DNA from: Beroe forskalii
Lineage: Eukaryota > Ctenophora > Nuda > Beroida > Beroidae
Length of the DNA: 64,000 bases
Assembly: GCA_011033025.1 (NCBI GenBank)
Contig: WFMF01000188.1
Location: 62,001-126,000, forward strand
Direction: 5' to 3'
Part shown: positions 1-64,000 of the stretch, one piece after another
Layout: each line of letters begins with the position of its first letter
Numbering within the stretch: the stretch's first letter is position 1
The notes under the pieces: generated by a model
What the model saw: the letters and a program-made list of their open reading frames with translations, nothing else
What the model was told of the DNA's origin: nothing
The model's database searches: none
Position numbers and translations under genes: made by a program

Positions 1-730
1 AAACAATTCTTCAAACAGTTGATCATCTGCACACATACATTGGTAGAGATCGATGTTTTGAAGTAGATGGCAAGTGTTGAGATCGAAAATTAACTTTTCT
101 TGCTCATAAAGTTGTTTTAATATTCTTAACAGAGTAACTGGGTCACTATCAGTGATCTTTATCATGAGATGAAGTTGGTCGATTTGAAGATTCTTGTAGT
201 TCTCCATATATGGCAAAACAAATAATTCACCATAGTTTGCAAGTGATACAATTTTATCAATGGTCATAACAATGAATTTATCACACTTCAAAGAGTTAAA
301 TACATATCGTGCTTCTTCAAAGAGATAGAGAAGTTGATTATATTCTGATGATGCAGAAACGGTTTTCAACAAATCTTTGAAAAAGTTGGAACACTTTACC
401 ATCATCCATTCCACTTTAAATGCATGAGATATTTTATTAACATCTCTAAAAATTAAGCTTATTCAACTGAATTTGGCCAGAGTAAAGAGCCCTAATGAAA
501 CATTTCACTGCCCCAGGAGTAAATTCCTCCACTTGTAGAGTAGACTGGTGTAATTCCATAAACAGATGAACAAACACTGCACTGTGGAAGGATAAAATAA
601 CAGAGTTAGCTTTCAGCGACCCACCTCCAGCCAGCTGAAGGGTAACATTGCCATGAAACTCACATTCTAAGTGCTCCACTCCGAAATCCATGGGAACTGA
701 AACCTTTGGCACAATTGTGTCTGTAGACAT
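1..730 (-). pseudogene. BTB/POZ-domain protein, partial and frameshifted (tandem paralogue 1)
   Basis: This is the third copy of the tandem BTB family, truncated by the window start. The ATG at 730 opens a BTB domain (residues about 8-90) very like the two downstream copies, sharing the VPKVSVPMDFGVEHLECEFHG block. The frame stops at 446 after GQIQLNKLNF. Compared with the paralogues there is one extra base in a T run near 452-456. Past it the family sequence resumes in another frame (FRDVNKISHAFKVEWMM and so on) and stays open to position 1. As in the other copies, a splice-acceptor-like TTCAG lies just upstream of the ATG, so a 5'-leader intron is likely. The single indel sits in a homopolymer, so a sequencing error is as likely as a real pseudogene. 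Function is unknown; BTB domains mediate dimerisation and Cullin-3 or repressor binding. Confidence 0.75.
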
Positions 731-2405
731 TACCTGAAGGATAAAAGAAGGTCAGTGATAAATAGGTAAGCATTAAACAGGGCTTCACATTTACATTGTC
801 AAGATATGGGCAAGAGCTTTATAAGAGGTATATAAGTATAGATATTCAATGATAAATGAGGGCTGTTAGGCCTGAACTTTCTGGTCAGATCTCCCTGAAT
901 TTTTGAATAGACAATAATTGTCCAACAGTTCAAACCATGAAAGATATGTCAAGGTCCATTCCAATGGAAAAAGCTCAGAAAAATTCATTGGTCCTTGCAC
1001 TGGAATGTGACACCCAAAAAGGATGTATAATTGACTGAAGTGAAACACAACTACAAGAGTCTGTTTACGTTGGTGTCAATTTGTGCACATGTCTGGAGAC
1101 GAGAAGTAGTAAGCACAGGGCTCATTAATCGACCTTAATTGATTATGAGGGGGTTAATGCTGCTCAGATTGAAATAAGTTTATTATTCAGGGTTTAAGGC
1201 GAGAAAGTGGTATGTTTTTCCTTTATTCACCTCTTTCTGGGTGAAATTAAAGGGATAGCCCAGTCACTCTGAGCTAAATTATTCAATTACATGTGATGAG
1301 AAGCAGAGACATGTAGTATAAATTCAAAGGCCTGATTCTTCACCACAACATGTTGCCCATCACACTTGTAGATTACGGGTCTAGTGTTACGTTCAGTTTT
1401 CTAGGTAGGGGGATATTTTGAAAAAGAACACATTTTGATAATGAATTAAGTAAAAATATTTTATTGAATAGAACATTCCTAACATTAAAATGTTTAAAAC
1501 TCAGATAATAAATGGGAAAATCATAAATAATTAATAGAAAGAATCGTTCATGTAAAATTAATGGTAATTGGTAAAAAATAATTCATAATCAATGATAAAA
1601 ATCATACATAATTGATGCTAAAAATGCTCAAGTTTTCAAATTATTAATAACAAGCAGCTCACTTGGCGGCACTTAATGCTACCTCATTTGCATATTTCAC
1701 CAATGCCATTCAAATTCTCAAATTGATTGAAGGCTTTCTTCCCATCAAAAATTTTCAATCAATACAAAGCTCATCATTCCTCAAACTGGGAATGATCATA
1801 ATCTTCGTCAGAACGCCACATCCTCGTCAGAATGGCACATTACGTCAATACATAAGAACATCTTTGGTAAATACTGAATAAGTGAATACTGATCATGATT
1901 GAAACTCTATGCTTCAATACATTAGTAATGGCTATCCTACCCAAACATTGTTACATGTGTTACCATGGCAATGGAAACACTGTTTGCACTTTCATGGTAA
2001 GTTGAAATACCCAAAGACTAACGAAAATTCTGCACGTGGGCTTTCCCAACTTTTCCACAAAGGGACAAAAACAATCCACAAAGGGACCAAAAAGGCAGAC
2101 AAACATTAACTTCCAAATCATAATTAAGATGATAACTCAATGATGATAATACGAGACAAATTACAATAATAAGGTAATGAGCATATTGTCCTCACACATA
2201 TTGTAGCTCAATCATTGTACTCTACATTCTACATTATTATAATATTGTATGGTCAAGTTATGGGGTTCAATGATCCAACGTTAATTGCCATCCAGAAAAA
2301 TAATTCCATGAATCAAAGTTTCTTGCTACATTCTTTATACACCACAGATAAGACCTTCAGGATAATGTGATAGTACCTTCTACTTGGATACTTGGATAAT
2401 AATAT
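731..2405. other. intergenic, no supported gene
   Basis: AT-rich spacer between two BTB paralogues. It should hold the 5'-leader exon and promoter of paralogue 1 and the 3' end of paralogue 2. The short open frames here have no recognisable family features. Confidence 0.5.
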
Positions 2406-4103
2406 CTAGATGAAATAGGCAACCAATTTGACACGAGAATCAAGCCAGAATTTCCATATACCCAGCTGTACTTTGTGGTTTCCTCTTTCTATTTCTTTGT
2501 CATGGGATATGATTTTCAGACCTTCTTGATTCCATGAAAGGCCACTGCACAAGACACTGAACTTTTCTCCTTCATTTTCCTTGAAAGAGCCCATAATCAT
2601 TAAATGTAGATCATTGACTTTTAATACCTCAGGATGAACATGGATATCACTAGGATATTCACCTTGGTCAGTTGATATCAAACCGATTTCCAATTTACTA
2701 CTGTTGTCTTTGGAATTGATAACTGGAGTTACCTTCAGCAAAAAACCACACCTCCCTTTATATTTGCAATTAGATGGGCACAATGCTTCGGGTAATAAGA
2801 AGGAATAAGTTTTTTCTGTGTAAAACAAAGTTCGGGCTGTCAAATAAGAGACGTCAAAAATACTTACATCTGTGCCAATAGATTCCCTATCCCTTGCTTT
2901 TGTGACAAACCTACCATTTGCAAAGCTAAACAATTGCTTTGCAATACCTTGACACATCTGCCATGATGATAAGAAATTCTCGGATACCACTGTCCATTTG
3001 TTGAAACGCACAATCTGCAAAATCAACCATAATTGGTACGTTGACAATTTTGTATAGTCAGTTTGATAGCATATATTGAATAAGCCTTCAATAAACATGT
3101 ATAAATTTGGGATAATTCCATATGAATCATGGTAACAAATGTCTAAAAAAGTCTCTATATACATATCTTCAAACATATGAAAGCTACCAAACAGATTTGA
3201 TATCTTAGGGATGAATCGAATCGTTGGTTTAGGAATAAAACCTGACTTTTGAATAGTATTAGATTCAAGACTCTTGTAGTATTCTCTCACAACAAATCGA
3301 TATCTTTTTGTTGAATCTTTTAGTTCAGAAGTATTCAGTTGATCAGACAACTCAAAAACTGTATCAAAAAGTTTTTCAAAGAGGACTGAATCTGTTGATA
3401 TACAGTTGAGTAAGTCCATATTAGAAAGAAGATACATAAAATTTTCGTGAAGCACCAATGGATTTTCTCCCAAACTACCTGTCATGATCTTTATCAATGA
3501 TATAGGTGATTTCTTAGTGATACGTATCATGAGATCAAGATCCTCCATAGGAAGGATACAGTAATTCTTCATGTATGGCTGAATGAATATTGAATCACGA
3601 TTTTGAACAGAGGCAAGTTTTTCCACGATCATATCCAAGAATTCGTTTGATTTCAAAATTCTTGAAATGTACTTTGCCTCGTCAAAGACATATAGTAAAG
3701 ATTCATAATTAGATGAATTATCCACACAACTGATAAGGCTTGAAAAGTAACTTCTGCATTTAGAAATAATCCAGTCAACTTTGAATGTATGAGACATTTT
3801 AATAACGTCTCTAAATATGACTCTATTCAACTGAATCTGTCCACAGTAGAGAGCCCTAATAAAACTTTTCACTGCCTCAGGAGTAAATTCCTCTACAACT
3901 AGAGTGTACTGGTGTAATTCCATGAAAAGATGAACAAATACTGTACTGTGAAAGGAGAGAATGACAGAGTTAGCTTTCATTGATTCACCTCCAGCAAGCT
4001 GAAGTGTAATATTGCCATGAAACTCACATTCTAAGTGCTCCACTCCGAAATCCATGGGAACTGAAACTTTTGGCACAACTATATGTTTCAAATTTGATGC
4101 CAT
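2406..4103 (-). CDS. BTB/POZ-domain protein, tandem paralogue 2
   Basis: Single coding exon of 565 residues. An open frame reaches 4196, but I place the start at the ATG at 4103 (MASNLKHIVVPKV). Paralogue 3 starts at the equivalent place, and an acceptor-like ATCTCAG lies directly before this ATG, so the extra 31 residues are probably intron. The order is an N-terminal BTB/POZ domain (about 10-105), a BACK-like helical region (about 105-290), a variable linker (about 290-330), then a conserved C-terminal half that I cannot assign. That half includes a Cys-containing segment (CPSNCKYKGRCGFLLKVTP) and a DIHVHPEVLKVNDLHL block. The domain order suggests a Cul3 adaptor or scaffold, which is inference. 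It is about 60-65% identical by eye to paralogue 3 over the BTB domain and less so in the C-terminal half. Confidence 0.85.
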   Translation of the reverse strand: MASNLKHIVVPKVSVPMDFGVEHLECEFHGNITLQLAGGESMKANSVILSFHSTVFVHLFMELHQYTLVVEEFTPEAVKSFIRALYCGQIQLNRVIFRDVIKMSHTFKVDWIISKCRSYFSSLISCVDNSSNYESLLYVFDEAKYISRILKSNEFLDMIVEKLASVQNRDSIFIQPYMKNYCILPMEDLDLMIRITKKSPISLIKIMTGSLGENPLVLHENFMYLLSNMDLLNCISTDSVLFEKLFDTVFELSDQLNTSELKDSTKRYRFVVREYYKSLESNTIQKSGFIPKPTIRFIPKISNLFGSFHMFEDMYIETFLDICYHDSYGIIPNLYMFIEGLFNICYQTDYTKLSTYQLWLILQIVRFNKWTVVSENFLSSWQMCQGIAKQLFSFANGRFVTKARDRESIGTDVSIFDVSYLTARTLFYTEKTYSFLLPEALCPSNCKYKGRCGFLLKVTPVINSKDNSSKLEIGLISTDQGEYPSDIHVHPEVLKVNDLHLMIMGSFKENEGEKFSVLCSGLSWNQEGLKIISHDKEIERGNHKVQLGIWKFWLDSRVKLVAYFI

Positions 4104-4200
4104 TCTGAGATAATGTTTCATTACCTTACTAATAAAATGAAGGTAATCAATAAATGAAGATAATTTATACAGTAGGTTGGGGAACAAAAATTTCATGTAA

Positions 4201-4350
4201 ACGACACTTCATCTCATGACACTTTATCTCGCAATATGTCAACTTTATGCAAAGGTAAGGTTCTGGGTTAGGGTGTGGGTATGGGTATTTGGTTACTGTT
4301 AGGACAGGGAGATGAAGTGTCCTGAGATGAAATGTTCGGAGATGAATTGT
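4201..4350. repeat. short imperfect inverted repeat upstream of BTB paralogue 2
   Basis: CACTTCATCTC near 4205 is answered by GAGATGAAGTG near 4310, with further GAGATGAA.TGT copies to about 4350. It may be a small MITE remnant or part of the leader region. No open frame. Confidence 0.35.
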
Positions 4351-4927
4351 CAGGCACCCAGAAGGATATGCTCAAATATGAGATTATTCATTTCTATTCG
4401 TTCATGTTATAGATAACAGGATTCATTGCTATAAAACAGAAACTAGTTGAGTCGTTGAAGTAAAACAGCATACAATATCTTTATTGAAATTAAATTTTAA
4501 ATTCAGCAACTCAACACAGAATAATAGGAATTAGAATAGGTATAAACAAAAATTAATAATTCAAATAAACTCCAACAAAACCCTGTGATATAACATATTA
4601 TCACATTCAAACATCCATTTCAACATTAATTGGTCATACTGGACGTTTGTTATATTACGAATAATAATTTTGATTTTTGATAAATAAATTAAGAAATAAA
4701 CAAATACATAAAAACGTTATAAGTGGGTAAAATGAAAACATCACAAGCTTTCCAAGATTTCAGTAGTCAGTATTAGGTACAATATTATGGTCCTTGTCTT
4801 AAAAACTAAAAATCATTCAAGAATTACAAAAATAAGTTTAAGAAGTCAAAATGAAAAAAGATCATTGTTTACATTGTCTTATTTGGTTTACATTGTCTTA
4901 TTTGGTAATTTCAAGGTCTATCAAGTA

Positions 4928-6643
4928 TTAAATGATATATACAACCAATCTTATGAAAGAATCAAGACACAACTGCCACCTCCCCAGTTGACACCTATGA
5001 TTATCGATGTCAGAGTAAGAAATGATTTCAAGTCCCTTCTCATTCCATGATATGGATCCACATAAAACACCAAATCTGTTGTTAAGTTCATCATGCCTTG
5101 ATTTTCCCATGAGCACAACATGCAGTTTATCTGCTGTCACAATTCCAGGATGTGTATGAACTTGTGTAAGGTATTCCTCTCCAGGGTGAGACAGCAATTG
5201 CACATCCAAAGTTCTGGTTTCATCTTCAACATTAACTTTGGGAGTAACTTTCATCAAGAATCCACATTTTTCATCATCTTTACATTCAGTAGGACGCTTC
5301 TCACGAGGAAGCTGGAAAAAGTAGATTTTCTCACAGTAGAATAGTGTCCGTACTGTCAGAAAAGAGTAGTTATTGTAGTCTGACAAACTCATGGTTGCAC
5401 CAAAGCACTCTTGAGTATTGGAGTCAAGTAGAACACCACTTTTGTGTAGCTTGAGCTGTCTTGCAATACTTTGACACATGCCCCATGATTCTAAAAATCC
5501 TTTTGATACCTTTTTCCAATTTCTAGTCATTCTGATTTTATTGATAGTTTCTACCTCCATGAAGGACATTTTTTCGATATTCTTCAGTGCACACAAGTTA
5601 AATACACCTTCAATTAGTCCATAGAGGCTGGACACATGGGGCGAATTTGAGGTAATTTTGAAAAATTCATTCAGTTGTAAGTCTTCATAAGCAGTGAACC
5701 TACAGAAAAGGTTTGGAACTTTGTCTCCAACTGGGACATTCAGTTTTGGTTGTCGCATGCAAAATTTCTTTGGAGTAGCAAAAGGACTAGCAACTGTAGC
5801 TTGTTCTTTTAAAGAACTATAGTACTTTTTAGCAGTGGACCTATATATAATATTAACACTTTTTGTATCAGAAGCTGACATATTTTCGACGTTTTCCATT
5901 ATCAAGTCAAAAAAACTCTCATAAAGGACTGAATTCTGTATAATACATTTGAGAAGATCTATCTTCTCCAACATGTAGAGAGACTTATCATTGAATTCAA
6001 CTGAACCATCTTCTATGCCTTGCTTCATGATATTGATCAGAGATACAGGTGAAGAGACAGTGATGCGTATCATAAGATCAAGCTCAGCCAAAGGAAGTGT
6101 TTCGTAGTTTTTCATATATGGCTGTACAAATATCAAGTCCCTGTTTTCAACTACAGCTAATCTATCCACAATAACATCCATACAAATGTTTGATCTAATT
6201 GCATTCAGAATGTATTTTGCTTCTTCGAACATATACAGAACGAATTGATAATCGGAGGAGTTGTCTATACACATGGCAAGACTTTCAAAATAACCTGTGC
6301 ATTTTGCAATCATCCAGTCCACTTTGAATGCATGAGACATTTTATTGACATCTCGAAATATCGCTTGATTCAAGTCAACCTGTCCAGAGTAGAGAGCTCT
6401 AACGAAACTTTGCACTGCCCCAGGAGTGAATTCCTCTACATCTAGGGTTGACTGGTGCAATTTCATGAAAAGATTAACAAACACTGGACTGTGAAAGGAG
6501 AGAATGACAGAGTTAGCTTTCATTGATTCACCTCCAGCGAGCTGAAGTGTAACATTGCCATGAAACTCACAATCCAGGTGCTCAACTCCGAAATCCATGG
6601 GAACTGACACCTTTGGCACGACTGTGTTGTTGGAACATGCCAT
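4928..6643 (-). CDS. BTB/POZ-domain protein, tandem paralogue 3
   Basis: Single coding exon of 571 residues starting MACSNNTVVPKVSVPMDFG. The acceptor-like TTACAG is one base upstream of the ATG, the same leader-intron position as in the two other copies. The BTB/POZ domain covers about residues 8-105 (MDFGVEHLDCEFHGNVTLQLAGG, then FVNLFMKLHQSTLDVEEFTPGAV), followed by a BACK-like helical stretch and a long C-terminal region. That region contains LTVRTLFYCEKIYFFQLP, CKDDEKCGFLMKVTP and QVHTHPGIVTADKLHVVLMG, ending LVVYII. The C-terminal half matches nothing I recognise but is shared with paralogue 2, so it is a real family-specific domain. Three head-to-tail copies within 6.7 kb point to recent tandem expansion. 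A nuclear, adaptor or defence role cannot be decided from sequence. Confidence 0.87.
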   Translation of the reverse strand: MACSNNTVVPKVSVPMDFGVEHLDCEFHGNVTLQLAGGESMKANSVILSFHSPVFVNLFMKLHQSTLDVEEFTPGAVQSFVRALYSGQVDLNQAIFRDVNKMSHAFKVDWMIAKCTGYFESLAMCIDNSSDYQFVLYMFEEAKYILNAIRSNICMDVIVDRLAVVENRDLIFVQPYMKNYETLPLAELDLMIRITVSSPVSLINIMKQGIEDGSVEFNDKSLYMLEKIDLLKCIIQNSVLYESFFDLIMENVENMSASDTKSVNIIYRSTAKKYYSSLKEQATVASPFATPKKFCMRQPKLNVPVGDKVPNLFCRFTAYEDLQLNEFFKITSNSPHVSSLYGLIEGVFNLCALKNIEKMSFMEVETINKIRMTRNWKKVSKGFLESWGMCQSIARQLKLHKSGVLLDSNTQECFGATMSLSDYNNYSFLTVRTLFYCEKIYFFQLPREKRPTECKDDEKCGFLMKVTPKVNVEDETRTLDVQLLSHPGEEYLTQVHTHPGIVTADKLHVVLMGKSRHDELNNRFGVLCGSISWNEKGLEIISYSDIDNHRCQLGRWQLCLDSFIRLVVYII

Positions 6644-7453
6644 CCTGTAAGCATTTAAATGTTATATTTTATACTTATTCGAGGTTATATATCAAGATGC
6701 AGATGGTTAAAAGAGGAATAAAATTGAGATTTCCTCTTCATAGATTTCATTTTTCATATCAATTAATATATCAAGCCACTGAAGAAGTATGACCTATGTG
6801 ATCGGCCTATAAGTCTTTAAACTGAAGCTCTTCAGTCAAATCGAGCGAAAAAAAGAAATAATAAAACTAGGTTAAATGTTTAAATGTCGGAAACAGATGG
6901 AAAATCATACTATACAAATCACATACCAAAACTATTTCTGTACAAAGGGTCGCATCTGAAAACTTAAAACATCACTGATACATTGATAGAAAAACGTAAA
7001 GAATTTAAAAGTTCCCAGAAAACGTAAACTACAAAACTTAAAACTGACATGAACGAGATAACATATACAAAAATCGATCACATTCTAATCAACTGAAATA
7101 TACCTATGAATTTCTAAATGTTACAAAAATAACTAAATCTGTTTAAATAGGTATGATTGATAAATGACACTGATATCCCAATGACAATATAATAACTAAC
7201 TAACTTGGTAGGGTTTATCCGTTGAGTTGGAAGGGTCATCAGAGTTCCGACCACCGCGCTGGCGAATAGTCTGCCAGAGAGTTTGACCAGCTGCAGTTGA
7301 AGCCAGCGACCAGAGGCTCGTCCGGTATCAAGGAAAGAAATTTCGACAAGCTAGATTTAAACGTGTCAAAAGTTTCTGCAGTTTTCATATACTGACTTAA
7401 TGATATAAAACTATAAGAGGGGTGGACGACCATTTCCCTACCATGCAAATAAT
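6644..7453. other. intergenic, no supported gene
   Basis: Upstream region of BTB paralogue 3 (leader exon and promoter expected) and 3' flank of the dehydrogenase gene. A short GC-richer minus-strand open frame at 7239-7457 has no recognisable features. Confidence 0.4.
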
Positions 7454-8592
7454 TCAATGATTGCCCACCTGATACTTAATCTTATTACCCAGATCATGAA
7501 GTCTTGAATGAATATCAATCATTTCGTCGTACCCCACACCACCCAGATTAGCCATGGACAGTAAGTCAAGGATTTGGGGGACCATGAAGGAGAGGAAACG
7601 AGCGACTTTCACCATCCCTGCAGGATAATCCACATTCTTGGGTCTTGTGACAGCTCCTGCAACCATGATCTCCCCACACTCCTCCACACTGCCCTTCACT
7701 ATGTCCGGGATCTTCTCACTGGCGGACTCCGAGGAAAGCAAGGTGTCCATCTCGTTGGTCATGATCAGACCCAGACTGTAGACAGACACGGAGACAGACG
7801 ACTGCTTCATGGCCAGCTCCTGCTGCATGCTGTAGAAGAAGCCGTTCACGGCGTGCTTTGTGGAGGCGTACAGCCCTGCTTCCATGTAAGGCATCCACCC
7901 GGCCAGAGATCCTGTCACTTGGATTAAACCTCCTGTAGCTTCCAGATCAGGGAGAAATAACCTCGTCAGCTCTATGAAACTCAGGATGTTGATACTGAAA
8001 GCCCTTCGTACAAAGTTAGGGTCTTGCTGTTTTGGAAACCCTGTCCATGGTCCCAGTGGGATGGCAGCATGGTTCAAAACTATAATGTCAATTTTAGGGT
8101 GGATTGAAAGAACCTGTTCTTTAAAGGCGACTAATTCATCCACAAGGGAAAAGTCTTGTTGTATAATGTGGACTGATGATGCTCCCTTTGATAAAGAGTT
8201 ACTCTTCACATTTTCCAGTTTGTCAATACTCCTAGCACTGATGATAAGTTTAGCCCCAACCTCTGCGTATTTGTAGGTAACCTGTTCCCCAATACCTGAA
8301 GAAGATGGTATGCGTGTGTTCACTAATAATATGGGGAAATTAATAACAAAATTCAAACTACACAAAATCTCTATTAGCTCATTATAATATCGCTGAGAGT
8401 CTTAGGATTATGCTAACTAGCATGAAGTACGAGTTGAACTGTATCCATACCTGAGGAAGCCCCACAGACAATGACCACCTTGTTCTGTAGGTGTTCTCTG
8501 AGTTCCTCTGCGGAGAGCCGTTGCCATGGGTACAAGTTGTAGAGACACACTGCACACACCAGAACCCCCAACCCTAACCAACCACTTGCCAT
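7454..8592 (-). CDS. short-chain dehydrogenase/reductase, 11-beta-HSD1-like, two exons
   Basis: Exon 1 is 8451-8592 (MASGWLGLGVLVCAVCLYNL...) and exon 2 is 7454-8295. The junction TCAG|gtatgg / ttcag|GTATTG joins them as VVIVCGASSGIGEQ, restoring the Rossmann TGxxxGIG dinucleotide site (TG replaced by CG). The hydrophobic N-terminus is a probable membrane anchor, as in 11-beta-HSD1. Further SDR marks are LNHAA (the NAG-type motif), the catalytic Ser in VTGSLAG and YASTK (the YxxxK pair). The product is about 327 residues, normal for the HSD11B1/DHRS7 group, and should be an ER-anchored NADP(H)-dependent oxidoreductase acting on a steroid, retinoid or lipid carbonyl. The substrate cannot be inferred. 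The end is uncertain: CAG|GTGGGC just before the stop could act as a donor to a further exon. Confidence 0.85.
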
Positions 8593-9136
8593 CGGTACCC
8601 TATGTCAGTGAATTCGGATGAGTTCAGATCTCAAAATAGCTTATCAATTGAAAAGAATGAAGTTCTGGGACTGCTGGGAGTAGCACGGTCTAGTATCTAC
8701 GGATTTAATAGTGTCAGACAACTTATTTACACAGATTTATGACGCAATTTTAAATTATAAAATTAATAACTTACGGTTAAAAGATGAAAGTTAAGTGACA
8801 AAGATAAAATAAATTGCTACATAATAAATACCTATTTAGCTATTTGTTTCTTAAACATCGATCCTGTTGACCCTTGATGTTGCTTCCCAAACAATGAATA
8901 CTAAACTAAACCTAAATTACAAATCATCATGGTGCAAGTAAAAAGTGGTCCTCCAGCAAAGATGGTTCTCAATCCAAAAATAGGGCATATTTAGGCAGAC
9001 TATTCTTTGTAAGAATTACCAGTCACGTAACCCGGTCCCATAACTTAAATCATATTCTAAGAATAAATCAGGAACTATCAAAGCGTCAACATGACAAAGT
9101 GATAAAGTGACAAGCTGCTGCATTCTCCAACCATCT
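8593..9136. other. upstream flank of the dehydrogenase gene and 3' flank of MMS19
   Basis: The short minus-strand leader of the dehydrogenase lies just above 8592. The rest is AT-rich with nothing recognised. Confidence 0.35.
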
Positions 9137-9139
9137 CAA

Positions 9140-9225
9140 GGCTGCAACATGACCCACTTCTTGGCAGTGAGTGCAGCAGCTCAGGGCTGCAACATGACCC
9201 ACTTCTTGACAGTGAGTGCAGCAGC
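9140..9225. repeat. 41-bp tandem duplication across the MMS19 stop codon
   Basis: Copies at 9140-9180 and 9185-9225 share GGCTGCAACATGACCCACTT and the following bases, with period 45. The duplication spans the end of the coding sequence (stop at 9181-9183), so the distal copy lies in the 3' UTR and the final residues VKKWVMLQP are repeated after the stop. Confidence 0.8.
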
Positions 9226-12200
9226 CTGCCTGACCACCCTCTTCCGGTCCCTCAGCACTTGTTTCAGAGCGGTGAGGACAGCTTCCCGGTGTAGGTGGGT
9301 GTGGTTGTGGGGCAGGTGGGCCGTGCACTGCTGGAGCAGGTGGAGTGACTCCACCCGGACTCCCACACTACACCTACTCCTGTTAGTACTGTCAGAGCTG
9401 CTAGTGTTATTTGTGTTGCTGGGGAGTGATGTGTTGCCATCACCACCAGACTCTGTATCCATGTCATTGTGAGGTCCACTGTCCCTCTCAGCCCCCCTCC
9501 CACCAGAGCCCACCTCCCCACCTCCTTCCCCACCCCCTGCTGCAGCCAACTGACAGAGTCTTCCAATGAGGGTGTCCAGGTGGAGGTACACCACACTCGG
9601 CGAGGTGGTGATCAGGTGGAGGATGAGGTGGAGCAGGGAGGTGTCGCAGTGGGCAGGGGTCAGGTTCTGTAGAATGATGGGGTAGAGGGTGTCTCCGTGG
9701 GAGCTGATCAGCGACTGAGGCATGCATTGCAGGAGGGTCCCTATGGCTTGGACAAGGGACACTGACACACCACCTGACACGTGGGTACATGAGGCGAGAT
9801 ACTCATGTATTGTAAGAGGTTCTAAGGCGTTACGAGACGGAATTTAGTAGTAAGTAGGTTTACAAAACGTAAGAATTGTAGAAAAGATAAACCACTTACC
9901 TTTAAGAGACGTTGAATTCTTTGATGAATGGTGTAACAAGAGGCAGCAGCGTTAACAAGAACCTCTGTTTGTACAGGACCATCCGCCTTCCCTAGTTACA
10001 AACAGTGACAGAGTCTGATACGACAGATAGTATTTACTGTCAACCAGCCAAAAATCTTTCATTTCATTGATAAGGGAATTGTACCGAATAGACTATGGAT
10101 CACACACCCAGCCATCAAGTAATTCTAATTCAAATGAGAACCAAGAATGTTCTATCATCTAGAGTTGTCTAGCGTCGGCTACTACTAACTTACTAAGTTA
10201 CAAGATGATTATCATAATACATCTACGAACTACGCCATGTCAACACGATCTCTTGAAATCCATTCCATAAATGGAATGGAATTTATGATTTGGATCAATC
10301 CCAAATGAGAGATCAAGTATGACATCGACAGAAAAAACTGCGGCGCTTCATCAAACTTCGTCTAAAACCTGAAGTTCACTTACCTCGTAGATAGGTTCGA
10401 GGATGTGGTGTGTTAGGGCTGCTGTTTCTCTGTGGGTGTCCTCGTGTGTCAGACACTCCACAAACAGTTTCACAGCAGAGGGAGCCCCAGTGCCGTCCCA
10501 CCGGAGAACGAGACCTTGACACGCCCTGACACACAGCCACACCTGGTAGATGAGGAAATTAAGTGAGAAGCATATAGGATATAATCTATCTATATGCAGA
10601 AATAGCATCAAATATCGAAATCTGGAAAAGTAGAAACCTGAAAATGTATTGATATTTCGTGACCCAGGCAAACCGCTTATATAATGGGTTTAATTATTGT
10701 AGACATACAGAGAAACAACATACCTTGTTAAGGCTTAGCGTACACCTTTCTATTTCTGAAAACACTAATTTCTTCAGATCATCAAGTTGCTGTCCCTCTT
10801 CTAACCTGAAACGATGACCAACATAATTTTCTTTCAAATATGAAAGTTTGGTATAAACCGACATTCAATATAACAAAATTGGGAACCAACCAACACCAGC
10901 CAATCACTAACCTGTTGAGAAGGAGTCCAATGGCGGATGTCATTGACTTGACAGTGATGCTATCTGGTGAGGAGACGGCCAACTTCACCACGGTAGTATG
11001 ATCAAGTGATGCTGTAATCTCTCTGTCATGGAATGTTGCAGGCAGAGAGCCAAACATGAGCACAGCGGAGTAGATAGCAGTCAGCATCGTCTAGAGGATG
11101 GGATTTATGGGCTGGTTTTTGAGGGAGAAAGCTCATGGTGTACAGAATGGGACATTTTAAATCCTTTGAAAGAACTGACAATTCTCCATTCTTATCAGAG
11201 TTTTCAATATTGCCCGAATTTATCATTCAACAAACAAGAGATATTTCATTTTCTCTCAGTCTTACCTGGGTTGCTGGTGAGTCACAGGAGAACGGTTTAA
11301 ACTGTTCATTCCTTGTAAACCTCTCCCTAAACAATGTCATGTCCATCTCCCGTTCTCTGTTCTTGAATAGGGCTATTGTAAACTCCTGCCAGAGATATAC
11401 TATTCCGGTTACAAAAACAGGATAAGAAAATGAGACTTCCTTTGTTTAACCGGAACTTAAGAACAAAAAAATGTATTCGGCCGTATCTTGATACCCATCT
11501 CAAGTTTCAAACTTTCGAAGGCGCAAAATCTAAATCAAACCTGGAACAGGAGGACAGCCTTTTCAATGTCCTCGTTCTTTATTGCAAGCTGTGTCAAAAA
11601 GTCAAGGATCGGATAGAAAATAGAATCTTGACAAAACGTGAAGATTTTGATGATTCCTGAAATAAAAAAGCGTGTTAAAACACTAAATATCGATTCATAC
11701 GTTTATACAGAGCAGAATCGGACTGGTATGAAAGGAGAGAATGGGATTGGGATACCGTTACATTAGAAACAAGACACCAGGATTGAGCAAACCTGGACCT
11801 GCTATACTTATAAGTATCCTATTTATCACCTTCCCAACCATGATCTCTGCTAACGGTCTGCAATGCCTTTTTGTGAATCAAAACGGCGTTGGGGAGGGAA
11901 AAATGAAGAATCGCCATTCAACCAATGAGTTTTTGAATCGGTCGATCCACTTCATGACCCTGGTTCGAGTTATTTGACCCACTCACTTGTAGAGAAAGAG
12001 CGGTAGTAAGCAGGATAGTATGAACCTGGTTCCATGAATATTTGACCCACTCACATAGACTCTTACTGAGCTTTGCTCATCACCAAATATCTACTACATA
12101 ACACATTCAGCTATAATGAGCAAGGCAGACAGAAGTGCAGATTACAATGAAATACTGCTGACTTGGGAGCTTATTGCTTAATTACAGCAAATACTTAATT

Positions 12201-12759
12201 ACATAAAACATTCAAGCTATAAGTGATCAATGGCATGAACCATGATTAATTAGATACAGAATTACAAGCGAAATACTGCATAGAACATCAATAGGTAGAT
12301 ACTTATGCACGTGATTTGTAAACTACAACTATCTCCCATTCCGCATACCTTAGCAAGGAGTTCCTGTATGAGAATGGTATCGATCACTTCAGGGTGCTCC
12401 TTGCTGATAACAGCTAGTATCTGCAAACCCTCTGCACCCTCAGACGACATCAGAAGGTTGTAGACACATCTTACTACCTGACGTATGTCGAGCAGACCGG
12501 GTTTATCCTTGTTCTGACCTAGAGAATTAAGTTATGATTACGTAGCCAAGCAAATCTCTAAGATCAAATCATAAAATGGTTGCAGTTGTAACAAGAATGA
12601 TGGCTGATCCTCCCAATTTCGAAGAAATCAAAAAGAGTTTTCTCGTACTAACCTGTGAGATGATAAATGTTAAGTATCTCACTGACACCACTCAGTGCTG
12701 TACTGTGTAACTCTGTCAAATCGTTATCTTCCAAAATTCCCAGAAATATTCCCTGCAAT
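9181..12759 (-). CDS. MMS19: MMS19-like HEAT-repeat Fe-S targeting factor, C-terminal half, nine exons
   Basis: Exons in order: 12653-12759, 12349-12518, 11541-11656, 11266-11385, 10912-11090, 10724-10805, 10384-10542, 9900-9991, 9181-9773. All have AG acceptors and GT donors. Diagnostic segments are GLQILAVISKEHPEV, EEGQQLDDLKKLV, VWLCVRACQGLVLR, RRMVLYKQRFLLTLLPLV, SVVYLHLDTLIGRL and the end LRDRKRVVRQAAALTVKKW, in the order and spacing of the MMS19 C-terminal HEAT domain. MMS19 is part of the cytosolic Fe-S assembly targeting complex with CIAO1 and CIAO2B. Oddities: a Gly/Asp/Ser-rich insert at about 9400-9540; a phase mismatch between 12349 and 11656, so about 90 bp of exon are missing or diverged; and an extra T in CTCTTAAAG at the end of exon 9900-9991 that makes a TAA. 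The N-terminal half is not found downstream of 12759 with confidence. Confidence 0.85.
11843..11905 (+). repeat. dispersed repeat fragment, second copy at 31148-31212
   Basis: GATCTCTGCTAAC followed by AATGCCTTTTTGT and a gapped CAAAACG.CG.TTGGG block occurs here in an MMS19 intron and again at about 31148-31212 in an intron of the carrier gene. This is an interspersed family of unknown type. Confidence 0.5.
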
Positions 12760-13081
12760 CTGAAAAATCGAGAGAATGTACAGCAAATAGCATTTCATAT
12801 TCATGACACATGGCCATAGATTCGAGTCCCGAAAAGTACTTAACCCAAAACTGTTATGGAGTAGAACGACCGGTTTGATAGTTCATGTGTATTGTATACG
12901 ATGTTTCAAAGAAAACTGGTCAAATATCCCAATATCAATATCCCCGACCTTTACCACCCTAAGTATCATGTGCGACTTTTTACCCCCCGTCTTTTTATCC
13001 CCATAGGTATAGAAATGGAAAGTGTTTTTTTAAAGTTCAACCATAAATCACAATATGATGTATAATATAATGCAATTCAAA

Positions 13082-13381
13082 TCACATATCATTATAAACA
13101 ACTCCACGGAGAAGTCTGTCAACTTTAGGGAGAGTGTACTCCGAGACCAACTTCTTGATCCGCTCGTTCCTTTTCTTCCCTCTGACAGAGTGGGTGAAGG
13201 TAGTTCCTCTCTGGATGTCGTTGATGGTGGGTGCTGTGTGTCTCTGCTGCTTCTCCAAGGACTCCAGGAATTTCCAGATTGATGGATGCTGACAGCTGAT
13301 GAGGCTGCTGAAGGAGTGGTGGAATGCTTCAAGGGCGTTGGTAGCCCTGGAGGACCCCTTAGCGTGTCTGTCGTAGACATT
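13082..13381 (-). pseudogene. MULE-type transposase C-terminal fragment
   Basis: The minus-strand frame reads NVYDRHAKGSSRATNALEAF, then FSSLISCQHPSIWKFLESLEK and further, ending GVVYNDM. The NALEAFHHSF / HPSIWKFLESL signature is the C-terminal block of MULE/FLYWCH-type transposases (RxNNxxEGWH...HP.xWxFL). The DDE catalytic core is not present and there is an in-frame stop just upstream, next to an acceptor-like GTAG. About 100 residues remain of a protein that is normally several hundred, so it is inactive alone. Confidence 0.7.
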
Positions 13382-13493
13382 CTACATCACGAGGCAACAA
13401 GGCATAAACACGAACCGTTAACCGTTAACCCGTTCTTCTGTCCGTGAACTTTGTAGAGCTGGGTCCAAAGCTTCGGAGAAGCTTTAAAGGGGT

Positions 13494-13735
13494 ATGTCTC
13501 CCATATAAACGGCTCTGAGTGACGTCACAGATCAAAACGTCAATTTTTCTATATCCTAAACCTAACCATTGCCCTAACCAAAACCCTAACCTTAATCCTT
13601 ATCCTAAACCTAACTAATCTTGACCCTAAACAGAACCCTAACCTCACTGCTTAAAGCGCTAGATGCGCTTAATTATATTTTTCTGAGTGACGTCATTGTC
13701 ATAGATAATGAAGGCTCCCGTTTAAATGGGAGACT
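13494..13735. repeat. small inverted-repeat unit with degenerate telomere-like core
   Basis: GTCTCCCATATAAACGG near 13496 is answered by CCGTTTAAATGGGAGAC near 13717. CTGAGTGACGTCA occurs in the same orientation just inside both ends, and a degenerate (CCCTAA)n-like run fills 13555-13650. It is probably a MITE nested in the MULE remnant. Confidence 0.5.
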
Positions 13736-14390
13736 GACACACAGCCTCTCAGAGTACCATGATACAAAGGTATATGAGTATCATGATCCGATCCTTGGTA
13801 CCTTACACCATTGCTCGAACGAGATAGCATCACGTGAGTTCCTCCTCGAAATGTGATCCGGAGGGTGTAAAAGGTCGCAGTTCTACGGTTAGGTACGACT
13901 GTTTATCCCCATCGAAGCTTGAACGGGGATAAAAGGTCGCAGCTGTACTGTTGTCTGCGACCTTTTATCCCCCTGTTTGATACCGAGCTCATTTTCAATG
14001 GGGGATAAAAAGTCGCAGTCTATGGCAGAAGTGCGCCTTTTTATCCCCCTCAAAATACAGAACAGATCAAAGACAAAGCAGGGGGTAAAAAGTCGCACAT
14101 GATACTTAGGGTGGTAAAAGGTCGGGGGATAAAAAGTCGGGGGGTAAAAAGTCGCATCACCAAGTATATATGTAAGCTCAGCAGGCTCTGTTAGAGCTTA
14201 GTGAGTTAGTGGATCATCGCAGACAGTGTCACCCCCGTCATTGGATAAGGTATAGCTACAAGTCCATCCAAGATATAATTTTGACTCAGATGAGATGGGC
14301 TTAGCAATATCGGCTTCTGATGCGGCTGGTATTCAAATTTTATCCCCAACCCCAGTATATTTGATTTAAACCGTCATTTTACCGTCCTTT

Positions 14391-14450
14391 GAGCGAATTA
14401 TTGCAGGAGTCCCCTGGGGGTCCTGCGGCAGTACCACGCTGGAGAACCTA
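14391..14450 (+). repeat. terminus-like sequence shared with the 25.1-kb foldback element
   Basis: GAGCGAATTATTGCAGGAGTC at 14391-14411, followed by CCCTGGGGGTCCTG, closely matches the terminal GAGCGAATTACTGCGGGAG of the element at 25111-25822, including the transition into GGAGTCC-type sequence. It suggests a degenerate member of the same family, lying beside the 27-bp minisatellite. Confidence 0.45.
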
Positions 14451-14455
14451 TGGAG

Positions 14456-15410
14456 CTATGAGGTATATGGGTGTATGGGTAGATGAGTATAGCGTGAGTG
14501 TATACGTGTATGGGTACTGGTAGATGAGTGTAGCGTGAGTGTAGTGGTAAATGCATGTAAGGTGAGTGCGAAGTGATCAGTGTATGGGTAGATGAGTGTA
14601 GCGTCAATGTATGGGTAGAAGGATGAAGCGTGAGTGTATGGGTAGATGAGTGTAGCGTGAGTGTATGGGTAGATGGATGAAGCGTGAATGTATGGGTAGA
14701 TGAGTGTAGCGTGAGTGTATGGGTAGATGAGTGAAGCGTGATCAGTGTATGGGTAGATGGATGTAGCGGGAGTGTATGGGTAGATCATGAGTGTAGCGTG
14801 AATGTATGGGTAGATGGATGCAGCGTGAGTGTATGGGTAGATGGATGTAGCGTGAATGTATGGGTAGATCATGAGTGTAGCGTGAATGTATGGGTAGATG
14901 AGTGTAGCATGAGTGTATGGGTAGATGGATGTAGCATGAGTGTATGGGTAGGTGAGTGTAGCGTGAGTGTATGGGTAGATGAGTGTAGCGTGAGTGTATG
15001 GGTAGATGAGTGTAGCGTAAGTGTATGGGTGGATGAGTGTAGCGTGAGTGTACGGGCAGATGGATGTAGCGTGAGTGTATGGGCAGATGGATGTAGCGTG
15101 AGTGTATGGGTAGATGGATGTAGCGTGAGTGTAAGGGTAGATGGATGTGGCGTGAGTGTATGGGTAGATGAGTGTAGCGTGAGTGTATGGGTAGATGAGT
15201 GTAGCGTGAGTGTATGGGTAGATGAGTATAGCGTGAGTGTATGGGTAGATGAGTGTAGCGTGAGTGTATGGGTAGATGGATCTAGCATGAGTGTATGGGT
15301 AGATGGATGTAGCATGAGTGTATGGGTAGATGAGTGTAGCGTGAGTGTATGGGTAGATGGATGTAGCGTGATCAGTGTATGGGTAGATGGATAAAGCGTG
15401 AGTGAAAGCA
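14456..15410. repeat. 27-bp minisatellite, about 35 copies
   Basis: The unit is close to GTATGGGTAGATGAGTGTAG plus CGTGAGT, with GATGGATG variants. The period of 27 is divisible by three, so both strands stay open for hundreds of codons (repeating SVWVDECSV on plus and YPYTHATLI on minus). Occasional one-codon changes (ATCAGT) are indel variants. I do not consider these open frames to be genes. Confidence 0.95.
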
Positions 15411-15724
15411 ACGCAAATCGGTAGTTCTCTCACGCTTGGTTCAGCGCGAGGTTTATTATCTGAGTACTGAGCGAAAGAAAATTAAAAGAGTGTTAAGAAA
15501 ATTAAATTTCAGCACAACATGGGCGAAATACGCAATATTATTCGATTCATACTGTATAACGAGTCGATTCACACGCATGACCCAATCATGGGTCATGTGA
15601 TCTGTTACATATCATGTAGGATATCCGAACCCTGTTAGTGCCGCTGACATACCTGAAGTTCTAAGCCTGAATAAGCTCTCAGATCACATTTCATCCTGTC
15701 AGTAACGAGCACTGAAGTTATGCC

Positions 15725-16040
15725 TATGGTTACCTCGAGGTTCCTCCCCTATCGCCTCCCGTAACTGCCTGCCCTTCACCTCCGATGACGTACTGACCAT
15801 CAACAGCATCCCCTGCAGCTGCTGCTCCCCCTCGCAGTTGAGCTGAGCTTCCGGGACAGCTCAGCCTCAACCCGCGCCTTCCACCCGTCTTCAAACTTCT
15901 ATGGGTAAGACGAAGTTGAGCATTGATGATGCTTCCTTCCACTAGTTCAGGAAGAACCAGAACGGAACAGTGCAGTGCTCTTCCGCTGTTTGAAGAAGAA
16001 GAAGTGATGTACAGCCTCCTTCACCATGACAGCAAACCTG
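15725..16040 (-). CDS. possible coding exon remnant, perhaps an upstream MMS19 exon
   Basis: The minus strand shows codon-like sequence, KFEDGWKARVEAELSRKL, which after a one-base shift near 15840 continues as AQLNCEGEQQLQGMLLMVST and SSEVKGRQLREAIGEEPR, ending at a donor-like CGAG|GTAACC. The pattern QLQGMLLMVSTS...LREAI weakly resembles the MMS19 segment before the exons found at 12.7 kb, and strand and order would fit. Acceptor and frame cannot be settled, so this is tentative. Confidence 0.3.
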
Positions 16041-16439
16041 GAGCGAATCATTCGCAGTAACCTTACTCACAAGAATCATTAATTTTGGGTGTTATTTATA
16101 TGTTATGTGTGCTTGCGATATAAATCTATAAATTTTCTGATTACATCCGACCTACACAAGTCTACAGTTACACACCGAGTACCGACACTACACACGGGAG
16201 TACAATGTACATTGTCCCCTAGTGAGCAGGATTGTCCCCTGTCGTTCTACATGCACAGCAGCGTATCATGTATCATACTGGTCCTGTCATTTGCTTCATC
16301 CCACCCCAATAGCCCATACTATGTCGATCAGTTTATCAAATGCTCAGCATCATCACCACTTCACCCTCATAAACATTCGGAGCTAGTATGTGATATTTCA
16401 ATAAACACGGCCTTTGTTGTCAACTATATTTGAAAATTC

Positions 16440-17050
16440 CTTGAAATAACGGTCAAGTACACCCTACTTCGATCTAGCAAATATCGGTCAAGTACACCCT
16501 ACTTCGATCTATATCTCGCGGAACTGCAGCAGAATCTTGCGCGCGGATATATAAGCGCGCGCGTAGAATCCGCGGATGGTCACGCCATACCGCGCCTTCC
16601 ATACAAGTATGGCCGATACAAATCGTCAACGCTCCAGGGGTTCCCGGGGTCCAATTTCAAAAAACCGGATATCCTCGGTCTTGTCTCACCGAGATCTATC
16701 GCTCAGGGGTTGAGCACCAAAAATTTAATTTTTTTGGTGCACCCTAAGGGTCTGTCAACGTCGCGTCAGACAACAATCAACAAGCATATTTCTGCAATCC
16801 TGCATGGATAGATAAAACTAAACGAGACCAGCGCAAAATAATTTACAAATGCCATAGCTTTGTTTTGTTCCAGCTCCAACCAAATCCCTAGTTATTCGCG
16901 CGGCGCGCGCATCTCTGTCGTTTAGGGAAGCGCCCGCGCCGCGCAGCGTACTTCCTAAACACGCACAGATGTGCGTAACGCGAAAGGAGTCGAGTTCGAG
17001 TATGCGTGTTCCGCAAGCTGCGCACATACGCAAGGGTGTATATATCAATA
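16440..17050. other. GC-rich stretch with direct and inverted repeats, no gene seen
   Basis: A 26-bp direct repeat (GGTCAAGTACACCCTACTTC plus GATCTA) occurs twice at 16451-16512. Further on are CG-rich palindromic runs near 16540-16570 and 16895-16950 (CGCGCGGCGCGCGC) and an inverted GGTGC...GCACC motif near 16713-16742. It may be a CpG-rich promoter island or an old element. Confidence 0.4.
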
Positions 17051-19618
17051 TATTAATGGTAAATTGTTAATGCTTCTGCCTAAATAATAGCTTGTTTTGT
17101 ATGAGTGTCCGACATTATCAGACCCATTATTTGAGGCAAACTGTTGAGGGGCTTGCACCAGATTCAGTGAGTTAGACATTGTCTGACAATTACAACGATA
17201 TCATTTCCGTTGATGCAGCTGCTAAGCTGAGAAATATTTGTGGTGTGTCATACTTTGATGCAGAGACTATAGTTGATAGTCAACCTAATAGTTCTAGTTC
17301 AGAAGAATGTTGTGTCTTTAAACTAGTTTGACAAAATTCACCTTATATTCTATAGCCCTGGTTTATGCAGAGCAGGGTGAGACACTTAAACAGCTCTGGT
17401 GAAATTGTAGATGAAATTTGAACCCTACTTGTGGTAGTTAGATTAATTAGTAAGTTTATGACCAAATCAAAGCAAAGCATTTTAAGCATCCTGTATCATG
17501 TCTACTAGTATCCATGGATTCAATTCATTCATATTGACATTATTGTTCGAACTTGTTGGTGGCTTCTCTTCTTCTAAAGACATCTTATTTCTGTGTTTTG
17601 CAATTTTGTAATTAAAAATTCATATTTCATCAAATCTTAATCACATTTGTGAGAACTAGTCTGTTCAATTGTTCTGCTTTGGAGCTCTGATTCAAAAAGA
17701 ATATTAATTGTCCTGTGAGTTTTATTATCTCATAAAGTCATAGATTGGTTATGACTATCAAACTTCACCTAATAGACTCCATCAGACTGAATTGTACTAT
17801 AATGCACTTATATAATAATTTGTTTGAATTTATGACCCATTTTTTGTATAGCTCAAGCAAAAGTCAGGTTTCTATCACCTGATTTTGTATGAAGAATATA
17901 GAGGTCCACCCTTTGGTTCACATCTCTGCTGGAGCGTAAGTACCTTAATACTTGGATAGTCCTTAAGTTTAGGTTGATGGAATTCAATTAATATTTCTAC
18001 CAGCTTGTTTGAAAAATTTGTTGTGTTTCAGTGAAACACATAATATGAATTGGACATTATGGAATTTAACTTCTATGGTTCACAGGTCAAAGGATATTTT
18101 CACAAATGATTAGTCAAACAAATATCAATAGCTCACAACAGTTTTCATCATTATAATTACAGTTATTACAGTATTTCTAACAAATAATTTGTTTGAATCA
18201 GGCTTGCTGATATCAAATATCAGTAGGCCTGGTTGGCATGCTAATATGCAGCTGCTACACTGTGCCTCTCACAAATTTTGACCCATGCAATTCAAATTAA
18301 TGAAAATTATATTTTACTACATTGAAAATTTTCAATCATGGGAGTCACATAGAACAACCAATGCATGAACTCTCCTCACTCTGCATGTGTATGCCAACAC
18401 AAACCCATGCACAGCTATACAAATAATATTGTCATTAAAGGACCAATACACTATACTGAAGTTGCCGATTTTATTTTACTACCAGCTTCATTTCATAAAA
18501 TTATGCAGATTAGTGAAAACCCGAGCTCTCTATCTGCTTTCTACACTGAGTTACAGCGATATTAAGTGTACGTAATTTGATCATGCTGCTACGTCATAAA
18601 TCACTGATTCGCGGGAAGAGGAATGTATCACACACTGCGTAATATCATAGTTTACATAAGAACGTAGTCAGAAATCATTGTTTGCTTGTCATGTATTTTC
18701 ATGATAACTAATATTTTTGACGGACAATAATTTTAATTACATAGTTTGGAATGGATATTAATTACTTGGGATCAACTAACTAATTTGGCAATAGCATATT
18801 TGCATTACTGATTAATATGGTATATCAAATCAAGGGAAGTGAGCAACTGAGCACATTAGCTCTATGAATAGCACCATACAGACAGGAAATTAACTCCTAC
18901 TGCTCTAGTGTTTTACTGGCTCTACTTCTGAATTCAGTTCAGAACTCAGGTTCCTAGAGCTAGAGTATGAACACTGTAGGTACTGGTCTGGAGTCCATGG
19001 AATCCACTTCGATTCATTCTTCATAATGGTCAATGGACATGTCAAGTTTATCGTCATTGGACTATTGAACTTATGATTTCGAATGTCCCTCATTGGATTT
19101 GATCATTCACTGTTAGTTTCAATCCTAACAGATGCTCTTATAAAATATAATTGTATAATTACGTAGTTGGGCCCATCAGAAATTTCAAATTATAGTACTT
19201 ATGATGTTCATCGGACCAGCATTACCGTAATCACATCAATATTAGCTGAATTTTCCTAGCAGAGTTAGATTTACCAAGAAGATACATTGCGTTTGTTCAA
19301 GAAGTTAAAAAAAGGTAGAAACATCTTAAAATTGCAATGAAGGTTGTCAATAAATCAATTAAGCATTGTCAACCCATTGCTATACTTTATTGGACCAATT
19401 TTTGGGAATTTGGGTGTCAGATGGGCACAGTTGGACAATACCATCTATGATCATCGGATGTTTCGACCGACCGACTCTTGGAAGAAACTTAAAGATCAAT
19501 ATAGGTACAATGATATCTACAATATAAAAGACAAGTTTTGCTAATTTTTACCGCCTATAATATGTATGATCCAGAAGCATTTGCTTCATTATTTTTCAAA
19601 GATGTTACCAAATTAGAT
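17051..19618. other. AT-rich intergenic DNA, no gene seen
   Basis: Neither strand has an open frame with recognisable protein character. The only assignable part is a diverged repeat copy at about 18432-18620. Confidence 0.5.
18432..18620 (-). repeat. dispersed repeat copy (family shared with 27.1-28.2 kb)
   Basis: It begins TTAAAGGACCAATACACTATA and contains TTAGTGAAAACCCGAGCTCTC and TACGTCATAAATCACTG. The same blocks occur inverted at 27110-27340, where the first block is split by the 767-bp insertion (TATAGTGTATTGG, then TCCTTTAA). This copy therefore documents the pre-insertion sequence. Confidence 0.6.
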
Positions 19619-19929
19619 AATGGGGGTGGCAAGTTTGGTATACCGGACAATGGGGGAGCCAAAATGCCTCCCCTTAATCTTGGTATACATCATAACAGAG
19701 TTAACCATACCCAGGCTCGCCCGACACTTGGACTAACCTCTAATCACGGGCTCCCCTATACACCGCTCCCCTTAATCTTGGGCATACCCACTTCCCTTGT
19801 TATAAGAGAAAAAATGGAACCATCTGTGCAAAAATTATTTACAAAGGTTTTATTGTTGGAATGTGTTCTAATGGGTCCCATGAAGGCCTCCAAAGAGTGT
19901 TAAGGTGCTACCTTGAAGGGAAAAGTCAG

Positions 19930-20600
19930 GAGGGCCACGCCCTTTTTCGACCGTGGGAAATTATGAGAGAAAATGAAAATTCAGTTTTAATATGATATAT
20001 GGCATGTGGGTACCTAAACCTATGTTTTTTGGGACGGGGAATCGATTCCAAACACTTTCAAAGTCGTATCTATCTTCCTTGACCCAAAACCGGCCACGCC
20101 CATTTTTGCGCAAGACATTTTTGAGGTCTAAAAGCTATTTTTCAGATTAATGCGATATATGGCATATAAGTACTCTAAACCCATGTTTTTTGGGACGAGA
20201 AATCGATTCCGCACATTATCAAAGTCGTATCTACCTTCTTTGCCCCAAAACCGGCCACGCCCACTTTTTGCGTATGGGATTTTTTGACCGCCACTAAGGT
20301 ATTTTTCAGTGAAGTTCGATGTATGGCATGTAGGTACTCTAAACCCATGTTTTTTGGGACGAGAAATCGATTCCACGCATTATAAAAGTTGTATCTACCT
20401 TCCTTGACTCAACACCGGCCACGCCCATTTTTGTGCAAGTCATTTTTGAGGTAGAAAAGCTATTTTTCAGATTAATGTGATATATGGCATGCAGGTACTC
20501 TAAACCCATGTTTTTGGGACGAGAAACTGATTCCGCACATTATCAAAGTCGTGTCGACCTTCCTTGACCCTATACCAGCCACGCCCACTTTTTGCGTATT
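19930..20600. repeat. satellite array, left arm
   Basis: Alternating units of about 150-170 bp contain CCGGCCACGCCCA, GATATATGGCAT, AAACCCATGTTTTTTGGGAC and CAAAGTCGTATCTACCTTC. The array pairs with the inverted array at 22270-23120. Confidence 0.85.
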
Positions 20601-20619
20601 TATTGGCAGATAATCCTCT

Positions 20620-22200
20620 TATCTGTGGTCATTGGGGTCTATTGCCCAATGGTCGATATTGATATACAACCGCTATGTCTCTAAGCTATCTGTCCTCTGC
20701 TGCACAGGCTTTTGGATTTGCACTTGCTTTCGCCTAATGTGGTCGCCATCCCTCAGTTGCTTGTGAAGGGTCTTGCCACGGCATCCAGCACCTACCAAGG
20801 TGCACACATACATAATGCATACATGTGGGGATAGACAGGACATAGTGTGCAAGGGTGGAGGGTTCTTCTCCAGGGATAAAGCCAAAGGTTGAGCAGTTTG
20901 CCTAGGAGTATTGGTTGTGCAGCAGAACCAGCAAACACTGAACCCACCCGAATTTGGCTCTATTCCAAGAAAGTGATTTTACCAGATAAATGTTTGATCA
21001 CCTAACGTAAGCAAGCGAAAGTCATGTTTCCTTTCCCAGCGACCAAAAGTGACCAAAAGTCACCCATTTAGGTATGTACTCTAAATCCAGGATAAATTGT
21101 AGAGATACATCCAATCTCTACCATCTTACCATGAAAAGATTTCCAAGCCATAACGGGATCACTGTGATATCTTGATATGGATGGTAATTAGATTTGTACA
21201 TGTGGGGTACCAGAAAAGACCAATTGTGAGGAACTCTCTTCTCGGCTGACCAGGCTTCTGGCTGCTATCGCAAACAATTTCAGAAATTTTACTTCAACAG
21301 GAATTTTCCAATGAAGCATTGAAAGTGATATTTCGCCGAGAAAATAGGGTTCCAGAGGTCGCTTGGCAATGGCTTCGTGATAGTGGGACACTCGGACACA
21401 ACGAACCTGCTCCGGGTTGAAGAGATGGGCACGGCTGAAATGATAAGCAGGACAAGAGAGAAAACCCCGCTGTGCTCAGGTTAACAGAATGGCCGAGCAG
21501 AAAACAAGAGGTTAGGTTTTAAGGTTGGGCATGTCGTGAAGAATGGGGATCAAGTTGGATGCCTACAGGGATAGCTGACAAGGAAGTATTCAGACAAATA
21601 CACTGCCATAGAAATCTTGAAGGGCAGCTGGGCATTGAATTGATATTAACATAAGTGGATGTCCATATTTTATCCTTTCTATCCAGGATGGAAAGGAGGA
21701 GTGAATGTCTGACATTTTAATGAATTTATCGACCCCAGTGAAAGACGGAGAGAAAAATTCAAAGCCAGTGAGTGAGGATTGATAAACACTTCACCTCAAT
21801 AACAGCAGAGCCTCGATCTAGCAGAGCAGACAACAAACAGAGAAGTGGAGAAAGTTATGAAGTTATGACAGTAGCAGTCGGAAAGGAACTGGTCGGGCAG
21901 GAGCAGAAAAGCACCTCAATAAATTTCATTCCTTGTAGTGTGCTGGGAGGAATAGGGATACATCACCCGTTTTCATTTGTTAGACATTAGTTGACTGCCG
22001 CGCCTCCTTGATTTCGGGGCTGGTTTTTGTTTCCAGAATTTTGTCTATCACCTGTAGAGGACGACCATAGCAGACCAATGTACTTTTATGTGGGAAGAAC
22101 ATCAACAAGTGTTATACCTCGAATGACTAACCTAAACTACTGCAGCTAGTTTGACCAGATACTCAGAAAATCAATAATCAATTGTGATAATAACATGTTT
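20620..22200. other. unique middle of the nested element, no gene seen
   Basis: About 1.6 kb of non-repetitive DNA lies between the two satellite arms. Open frames are short and unconvincing. It could be a relic of a former internal region or captured host DNA. Confidence 0.4.
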
Positions 22201-22269
22201 AGAGTACCAACATGCCTTATATCTTATGTGACTGAGCAATATATTTTAGACTGGTCAAAAATACTCTGC

Positions 22270-23120
22270 ACAAAAAAGTAGCCGTGGCCACAAACGGATC
22301 AAGGAAGTTCAGTACGACTTTGATATTAATGTGTGGAATCGATTCTATTTCTTTGTTCAAACACATGGGTTAGGGTATCTACATCCTAAATATCGTATTT
22401 AACTGAAAAATAACTTTATGGTGGGCAAAAATTCCATACGCAAAAAGTGGGCGTGGCTGGTATTGGGTCAAGGAAGGTCGAGACGACTTTTATAATGTGT
22501 GGAATCGATTTCTCGTCCCAAAAAACATGGGTTTAGAGTACCTACATGCCATATATCACATTAATCTGAAAAATAGCTTTTCTACCTCAAAAATGACTTG
22601 CACAAAAATGGGCGTGGCCGGTTTTGAGTCAAGGAAGGTAGATACGACTTTTATAATGCGTGGAATCGATTTCTCGTCCCAAAAAACATAGGTTTAGAGT
22701 ACCTACATGCCATACATCGCATTTCACTGAAAAATACCTTTGTGGCGGTCAAAAAATCCCATACACAAAAAGTGGGCGTGGCCGGTATTGGGGCAAAGAA
22801 GGTAGATACGACTTTGATAATGTGTGGAATCGATTTCTCGTCCCAAAAAACATGGGTTTAGAGTACATACATGCCATATATCGCATTAATCTGAAAAATA
22901 GCGTTTAGACCTCAAAAATGCCTTGCGCAAAAATGGGCGTGGCCGGTTTTGGGTCAAGGAAGGTAGATACGACTTTGAAAGTGTTTGGAATCGATTCTCC
23001 GTCCCAAAAAACATAGGTTTAGGATACCCACATGTCATATATCATATTAAAACTGAATTTTCATTTTTCTCTCAAAATTTCTCACGGTCGAAAAAGGGCG
23101 TGGCCCTCCTGACTTTTCCC
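22270..23120. repeat. satellite array, right arm (inverted)
   Basis: The same units as 19930-20600 in reverse orientation, with about one more copy. Recurrent blocks are GAAGGTAGATACGACTTT, GTGTGGAATCGATTTCTCGT, GGGTTTAGAGTACCTACATG and GGGCGTGGCCGG. Confidence 0.85.
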
Positions 23121-23259
23121 TTCAAGGTAGCACCTTAACACTCTTTGGAGACCTTCATGGGACCTATTAGAACACATTCCAACAATAAAACCTTTGTAAA
23201 TAATTTTTGCACAGATCGTGGCATTTTTTGCCGTTTTTTACCTTATAATTGGTCTCACC

Positions 23260-23640
23260 CCTAAACAAGGGATCGCCCATACCAGACTCGCCCTTATCCT
23301 GGGCTATACCGCATATGGCTCCCCCCTACCTTGGGCTTCTGGAATGCCTTGGGCTAACCCCCAAACACGGGATCAACCATACCAGACCAACCCTTATCCT
23401 GGGCTACACCGCATATGGCTCCACCCTACCTTGGGCTTCTGCAATGCCTTGGGCTAACCCCCAAACACGGGATCCACCATACCAGACCAACCCTTATCCT
23501 GGGCTACACCGCATATGGCTCCACCCTACCTTGGGCTTCTGCAATGCCTTGGGCTAACCCCCAAACACGGGATCCACCATACTAGACCAACCCTTATCCT
23601 GGGCTATACCGCATATGGCTCCACCCTACCTTGGGCTCCC
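23260..23640. repeat. ~119-bp tandem units in the left arm, mirrored at 26450-26815
   Basis: Units contain CCCTTATCCTGGGCTA, ACCGCATATGGCTCC and CTTGGGCTTCTG. The same number of units occurs inverted in the right arm, so the expansion predates formation of the palindrome or the arms are kept alike by conversion. Confidence 0.8.
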
Positions 23641-23739
23641 CCTCGCTTTAAATATGGGCTCCCCTCCGTTATATTGGGCCACCCCATTCACTCACCCCAT
23701 GTCCTCTCCCCCCTAGTTTGGGCTCCCCCATGACCAAAA

Positions 23740-24945
23740 CCCGGACTACCCCCGTATCAACTCGGGCTCCCTCATGATAACTCGGGCTACCCCCATAAAA
23801 ACTCGGGCTACCCCTATACTAACTCGGGCTCCCCCCAGTATTAACTCAGGCTCCCCCAATATTAACTCGGGCTCCCCATCATAACTTGGGCTCCCCCTTG
23901 ATAACTCGGGCTACCCCCCCCCATTATTACTCGGGCTCTCCCCCATGTTATCTCGGGCTCCCCCGTATCAACTTTGGCTCCCCCACTATTTGGCTCCCCC
24001 ATACCAACTTGGGCTCCCCCGTACCAACTTGGGCTCCCCCGGACTAACTTGGGCTCCCCCATATTAACTCGGGCTCCCCCGTACTAACTTGGGCTCCCCC
24101 ATACCAACTTGGGCTCCCCCGTACTATCTGGGCTCCCCCGTGCTATCAGGGCTCCCCCGTACTATCTGGGCTCCCCCGTACTAACTTGGGCTCCCCCGTA
24201 CTATCTGGACTCCCCTGTACTAACTTGGGCTCCCCCGCACTATCTGGGCTCCCCCACACTAACTGGGCTCCCCCATACCAACTTGGGCTCCCCCATACTA
24301 ACTTGGGCCCCACCGTACTATCTGGGCTCCCCCATACCAACTTGGGCTCCCCCGTACTAACTTGGGCTCCCCGTACTAACTTGGGCTCCCCCGTACTAAC
24401 TTGTGCTCCCCCGTACTATCTGGGCTCCCCCGTACTATCAGGGCTCCCCCGTACTATCTGGGCTCCCCCGCACTAACTGGGCTCCCCCATACCAACTTGG
24501 GTTCCCCCATACCAACTTGGGCTCCCCCATGCTAACTTGGGCTCCCCCGTACTATCTGGGCTCCCCGTACCAACTTGGGCTCCCCCGTACTAACTTGGGC
24601 TCCCCGTACTAACTTGGCTCCCCCGTACTAACTTGTGCTCCCCCGTACTATCTGGGCTCCCCCGTACTATCAGGGCTCCCCCGTACTATCTGGGCTCCCC
24701 CGCACTAACTGGGCTCCCCCATACCAACTTGGGCTCCCCCATGCTAACTTGGGCTCCCCCGTACTATCTGGGCTCCCCCGTACTATCAGGGCTCCTCCGT
24801 ACTATCTGGGCTCACCCGTACTATCAGGGCTCCCCCGCACTATTTGGGCTCCCCCGTACTAACTTGGGCTCCCCCGTACTAACTTGGGCTGCCCCGTAGT
24901 AACTTGGGCTCCCCCATACCAACTTGGGCTCCCCACACATACTAA
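23740..24945. repeat. GGGCTCCCCC minisatellite, expanded in the left arm only
   Basis: Dozens of ~20-bp units, mostly TACTAACTTGGGCTCCCCCG, TACTATCTGGGCTCCCCCG and ATACCAACTTGGGCTCCCCC. The right arm has only about 20 copies (25908-26340), so the arms differ in length by roughly 0.7 kb. Local blocks are themselves duplicated: 24390-24550 recurs at 24620-24780. Confidence 0.9.
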
Positions 24946-25110
24946 AAATTTTGCGGGGCTCCGCCTCCCTTACGCCTGCCAGGGGTTTCACCCCTGGACC
25001 TCAAATTATTGTGTACAAGAGGTCGAATGCATGTTATTATGATGGAGATAAATAGATCATCCTTGACCATATATATCAGATTTTCATATCTCTACAGTGA
25101 AGGTTTTACG

Positions 25111-25822
25111 GTCATACGAGCGAATTACTGCGGGAGACTCCCGGGAGTCCTCCGGGAGCCCTCCGGGAGTCCTCCGGGAGCCCTCCGGGAGTACTCCGAG
25201 AGTCCTCCGGGAGTACTCCAGGAGTACTCCGAGAGTCCCCCGGGAGTCCTCCGGGAGTCCCCCGGGAGTCCTACGGGAGTCCTACGGGAGTACCACGGGA
25301 GTACCACGGGAGTACCCCGGGAGTACCCCGGGAGTCCTACGGGAGTCCTACGGGAGTACCCCGGGACTCCTACGGGAGTACCCCGGGAGTCCTACGGGAG
25401 TGCCACGGGAGTACCCTGGGAGTCCCCCGGGAGTCCTACGGGAGTACCCCGGGAGTACCTCGGGAGTCCTACGGGAGTACCCCGGGAGTCCTACGGGAGT
25501 ACCCGTGGTACTCCCGTAGGACTCCCGGGGTACTCCCGTGGCACTCCCGGGGTACTCCAGTAGGACTCCCGGGGGACTCTCGGAGGACTCTCGGAGTACT
25601 CCCGGAGGGCTCCCGGAGGACTCCCGGAGGGCTCCCGGAGGACTCCCGGAGGACTCCCGGAGGGCTCCCGGAGGGCTCCCGGAGGACTCCCGGAGGGCTC
25701 CCGGAGGGCTCCCGGAGGGCTCCCGGAGGGCTCCCGGAGGGCTCCCGGAGGGCTCCCGGAGGGCTCCCGGAGGACTCCCGGGAGTCTCCCGGGAGTCTCC
25801 CGCAGTAATTCGCTCGTATGAC
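25111..25822. mobile_element. 712-bp foldback element with 12-bp inverted minisatellite
   Basis: Terminal repeats GTCATACGAGCGAATTACTG (25111) and its complement (ending 25822) enclose a GC-rich array of GGGAGTCCTCCG, GGGAGTACCCC and GGGAGTCCTACG units. The array switches strand at about 25505, so almost the whole 712 bp is one palindrome. It sits asymmetrically in the loop of the outer palindrome, suggesting a separate insertion. Long open frames (repeated REPSGSPPGALR-type) are repeat translations. Confidence 0.8.
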
Positions 25823-27109
25823 TGGCAGCCATTTTCGTTAAATTTGCCATATTTTGGAAAATAATTTCTGGAATTTCACAGCAGTTATTTCTGAACGTTT
25901 CCCTATGGGGGAGCCCAAGTTGATACGGGGGAGCCCAAGTTGATACGGGGGAGCCCAAGTTAGTACGGGGAGCCCGAGTTGGTTTAGGGGAGCCCCAGAT
26001 AGTACGAGAGAGCCCAAGTTAATATGGGGGAGCCCAAGTTAGTCTGGGGAGCCTAAGCTGGTACGGGGGAGCCTGCTGGTGGGGGAGCCAAATAGTGGGG
26101 AGCCAAAGTTGATACGGGGGAGCCCGAGATAACATGGGGGAGAGCCCGAGTAATGATGGGGGGGAGCCCGAGTTATCAAGGGGGAGCCCAAGTTATCATG
26201 GGGAGCCCGAGTTAATATTTGGGGAGCCCGAGTTAATACTGGGGGAGCCCGAGTTAGTATAGGGGTAGCCCGAGTTTTTATGGGGGTAGCCCGAGTTATC
26301 ATGAGGGAGCCCGAGTTGATACGGGGGTAGTCCGGGTTTTGGTCATGGGGGAGCCCAAACTAGGGGGGAGAGGACATGGGGTGAGTGAATGGGGTGGCCC
26401 AATATAACGGAGGGGAGCCCATATTTAAAGCGAGGGGGAGCCCAAGGTAGGGTGGAGCCATATGCGGTATAGCCCAGGATAAGGGTTGGTCTAGTATGGT
26501 GGATCCCGTGTTTGGGGGTTAGCCCAAGGCATTGCAGAAGCCCAAGGTAGGGTGGAGCCATATGCGGTGTAGCCCAGGATAAGGGTTGGTCTGGTATGGT
26601 GGATCCCGTGTTTGGGGGTTAGCCCAAGGCATTGCAGAAGCCCAAGGTAGGGTGGAGCCATATGCGGTGTAGCCCAGGATAAGGGTTGGTCTGGTATGGT
26701 TGATCCCGTGTTTGGGGGTTAGCCCAAGGCATTCCAGAAGCCCAAGGTAGGGGGGAGCCATATGCGGTATAGCCCAGGATAAGGGCGAGTCTGGTATGGG
26801 CGATCCCTTGTTTAGGGGTGAGACCAAGGGAAGTGGGTATGCCCAAGATTAAGGGGAGCGGTGTATAGGGGAGCCCGTGATTAGAGGTTAGTCCAAGTGT
26901 CGGGCGAGCCTGGGTATGGTTAACTCTGTTATGATGTATACCAGGTTTAGGAGAAGTCCGTGTATCCAAAACGGATACAGGGGCTCCCATAACTTGCCAC
27001 CCCCAATTTAGCACAATACTAGAAACCAGTTGATATCATCCATTATCACTAATTTGAGTAAACAATGCACCCCTGAACCAAAACAAAACAACACAACACA
27101 CATCATCAT

Positions 27110-28230
27110 ACAGTGTTTATACAGCGCTCAGAGGCGGAGCAGCACTAATTGTAATCGAAAGCAGTGATTTATGACGTATCATAGCGGAATACAGAGTTAC
27201 ACTTTACACGCTTGTATCTCAGAAATTAGATCACGTAGAGAGATCGGATTTTCACTAAAGTGTGTGTAATCAATTGCTGCGTAATATTGAATGATTAATC
27301 ATTTAATTTTTTAAACTCGATTCTATAGTGTATTGGGGGGGGGGGCCAACCCCCTCAATTTTGGTGGATATCAAAAAATCGCCAATAGGGGGTTTAATTT
27401 TGGGGGGTTTTGGGGGGTTTTAGGGGGTTTTAGGGGGCTTAATTCTTAGTGAAAAAGGGGAATTTTTTTCTCAAATGGTACCATTTTTGTTCCTGATTTT
27501 TTGCACCATTTCAAAATGGTACCATTTTTGGTCGTGATTTTTGGCGATTTTCAGAAATGGTACCATTTTTGTTTCCGGTTTTTGGTACCATTTTTGTTTC
27601 TGATTTTCAGCATCTTTTTCAAATGGTACCATTTTGTTTCTGATTTTTTGCACCCTTTCGAAATGGTACCATTTTTGTTCCTGATTTTTTTGCACCATTT
27701 CAAAATGGTACCATTTTTTGGACGATTTTTGGCGATTTTTAGAAATGGTACCATTTTGTTTCCGGTTTTGGTACCATTTTTGTTTATAATTTTTGGAACT
27801 TTTATGAAATGGTACCATTTTTGTTTCTGATTTTCAGCATCTTTTTCAAATGGTACCAAATTTGTGTCCGATTTTTTGCGCCTTTTCGAAATGGTACCTT
27901 TTTTATTCGTGATTTTTGGCAACTTTTTCAAATGGTACCATTTTGTTTCTTCATTTTGGTGCTTTTTTGAATCATACAAGAATAATTTTTGCTGTCGATA
28001 GGGGGTTTAATTTTGGGGGGTTTAATTTAACCCCCTGGTGGATATAACAAATTTACAATAGGGGGCTTAATTTTGGGGGGTTTTGGGGGGTTGGCCCCCC
28101 CCCTGTATTGGTCCTTTAAATAACAAGGTGTGATCAAGTCAAATTGTGGAGCAATTGCAAATATAGTTTTGGCACGTTTTGATGGGCTTTTCATAATGGG
28201 ATGTACTTTAAATGGCATCTAAAACACACA
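27110..28230. repeat. dispersed repeat copy split by a 767-bp insertion
   Basis: The host sequence matches the inverted copy at 18432-18620 (GTGATTTATGACGTA, GAGAGATCGGATTTTCACTAA). It is interrupted between TATAGTGTATTGG and TCCTTTAA. Confidence 0.55.
27337..28103. mobile_element. 767-bp non-autonomous element, 8-bp target duplication, GGTACC-centred array
   Basis: The termini are nine G's plus CCAACCCCC and the exact complement at the right end, flanked by TGTATTGG on both sides (27329-27336 and 28104-28111). Subterminal GGTGGATAT and AATAGGGGG.TTAATTTTGG blocks occur near both ends in direct orientation. The centre (27475-27946) holds thirteen GGTACC sites, mostly AAATGGTACCATTTTT, at 25-43 bp spacing with a ~188-bp higher-order period. 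An 8-bp duplication suits a hAT-type mechanism, but the G-run ends are not typical of hAT. Confidence 0.75.
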
Positions 28231-28459
28231 CTGAACATATATGCCTGAACATATAGGCCTATGGATGGATTTTTATGTAGAAATTTTAGGTTCCTTGATT
28301 AGTTGTTTAGAAGGTACATTCAGAATAAATAGGTACTATAAAACTTTCACTGTGATGATCAATCAATCAATTATTGATTGCATCTGATTTGATTGTTCTA
28401 TCAATAATTTCTGGTTTCATTGTATGTTATTCGGTAATTTCAATCTAAAGTTGGTCATA

Positions 28460-29349
28460 TCTTCCTCCAGTGCCCACATACTCTCTCCTTTAAGTCCAGG
28501 CTGAACACTTTTATAACAATGAAATTAGACAACAACTATCGTGATCGGAATAATTACTTCTTTATAACTTGTAATCACGATAACTCCATTATTAACTACA
28601 TCAACATGGTTTCAAAATGGTATATTAGTAAGCAGTTTCAATTTCAAAAGCCCCTAGACTGGATAAATTTCAAAAATTGGGTAAGACTTGTGGTGCGGGG
28701 AGACAGGCTAGCAGTTAGAACCGCCTTAGAAGAGGCAGGGATGATATCCTGATTTGCTTGGCCAGGCCCTGCAAGTGTCTTTATTATTCTTCTAGTCAGC
28801 TTCTATTCCTTAAGTTATATTGTACTATTTACTCTGTTGAGCCGGGCATTGAGCTATCATATTTGTCCTTTTCAGCTTTTCTTTTCGTTTATTTTCCACT
28901 TCATATTCACCAATTACATTAATTCATTATTCATTTTCTTTTTGATTCCATTTTTCTGGGTGAGTTCTCTTATATTTTATGTTGCAAGAGTATCTCCATG
29001 CAGGTTGCCCACCTCTGTTCTTGCAGTGCCGCTAACACCGTGTTAACTAGACTTAGTCTTGATGACATGGCCCCAGCCCGGGCCTCGAGTGTGGTGGTAG
29101 CGTGGAATACTCTTTGTCCTATTCAAAATCACCACTTTTGAGATGGGTGGCTCCTGGCCATTTCCCATGTTGCTCCGCAGGGAGCATGACCTCTGATGCT
29201 AGAGCACTCTTAGTTGCTGACAGGGGTTGTGTTTCTGTGGCGTGGTCAGTTTGGCCATCTGAGAATTGATAGTGATTTAGGGACACTGAGGTTTAAAAAA
29301 ATAAAAAAAATAAAAAAAAAAACATAAAATTAAAAAAAAAAAAAAAAAA
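28460..29349 (+). mobile_element. 5'-truncated non-LTR retrotransposon with A-rich tail
   Basis: An 18-bp duplication, AATCTAAAGTTGGTCATA, lies at 28442-28459 and again at 29348-29365, directly after an A-rich tail (29295-29349). The only open frame, 28519-28752 (MKLDNNYRDRNN...WVRLVVRGDRLAVRTALEE), has the look of the end of a LINE ORF2, but no RT motif is left. The rest is 3' UTR. The insertion lies just upstream of a carrier exon. Confidence 0.75.
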
Positions 29350-29500
29350 TCTAAAGTTGGTCATACACAAATTGTGTAACCTTAGTCCTTACCAAATTTG
29401 CATATCCATGATGATGAAATTTCATGCTCAACTAAACTATTGACAAGTTGCACTGTTTATTTGAGAACAGATAAGCAAAAACTGTTATGTCACTTTTCAG

Positions 29501-31541
29501 AATTGGTGGTTCTATTGGTGTCATAGTAACATCACCTATTGAATTGTTGAAAACTCGCCGACAATCATCTATCTCCACATATTCCTTGAAATCAACAAAA
29601 GCAGTTCAAGCCAAGTGTATAAATGAGAACAGTTTCAGAACTGTATGGTTAGAGATTGTCAAAAAGGAGGGATACAGGTACTTTATTAAGTAGCCAAATG
29701 TGTCAGGAAAAGGATTTATTATTTGCCAATTATTCTTCAATACCAATATTCTTGCCACAATATTTTATATAGGGCAAGTGACATTGTATAATTTGATGTG
29801 TATACTATTTGTGATTTTAAATTAAAAAAATACTGCTGAATTACCACAATAATGAGGATTAGTTTTAATGAAATGAACAATCCCCCAGGTCTCTGTTCAA
29901 AGGTCTAACTCCATCCTTGGCAGCTGTAGTCCCCAGCAAGGCTCTGTTCTTTGCAGCTAATGCACAGTGCAGGAAACATCTCAAGAATGTGTGCTCGCAA
30001 GGGCAAGTTGTCAATCTTACTGCAGGTAAGATGAAGATTTATTATTGAGGAGTATTAACAAGAATTGCGCCTACCGGCACATTTCTTGTACCCGTTGTTC
30101 CCGTATGTAGGCGCTTAATTTCCTGTTCCCTGGGGCTGGTATTAAAACACGCCGTCATTTGATCGACGACCGTTGCCCGTCTTATTTACTGACATGATGA
30201 GTTGACTATAAAGCATAAAAGTGACCTTCCAAATCATGATACAATCGCGCTTCTTCTATCAATTAGTGTCACATCGCAATACTAACATCATTGAATCAAT
30301 TTTATAAATATTCCTCATTATGCGGACGCTTTACATTTACCTCTCCTACGTACAAGTTTAAATTAACGCGCACAGATAAAAATATCACGTGGGCGATTTC
30401 GTTCCACGTGCCCAATGTTCGCACGCGCGATCCCGCCATTTCGTAGAACTCTTTTCGTTTAGTTGCGTGCCGTTCAGAGTTTCATAACTATGATCACCAT
30501 TTTCGTTACGCGTTACGTTTTCTTATGTGCTGCGTTGCAGATATCAAACCGTTGCAATGTTCGCTATTATTTCACGCCAATTGATTGATTTTCAAGATAG
30601 AGATACAAAATATGATTACTGACCAAGATTAAGATAAAAGATTCAGATATATTATCAATCATGAACCGAGACAAACTCTTATGTCTTTCTTTCCTCTCGT
30701 CAATTCTTTAGATCATTCATAACTGATTTTATAACACTACCCATTGTAATTTGCCCAAACTGGCCGCTACTTAAAGAAGGCCAAATGACTGTGTGATTGA
30801 AATCCAATCAAATATTTGATTTATTCCGTGAAAATCGATATTGTTTCGATTTAATGATTAAAGAATTTTTGAATTTTTGAAAAAGAATTAATTTCAACAT
30901 CAGAATGAACAGAGCATTGAACTCAAATATTTACAACGCTGTAATAGCTAGCTGCAACCCACAATGCAAAGGATACCACTACACCAAGCTACTCTGACGC
31001 GAGTGATATTATAAAGGAGCAGTTGGATGCTTGAAAGTGTACCACCAACCACCACCACCACCAACGACATACGGTCGCGCGCAGCACCACCTATTTCAGA
31101 TTTAACAGTACGCGTAAAGGTAGTATACACACAACCCCCAAAATACACGATCTCTGCTAACCTTTTCTCAATGCCTTTTTGTAAAACAAAAACGCGATTG
31201 GGAACAGGAAAAAATTTGTACCTTTCTGCTGGAAAATTGGTACTTGTAGCCTAAATTTTACCCTATTTTAGTAATCCTTCATCATGAGATCATAGTAATC
31301 AAGGAGTACAACTCGTCTGATGTATCTGAACTTAATAAAATTCTGTCAATTACTGTGTTGGGAATTAGTGCCATTTTACCTGTCTAATGTTTGGAAATCA
31401 GTGCCATTTTACCACGTAAGCAAACATGCATCATGGCCTGCTATTGAACTGGATTTCAGGCACTGTTGCTGGGGTAATCAACGCTCTGGCAATGAATCCA
31501 TTCTGGGTGGTTAAGACGAAGCTGCAGCTGGACGAGCAAGT
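29501..31541 (+). CDS. SLC25A33/36-like mitochondrial carrier, three exons (partial)
   Basis: Exons are 29501-29677, 29889-30025 and 31460-31541, each with AG acceptor and GT donor and compatible phases. The first gives IGGSIGVIVTSPIELLKTRR, a carrier repeat with the PxExxK signature. The second gives RSLFKGLTPSLAAVVPSKAL and FFAANAQCRKHLKN, the GxxPS...P.x.a.fF pattern ending repeat 1. The third gives GVINALAMNPFWVVKTKLQL, matching the atypical second-repeat signature PxWxxKT.LQLD of the pyrimidine nucleotide carriers SLC25A33/36. The product should exchange nucleotides across the inner mitochondrial membrane. The remaining carrier repeats (roughly half of the ~300 residues) and the starting methionine are not found; introns of 0.2-1.4 kb make distant exons possible. 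Confidence 0.8.
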
Positions 31542-34500
31542 GTAAGTGATATCTTCAGTAATCTTCAGTAATCCTCAGTAACTATAACCCTCCTCATTAA
31601 TCGTATAACACTATTGAGTAATGAGTAAACCTTGTGCTTGAATGATTGTAAACGTAATGATTCCATAAGAAACTCCTGCTTTTGTATTGTTATTTGTTGG
31701 TAGGTACCCACAGTGCAGACCTACTTATAATATTTTGGTTCTGAGCCAGTGCATTTTTAAATTGAATTTCAGTTGAAATTGGCGGCATTGTATTGTTAAT
31801 GTCTTGTATTATTTGTTTGTTACATGATTCTATGGCCATCTGTCTCAAATTGTAAAATTAGATTTAAACCATTTAAGCTATTGTTTGTTTATCGCTATAA
31901 ATTCTATTATGGTGTGCAATGTTTAGTTTGAAATTCAAACTGTCTTGTCCCACTCAAAATTATGCAAATGCTATGATATTAGGTACAACACTTTTTAGTA
32001 ATCGCTCTCTAATTACAAATCTTCGATTGGTGGATGCCCCGAAACCGGGTTGGGTGTCAGAAACAAGATTCCATTCACATATTCCAATCAGCAATCATTA
32101 TAATTAATTAATTAATCGTTATAATTATCACCCTTCTATGTATTACACTGTTGGGTGTAGAATTTAGTTTCAAATTCAAGTTTGAAAATTGAAATATAGT
32201 TTCAAATTCAAAATCAGTTTCTTAATAACCTACATCAATAAAACCTGATAAATTGCCCATAAACGCTGCGAATTTACTCATTAAGTTATCTATCTATCTA
32301 TGTAATTATGTTTGTCATATATACCAATGCACCCTTATCGATGAGACTTTGGATTTACGACAGCAACATGCAAGGCAATTGCACCGTTGCTCTATCTGCT
32401 TGCCTGATAGAGTCTATCATTTAAATGAGGCTGGCAGTTCTATGATTAAAATATGCATGTTACCAATTTTAAGTTTAGTTGTATAATAATATGCGCAATG
32501 TTTTGCGTTATTTAATACCATATGTCTCGACACATACAGGAAACATTAGTAATACCTATATAACTACTTGGACAGCATTGATATATGCATGCTTACATGT
32601 ATCTACTCTCTATCTTATAGTGCATTCTGGCGAGGAGAAGCCGAGTTTTGTATGAACAAAAGGAAGAAACCAAAGGAACCTAATCTTTGATATTTTACGA
32701 TGGCTGGATAGTGCATTACTTAGTGTATGATAATTTGCTTCATGATATTGAATGAAAGCCACCCCCGTGGGGGATTGGTTGAAAGCCCCGGGGGTATTTC
32801 CTCTGATAATGCTCGCGATGCATTGAAAAAGTTAATTTCACAACTACTTTCTACCAATTTTACAATAGTTGCAATGTGACTTGTCCTCATGTCAGCTGTT
32901 ATCAAGTCTTCTCTGAAGGTGTCAACTGAATGGGACATATTCTGAAGGGCACGGGAAAAGGGTGACGTCATATTCTCGCTTTAAAATGGAGAATTGACCA
33001 CTTAGAAAGGCGGACTAGAATATTCTTGACCTGTTGAAATATTAACATATCTATGTAATGACCAACATAGTCTGAAATACATACGAATATTTAATTCTGA
33101 TTGTTTTTAAAGTTGTTATGCCAAATAAAGTCATCAATAGTAATATACTAAAATTAAAATAGAGTGTATTTTGACTGCGTTACTGATACAATTTAAATAG
33201 AAAGTTCTCCGTGTATTGTCGGAGTGCTAGTAGAATTATAGAAACTTGATAGGACCTTCTGCTGGGAGTATATAATAAAATAATAAACATCTAACGTGTT
33301 TAATTGTATTTATACTGGGACCCAACAGAAAGAGAGGATTAATATCAACTATATCAGTATCATTACTCAATCACTCCTGTACAGAAGAAGGCACACCTCT
33401 GCTCTTGTTAACCTATAAACTCGTGAAATACGCGCCAACGGTACGTGGTCAGGCAATTATCTCGAGTTTAACAGGTACGATAGTACTTAAAGTGAGCTTA
33501 ACATGTGTTTAAAATATGTGGCATAATAATAATATAGGGAGCGCTGAGCGGCTTGCCAATGTTTTATATACTGCAATAATACTATCAGGCAGGAGGCAGG
33601 TAGCAAAATCCGAGTTATAATTTATTCTTTATCGATATTTTAATTAAACAAAAGATTTGTCATTCATCTGTCGGTCAGGATTCAGGAAAGATCTATTGGA
33701 TGAAATATCATTTTATGTGGAAAAAGATTTGCCCTTTTTGCATTTTGAAAGGACATAAAAATCATGCCAATCGTGCTGCAGTGTCTCGTCTATTGATTCC
33801 TTGATTTGAACTTACTGTGACTCTGATAACTTCTACTACAATGTACATGAGTACACACTGTGTTCTAGAATGATATGTGACATGTTAATAAATAAGTGAG
33901 TTCATGTCATCATAGCATGTTTCTTGTCTGCAATCACTGTACGCTATCGTGCGACTGTTTTAAATTCATGTAAAAGTGGTATGCACGCAGCAGTTTTAAA
34001 AGAAACTAAAGTCACATCCTGCTGATTATTTAAAATCATGCAATCAAGTACTACTACTAAGATATTATCACATTTCCAGCTCATCAGTTGATAATGAGCG
34101 AGTAAATAACTAACTAGGTAATGAATGGGATAAATTAAGTCTCGATAATTGGGATTTTAGTAATTTAGTGACTAAAATACTGAAATCTCAGTATAGGACT
34201 AAATGCTAGTCAGATAATCGGTCTCTCGGGGTTTCTTTGTCCGATGATCCAGGTTCATTAACGAGGTTGCTACTCTTTAGTTTTGATATTGGAAAAGAGC
34301 GTAAGCCAACTTCTGGGCCTTTCCCTGTTAAAAACATGTGAAATACTTTGCTGAAACTTCCGGAAATAATGTATGTTTTGTATTTTCATCTCCCTACTAA
34401 TTATTTAACTTCTCTGTTATTCCGATACATCAATTGATTGGTTCCCCCTTCTATTATATCCAGCTAAGGCTGATTGAGCTGGTGACAGTATTCTTAGAGC

Positions 34501-34602
34501 TTGGTTTTCATTGAGATGAGTGCCTAAATTGGATTAATCTAATTTATTTCTAAGCTGATTTCACGGATCGGGTCATTGAATTAGAGTCGCATGATTACAA
34601 TT
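31542..34602. other. AT-rich DNA, probable carrier intron or intergenic; no exon confirmed
   Basis: An acceptor-like TTATAG at about 32619 is followed by a short open stretch that does not resemble a carrier repeat. A hairpin of CCACCCCCGTGGGGG type lies at 32758-32775. Nothing else is recognised. Confidence 0.35.
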
Positions 34603-34899
34603 GATGAGTAATTTATTAATTCTCTTTTGACTCAATGGTACAAATACAAATGTAAACGATGTGGTTCTTTAATGACAATCAATTTCGTCGTTCTACCTGA
34701 CCTTCTACCCTCAAATTTGATTGTATAAAGTAGTGTTGTAAAGTTTAAAAGTTTTAAACTTTACAACACTACTTTATACAATCAAATTTGAGGATGGTTG
34801 AGGTCGTAGAACGACGAAATTGATTGTCATTAAAGAACCACATCGTTTACATTTGTATTTGTACCATTGAGTCAAAAGAGAATTAATAAATTACTTATC
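34603..34899. repeat. 297-bp near-perfect palindrome
   Basis: The arms 34603-34750 and 34752-34899 are reverse complements around position 34751 (AAGTTTAAAA G TTTTAAACTT). Only a small patch near 34700-34715 mismatches. There is effectively no spacer. Confidence 0.9.
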
Positions 34900-36220
34900 A
34901 ATTATTTCTAAGCTTCTATACAATAGAGCTCGTTTCCTCCAAAAAGTCAAAAGGACGCCTTCCGAAATTAATGTATTGGTATTGGTAGTTTATTGTCTAA
35001 TAAGAAATCTTTCTCCTCATTAATTACAGAACGTGGTGCACCCAGCAATTAGTGTACGTGATGGTTATATCCAGCAAGGTGCAGCACTCGCCCGGGTAGC
35101 CCAAGGATATTAGCCCAAGGATTAGCTCTGGTGTTGCAACCAGCGAACGTGGTCTCCAAACAAACATGAGTTGCCCAGTACCCAAGCCATGACTCATAAC
35201 TTGCAGTGCATGGAGCTCCGTTGCTGGCAACATGAGCCCGAATACAGTGTCGGCTGAGTTGGAGGTGGTGGGTGGTGTAAATACGTATCAAATTACCGAA
35301 ACTCATTTTATAAACCAGTGCCAAGAACCGGTTCTAAGTAAGAGTTCGTCTGTAGTTGAACTAGTGCCAGTTGTTGAAGGATTATCGCTAGTAAAGTTCA
35401 TGGAATTCTCATGCCTTACTTATCAATTTTCACCCTGAATCCCGTGCCCTTCCAAGCCGTTGCACACATGTTAAGTATTACTCCTGAATCCTGTGGCTTC
35501 ATTTCTCACTTCATATTCTATTCACTTCATATTCTATTCACTTCATATTCTATTCACTTTACTTTTACTTTTATTATTTGAAAAGTAAACTCTTATCGAC
35601 CATCGTTTACTGTACCGAGAAATCGTTTAACCAAAAATCCATTAACTTGGTGAACTGTGGAAATGGAGTTGAAGTGATTGCTTATAATTGATATACATAG
35701 GCCTCTCAGGCCCTCTTAGCTATCATAATATCATGTTCGGACATTGTGTGCCTATTTGGGAGTTATGGATCAGTGATTGATACCAAACAATGCAAAAAAG
35801 TGACACCAGGTCAGATAATCAACTGTGAAATAACCCGCAATAACAAAGGATCTAATTAATAAGCTACAAAGTTCTTGATTAAAGCAATAGCAACTCATAG
35901 ATCCTTGGACTGTCGACACATTGTAAATGTTATATGCATTTGGAGCTATCCAAGGAGTACTCACATTCAGAAAAGTTTAAACTTTTAAATGTCACTAATT
36001 TCATGTTCACGAAAAAGCTCTTCTTATGTTTATGAGTGCTGTCTGTGTTATTGTGCAGTTTACAATGAGGGGTAGTGACTGTACTGAGTACACTGTACGC
36101 GTTGTGTGATTGTACCGATCATGTTTTGTTCCAAAGCTTTTATGGTTACCCCAATACCCCGCCGTTAGTTTTTGGCATTTCCATAATTCCTTATGATATA
36201 GAATATATTGCTATCGTTTC
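34900..36220. other. no gene supported
   Basis: Short open frames on both strands near 35024-35438 have no family features. A direct triplication of TTCACTTCATATTCTA occurs at 35504-35550. Confidence 0.35.
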
Positions 36221-36224
36221 AGAT

Positions 36225-37495
36225 GTACCGGAAAATGTGTGCTGAATTAAAAAAAAGGAGAATTTGTCATGCATGAAATTACTAAAGTGTCCCAAACTGA
36301 TGATTGAAGAGTTCATAAGAATGCCAGATGATTCCCAGATAAATGAACCGTACTATGTTAAGTATCTAGGTGTTAACTTTGATAACAAACTTAAATTTAA
36401 ACATCACATTAATATATTAAGTACCAAAATAAACCGCATTGTTGGAATTTTATGGAAATGTGATCATCTTAACAAATCAAAAAAACCATTTACCATGCTT
36501 TTGTAGAGTCCCACTTAAACTATGGTATCATGGCATGGGGCGCCTTTCATAAAATTTATTAGTAAATAGTAATCCTGAAACTGTTCCAAATATTCTTAAA
36601 CCACTGACAAGTACCCAGAATAAAGTTATCAGGGCAATTTTAGAAACCAAAATATGATAAAATTACCCAAAATTATTAGTAATACCCCTTATATTCGAAC
36701 TTAGAGTATTAAAAATTCGTGACCTCTACTACTTTAATCTCTGCTGCCTGGCATACGACTATTTTATGATATGGGCTTTCCGGATAAAATAGCGGAAAGC
36801 TTTGTCAAAAGGTCAGATGTATCCTCAGGTAACTCGTAGAACAAATATTGACCTACACTGTGATACACCCGCCTATCTTCAACTTTTACTAAACCAAGTA
36901 CTGCAGCTTCTCTTATGTGAATTCTCTCCCTAGTGACTTGAGGTTATTGAAAACTAAACATAACTTTAAAGATAAACTTAAAAAATACTTGTTATCCAGA
37001 TATGACTCTTAGAGTAATTAAATATTGATATTGCTATCTATACTGCAACGATAATATATCTTATTAAGGAAGTCATGTTAATGAAACTCTTCTGATCTAA
37101 CAATTTTTACCATATAATCATCATCTCTTGGTCTGTGCAATGTGACGTTAATTTGGGTGCGCTGTACCGGGAACGCTTCTGTTAGCCAGACGAGCTATTG
37201 CGGACTCCGTTACTCACACTTTCATATCACTTTTCACTGTCCACAACACAATTTTTCGAAAATTTCTCATGTATTTACCTTTTATTCTTCTAAAATATTT
37301 ACAGCCAATTGTTGCAATACATGATGAGTTAACCGGATTTAATAATTTAATTGGATGATACAGGAAAATTTAGTTAATAGTTTATAACTATATTATTCAA
37401 TGCTTACTATTTGAAAAGTGATATTGTCAACTATATTTTCTAATAAAATTTTCAATTTCAATTTCAATTCAATTTCAATTTCAAAAATTTCAATT
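36225..37495 (+). mobile_element. CR1/Jockey-type LINE remnant, ORF2 C-terminus with (CAATTT)n tail
   Basis: 36264-36506 reads VKYLGVNFDNKLKFKHHINI and LSTKINRIVGILWKC, the region just after the RT core of non-LTR elements. A frameshift near 36500 leads into YHAFVESHLNYGIMAWGAFH (the NYG.xxWG block), then NILKPLTSTQNKVIRAILET, KLPKIISNT..LRVLKIRDLYYFNL and finally FKDKLKKYLLSRYDS, ending near 37010. Several stops and shifts make it inactive. A tail of CAATTT/AATTTC units at 37448-37495 resembles the short tandem 3' ends of CR1-like elements. Confidence 0.75.
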
Positions 37496-37499
37496 TACA

Positions 37500-38364
37500 T
37501 CGTACGACAACAATGTGCGTCGGATTGATCAATTGCATAGAAATTCTAGAACTCATTCTAAGAAGAGGCGACGACAACGGTTCTCCGTTTTATCATTTGA
37601 TATAATATACCGTTATAATAATCATCATAAAACACCATACAGCATAAAAAAGCCAAATGTGTCGATATGTCGAGAAAATGTTTCTGAAATTTGAAGTCGT
37701 GTGGCACATTGTGCGTACGAATGGGACACTGCAATTGGACATTTCAGAATCATTCTCAGCTGACAAGTCACCTCTTTAAACATTTACCCCTCGGAATCGA
37801 ATCCTGTTTTACCATGACATCTCAATATTACTCATAGAGTCATAGAATTAATTAATCTTCTGGAGCAAGAAAGAACTCAAATGTCGTAATCTTCAAAGTA
37901 AAGATCTCAAATTTCCAAATTCCTCCTTGATCTGATCCAAAATATAATTTTCAACGAAAAATTGAATTTTTCATTTCAAATTGACCTGCATTAGACCTAC
38001 ACAAGACCTGCATTAAACCGGCGTTATTGGGCAAAATTAACGGATCTATGCCCAAGATTTTCAGTGATTTAGAAATATCAAAATAATATGGGATACTAAA
38101 AACCCTACGCTATCTACAGCAAATATAAATTAAGAGACCAAAACATGTAAAAACACATAAAAACTCTCAAATAATATGTAGCAAGTCGATTTCAGAGGTC
38201 AGTTAATGTAATAATAATTTATCTGAAATACTATCATGAAATTTATCTGAAGCTTTAATGAAATTCATTAAACGTAACACATTAAAACTATAAAAGGCTA
38301 CAAAAGATCACTAATTCAGCTCTGATGGAAACGTCACGTGATACGAGGAGAACTCATTGGGACG
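37500..38364. other. no gene seen
   Basis: AT-rich DNA with no convincing exon. The last coding exons of the mannosidase could lie here, since the exon above ends at a possible donor. Confidence 0.35.
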
Positions 38365-41300
38365 ATGCTGATTACCAGCTGCTGGTTCGTGTAAAGGGAG
38401 ACATGGGATGGTCCCTGACTTCTACATCCCCCACGAACCAGCGGGCGGGATCGTTCTCATCCCCTGCACACAGCTCCGTCAGGGAGGGATGGGTGTGGGT
38501 GTTGCAGGTGTGTCCCAACTTCCGACTAATGAGCAGGGAGGTGATAGGGTTAACGTATCTCAGGTTTACTAGCTCCTCATCGCACGGCATTCCTTTCATG
38601 TAGAGGAGAGGAGATCCCAGATCGATATCATAATTAATTGGTCGTCCCCAAAAATTTCAAAGGATGTCCTAATTGAATTAACTGCCATTAAATAGCTAAT
38701 TTTTTGGAATTTACGAGAGTACAAGATGCATCATATAAATAAAGTAATCATGATAAAACAGCAACATTAGCATCTGGGTAATAAAATTACAAATTATCGT
38801 AAGATTTAGTTAATCCTATGATTTTTGAATAAAAAAACCAGGATTTTAAAACAATTTTGAACGGAACATTCTTTTTAGAACAGAACATGCTTGGATGGTC
38901 CCATGTAATAGATATATCAGAGGAAAAGAAAATATGAAATATAATATCCAAATTACGTCGTCGATCGATGATATTCAGATTAGGATCTAGTTGATTGGAA
39001 GTACTCATGTACTCAACGACGTAAATCAATGTGATTGAAATCGAAAATTTATTAACATCCAATTAGGCAGTGCGAAAAAGGCGACGTGTAAAGTAACAAA
39101 TTAAGTTTGATATAGCAATGGCTCGGCTTTGCAGCTCCCACTTTACAGCTACTGTGCACAAATTGCGACCTAATACGATAAAATTAGATTACATAAGACG
39201 CCATCGGAATATTTTTATCTATACTACAGTACATTAAAGTGCTGCAATATGATCAACCGTGTCTCTAGTTAGGAAATGAAAAAATTGGTATATGAATAAT
39301 ATTATCACAATCATTTTAAAGTTTTTGATCCTCCCACATAGCCTTTCATTGCGGTTGAAAAAATTAAAGTACTACATCGCATTATTATACACAAAGCTTG
39401 ATATCCGGGCCCAATATGCCCACAAAATAAATCGGCGGTTAAAATGTCGTAATTATCATAGAAAGATGTTGAGATGATTACTGAACCTTCACTTTTTCGC
39501 AACGAGGTGAGCAGAGGACAACATCAAATTCGATTAATTAAAGACGTCCTCGATTCCAAAAAATCATTAATATCATAGCTTTTACGTGTGGAAAGTTGGG
39601 AACGGCGCGATACCGCGTGGGGTAACGCTAGACTTATCGTCGGGGAGTCCCAAGTAGAACACAAGAGAGAAAATTAGAGTACTATCATATTATTATTATG
39701 GCATATTATGCCTACCACGATCACTGCATCAAGCTCTAAAAATAACGTCATGTTGTGAGATATGGAACGGGGGAAAATAGGACATGTACCTACCTATCAA
39801 GCATGGCGTAGAATTTTCCAAAGAGCGAAAGTGAGTTTTTTTAGAACTTTTTCAATAAATACTCAGTAATATGACATAAAATTCTGTGAGATTTTGTCGT
39901 CCCCATTTAGACCTTCGTTCCCAATGATATCGATCAGGGGAGGAGATGGTGATGATAAGAATAAGAATAAAATATAAAGTCAAATTACAACATGTAATGT
40001 CAGACTTCTCTGAAAAAAAGGGGTTAGCAAACTCAAAATTCTATCGCAAAAATCATGCACACAAAACTTCACACGACACATGAATAGCTTGGCAGCAGGG
40101 TTCAAGTTGCATATAAGCTGGGATATTCTGCAATTTAATGTTCGTTTGGTTAGTTCCTCCCTGAACAGGCTGGTGACTATCGATACGATGTTCAGCAGCA
40201 GTGCTAGTCTCGTGATTCTTCTCACACCAAACACCCCTTTGATATGTAGAAGTGACGTTCTGGATCTGCTCTCTTTCTTAGCCCCGCATCAGTTCCACCA
40301 GCTTCTTTCGTTCCTGCCTCTCCTCAGGGTTAAATCCGGTGCCACAAAAACTGACCGGGTCGAGGGACTGTCGCGCAGTTTTCTCCCACTCTTTCTGAGG
40401 CGTACAGCAGCGTCTCTGTTCGTTAGACGGACCTTTACTAAGGTGGTCTGTCACTTATCTTCATCCCCAGTCTCTGGCAGAACTCAACATGAGGCCTCTC
40501 TCCGACTTTGCAGAACACTTCGTTGACAGTCTCTTCCAATTCAACACTGTCATTCTCCCTTGACACCGAAAAGAATTACATTCTTTGTCCTGTCCTCGGT
40601 CTGAACCACTTCCTTCACATTTCATCAGCTATCTCTTTAGTGGAGACTGGAGACATCTGAGTTCCTGTAGACTAGAATTGCCATCGCTGTAACTTCTCAA
40701 CTCTGTTTCTAACGTAGACTTAGAAATTTTCCGACTGTCTCACTGCATTTTTAGGTGAAAGACTCCTCTGATTCTGAAGTTCACTTCTCTGAAAACTCAT
40801 GACTTCTTCTTTTTTAGCTTTATCATTTACTCCTGAAACTTTCAGGGGAGTTGTAACACAAAATTTTACACTTTTTAACGCTTGAACAAGGAAAGGACTT
40901 TAAACAATCAATTGCCTGAATTCTGTCCCGGTTTGGGAAAACGTCGGTTCCATTTCAAAGACATCTTTACACTTCACTTTGCACAGAGGGGGGCATCAAA
41001 GTGGGAAAACAGTAAACATGAGATCCCGGTACTGTCCCGAGAATCTGATCCATAGTTTTGGGAAACCCTGCTTTCAAGCTTTTTTTAGTTGTATTCATAA
41101 TTTTATTTTGGAATGAAACATTTTAGGTGGTTTTCTTGAAACTTCAGAGGAAAAATCAAATTGTGAAAAGGGTTTAGTAGAAATGATATGAGATAGTTGA
41201 AAAGGATTCATTTGTCAGCAAAAACCATTATCCAAGGAATTGAATTATCAGTTTAAATGAAAATTTACGAAAGAAATGATGTAAATTTAAATTAGGATTT

Positions 41301-44300
41301 TTAGAAATTTTCATTTTAAAAGAAAATTCTCGAAAAAAATTCCAAATTTACGAAATTCTAAATTCCCCTCAAAAAAAAAAAATTTTAAAATAGGGTTTTT
41401 GGGAGGCATTCTTTTTTTATAGCGGGCAGGGAGAAAACGAAATTTGGGGGTTGGGGGGGCCCGGGGGGCCATTAGGCTCCCCAAGGGGGGGATATCCCCA
41501 GCCCCATTCCCCCCTTTCTGCTGCTTCTGGGTGGGTCCTGCCAGCCTCTCCACCCAACAGTCCCGAGGTGGGGGGTGGGCAGGGGTTTTTGTTACCCTTC
41601 CCCCGGGCCCTTTTTTGGGCTTTTTAAAAACTTCCCAAAGGGAACTACTTCAGCCCAAACCCGTAAAAAAGGGTTTTTTTGGAAGGTGTGGGGGGGATCG
41701 GGGAAATTAAGTGGAAATTCCAAATTTAAAAATTGGTTTTTTATTGGTGAATTTGGGGATTGGGGTTTGGAAAATTTATTTAACCCAATTTTTTGAAAGG
41801 CAAAATTTTTCCTTAAACAGGACAAACTTTCTATTTTGGGAAAGGGGGCAAAACCTGGGTTTTTGGGGTTTTCAAAAGGCCTTTTTTGTGGAAAGAAGGC
41901 CGTTGGGGGTCAGGAAAAGAAATGTTCCCCTCTTTTAAAAAATTTGGGGGTTTGAATTTCCAAATTGGGGAAAAAATTTTAAATAAAATTTTAATTTGAT
42001 CCGAAAACCAAGATTTAAAGTTTAAAACATAAAAAAAAAAATAATTTGGGGGCAAACCTTTTTGCTTTTCCAAAAATTTTAGTTTTGGTGGTAAATTGGG
42101 TCTTAAAGCCAAAACCCTCTTAATTTTAAACCTTTTTTAAAGGTTTGATTTTGATTCCAAAAGTTTAAAGCCCGGGTTTAAGAAAAGTTTTTGGAAACCG
42201 GCCCCTTCACCCCATTAACTTAAGGGGGCCCAAAAAGGGTTCCCTGAAGAGGGGAGGGGCAGGTTGTCCTTTTACCTTCCCAGACCTCTGTCATCGTTAA
42301 CTGTCGTCCGTCTGTCGAGGACTACTTCCAGCCAACCTGTGGGACATTAAAGTGTTAACCAGAGTGTAGGAGATCAGAGTGGAGTTATTGGGATACGTAT
42401 TCCTACTTTGGAGCATTGGTTTTATGATAAGTAATGGTTTATGAAAACTGAAAGCATTGGTCTGATGAAAATAAATTTGATAATCAACCCCTGCTTCTTT
42501 TTTGACAAAGCTTTTATTTTTCTCAGACGACAGACAATCACCAAGCTTACCTGGGGAAAGGGAGGCTACAGCATGAGGCTCCCTAGCGAGGACTGTGAAA
42601 CGAGTCCTACTGTCTTGGATGAAGGCTGTGGAGGGCATCGGGAAGAAATTACCCTGAACGTGAGAAAATTAGAACATCAACTTCAAAACATTGGTAGTGA
42701 GGAGGGCATCGGAAAGAAATTACCCTGAACGTGAGAACATCAACTTCAAAACATTGGTAGTGGAGGGCATCGGAAAGAAATTCAATCCTGAACGTGAGAA
42801 TCAACTTGTTTTAGCTTTCTTTAAACTTATGTTGCTGAATGGTATGACCGTTGAGGTCAGTGAAAAGACTGTCTCCGCTCTCTATATTGGTTATGAACCT
42901 TATCGCCAAATCCCCGGACACTTTCAAGTCGGTTAGCATCTCCAGCTCAATGTACTGCCCTGCTTCACCTGTATTCCAATGATAAAGTTGTGAGACCAAT
43001 CTAGTAAAATCACATGATATAATTCTGACATATCGCTAATCATCAGCAATATAATCACAAATTTAGTTTATGGTGGCTCCGGTGGCTCTCATAGCACATC
43101 CCATCGTTACTCCTTTACCTTTCAGAAGGTTGACTGAGTATGTCAAAGTGAGGGTAGAGCTGAGGTAGACAACAGCTTTGTGTCTCACCGGCCCCTTCAC
43201 CACTACTATCTTAGGTCGCGCAGAGGACCCATCTGAAGTAGGTGTTATCATAATAAGGATGGAATCATTTGCAAATCAATGTCAGCCCTGATAGGATAAT
43301 AATAGCCCTGAATAAGTGTAGTGCAGTGGCTGAAACTCTGAAAGTAGACTAGAAGAAACCCCTTCATAATATATTCCTCCACCTTGTAGAATGTTAATGT
43401 TAAGACAGATGACCAAACTGCTGGAAATCTTCAATAAATTAGTATTACTGAGTATTGCATGAATATGGTGACTACGATTCAAGTAAAGAATGTTCTCACT
43501 TTTTTAATTAAAGTATCAAATATGCTAGACTCACGGAGCTGTTTGGGATCCCCGGCAGGAAGGAAAATGTAAGTTCCACTCTTCCCCGTGTACAGGATCA
43601 CTTCCTGTATCACTTCCACCGTTAAACCGTCACGTGATATCCTTAATAGTCGTCCTGGGTGAAGGACAATGTCACGTGATATCCTGACTATTCTACCTGG
43701 GAGGGGGACAATGTCACGTGATATCCTGACTATTCTACCTGGGAGGGGGACAATGTCACGTGATATCCTGACTAGTCTACCTGGGAGGGGGGCAATGTGA
43801 TATCCTGACTAGTCTACCTGGGAGGGGGGACAATGTCACGTGATATCCTGACTAGTCTACCTGGGAGGGGGGACAATCTCACGTGATATCCTGACTAGTC
43901 TACTTGGGAAGGGCTATGTTAAATTTCTGTGCCCTACTAATCAGTATAAGCTATGTACCGGGCACAGTGCCAGAGTGTGATACAACCGCTCAAATTATTC
44001 TTACTTATAATCCAATTGTCAATCTCAAGATGCCGTTCAATACCTCCCCTATGAACAAAGCGCGTTTCTGTGACGTCATTATCATAGTTTAGAATGAACA
44101 CTTGATGAATTAAACCCCATCCTCTATTATTGCATTGTTTGCTCACCTGAAGTACACTCAATGACTAAGGAGAGCGCTGAAGAGCCGATGACGATATCGA
44201 GACAGTCAGCCCCCACTGAGTGAGCGTCAAACATTGCCGCTAGCTTAGGGTCAGGAGATCCGTTGTACGTTTCAACAGTAGCTGCAGTCTCACGATCTGT

Positions 44301-45360
44301 AGGTCTCAGCATGAATCTGGGAGGATTTTACAATTAAAACTCTAACCTGGTATTTCAGGGATAGAATGGTTTGAAATAAGAATATTCGATTCGGCGGTAA
44401 AATGTTGAGAATGGATTGTTGGATTCTGGCGCTCGGCCAAGAAAAATGGGCAATTCTTATTTATGTATAGTGGCTCAATAGTTCAAGTTTATTGCATACA
44501 AGACTCCGATTATCCACTTATCCAAGTACATTGTTTACTCACGTTTGTAGGGAGACAGCAGGCATGTCAGTAGGAAAAACAAGGTATTTGGAATCCGTGT
44601 GTAGTTTCCCCAGCTCCAACCTCGGCTCCACTTGCTGCAACAACTGATGTCCCTCCGTATCAATCACCTGTACAAGGGGGTTACAGGTTCAAAGACATAA
44701 CGAAGAGTGGCCTTACAACGAGTAGCTTTCAAGTCTCACTTGATACCTTGTCTGACATTGTGTTTGACCGAGAAATCTCAATGAATAGTTCGTCACCAGC
44801 TGATGATTTGGAGCTTAGGAGGTTGCAATATTGCAATAAAGCAATAACGTCAATACAATCAGTGTCTTACCTCGAGTGAGTGGTCTGTCCCGACAGCCAG
44901 TAACTGCACACTCTCCACCCTTCTAGGCAGCGTGTTACTGACCACCACCTCACCCTCTGCTGCTATCACAGCGTATTCTTCTAACCTACCGGGAGTGGAG
45001 TAGTGGCAATGTGACGTCACGGACCTTAGCCTAATAAGTTACGTATTTTTGTGACTTTGTAGTATCCCAATACTCTCGTTTGCCTAATTACCTGACCCTA
45101 TCTTTTACCATTTTCCAATCCTAATCTTATTACACTTTGACCTAAAAAGAAGTCGATTCGAAGCAAATTTTCACCTTAATGACGTCAATACCATGATAGA
45201 TCTGCAGTTATAAAATATTAAAATGTGAGAGAAGCCTCAATACCTGTCGAAACCTCCCCTACTGGATACCAGGTTGTATGGTACAAGGTTTCCACCATCC
45301 AGCAAGGACTTGATAGCAGACACTGTCAGCTCGTTACACGTCTTGTAGGCGTTATACAAC
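38365..45360 (-). CDS. Golgi alpha-mannosidase II-like protein, C-terminal part, ten exons
   Basis: Exons: 45244-45360, 44871-44985, 44543-44667, 44147-44316, 43535-43654, 43119-43232, about 42827-42968, 42551-42653, 42276-42336 and about 38365-38605. Most are joined by in-phase GT-AG introns. Class II mannosidase C-terminal beta-domain landmarks appear in order: EVILYTGKSGTYIFLPAGDP, AVVYLSSTLTLTYSVNL, GDLAIRFITNIESGDSLFTD then LNGHTIQQH, FFPMPSTAFIQDSRTRFTVL, GWLEVVLDRRTTVNDDRGLG and GMPCDEELVNLRYV. These fit MAN2A (N-glycan trimming in the Golgi) better than lysosomal mannosidase. The GH38 catalytic domain and its Asp nucleophile should lie upstream, but no such exons occur before the next gene. 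The donor after LNGHTIQQH and the final exon boundaries are uncertain. Confidence 0.82.
38606..40239. other. probable mannosidase intron, no feature seen
   Basis: AT-rich, with only short open frames without family features. Confidence 0.35.
40240..40700 (-). pseudogene. LINE ORF1 relic, diverged from the 45-kb and 54-kb copies
   Basis: With two or three frameshifts the minus strand reads STKEIADEM, EVVQTEDRTKNVILFGVK, ENDSVELEETVNEVFCKVGE, CQRLGMKISDRPP, VRLTNRDAAVRLRKSGRKLR, SVFVAPDLT and EERQERKKLVELMR. These align in order with the RRM-like and C-terminal regions of the ORF1 at 45.7 kb (RCVVMFGMPEE, SRIGRKRPDISRPVRV, VLRNSSKLK, VFISPDRTPAEREERRKLV). It lies in the mannosidase intron. Confidence 0.7.
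41290..42240. other. suspected low-quality sequence with stretched homopolymers
   Basis: The composition changes abruptly to runs such as GGGGGGGCCCGGGGGGCC, AAAAAAAAAAAATTTTAAAA and TTTTTTTGGG, and normal texture resumes at about 42245. It resembles misread trace ends placed in the assembly and is not annotated further. Confidence 0.55.
42636..42800 (-). repeat. ~62-bp triplication of a splice acceptor (mannosidase exon 42551-42653)
   Basis: Each unit carries CTCACGTTCAG followed by the exon start (GGTAATTTCTTCCCGATGCC) and ACTACCAATGTTTTGAAGTT. The exon-proximal copy is the one used in the gene model, and the two upstream copies duplicate the acceptor plus the first ~25 exon bases. Confidence 0.75.
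43655..43912 (-). repeat. 42-bp repeat, six copies, each with a splice acceptor (mannosidase exon 43535-43654)
   Basis: The minus-strand unit is CCCCCTCCCAGGTAGAATAG, TCAGGATATCACGTGACATTGT: pyrimidine tract, AG, then coding-like RIVRISRDIVPLPG. It derives from the real acceptor and exon start (CTTCACCCAG|GACGACTATTAAGG, coding GRLLRISRD). Units of 42 bp keep phase, though some carry an extra G and one lacks CACGTG-proximal bases. Confidence 0.85.
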
Positions 45361-45551
45361 CTGCAATCACAGCTAATTAGTGGCGGGACCTTAACAGTTA
45401 TTCAGTTAATTAAAAGTGTGGCGGTAAATTAACAGCAGCTGTCGTTTGAGCTCAGTATATTGAGGATTCATTTACAGTCAATACAGATTACAGAATGTAC
45501 AAACGAACGGAACCTTGGTATCCGTAACATTGTATACTGTAATATTTCAGT
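45361..45551. other. mannosidase intron or 5' flank, no exon seen
   Basis: It extends from the acceptor of exon 45244-45360 to the retroelement. Further upstream coding exons are expected but not visible. Confidence 0.35.
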
Positions 45552-46705
45552 TGCAATCTTATCATTTCTCGTTTGCGTTGAATTAACAGCTCTCGCTTAT
45601 CAGTGATTTGATTCTAAGAGTGTATTGTAGAAAATACACGATCATTTACATTCGTACATGAGGAATACAATCATGGCGGACTTTAAACTCAGTGACCTGT
45701 ATGAAATGGAGCAGGAAATTGAATCTGTTGTGAGTGCTGTTATGGGTCTTGGTGGCTGCAGAGCAAAGTCAGAGTTGAGTGGTTCACTAATGAAACATGC
45801 CGAAAAAGATGCTATGGTGAAAGTAGTTTGTGAGCTGATCAATATGATGGAAAGGAGTACAACAGTTTTGAAGTCAGCAGCGTGCTCAATTAACAATCTT
45901 CAAGCTGACCAGATTGTTAACCAGAAAAAGATCATGGAGTTGCAAGAAGTGAACAGAGGAGAAACTGTTAAGGCAGTCACCGAGACCGCCCAATCAGAAA
46001 TTAAGAGCTACAGTGATGCGGTGAAGAAAGGAATCCGATCAGACAGTATCACAACGCAGAAGTTAGAAGATGCAGTCAAGACAGCAGTCAAGAGTGAGGA
46101 GCGTGAAAGGTGCGTTGTTATGTTTGGGATGCCAGAAGAAGTTGGGGAGAACGTGCTTCACGAGAGTGTTGGGAAACTGTTAGAAGAGATTGCTCCCTCA
46201 CAAGACTCCAGCAGGTCTGGTACTTCATGCAGTCGAATTGGGAGGAAAAGACCTGACATCAGCAGACCCGTCCGAGTTTGTTTCACTGATCGTACATCAG
46301 CTAACTCAGTCCTCCGGAATTCAAGTAAGCTAAAGAACTCTGAGAGATTCAGCAAGGTCTTCATCAGTCCTGACAGGACTCCAGCTGAGCGCGAGGAGAG
46401 GAGGAAGCTTGTGGCAGCGCTGAAGGAGAAGGTACGGACGGAACCTCAGCAGTACCACTACTTGAAGAACGGGGAGATCTGCAGCAGAGAGCACCTGCAG
46501 GGCTACAGAACTACTGAAGAGTCAGAGGAGAACGACTCTGATATTGATCAGAGGATGGCAGAAGCAGTGCTGCTTGAACTGAAGGAGGCATTTGATGGCT
46601 TTGAACAGTCTATTGATAAGCGTTTGGAGAAGATGTGCTAGTGTTATGATAAGACTTCACCTCCCTCAGACCACAAGTCATGAGGAGAGTGGAGATGTTA
46701 CTATA
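45552..46705 (+). mobile_element. ORF1-only non-LTR element, copy 1 (3' tail displaced to 50271-50345)
   Basis: It starts at TTGCAATCTTATCATTTCTC, exactly as copy 2 does at 53801. It has a ~120-bp leader, one ORF, and a short 3' UTR reading ...GGAGATGTTACTATA. There a 3.6-kb insertion intervenes, and the tail (TACTGACAATTTACATTGTT, twice, then an A run) resumes at 50271. No ORF2, endonuclease or RT is present in either copy. Confidence 0.8.
45673..46641 (+). CDS. LINE-type ORF1 protein, intact copy
   Basis: 322 residues from MADFKLSDLYEMEQEIESVV (an upstream in-frame ATG at 45658 would add five). A helical, coiled-coil-like stretch (about 40-105: ELINMMERSTTVLKSA, NLQADQIVNQKKIMELQE) is followed by a charged linker. 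An RRM-like domain covers about 145-225 (RCVVMFGMPEEVGENVLHES, SCSRIGRKRPDISRPVRVCF), and a C-terminal domain about 225-270 (FSKVFISPDRTPAEREERRK, LVAALKEKV). The end is acidic (EESEENDSDIDQRM). This is the layout of RNA-binding ORF1 proteins of CR1/L2/L1-like LINEs. It is intact and about 99% identical to copy 2, so it was mobile recently, presumably with enzymes supplied by another element. Confidence 0.8.
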   Translation: MADFKLSDLYEMEQEIESVVSAVMGLGGCRAKSELSGSLMKHAEKDAMVKVVCELINMMERSTTVLKSAACSINNLQADQIVNQKKIMELQEVNRGETVKAVTETAQSEIKSYSDAVKKGIRSDSITTQKLEDAVKTAVKSEERERCVVMFGMPEEVGENVLHESVGKLLEEIAPSQDSSRSGTSCSRIGRKRPDISRPVRVCFTDRTSANSVLRNSSKLKNSERFSKVFISPDRTPAEREERRKLVAALKEKVRTEPQQYHYLKNGEICSREHLQGYRTTEESEENDSDIDQRMAEAVLLELKEAFDGFEQSIDKRLEKMC

Positions 46706-49700
46706 TCCACTCGCGTGCGCTTTTTGGAGACATTTTAGGTAGCGGGCGCGCGTAGCCCGGTAAAATATCTGCACGCTAAATTTGATATACCCACCGGATA
46801 TAGCCCGGCCCGCGAGAGCAGTTCTACGCCGGGCGCAATATAGCCCGCCTCTTGGAAGAAAATATTTTAGGTGCTGAACTGGCAGAGATCATTGAAAGTG
46901 TCCATAAAAACAAATTTAGCAGCAAAATCTCGAACATGAGGCAAAAAACTGACAAAAAATAGGATTTTTGTGGAGTTGATCATCGACAAAAACATCGAGG
47001 CCATGGGAAGTTAAAAGTCAAAAGACTGAAATTGCTATTCATCATTGTCCAGCAGCGTACTGAATTATGAAATTATGATGAGAAGTAGCTCAACTTCGAA
47101 ATAGAAGTGGTTAAAATTAACAGCAAAACAACATAGGTATCGATAATTAATAAACATTCAGCAAAATATGTGGCCAACTGTAGACAAAAGTCGAATCAAA
47201 TTGCAGAGAAAACAGTGAACTGCAGTGAAAGCAGTGATAGCAGCAGTTCAAATTCTGTAAAAGCAATCATTTCGAGAAAGAGAAATAAAAAGACACAAAA
47301 TCAAACACGAGAGAATGAAATACAATATCATGAAATAAAAACTGGAATCTGCATTTCCGTTGATCATTAATTTCATTGCCATGTTGTCAAGGTAACACAT
47401 TCTTCAGAAATAGCAAGAGGTGAGTGAGAGCAATACGTCATTATCATTAGTAAGGCGGCCGTAACGTTCGTCGGTCGATCGAGTGGAGGTGGTCGATCGA
47501 TCAACTTCATTTGATCAACTGATGTGTTTTGAATAGAAAATCTTTGAGCTAGTAGGGAAACAACTAAATATTTCTCATTTAAACACGATTCAAGTCATTA
47601 GAGACGAGTAAAACACATCGTTTTTTCAAATGGAGTTGATCGATCGACCAATTCCGTTCGATCGACCGACGAACGTTACGGGCGCCTAACAATGGTGCAT
47701 TACATTTTCTCACGCATGGAACCCTCGGGGTTCGAGCTCACACACGGATGTTAAAGAAATGCCGCCTAATTACCGGTCTGGTACATTGTACGATTACTGT
47801 CCCATGAGAAATAGGCACTTTAAGTCATTGGCATACCATATACAACCATAGTAATTACGTCATTCTCATTGGCCTATATTTAACAGTGCTGCAAAAACAG
47901 AGTTTCACCAAATGTAAATACGCTCATTTATTCCATTTCCTTTCATCTTTTGTTTATCTTTTCAAGTTCTGTTGTGATTGATGCGTTTCAAAAAGTGACA
48001 TGAATTTTCTACTTTGTTTGTTTTTCCAATTATTATTTGTTTTTCCAATATTGCTAGTGTTTCATTTACAGCATCTCACCACAATTTAAGCCAATAATCT
48101 TTCGATTGCAAGACCTTTGAGATTGATCCATGTTTTGACTCGATTCGCCTTTAAAAATTTTTGCCCTCGGGCCCTTCGGGCCCTCGGGCTCACAACCCAT
48201 ACATAGGCTTTGCCAACCCTTCGATCTAATACTTACGATGCTTAATCGTGTTTGTATTGCATTTGTGAAAAACTTAAATTTTTGTTAATTTATGAAAAAC
48301 TCAATATTATTGTGGCAAAACCTTCGTGTGTGTTCAAATCTTCGAGGATTTACTTGAACATTCAACTTTTTTCATCTTAGATATGCCATTCTCCCAAAAA
48401 GCTCACGCGAGTGGATATATACCATATACTCCTCGCCTCATGGGCTGAATTTCGTATAGCACTCGGGCTCTTCGAGCCCTGCGTGCTATACGATATATAT
48501 CCCACTCGGGCTAGCGCCCTCGAGGGATATATTTTCATATCGCACGCGCATGCGCGTGCGATATGAAATTCAGCCCTAGAGGCTGCGGGTATATGTATAT
48601 ATATCCACTCGCGTGCGCTTTTTGAAGACATTTTAGGTAGCGGGCGCGCATAGCCCGGTAAAATATCTGCACGCTAAATTTGATATACCCACCGGATATA
48701 GCCCGGCCCGCGAGAGCAGTTCTACGCCGGGCGCAATATAGCCCGCCTCTTGGAAGAAAATATTTTTTGGTGTTAAACTGGCTAAGATCATTGAAAGTGT
48801 CCATAAAAACAAATTTAGCAGCAAAATCTCGAACAAGAGGCAAAAAACTGACAAAAAATAGGATTTTTGTGGAGTTTATCATCGACAAAAACATCGAGGC
48901 CATGGGAAGTTAAAAGACTGAAATTGCTATTCATCATTGTCCAGCAGCGTACTGAATTATGAAATTATGATGAGAAGTAGCTCAACATCGAAATAGAAGT
49001 GGATAAATTAACAGCAAAACAACGATAATTAATAAACATTCAGCAAAATATGTGGCCAACAGTAGACAAAAGTCGAATCAAATTGCTGAGAAAACAGTGA
49101 ACTGCAGTGAAAGCAGTGATAGCAGCAGTTCAAATTCTGTAAAAGCAATCAATTTGAGAAAGAGAAATAAAAAGATACAAAATCAAACACGAGAGAATGA
49201 AATAAAATACCATGAAATAAAATCTGGAATTTGTATTTGCGTTGATCATTAATTGCATTGCCATGTTGTCAAGGTAACAGATTCTTCAGAAATAGCAAGA
49301 GGTGAGTGAGAGCAATACGTCATTATCATTAGTAACAATGGTGCATTACATTTTCTCACGCATGGGACCCTCGGGGCTCGAGCTCACACACGGATGTTAA
49401 AGAAATGCCGCCTAATTACCGGTCTGGTACATTGTGCGATTAATGTCCCATGAGAAATAGACACTTTAAGTCATTGGCATACCATATAAAACCATAGTAA
49501 TTACGTCATTCTCATTGGCCTATATCTAACAGTGCTGCAAAAACAGAGTTTCACCATTTCACCAAATGTAAATACGCTCATTTTAGCCCATTTCCTTTCA
49601 TCTTTTGTATATTTTTTCAAGTTCTGTTGTGATTGATGCGTTTCAAAAAGTGACATGCTACCAAGATTAATTCATTTTCTCCTTTGTTTGTTTTTCCAAT

Positions 49701-50270
49701 TATTATTTGTTTTTCCAATATTGCTAGTGTTTCATTTACAGCATCTCACCACAATTTAAGCCAATAATCTTTCGATTGCAAGACCTCTGAGATTGATCAA
49801 TGTTTTGACTCGATTCGCCTTTAAAAATTTTCGCCCTCGGGCCCTTCGGGCCCTCGGGCTCACAACCCATACATAGGCTTTGCCAACTCTTCGAACTCAT
49901 ACTTACGATGCTTAATCGTGTTTGTCTTGCATTTGTAAAAAACTTAAATTTTTGTTAATTTAAGAAAAACTCAATATTATTGTGACAAAACCTTCGTCGT
50001 GTGTTCAAATCTTCGAGGATTTACTTGAACATTCAACTTTTTTCATCTTAGATATGTCATTCTCCCAAAAAGCTCACGCGAGTGGATATATACCATATAC
50101 TCCTCGCCTCATGGGCTGAATTTCGTATAGCACTCGGGCTCTTCGAGCCCTGCGTGCTATACGATATATATCCCACTCGGGCTAGCGCCCTCGAGGGATA
50201 TATTTTCATATCGCACGCGCATGCGCGTGCGATATGAAATTCAGCCCTAGAGGCTGCGGGTATATGTATA
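46706..50270. mobile_element. 3.6-kb insertion of two tandem ~1.67-kb inverted-repeat units
   Basis: TATA flanks both junctions (46702-46705 and 50271-50274), and copy 2 of the host element shows the empty site (TTACTATACTGAC). Unit 1 is 46706-48603 (longer because of a MITE) and unit 2 is 48604-50270, about 96-97% identical. Each starts TCCACTCGCGTGCGCTTTTT, repeated inverted near its end (AAAAAGCTCACGCGAGTGGA at 48397-48416 and 50070-50089). A ~180-bp tail of hairpins follows (ATCGCACGCGCATGCGCGTG and GGGCTCTTCGAGCCC type). A short frame of 66 codons (ANCRQKSNQIAEKTVNCSES) survives in both units but looks non-coding. No transposase is seen. Confidence 0.75.
47454..47686. mobile_element. 233-bp MITE with ~53-bp TIRs and TAA target duplication
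   Basis: GGCGGCCGTAACGTTCGTCG at the left and the complement of GGCGCCCGTAACGTTCGTCG at the right, extending through TCGATCGATCAACT. TAA flanks at 47451-47453 and 47687-47689. The second tandem unit has the empty site ATTAGTAACAATGG (49329-49342). TAA duplication and GG-starting ends fit the PIF/Harbinger superfamily. Confidence 0.9.
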
Positions 50271-50336
50271 TATACTGACAATTTACATTGTTAAGATGAT
50301 ATTTTATTGATATTACTATACTGACAATTTACATTG

Positions 50337-50345
<9 letters not shown>
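50271..50345 (+). mobile_element. displaced 3' end of ORF1-only element copy 1
   Basis: ATACTGACAATTTACATTGT occurs twice around AAGATGATATTTTATTGA and is followed by an A run. It matches the 3' end of copy 2 (54955-55044). Confidence 0.85.
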
Positions 50346-50369
<24 letters not shown>

Positions 50370-50430
50370 TAGTTAATTGCTGTTTCATTCGAGTCTTGAT
50401 GAAATTTTGAAATATATATATATATATATA
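50346..50430. repeat. (TA)n microsatellites flanking a 44-bp unique piece
   Basis: TA runs at about 50349-50371 and 50411-50430 bracket GTTAATTGCTGTTTCATTCG and following bases, immediately before the Penelope-like frame. Confidence 0.85.
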
Positions 50431-51655
50431 TGGCCCCTGTTAACAAAAATCATGCCTTAGAGCTTTTTCTCCATAAGATGGACATTGCAGTCAAGGACTC
50501 GAAAGAAAGAAAAGGAGGGGGTGATAATATTTCAGTTGAGGAGAGAAAAGCACTCAATGAAATGAAAAGATGGGACAACCTAGTTGTAAGGCCCTATGAT
50601 AAGGGGTTGGGTTTGTAGTTGATGACCTTCAGAATTACAAGGAAGAATACAATCCGAAATTCAAAATCAACAGACCTACAAGATTGTTGAGAACAAAGAA
50701 ACAGCGATCTCTGAAATTCACTCACGTATAAAAGAGTGGGCTGAAAAATATAAAGATGATCTTTCTCCTACATTGATAGAGTGGCTGATAGATGAGAATG
50801 CTTCCTTTGGGTACATATACATGAACTACAAGGCACATAAACCTGAAAAAACAATACCCAGGAGATACATAACCTCAGGATGTGGATCCCCTACAGAGCG
50901 TCTCTCAACGTGGATTGAGTACTACCTCAAGCCATTCCTCTTACAGACTGGAAGATACTCCCACTTCCTCAGAGACCTATTGAGATATAATGCCAGTAGG
51001 AATGAAGGAAAATCCCCCAGGTGTTATTAGCTTCTTGGGACATTGAGTCCATGTATCCAAACATAGACAATGAGGTAGGACTCAAAGCTTGTGAAAAACT
51101 CCTCAGAGAACGTCCAGAAGAAGAACCATCTACAGCAAGCTTGGTGGATGCTATCAAAATAACACTAGAAGAAAACATCGCAGAGTTTGATGGGGTAGTA
51201 GTAAAACAGATTAGTGGTACTGCCATGGGACCCCACCATGCCTGTTCGTATGCTGACATTACAGTGGACAAAACAATAGATCAAAGAGTAATGTCAGAGG
51301 AAAATCCTTGGTTAGCCAAGATAGAGCTCCAGTCATTTGACATTTGGCTGAATAGCCTAGAACCAAAACTAAACTTCACCAAAACATTCAGTTTTGAAAG
51401 TATTGAATTCCTAGATCTGAAGCTAGGTGTAAAAGACTCTGAAATTACCACAACAATGTTCAGTAAGCCATCAGATACACACTCTTACCTGTTACCTTCT
51501 TCATGTCACCCTGCACATATATGCAAAAACATACCGTTTGGGGTAATGAAAGAATAAAGCGAAACTGTTCAGATGAAAGCAGTAGAGCGGAGTGCTAACG
51601 AATATAAGGGCACCTGCTCAATAGGCAATACAGTGAAGAAGTGATTGAAATTTCC
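50430..51655 (+). pseudogene. Penelope-like element reverse transcriptase, broken
   Basis: Family blocks in order: WDNLVVRPYDKG, SFGYIYMNYKAHKPEKTIPR then RYITSGCGSPTERLSTW, LASWDIESMYPNIDNEVGLK (RT motif A), KQISGTAMGPHHACSYADIT (motif B), FSFESIEFLDLKLGV and YLLPSSCHPAHICKNIPFGV. Frameshifts occur near 50610-50640, 51025 and 51550; after the last, RIKRNCSDESSRAEC and LLNRQYSEEVIE continue the family C-terminus. Between ENPWLAKIEL and QSFDIWLNSL the segment that should hold motif C (xxDD) is missing in frame. The GIY-YIG endonuclease is not seen; the sequence deteriorates at 51655. Confidence 0.85.
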
Positions 51656-52070
51656 TCCCCTAATAAACCCCCTCCCTTTTCCCCCCCCCATCCCCACTTC
51701 CCCCCCAATCACTTTTTTAAACCTCCCCCTTCCCCCTTTTTTTCCCAATCCCCCCAATTTAAATTGGGCCCCGGCCCCCACTTTCCCCCAAAAAAATTCC
51801 TTTCCTTTCTTTCTCGGCCTCACACCCATCCCCTTCCCTCCCCAACCCACCCCTTCCCTCTAAACCTCACAACCACCCCCATTTTCCCTAAATTAATATT
51901 TTTCCCCTTAAAACCAAACCCTCAAACCCAAATATTTAAAAATTAAATACATATCCCAAACCCCACAATGGCCTTCCCCCTTTAAACTCTTGACCCTAAA
52001 GTGAGGAAAAAGGGCTTTTAACCCTAAACCCCCAAATTTTCAACGGAAAATTAATCGGGTTTTTTCCCAT
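51656..52070. other. suspected low-quality sequence, C-rich homopolymers
   Basis: Abrupt change to CCCCCTCCCTTTTCCCCCCC-type sequence with no repeat unit, returning to normal texture at about 52080. It replaces the expected 3' part of the Penelope-like element. Confidence 0.55.
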
Positions 52071-52925
52071 TTTAATATTATACATAACACTTACAGTGAT
52101 CCGTGAAAAATCCACGTCTAAATATTTTGAATCTGTTCCAACGGAATTTCTAAAACTCGTTGGTGTAATTATCTTTTGTTTAGTGTCTAGTTTACACTAG
52201 CAGTAAGGCGATACTGAATCACCCATTGGCTCACAAAATATGAAGTAAAATTTACCGTGTTTCATTACTCTATTGCAATATACGAAGAAAATAATGAAAA
52301 TTTACAATCGTAACTCGTATTTTTAGAAATAATGCATCAAATCCCTGCATCAATAATATCCAATTCCCATATCATTTTATAGCGTGAAGATCGGACTGGA
52401 TTACGTTCTTAACCGCACTTTGAAACGAGTGTTAATGAGCTAATGAGTCACGTGCATTTTCCGTCATTGTTCAGCCATTTCATGACGCATGAAGTGATAT
52501 TTCCTACGTCAATAATTTCGACATTTTACATTTTAAAATCACAGAAACTCGTTTCTTCGAAACTCCAGGCACTTTTGAAAAGAGTTCATTTTTCAAATAA
52601 CCCCAAACAAGGCAATGAAAATCTAGTTATTTAACAAGCATGCAATAATCAAAATATCATATATAATTTACAAACTGTATAAATTGAGCCCAAATTTACA
52701 TTACACAATATTATTATAGGAGCTAGAGTCTTTAGAGCATTGTGGCGCCACAACGATTTTCTGTGTTTCATTCCATGGAATATATTGTGGGTGTTGCCAA
52801 GGTGAGGAGGGGTTGCTTGGTGACGTCATAACGACAACCTGCAACCTCACGTGAAGAGGGAGGTTTGTCGTACCGAGCCCCGGGACCCCTCTACTAGTAG
52901 CCTACATCTACCCTGCTTTTAATGC
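52071..52925. other. intergenic, no gene seen
   Basis: AT-rich spacer and 3' flank of the myosin light chain gene, with short GC-rich and CACGTG-containing DNA near 52850. Confidence 0.35.
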
Positions 52926-55900
52926 TTAGGCGTCCTTCATCAGTCGTCTGATCAGTTCTGAAACACCGCCATTGGGTTAGCTCGTAGTGGTTGAAGGTAT
53001 TGATCCATGCCAGTAAATTTGTTTCAGGAATGGATCCATGCCTAGTGGTTTGCAGGCATTGATCCATGCCTAGTGGTTTGCTAAGTTTCTCCATGGTTAT
53101 CATGGCTGCAATGTGCATTACTATGGTTACAAGGCACAAAGAATTGACACGTCTCTGACATGTCAGACTATTCCTCCGCACTACTTAACGTAATTAAGTT
53201 ATCAATAACCAGGGGAATGCTAGCTATTATTGACAGACTATGTCGTTACACTGGAAGTGTTGCTGTTATTGACAGAGTACTATGTGGTTTCTGGAATGCG
53301 TCATTGACACTTACCATCGTACTGTACATCTCCTTTGTCGTCTTCCAATCCAGCAAAGATCTGATCTACTTCAGCATCACTCAGCTTCTCTCCTGTAACG
53401 ATTTATCCGTTACTATGGCGAATATGGTAACATTGAGCACAAGATCACTGTTACCATGGTAGCATGAAAATGTCGCTGTTACCATGGTATCGAGAGCATG
53501 TCGCTGTTTCCATGGTTACATGAACATGCCATTGTTTTAAATTTACACAGTAACATGAAAATGTCGCTGTTACCATGGTAACGAGAATATTTCATTGTCA
53601 CCATGGTAACATGAGCATTTCACTGTTACCATTTCACTGTTTCGTGGGAAAAGTGGACAAATCCAAGCATTTTGAGATCATACAAGCATATTATGGGCGG
53701 GTCCTCAGGGTAAATCAAGATTGGGATCCTATTAAACAGTTAGTCACACAAATGTTTGTTAATGATAGAGTCGAAGGTGAAAAGATAGGATTTTATGGAA
53801 GTTGCAATCTTATCATTTCTCGTTTGCGTTGAATTAACAGCCCTCGCTTATCAGTGATTTGATTCTAAGAGTGTATTGTAGAAAATACACGATCATTTAC
53901 ATTCGTACATGAGGAATACAATCATGGCGGACTTTAAACTCAGTGACCTGTATGAAATGGAGCAGGAAATTGAATCTGTTGTGAGTGCTGTTATGGGTCT
54001 TGGTGGCTGCAGAGCAAAGTCAGAGTTGAGTGGTTCACTAATGAAACATGCCGAAAAAGATGCTATGGTGAAAGTAGTTTGTGAGCTGATCAATATGATG
54101 GAAAGGAGTACAACAGTTTTGAAGTCAGCAGCGTGCTCAATTAACAATCTTCAAGCTGACCAGATTGTTGACCAGAAAAAGATCATGGAGTTGCAAGAAG
54201 TGAACAGAGGAGAAACTGTTAAGGCAGTCACCGAGACCGCCCAATCAGAAATTAAGAGCTACAGTGATGCGGTGAAGAAAGGAATCCGATCAGACAGTAT
54301 CACAACGCAGAAGTTAGAAGATGCAGTCAAGACAGCAGTCAAGAGTGAGAAGCGTGAAAGGTGCGTTGTTATGTTTGGGATGCCAGAAGAAGTTGGGGAG
54401 AACGTGCTTCACGAGAGTGTTGGGAAACTGTTGGAAGAGATTGCTCCCTCACAAGACTCCAGCAGGTCTGGTACTTCATGCAGTCGAATTGGGAGGAAAA
54501 GACCTGACATCAGCAGACCCGTCCGAGTTTGTTTCACTGATCGTACATCAGCTAACTCAGTCCTCCGGAATTCAAGTAAGCTAAAGAACTCTGAGAGATT
54601 CAGCAAGGTCTTCATCAGTCCTGACAGGACTCCAGCTGAGCGCGAGGAGAGGAGGAAGCTTGTGGCAGCGCTGAAGGAGAAGGTACGGACGGAACCTCAG
54701 CAGTACCACTACTTGAAGAACAGGGGAGATCTACAACAGAGAGCACCTGCAGGGCTACAGAACTACTGAAGAGTCAGAGGAGAACGACTCTGATATTGAT
54801 CAGAGGATGGCAGAAGCAGTGCTGCTTGAACTGAAGGAGGCATTTGATGGCTTTGAACAGTCTATTGATAAGCGTTTGGAGAAGGTGTGCTAGTGTTATG
54901 ATAAGACTTCACCTCCCTCAGACCACAAGTCATGAGGAGAGTGGAGATGTTACTATACTGACAATTTACATTGTTAAGATGATATTTTATTGATATTACT
55001 ATACTGACAATCTACATTGTTAAAAAAAAAAAAAAAAAAAAAAAGCTTCTCTCCTGTAACGATTTATCCGTTACTATGGCGAATATGGTAACATTGAGCA
55101 CAAGATCACTGTTACCATGGTAGCATGAAAATGTCGCTGTTACCATGGTATCGAGAGCATGTCGCTGTTTCCATGGTTACATGAACATGCCATTGTTTTC
55201 AATTTACACAGTAACATGAAAATGTCGCTGTTACCATGGTAACGAGGATATGTCATTGTCACTATGGTAACATGAGCATTTCACTGTTACCATGGTAACA
55301 TGAACATGTAACTGTTTCCATGGTGACATGAACATGTGACTGTTTCCATGGTAACATGAACATGTCATTGTTTCCATAGTAACATGAACATGTCACTGTT
55401 ACCATGGTAACATGAACGTTTTTTCTTCCATAGTAACATGAAAATGTCACTGTTTCCATGATAACATGAACATTTTTCGTTTCCATAGCATTAGCAACAT
55501 GGACATGTTACTGTTTCCATAGTAACATGAACATGTCACTGTTTCCATGATAACATGAACATTTCACTGTTACCATGATAACTGCCATTATTTCCATAGT
55601 AACATGAACTTGGTAACCGTGGTAACATGGTTGCCTTTTTCCTATTTCAATGTAACTAGCCCACACAATTCACCGACTGGTATACATAGCACGTTACTCT
55701 GACAATCTTACAAAACTCCAATTTTAGCGGTTTGTTACTTCACAGCTTATTCACAATGTAGTTGGATGGTTTCATGGTTGCGTTTAAGGTTCTATGGCTT
55801 CAATCTTCATGTCAGTACTCGAATTACGTAATATTGTGATGTTATTTTGGTGTTAACACCTTGCACCATCGTGGTTCCTTAACTAGTGATAACTATACAT

Positions 55901-57311
55901 TCTGGAATGGTGCGAACTATGTCAGTGTTGTGAAGTTGTCACCATGGTTACCATTCTTTATTCTAAAAGCTTGACTCCCATCATTATGAGACTAAAGTTT
56001 ATGAGTGAATCTACGCATATTATTGTCAAATGTAAATTGAGATGTGGTTCTAGGACATATGTCCTGCATTAGAATTGTCTATTCGGACAGATGTTCGTAT
56101 CAGACAGGAGTCCAAACATCTTTGTCTTGAGTCAATGGCAAATGCTTGTGCTCTTGTGAGACTTTCAAATAAATGACGCCTATGATAATTATTCTCAAAA
56201 TGCGGTATATTCTGCCGATGGATTGATTGTTTTTTCTTAGGGATCAGTGTCATTCTGCCCTGAGGATGTATTCTGGGCCCTTAATTGGTACTATAGATGT
56301 TTTGTAGATGTTTTGTGAGTTATGTTATTAAAGTTTTATGTCGAAAAACTTGCTATTGTTATCGGTGTCAATTTAAACGTTTTAAATCAAAATTCACCAC
56401 TGACCCATGTTTGTGAGAAGATGTCTCAGTTCTCCGGAGTTAAGGAAACCCACGAGATCCCTGTCGAAGACCTTCATTCCCTCCACGTAGTCCTCAAAGG
56501 TCATGGGAGGAGACTCCTTCTTCACGGTCTCAAACACTGGCAGGAACCGGTTGAAGGGGACCCTCTTCTTGCCCTCGGGGTCGATTCCTTCGATGGCTTT
56601 CTTGATTTGAGCCTGCAGGCGAATGAAATGTTACATTCTGCATGATTCAAGGGATAATCCTATATGAATATCTGACACCAATGTGTCACAGTGACTCACA
56701 GTAGGTACTTTAGCTATACCTTGTGGCTACTATAGATAGGGGTACTAGTTACTCTGCATGAAGTCAATACTAAAGTAACCTTAGTTTAATTTGCTACTAA
56801 GTCACTTATCACTTCTGTTACCTATACTACGAGTATGTTGTCTACTATGAGTATGTTGTCTACTATGAATATGTTGTCTACGGTTATTGAAGTTACTATA
56901 TGCTCACATTGGTGGGGTTGATTCCGAAAGCTCTCATGACATCGCCCATTTGGGAAGCCTCGATGTTGTTGTCGCCAACCTTGTCAAACAGCGAGTATCC
57001 GTCTTTCAGTTCTGATTGGGATTGTTATTGTTTTTCCTTATAAATAATTGACATGCGGAGAGTTTGGAAATGTAGATTTATTAGAAAGTGTTATTAGTGA
57101 TTGTGATGGAGTTATTTTTGGGAGTTATCAATTAAGAATACAGGGGCTGCATTGAGAGCTAGCATATTATGTAATTTAAGTGGCTCATGTTTTGGTGGAC
57201 CTCGAGATAATATTAAAGCAATCATTTAAATTTTCTTTACACGTGAAGAGAAAATAAGCGCATATGGCACAACCCACAATTAAAATTAGTAATTAACTTA
57301 CCATCACCCAT
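52926..57311 (-). CDS. myosin essential light chain, complete five-exon gene
   Basis: Exons: 57302-57311, 56908-57011, 56405-56612, 53315-53392 and 52926-52957. They total 432 bases (143 residues plus stop) with every junction in phase. The protein starts MGDELKDGYSLFDKVGDNN, continues FGINPTN|AQIKKAIEG, RVPFNRFLPVFETV, FEDYVEGMKVFDRDLVGFLN then SGELRHLLTNMGEKLSDAEV and DQIFAGLEDDKGDVQYDELI, ending RRLMKDA. The EF-hand-like order, YVEGMKVFD and LRHLLTNMGEKL are typical of essential light chains (MYL1/6 type), which wrap the myosin lever arm. EF loops lack several Ca-binding acidic residues, as usual in this family. The 3-kb intron between exons 3 and 4 holds a retroelement, a 249-bp duplication and minisatellites. 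E-box-rich DNA lies 0.5 kb upstream. Confidence 0.92.
53384..53632. repeat. 249-bp direct duplication, copy 1 (copy 2 at 55045-55293)
   Basis: It begins in the first bases of myosin light chain exon 4 (GCTTCTCTCCTGTAACGATT) and is nearly identical to 55045-55293. The copies flank the ORF1-only element and 168 bp of other sequence, at a spacing of 1661. Confidence 0.85.
53633..53800 (+). other. 168-bp orphan segment with protein-like frame, 5' of ORF1 element copy 2
   Basis: The plus strand reads GKVDKSKHFEIIQAYYGRVL then VNQDWDPIKQLVTQMFVNDR and VEGEKIGFYG, ending where the retroelement begins. It has the look of a conserved exon (perhaps a SUEL-lectin-like AxYGR...GSCNL pattern, weak) but is not found upstream of copy 1. 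It may be a 5' transduction or filler DNA. Confidence 0.35.
53801..55044 (+). mobile_element. ORF1-only non-LTR element, copy 2, with poly(A)
   Basis: Full-length relative to copy 1: it starts TTGCAATCTTATC at 53801 and ends with a ~23-base A run at 55022-55044. The 3' end has two copies of ACTATACTGACAAT.TACATT around AAGATGATATTTTATTGA. It is in the sense opposite to the myosin light chain gene. Confidence 0.85.
53924..54769 (+). pseudogene. LINE-type ORF1, frameshifted copy
   Basis: Almost identical to the ORF at 45673-46641, but one extra A (AACAGGGGAG against AACGGGGAG) near 54720 shifts the frame after LKN. The protein ends about 16 residues later, losing the acidic C-terminus. The remaining original frame is still readable to 54892. 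Confidence 0.85.
55045..55640. repeat. 28-bp minisatellite with the second copy of the 249-bp duplication
   Basis: Units near CCATGGTAACATGAACATGT plus CACTGTTT, with variable A/T substitutions, continue for about 20 copies. The first 249 bases repeat 53384-53632, including the exon-4 splice acceptor of the light chain gene. Confidence 0.85.
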
Positions 57312-57840
57312 CTTTGAGGTTAGCGAGGCTTCCGCTCAAATAAAAGTTTGGTTAAATTTGCAAGAAAATTGGTACAGAGGACATTTGATCGTCCAATTAA
57401 TCGGTTAATTGGCTAATTTTGATTGCACTTAGCAGTGATGGTACTATAAAACGGATAACAACCACTTAGCATTGCTTTGCTAAAGGTGGAATTATGTCCC
57501 CTAATTACTTAATTCAAATCAAACGTGGGCGAAAATTTTGAACCGTAGCACACTTATTAATTTAACCATATTCAATTAAATGATTACTTAGTAGGAAACG
57601 ACAAATAAAACTTTTAACTTATTAATAAAGGGACTTATTAATAAAGGGACTTCAATCACTAGGAATTGTTTAGAAGTATACGTCCTTAAGGCTGCAAATA
57701 CGCATTAAATAAAAATCAGATCAAATGGCTCAAAGAAACACACACAAAGCCTGCTTAGGTAGAAGGTTGTAAAACGTTAAAGCTGCAGAGCTTTGCAGGA
57801 AAAGCGGCCTGGAGGAGCCGTATAAGCGCTTTGCTGACAG
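57312..57840. other. 5' flank of the myosin light chain gene
   Basis: Leader and proximal promoter region of the light chain gene; AT-rich with no clear TATA position. Confidence 0.35.
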
Positions 57841-57848
57841 GTATTCGC

Positions 57849-57948
57849 CCACGTGACCTGTCACGTGACCAGCTTGAACAGCACGTGCCACTATTTCAGG
57901 TCGCAGCAACCAATGGGAGTGCCGTATTGTCACGTGCTCATGCACGTG
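57849..57948 (-). promoter_or_regulatory. E-box (CACGTG) cluster with CCAAT box
   Basis: Five CACGTG palindromes in 100 bp with a CCAAT (CAACCAATGGGAG near 57908), about 540-640 bp upstream of the light chain start codon. CACGTG is bound by bHLH-zip factors (USF, MYC/MAX, MITF). The assignment to this gene is inferred from position and strand. Confidence 0.45.
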
Positions 57949-57959
57949 ACCGCTATTTA

Positions 57960-59960
57960 GCGCAATCCTAGTCCGGCCTACATTTTCAGCACCCTGCTCC
58001 AAGTCGATTACTAAACTTTTATATTCCGCGTCGACAGCCTTTTTCGTAAAAAGTAACCCAGTTTAATTATAAAACTGAAGACTGGTGTCTTGAAAATGTT
58101 ACTCTCTCAACTGTCATTGGAAAAATGTGCAATTATAGGCGCTTTAAATTTCATTAATTGATCGACTATTTTTAGAAATTGATCAGGACAGGATGCTATG
58201 GTACCAATTAGACTGGAGTTATATCTGGCAATATCACATGAAATGATTATGAAGCTTCCGAGAGTAGGAGCTTCATTATAACAGCTCTACCGCTAAGCGC
58301 AGTTCTTCTTTAGAACTTAACTTAGACGGTGCGCTATATAGCTGAGACCTGTTGAAATGCCCTCGAATATCTAGCTAATGTGTTTATGTAGAACTATTAG
58401 AACTTTAGAACTTTAGCTTGTTAGAATCGGAGCTGGGAATATGAAGCTAGTTTTGGAAAGCTGCTTGAAGCCTTACCTGTCTTACATTTTACATTTCATA
58501 ACTAGAACACGGGCAGATGTTAATTCCCAAGTTTTAATGAAAGCTTTTTGTTAAATGCATTTGTAAGCTAGACCTGCTGATTTCCAACCCAACAGATAGT
58601 TTTCTATCTTCTGCAATATATGATTTTGAGACGAAATATAACCAGTGGGTTGTTAAGTTGTTAGATGTTCAAAAGTTCAAATGGCTAAATGAGTAAATGG
58701 AAATGATGAGTCCAATAAAGCAATAAATTTGTGGTAACATGGATTCTTTCATTAAATTTCAATGGACAATGTGGGTCCAAAAGATTTGAAGAATAAATAA
58801 TTCAGAGGATGAGATGAGGATATATTGATATTCATAGAAAGTATGAATCCTCAATCCAATTCCAATGAGCAAAATTGATGAAGCTTTATATGGTCATCCG
58901 TCTTATGGAATGAGAAAAATTAATGGCAATTTGGTCCATCCAGTTTGATCAAGCAGATCATATGAATTGACACGCGCCCATCGGGTCCATTGTGAGATAT
59001 TTCTCGAAGGTTATAAGTTCGAGTGACGTATCCAGGCAGGTGTCTAATTCTATGATTTATTGACACACATGAAATCTTCAGAGGATTCTATTAAATGATA
59101 TAAATCAAGCTAATTCATAAACTCTTTCATAGCTGTTACTCATGTTTGAAATGGGAATTTTAAATTTAGCCTTTTAATAAAGTTTCAAAGCCCTTAGTGG
59201 TGCCCCTCCGGGGTTTTCAATCAATCCTCCATCACCATGTTTATGGCCTTATGGGATCCTCATTATTAATGAGAATGTTTATTGGATCCAATGGACTCCT
59301 CTGTGTCGACTGCCCGATTGGGTATACCAATGGTTCCCAGTTCAATAGACTAGTAATTCGAACAGTGAAGTTAAACAACTCGAATGAAATGGAAATTATA
59401 GCTTTATAGCTGGGGCTCATACCGGCACTCACGCTCTCACGATTGTGTGCGTACTTGCTGGAATGCGGATCTACCACAGTTGGTTTCAATTCCTAACCCT
59501 TAACCTTTATAAGATCACGGATGGGTTCGAATTGGTACACCGACTATAGGCAGATTGGCCCGGGGCTATCCTCTTGCGGACCGTCTGGTCTGGCCGCCTC
59601 TCTTTTATATATAGGCAGATTCAGATTGTGGAGAAATGCCTCAATACTATCATGAAAACAAAATAGGTAGTGCGAGAAATTTGAAAATTAAATGATTTGA
59701 CCCATACAAACCGGATAATGATATGCTTGGGTAGAATTAAACTGGATGATAATATGAAACACGGCCCTCCAAAAAATGACGGAAAAGTACTGGTCTGACT
59801 TATCTCACATCTCAGATGTTCAGTGTAATTAATAAGCTAATTCAGACCGGAAGTGAACACCAGCAAAGCCCGATGGAAGTATCAAATAGAAATAGATTGC
59901 AGCTATCGCAGCTGCTAAGGAGCTCAGCGCCGTGCTGCAAGCGCGGTGCAGGCTAAAACA
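57960..59960. other. intergenic, no gene seen
   Basis: AT-rich spacer. Open frames near 59197-59489 have no recognisable features. Confidence 0.4.
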
Positions 59961-59964
59961 GGGC

Positions 59965-60215
59965 CGTCACGTGACTTATAACTAATGTTGTTAATACTTT
60001 AATATTTCAGAAACCTCTCAAAGGCTCCCACACACTCTCTCGCCGCATTAGGAATTGTTCGTTTGCCGGACGTTGGTTGGACTTCTCCGAGGAGCGGTCT
60101 GATTGGCTGCCCGGAATCACGTGCTATTGACACATCTTCAGCAGGTTGCCTTGGTAACTGTCACGTGCTCCTGAGTGTGGGTCACGTGGCTGTCAGCGCA
60201 AGTCACGTGACTGTG
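59965..60215. promoter_or_regulatory. second E-box (CACGTG) cluster
   Basis: Five CACGTG sites (one near 59969, four between about 60117 and 60210), with ATTGGC (reverse CCAAT) near 60104. It resembles the cluster at 57.9 kb. No gene start can be attached to it. Confidence 0.35.
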
Positions 60216-60384
60216 CATTCTTACATTGCTGGGAAGCCGGGTTGCTATATCTGTCATCTCACTATACAGTACGCTCTACGACTTCAAAACACTCCGTGCA
60301 AAGTTGTAAAAATATAATGCACGTATTCACTGTGGACCGGCGTAAGACTGGCGTTAAACTTATCGACTATAATAGGGATAATAG

Positions 60385-60655
60385 CTCCCGCCTGGGGGTA
60401 TCGGCCTGGGGGTGCCAGCCTGGGGGTACCAGCCTGGGGGTACCAGCCTGGGGATACCAGCCTGGGGGTACCAGCCTGGGGGTACCAACCTACGGGTACC
60501 ATCCTGGGGTACCAGCCTGAGGACACCAGCCTGGGGGAACCTGCCTGCGGGTACCAGCCTGAGGGTACCAGTCTGGGGGTACCAGCCTGGGGGTACCAGC
60601 CTGGGGATACCAGCCTGTGGGTACCAGCCTGGGGGTACCGGCCTTGGGGTACCAG
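60385..60655. repeat. ~15-bp GGTACC-containing minisatellite
   Basis: About 18 units of GGGGGTACCAGCCTG. Both strands are open for 90-125 codons only because of the repeat. Confidence 0.9.
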
Positions 60656-61095
60656 TAACACAGGTTACCAGTAAATCATGTTACCAGTAACACATCTTAC
60701 CAGTACCACATGTTACCAGTACCACATGTTACCAGTACCATATGTTACCAGTAACACATGTTACCAGTAGCACATGTTACCTGTAACACATGTTACCAGT
60801 TACACATGCTACCAGTTACACATGTTACCAGTAGCACATGTTATCAGTAACACATGTTACCTGTACACATGTTATCAGTAGCACATGCTACAAGTAACAC
60901 ATGTTACCAGTTACACATCTTACCATTACCACATGTTACCGGACTACCGGTAACACAAGTTACCAGTTATAAATGTAATCAGTACACATGTTACCAGTAC
61001 CACATGTTATCAGTAACACATGATACCAGTAATACACGTTATCATTACCACTTGTAACCAGTAACACATGTTACCAGTAACACAGATCAGTAATT
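60656..61095. repeat. ~20-bp minisatellite, ACACATGTTACCAGTA units
   Basis: About 22 variable units of (A)CACATGTTACCAGTAAC follow directly from the previous array, sharing TACCAG with it, so one may have evolved from the other. Confidence 0.9.
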
Positions 61096-61384
61096 ACTAG
61101 TACAACTTTTACTGGTGTCACATATATTTGCCAGTCACTATTTTACTAGTGTGTAATGGTAAACTGGAACTTTGGTATGGAAAACTTGTAGTCCATAACT
61201 TATCGTACAAAAGAGTTGAGACAAATGAAAAACGATTGATTGGGATTTGCAAACAATTCCAAACTAATAATAATAACAGTTCAACTTCAAAACACAAAAC
61301 AGTAAAACTCAGATCATCTACGGGATGAAGAATCATGTCGATCTTGATAGACTGAGGACGTAAAGTAGGAAAGATCAATTTGGC

Positions 61385-61570
61385 CCCAAAAAAAAAAAAA
61401 ATTAAAAAATTCTTTTTTTTAAAAAAATTGCGTTTCAGCCCTCCATTTTGATTTTCAAAAAGTTTTTAAGTTTGGTTTTTTGCGGGGCCCAATAAGTTTC
61501 CCCCTTCTTTTATTTTTAGAGTTTGTTTTTCTTGGGATCCCATGGTTCGGGTTTAAACCCTTATCTACAA
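61385..61570. other. suspected low-quality sequence
   Basis: A short stretch of stretched homopolymers (CCCCAAAAAAAAAAAAAATT, TTTTTTTTAAAAAAA) like those at 41.3 and 51.7 kb, with abrupt edges. Confidence 0.45.
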
Positions 61571-61968
61571 AGGTGCCCCTTTAGTTCAGTGCTAGAGTAG
61601 CATTGTACTGGGCCTGACTATCTATCCTAAACTTAGAGCCTTATTCTGATTATAATGGACTGCTACCCTACAACTATTAATCTTTTTCTTGATGTGACTT
61701 TTTATGGTTGGAAAATCGAAGTTTCATAGTGCTATCAGTACTGCCTACGTTCTGTTTATTACACACACTAAATCAGTAATCACATAAATAACATGCTCAT
61801 CCTCACAAGAAATAGAATGGTTTATATTATGAAATTGTTTAGTGGAGAGCGACTGGATTTTAACTGAATTTTCTGATAAAAAGAACTTAGGTACATAAAT
61901 TACATTTTCCACAATTGATGTTGCCTAAAACTTTATCATTGTTGTCTGTATTATATATATATATATAT

Positions 61969-62352
61969 AGGATAGCCAAAAACAATTGAAAATTGTTTGG
62001 GTTTCGCAGCCACTCCAGTACCTGAAATAATACGATAAAAATCATTGATATGAATTTTAATCGCAGCCCGGTCGTGGCGGTGCATTATGTTTGCTATTCG
62101 ATTTGACCAATACGTTTATCACATGTCTGTGTTTAGGTACAGCTCGATCTTGACAAAGTCAAAGAGGGACTTACACAATGAATTAAAGAGCTGTTATTCC
62201 ATTACTACATTGAAATTGCAGTGGTCTACTACCACCGTGCACCGCCACGACCGGGCTGCGATTAAAATTCATATCAATAATTTTTATCGTATTATTTCAG
62301 GTACTGGAGTGGTGAAACCCAAACAATTTTCAATTGTTTTTGGCTATCCATA
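61969..62352. mobile_element. ~384-bp inverted-repeat element
   Basis: The left arm starts GGATAGCCAAAAACAATTGA and continues about 115 bp to CCCGGTCGTGGCGGTGCA. The right arm (about 62237-62352) is its reverse complement, ending ...TTTTTGGCTATCC. The loop is about 150 bp. It abuts a (TA)n tract. A third copy of the terminus starts at about 63953. Confidence 0.85.
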
Positions 62353-62394
62353 TCACTCTTTTTTGGCAAAAAAACTTACTACATCCAGTACAAG

Positions 62395-63300
62395 TTGAGA
62401 TAATTGCTTTTATTAGTCAATTATTTCATTAAAGCAGTTTACAACCGGTACTCAAATTTAATGTACAAAACGTAATTTCGGCTCTAGTAAATAATACCGT
62501 TAGAATTAAGTCGGTATCATTTCTAATTTTTGAGCTATACGAGATAATAACTTTAATTGGCCAATTATTCAATTACGCGGTTGACAACCTGTACTCAAAT
62601 TAACGTATAATCCGTAATTTTGGCTCTAGTTAATGATGCCGTTAGAATTAAGTCGTTGTCATCTTTTGCTTTCGAGTTATACACGATAATTACTTTAATT
62701 GGTCAATTATCTCATTAGGCGGTTGAGAACAGGTACTCAAGTTAACCGTATAAAACGTAATTTTGGCTCTAGTTAATGATGCCGTTAGAATTATAAAGTC
62801 GTTATCATCTTTTGTTTTCGAGTTATACACGATAATTACTTTAATTGGTCAATTATCTCATTAGGCGGTTGAGAGCCGGTACTCAAGTTAGACGTATAAA
62901 GCGTTATTTTGGCTTAAGTTAATGATATCGTTGGAATAAAGTCGCTATCATTTCTACTTTCTGAGCTATAAGCGATAATTACTTTAATTGGCCAATTATC
63001 TCATTAGCCGGTTGAAAACCGGTACTCAAATTAAAAGCATATAACGTTATTTTGGCTCTAGTTAATGATACCGTTAGAATTAAGTCGCTATCATTTCTAC
63101 TTTCAGAGTTATACGCGATAATTACTTTAATTGGCCAATTATCTCATTAGGCGGTTGAAAACCGATACGCAAATTAAACACATATAACGTTGTTGTGGCT
63201 CTAGTTAATGATACCGTTGGAATTAAGCCGCTATCATTTTTACTTTCTGAGTTATAAGCGATAATTACTTTAATTGGTCAATTATCCAATTAAGGATTTG
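62395..63300. repeat. satellite, about six copies of ~140-150 bp
   Basis: Each unit has GATAATTACTTTAATTGG, CAATTATCTCATTA, GGTACTCAAATTAA, TTTTGGCTCTAGTTAATGAT and ACCGTTAGAATTAAGTCG. Period 137-150 with small indels. It follows directly on the inverted-repeat element. Confidence 0.9.
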
Positions 63301-63749
63301 GCGAAAATATTTTTAACATGCCCTAGTGCACGCACCTCATTCTAGAGTTTCAAATGCCGTTTAGATTACGGTTCTATCTTTTATGGTTCTCCCGTGAAGT
63401 GTTTTCCCGTTTTGTGGTGGGAGGAGGAGGAGTCGTCGTCGTCGTACCGTCCATAACACTAATTTTTGGCAAAAACAGGATTTTTTTGATAATTTATTGT
63501 GAAAAACGGTGCGACTGATTTTCATGAAATTTTCAGGGATTGTTCTTTATACAATGGACTACAACTGTGCAAATTTTCATGTCCGACAGAGCTCCTTAAC
63601 ATGTCTAAAACGCGACTCGAAAATCGCGTTTTTCGCAAATCACTGTATTTTTATATAGTGGGCGCTGGCAAACTCATTTTTCAAAACATGAAAATTGGTT
63701 CCGCTACGACTTTCAGCACTTCGTGCTGGTACTGCTGGCTCTTTTACTG

Positions 63750-63905
63750 TGTCTGGCCAGCGGTCCCGGCCCTTCGGGCCGGGACTGCTGCCATCGGCCC
63801 TTCGGGCCGATAGCACCGCCCTTGGGCGGGGTTGCTGATCGTTCGGAGATGCCCTCGGCCCTTCGGGCCGAGGGCATCTGCCCTTCGGGCAGATGCCCTC
63901 GGTGT
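63750..63905. repeat. row of four GC hairpins with TTCG loops
   Basis: GTCCCGGCCC-TTCG-GGCCGGGAC, ATCGGCCC-TTCG-GGCCGAT, ATGCCCTCGGCCC-TTCG-GGCCGAGGGCAT and ATCTGCCC-TTCG-GGCAGAT lie in series, with a further CCGCCCTTGGGCGG. The translated open frames across this stretch are by-products of the palindromes. Confidence 0.85.
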
Positions 63906-63952
63906 TTTTTTCCGTGGCCGCGAGCGCTTGCCAGCGCCCTGATATATATATA

Positions 63953-64000
63953 TGGATAGCCAAAAACAATTGAAAATTGTTTGGGTTTCGCAGCCACTCC
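63953..64000 (+). repeat. third copy of the GGATAGCC terminus, cut by the window end
   Basis: GGATAGCCAAAAACAATTGA to GCAGCCACTCC repeats 61969-62018 in the same orientation, again after a short (TA)n. Confidence 0.85.

Follow-up and report, generated by a model that had tools for sequence, protein, structure and literature searches.

Which transposon family owns the long nested foldback at positions 19622–27004 of the window (the whole stretch of 64,000 nucleotides of Beroe forskalii DNA that was analysed), and in what order did its layers come together? Foldback elements are often found without a visible owner. Our analysis confirms the observation of a three-layer nested foldback at this locus. 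All three layers belong to families that are repeated in the 216-Mb genome and have distinct ends: a search for further copies ending at the termini put forward in the original prediction was successful for all three layers. In our opinion, the locus is probably composed of three nested families, none of them with a recognised protein at this site, the outer one being a protein-less, ISL2EU-like (PHIS) element of Foldback-like build that is moved by the transposase of a relative.

The outer element (19622–27004), which is split by the inner element, has the inverted 14-bp ends GGGGGTGGCAAGTT at 19622 and, inverted, at 27004, and measures 3.9 kb once its insert is subtracted. As predicted, AAT flanks were read on both sides of the window copy (19619–19621 and 27005–27007, forward strand), the left one being annotated as the target duplication. 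The L-type end segment lies at 19622–19799 (forward strand). The R-type end segment (26954–27004, reverse strand) contains a subterminal hairpin, TGTATCC-GTTTT-GGATACA, and similar segments are present in relatives on contigs C358, C469 and C170. The end regions 19621–19799 and 26825–27005 are 86% identical. The mirrored outer arms, 23249–24180 and 25904–26827, align at 95.6% identity, with 587 nt of that at 100%. These arms also carry the expected minisatellites, of unequal length: about 60 copies of a 20-bp unit on the left (23749–24934, reverse strand) and about 21 on the right (25907–26327, forward strand).

The genome contains 114 typed ends of the outer family, 53 of L-type and 61 of R-type (defined by the first 23 and the first 25 bases, respectively, with no more than two mismatches each), and 37 inward-facing end pairs; the end pattern gave 75+84 matches as compared with 0+1 for a reversed-pattern control, which speaks against chance, as do the controls for the other two layers. 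Among all facing L/R-typed pairs less than 12 kb apart, with the flank left unconstrained, 32 of 35 exhibit a 2-bp flank match (31 AT and one AC), and two (on C603 and C521) have no duplication. The usual target duplication is therefore AT within A|AT|T, which rules out AAT as that of the family. AAT immediately precedes the end in 50/53 L-type and 46/61 R-type cases, and AAT/AAT was read in the window copy alone among the 35 pairs. The AAT flank of the original prediction thus stands for this copy but not as a family rule. The AC/AC pair, located on C408, suggests that the duplicated bases derive from the target. We fetched 20 of the 37 pairs, picked by an exact AATGGGGG match at both ends, and then one more copy (L057), making 22 copies with that of the window; the 2-bp match in 21 of these 22 (L057 included) is largely due to construction, since both ends had been chosen as exact AATGGGGG. 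Empty sites could also be identified. The joined flanks of one copy (L018) are found in the window itself at 63950–64000 (51/51 bases), and also at 61965–62022 (98%) and 62300–62373 (93.5%), and those of another copy (L014) are present in L018 (91%).

No transposase was found in the outer element of the window copy. A profile search of the genome yielded 35 matches to PF13359, eight of which are located at most 9 kb inside one listed end of a sister type, AATGGGGTTGGCAAGT, where 0.15 would be expected; five of the eight sit between two facing sister ends. This count used 100 of the 299 listed sister ends, which had been searched with AAT included in the pattern, and the 27 other matches have no sister end of this set nearby. 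The eight matches are incompletely independent: four lie together on contig C170, and among the 35 there are some that resemble exons of a single gene. The transposase is seen as pieces of 72 and 135 residues (PF13359, E 2.7e-13 and 3.2e-10), which occur in the sister subfamily (GGGGTTGG), not in the GGGGGTGG family of the window. The claim that no transposase is visible at any layer therefore holds for the window's own element but not for its relatives elsewhere in the genome. The first 45 bp of three of these transposase-bearing sister elements match the R end of the window copy at 37, 37 and 41 of 45 positions; for the L end of that copy the values are 36, 35 and 35 of 43. One locus (L056) combines related minisatellite arms with a C-terminal piece of the transposase. 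A PDB search with the transposase piece gave only three weak matches (alginate lyase, E 0.71).

In most autonomous ISL2EU elements, a second gene encodes a YqaJ nuclease domain. We detected no YqaJ (PF09588) match in the genome at E≤0.001, in a search whose controls matched only in two bacteria. ISL2EU elements duplicate AT within A|AT|T and have ends starting with GG, according to excerpts of Han et al. (2015; PMC4482050), in which, among other PHIS groups, Harbinger is stated to duplicate TWA and Pangu ANT, while Spy makes no duplication. The outer family likewise duplicates AT within A|AT|T (the window copy itself being AAT/AAT), its terminal inverted repeats GGGGGTGGCAAGTT start with GG, and a PHIS-type DDE transposase is present in its relatives, as pieces only and in the sister subfamily only. 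Together, the target site, the ends and the transposase-bearing sister subfamily point to ISL2EU as the probable owner of the outer element, its placement within PHIS being based on target and ends rather than on a transposase tree. It seems rather unlikely that the element belongs instead to another PHIS group (PIF/Harbinger, Pangu or Spy). The identical transposase domain family, the YqaJ result and the 3-bp AAT at the window copy would all fit such an origin, but an AT duplication preceded by A and followed by T is the target stated for ISL2EU, and the duplications stated for the other groups differ from it (PMC4482050, in the parts cited above).

The third layer, a 712-bp GC-rich foldback array near the centre, is present as predicted at 25111–25822 and is made of 11-bp units. 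Its ends begin with GGTCATACGAGCG, the family ends being GGTCATACGAGCGAATTACTGCGGGAG. We counted 242 genomic occurrences of the 22-bp array end (113+129, compared with 0+0 for a reversed-pattern control), many of them in facing pairs with a spacing of between 55 bp and about 4 kb, outside which the bases are unrelated (e.g. TAG, ATC, CTG or CCC). None of 20 such pairs, drawn from 100 of the 147 entries listed, exhibits a 2- or 3-bp duplication. Among the 22 outer copies, the array is absent at its site in nine, present in two and reduced to a remnant in one; the site was not found in the other ten. Its length varies, from 712 bp in the window to about 150 bp in a sister outer copy (L019). The array-free site reads TTTTACGATTGGCAGCC, and the comparison of TTTTACG-AT-TGGCAGCC without the array with TTTTACG-array-TGGCAGCC would correspond to a replacement of about 2 bp. 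One could tentatively suggest, although we consider it unlikely, that the array represents a mobile family of GC-rich foldbacks with 27-bp inverted ends GGTCATACGAGCGAATTACTGCGGGAG that inserts without target duplication and replaces about 2 bp. If so, its movement would not follow the standard DDE cut-and-paste route with its staggered cuts, and hairpin capture at breaks would be one alternative. The PHIS group Spy shares with the array the lack of a target duplication (0/20 pairs). Spy elements insert within AAATTT, whereas the flanks of the array vary and its site is TTTTACGATTGGCAGCC. Growth of an immobile array in place, by slippage from a short palindrome, also appears improbable. It would be in agreement with the missing duplications and with the variable length, but not with an end that recurs so often in facing pairs surrounded by unrelated bases, nor with nine outer copies that have the short site without the array.

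The inner element (19800–23248, forward strand, 3449 bp) is located in the left outer arm. Its TTATAAG ends and the TTG duplication (19797–19799 and 23249–23251, forward strand) could be read on both sides, in agreement with the original prediction. Its arms are made of 161-bp repeats, the left one (19809–20599, forward strand) being 95.8% identical to the inverted right one (22436–23229, reverse strand). The centre (20600–22180, forward strand), in which no gene was recognised, is common to 19 other copies, each covering 685–1581 of its 1581 bases; its longest stop-free stretch is 101 codons, and the best Pfam match for 10 of its 15 stop-free pieces of at least 45 residues had an E-value of 0.17. 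The intact opposite outer arm does serve as the empty site, as had been proposed: it matches the joined flanks with one TTG at 80/80 bases (26785–26864, reverse strand), and so does the sister copy L019 (80/80). The inner family has 34 L and 35 R ends in the genome, the end patterns giving 17+18 and 18+16 matches as compared with 0+0 for reversed-pattern controls. From 20 fetched regions and the window (21 copies), 15 have both ends readable, and all 15 exhibit a 3-bp target duplication of no fixed sequence; L029, L033, L038, L044, L045 and L046 lie outside this count. One of the 15 (L035) has a mutated end and, read at its true end, shows TAA/TAA. No transposase partner was found beside six unpaired inner ends (L049–L054) or in longer copies. 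The extra DNA of three longer copies reads as nested insertions: L047 contains a reverse-transcriptase piece, and the inserts of L031 and L042 have 9-bp and 8-bp duplications, respectively (read by eye). The open frame of L031 matched no family in Pfam or NCBIfam, and the ISAzo13-type transposase (PF07592), a trait of Zator, gave no genome match in a search in which no control matched either.

The order of insertions can be read from L019, which lies 62 kb away on this contig and carries the array with identical junctions but lacks the inner element; its 400-bp flanks do not match those of the window copy. An ancestor of the window copy acquired the array first; the inner element followed and is found in the window copy but not in L019. 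The nesting and the insertion history of the original prediction are thus supported, and the sister copy and the intact opposite arm together give a relative insertion order at one locus. In the history that we propose, the transposase of a similar-ended relative, made elsewhere, would bind the GGGGGTGGCAAGTT ends of the outer element, which would be cut out and joined into an AATT target with duplication of AT. One outer copy would have received an array-family member at its centre, and the resulting composite would then have been mobilised as a whole, giving rise to two or more array-bearing descendants on this contig. The inner element, a DNA transposon of unrelated origin that makes 3-bp duplications, would subsequently have inserted into the left arm of the window copy, producing the TTG duplication, while the arms presumably lengthened and shortened by ordinary tandem-repeat slippage.

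In the sets that we examined, the nearest relative of an arm is the other arm of its own copy in only 1/44 outer and 0/40 inner cases. This argues against conversion between arms as a dominant force, and within-copy conversion was rejected as the cause of arm similarity. The 20-bp arm unit GGGGGAGCCCAAGTTAGTAC may resemble the end GGGGGTGGCAAGTT, a likeness that is suggestive only (52/5000 shuffles reach the score, and 212/5000 when the G run is kept). The presence of three foldback families in one genome provides a test bed for how such arms grow.

The target duplications of Foldback and Galileo are longer than 2 bp. The outer element would very doubtfully belong to this classical lineage (P superfamily) or to the MULE foldbacks: its inverted arms are long and internally repetitive, as described for Galileo and Foldback in excerpts of PMC3573991, but 32/35 pairs have a 2-bp match, with AT duplicated in A|AT|T and empty sites available, its ends start with GG, and PF13359 pieces are located inside similar-ended elements. 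That the mirrored arms and the nesting are assembly artefacts is highly improbable: the flanks of one copy (L028, on C1075) do mirror each other as in a collapsed or chimeric contig, but the same arms occur with distinct flanks in about 20 copies each of the outer and the inner family.

Among known systems, Zator is one of the groups with 3-bp target duplications (PMC10045372, in excerpt). The inner family also makes such duplications (15/15 copies), a trait true of other groups as well; no transposase was found for it. The outer family shares with ISL2EU (PMC4482050, in the excerpts consulted) the A|AT|T target, the GG ends and the PF13359 DDE pieces in similar-ended relatives, but differs by its Foldback-like minisatellite arms, by its lack of a protein and by a YqaJ partner that was not found in the genome. 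No report joining ISL2EU with foldback was found among the papers listed, as judged by co-occurrence of both terms. Drosophila Foldback, Galileo and Tetris have similar long inverted arms of tandem repeats with variable length (excerpts of PMC4079207 and PMC3573991); Galileo, however, is placed in the P superfamily, whereas the outer family has a 2-bp duplication and PF13359 as its associated transposase. Since the target site, the ends and the transposase-bearing sister all point to ISL2EU, a Foldback-like build seems to have evolved anew in a different transposon superfamily, and the foldback-like arms, apparently on an ISL2EU chassis, represent a novel variant of this familiar architecture.

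The genome search covered 216,145,372 bases in 1134 contigs, with the window at C234:62001-126000. The outer inverted-repeat element (19622-27004) has ends GGGGGTGGCAAGTT, each flanked by AAT, and its arms are 95.6% identical over 935 columns of their mutual alignment, 587 nt of it without any mismatch. Within the outer left arm lies the 3449-bp inner element (19800-23248), with TTATAAG ends, TTG on each side and arms of its own (161-bp repeats, 95.8% alike); close to the outer centre sits an array of 11-bp units, a GC-rich foldback of 712 bp (25111-25822). Ends, flanks and arm alignments agree with the original prediction of an outer foldback holding an inner element in one arm and a central array, which was correct: the locus is a real and orderly set of nested foldback transposons.

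With at most one mismatch, the outer end AATGGGGGTGGCAAGTT occurs 75+84 times in the genome, versus 0+1 for the reversed control. Past the 14-bp end, two types are distinguished genome-wide (L, n=53; R, n=61), the R end of the window copy carrying a TGTATCC-GTTTT-GGATACA hairpin. The family has 37 pairs of facing ends. When both flanks were read freely in 35 facing pairs less than 12 kb apart, the same 2 bp stood on each side in 32 (31 AT, one AC); the window's own pair, among the 35, repeats AAT, and the pairs on C603 and C521 have no flank repeat. The AC pair (copy L057, on C408) suggests that the duplicated bases derive from the target. Three places in the window contain the joined flanks of another copy, L018, without interruption, one of them (63950-64000) with 51/51 bases and CAATTG containing one AT; those of copy L014 match inside L018 at 91%. 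From these duplications and empty sites, A|AT|T emerges as the usual target. The repeats at window 61965-64000, including a 143-bp tandem array (62399-63286) and neighbouring copies, contain the target sequence of the L018 insertion and provide its empty site. Two other outer-type copies are peculiar. One (L028, C1075:6800-16200) has two L ends and outside flanks that mirror each other, reflecting either a large palindrome or a contig artefact; the other, of 15 kb and partly covered by L055 (C155:156000-164000), contains a reverse-transcriptase frame (PF00078, 9.7e-27), probably a nested LINE.

The outer family has a sister subfamily with transposase pieces. The genome has 35 matches to PF13359 (DDE_Tnp_4), and some of them resemble exons of a single gene. 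The sister end AATGGGGTTGGCAAGT, with at most one mismatch, occurs 151+148 times against 1+1 for the control, a count that includes window-type ends, one base different. With 100 of these 299 ends listed and compared, eight of the 35 PF13359 matches are found inward of a listed end at a distance of 9 kb or less (0.15 expected by chance), five of them between two facing ends; the eight fall on five contigs, four of them on C170, and the other 27 have none of the listed ends nearby. The ends of relatives on C469, on C170 and at L056 (C358, 8.8 kb) agree with the window R end at 37/45, 37/45 and 41/45 bases and with its L end at 36/43, 35/43 and 35/43; this similarity extends past the common 14 bp and was equalled in 0-1 of 500 shuffles. 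Their flanks read AAT|...|ATT, the same bases that the search pattern demanded. L056 has minisatellite arms related to those of the window (about 73-81% in the pieces shown), one of which adjoins a C-terminal transposase piece (PF13359, 3.2e-10; 2.7e-13 for the piece on C469). The sister transposase probably also moves the window family.

Left and right inner ends occur 18+16 and 17+18 times genome-wide, with controls at 0. The 1.58-kb inner centre is common to 19 other copies (685-1581 bases covered, top piece identity 91-100%). A 3-bp duplication, differing in sequence from copy to copy, flanks every one of the 15 copies whose two ends could be read (14 scored by script, L035 at its mutated end), and in none of the 15 does it reach 4 bp. 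The empty site of the window's insertion is preserved in the opposite outer arm (80/80 bases) and in other outer copies. The centre contains no open frame above 101 codons, the pieces searched gave no Pfam match of note, and no transposase was found for this family. Some inner copies carry nested inserts: at about 2484-3448 of L031, one with a 9-bp duplication judged by eye (GGGTTAGGG) and a 211-codon frame, without a Pfam match, whose end resembles MULE transposases; in L042, one with an 8-bp duplication (TCGTCCCA) and ends CATAGCTGCC; and in L034, two, each bounded by G runs and then CCAACC.

The array end TACGAGCGAATTACTGCGGGAG occurs 113+129 times in the genome (control 0); the conserved end begins GGTCATACG, and the right end of the window copy is AGTCATACG. 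Among the matches listed, none of 20 facing pairs has a 2- or 3-bp duplication and four share one flanking base, about the chance level. Of all parts of the locus, this family with no duplicated target is explained least well. Two of 22 outer copies hold the array, the window copy and L019, with identical junctions; L010 retains a remnant of its right end, nine have an array-less site (six as TTTTACGATTGGCAG) and the site could not be located in the other ten. The filled site is without the AT. L019, at a distance of 62 kb on this contig, has the arms closest to those of the window copy (99.2%), and its 400-bp flanks are unlike the flanks of that copy, their sole window matches being to a repeat at 34.5-34.9 kb. 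The array therefore entered an ancestor and the composite then moved as one piece; the inner element inserted in the window copy and not in L019. Array lengths (712 bp versus about 150 bp in L019) and the unequal arm minisatellites (about 60 versus 21 units) fit slippage. An arm's nearest neighbour is its own partner in 1/44 outer and 0/40 inner arms, so arm evolution is not concerted in the sets examined.

Elsewhere in the window, two open frames that are almost identical, one of 336 codons (45631-46641) and one of 295 (53882-54769), resemble the leading gene of a repeated element; their weak Pfam match, UL92, is probably spurious. A 183-codon frame with WDIESMYPNID (51006-51557), without a Pfam match, resembles a Penelope-like reverse transcriptase. 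Two neighbouring minus-strand BTB-domain genes (2406-6661) are apparently a tandem duplicate, and a tandem array at 14579-15404, with a 27-bp unit repeated about 30 times, is open in three frames, two on the minus strand and one on the plus strand.

YqaJ, usual in ISL2EU, had no match in the genome, in a search whose controls matched in two bacteria only. According to Han et al. (2015; PMC4482050), ISL2EU has the target A|AT|T and ends that begin with GG. The best reading of the outer element is a non-autonomous transposon of ISL2EU-like type.
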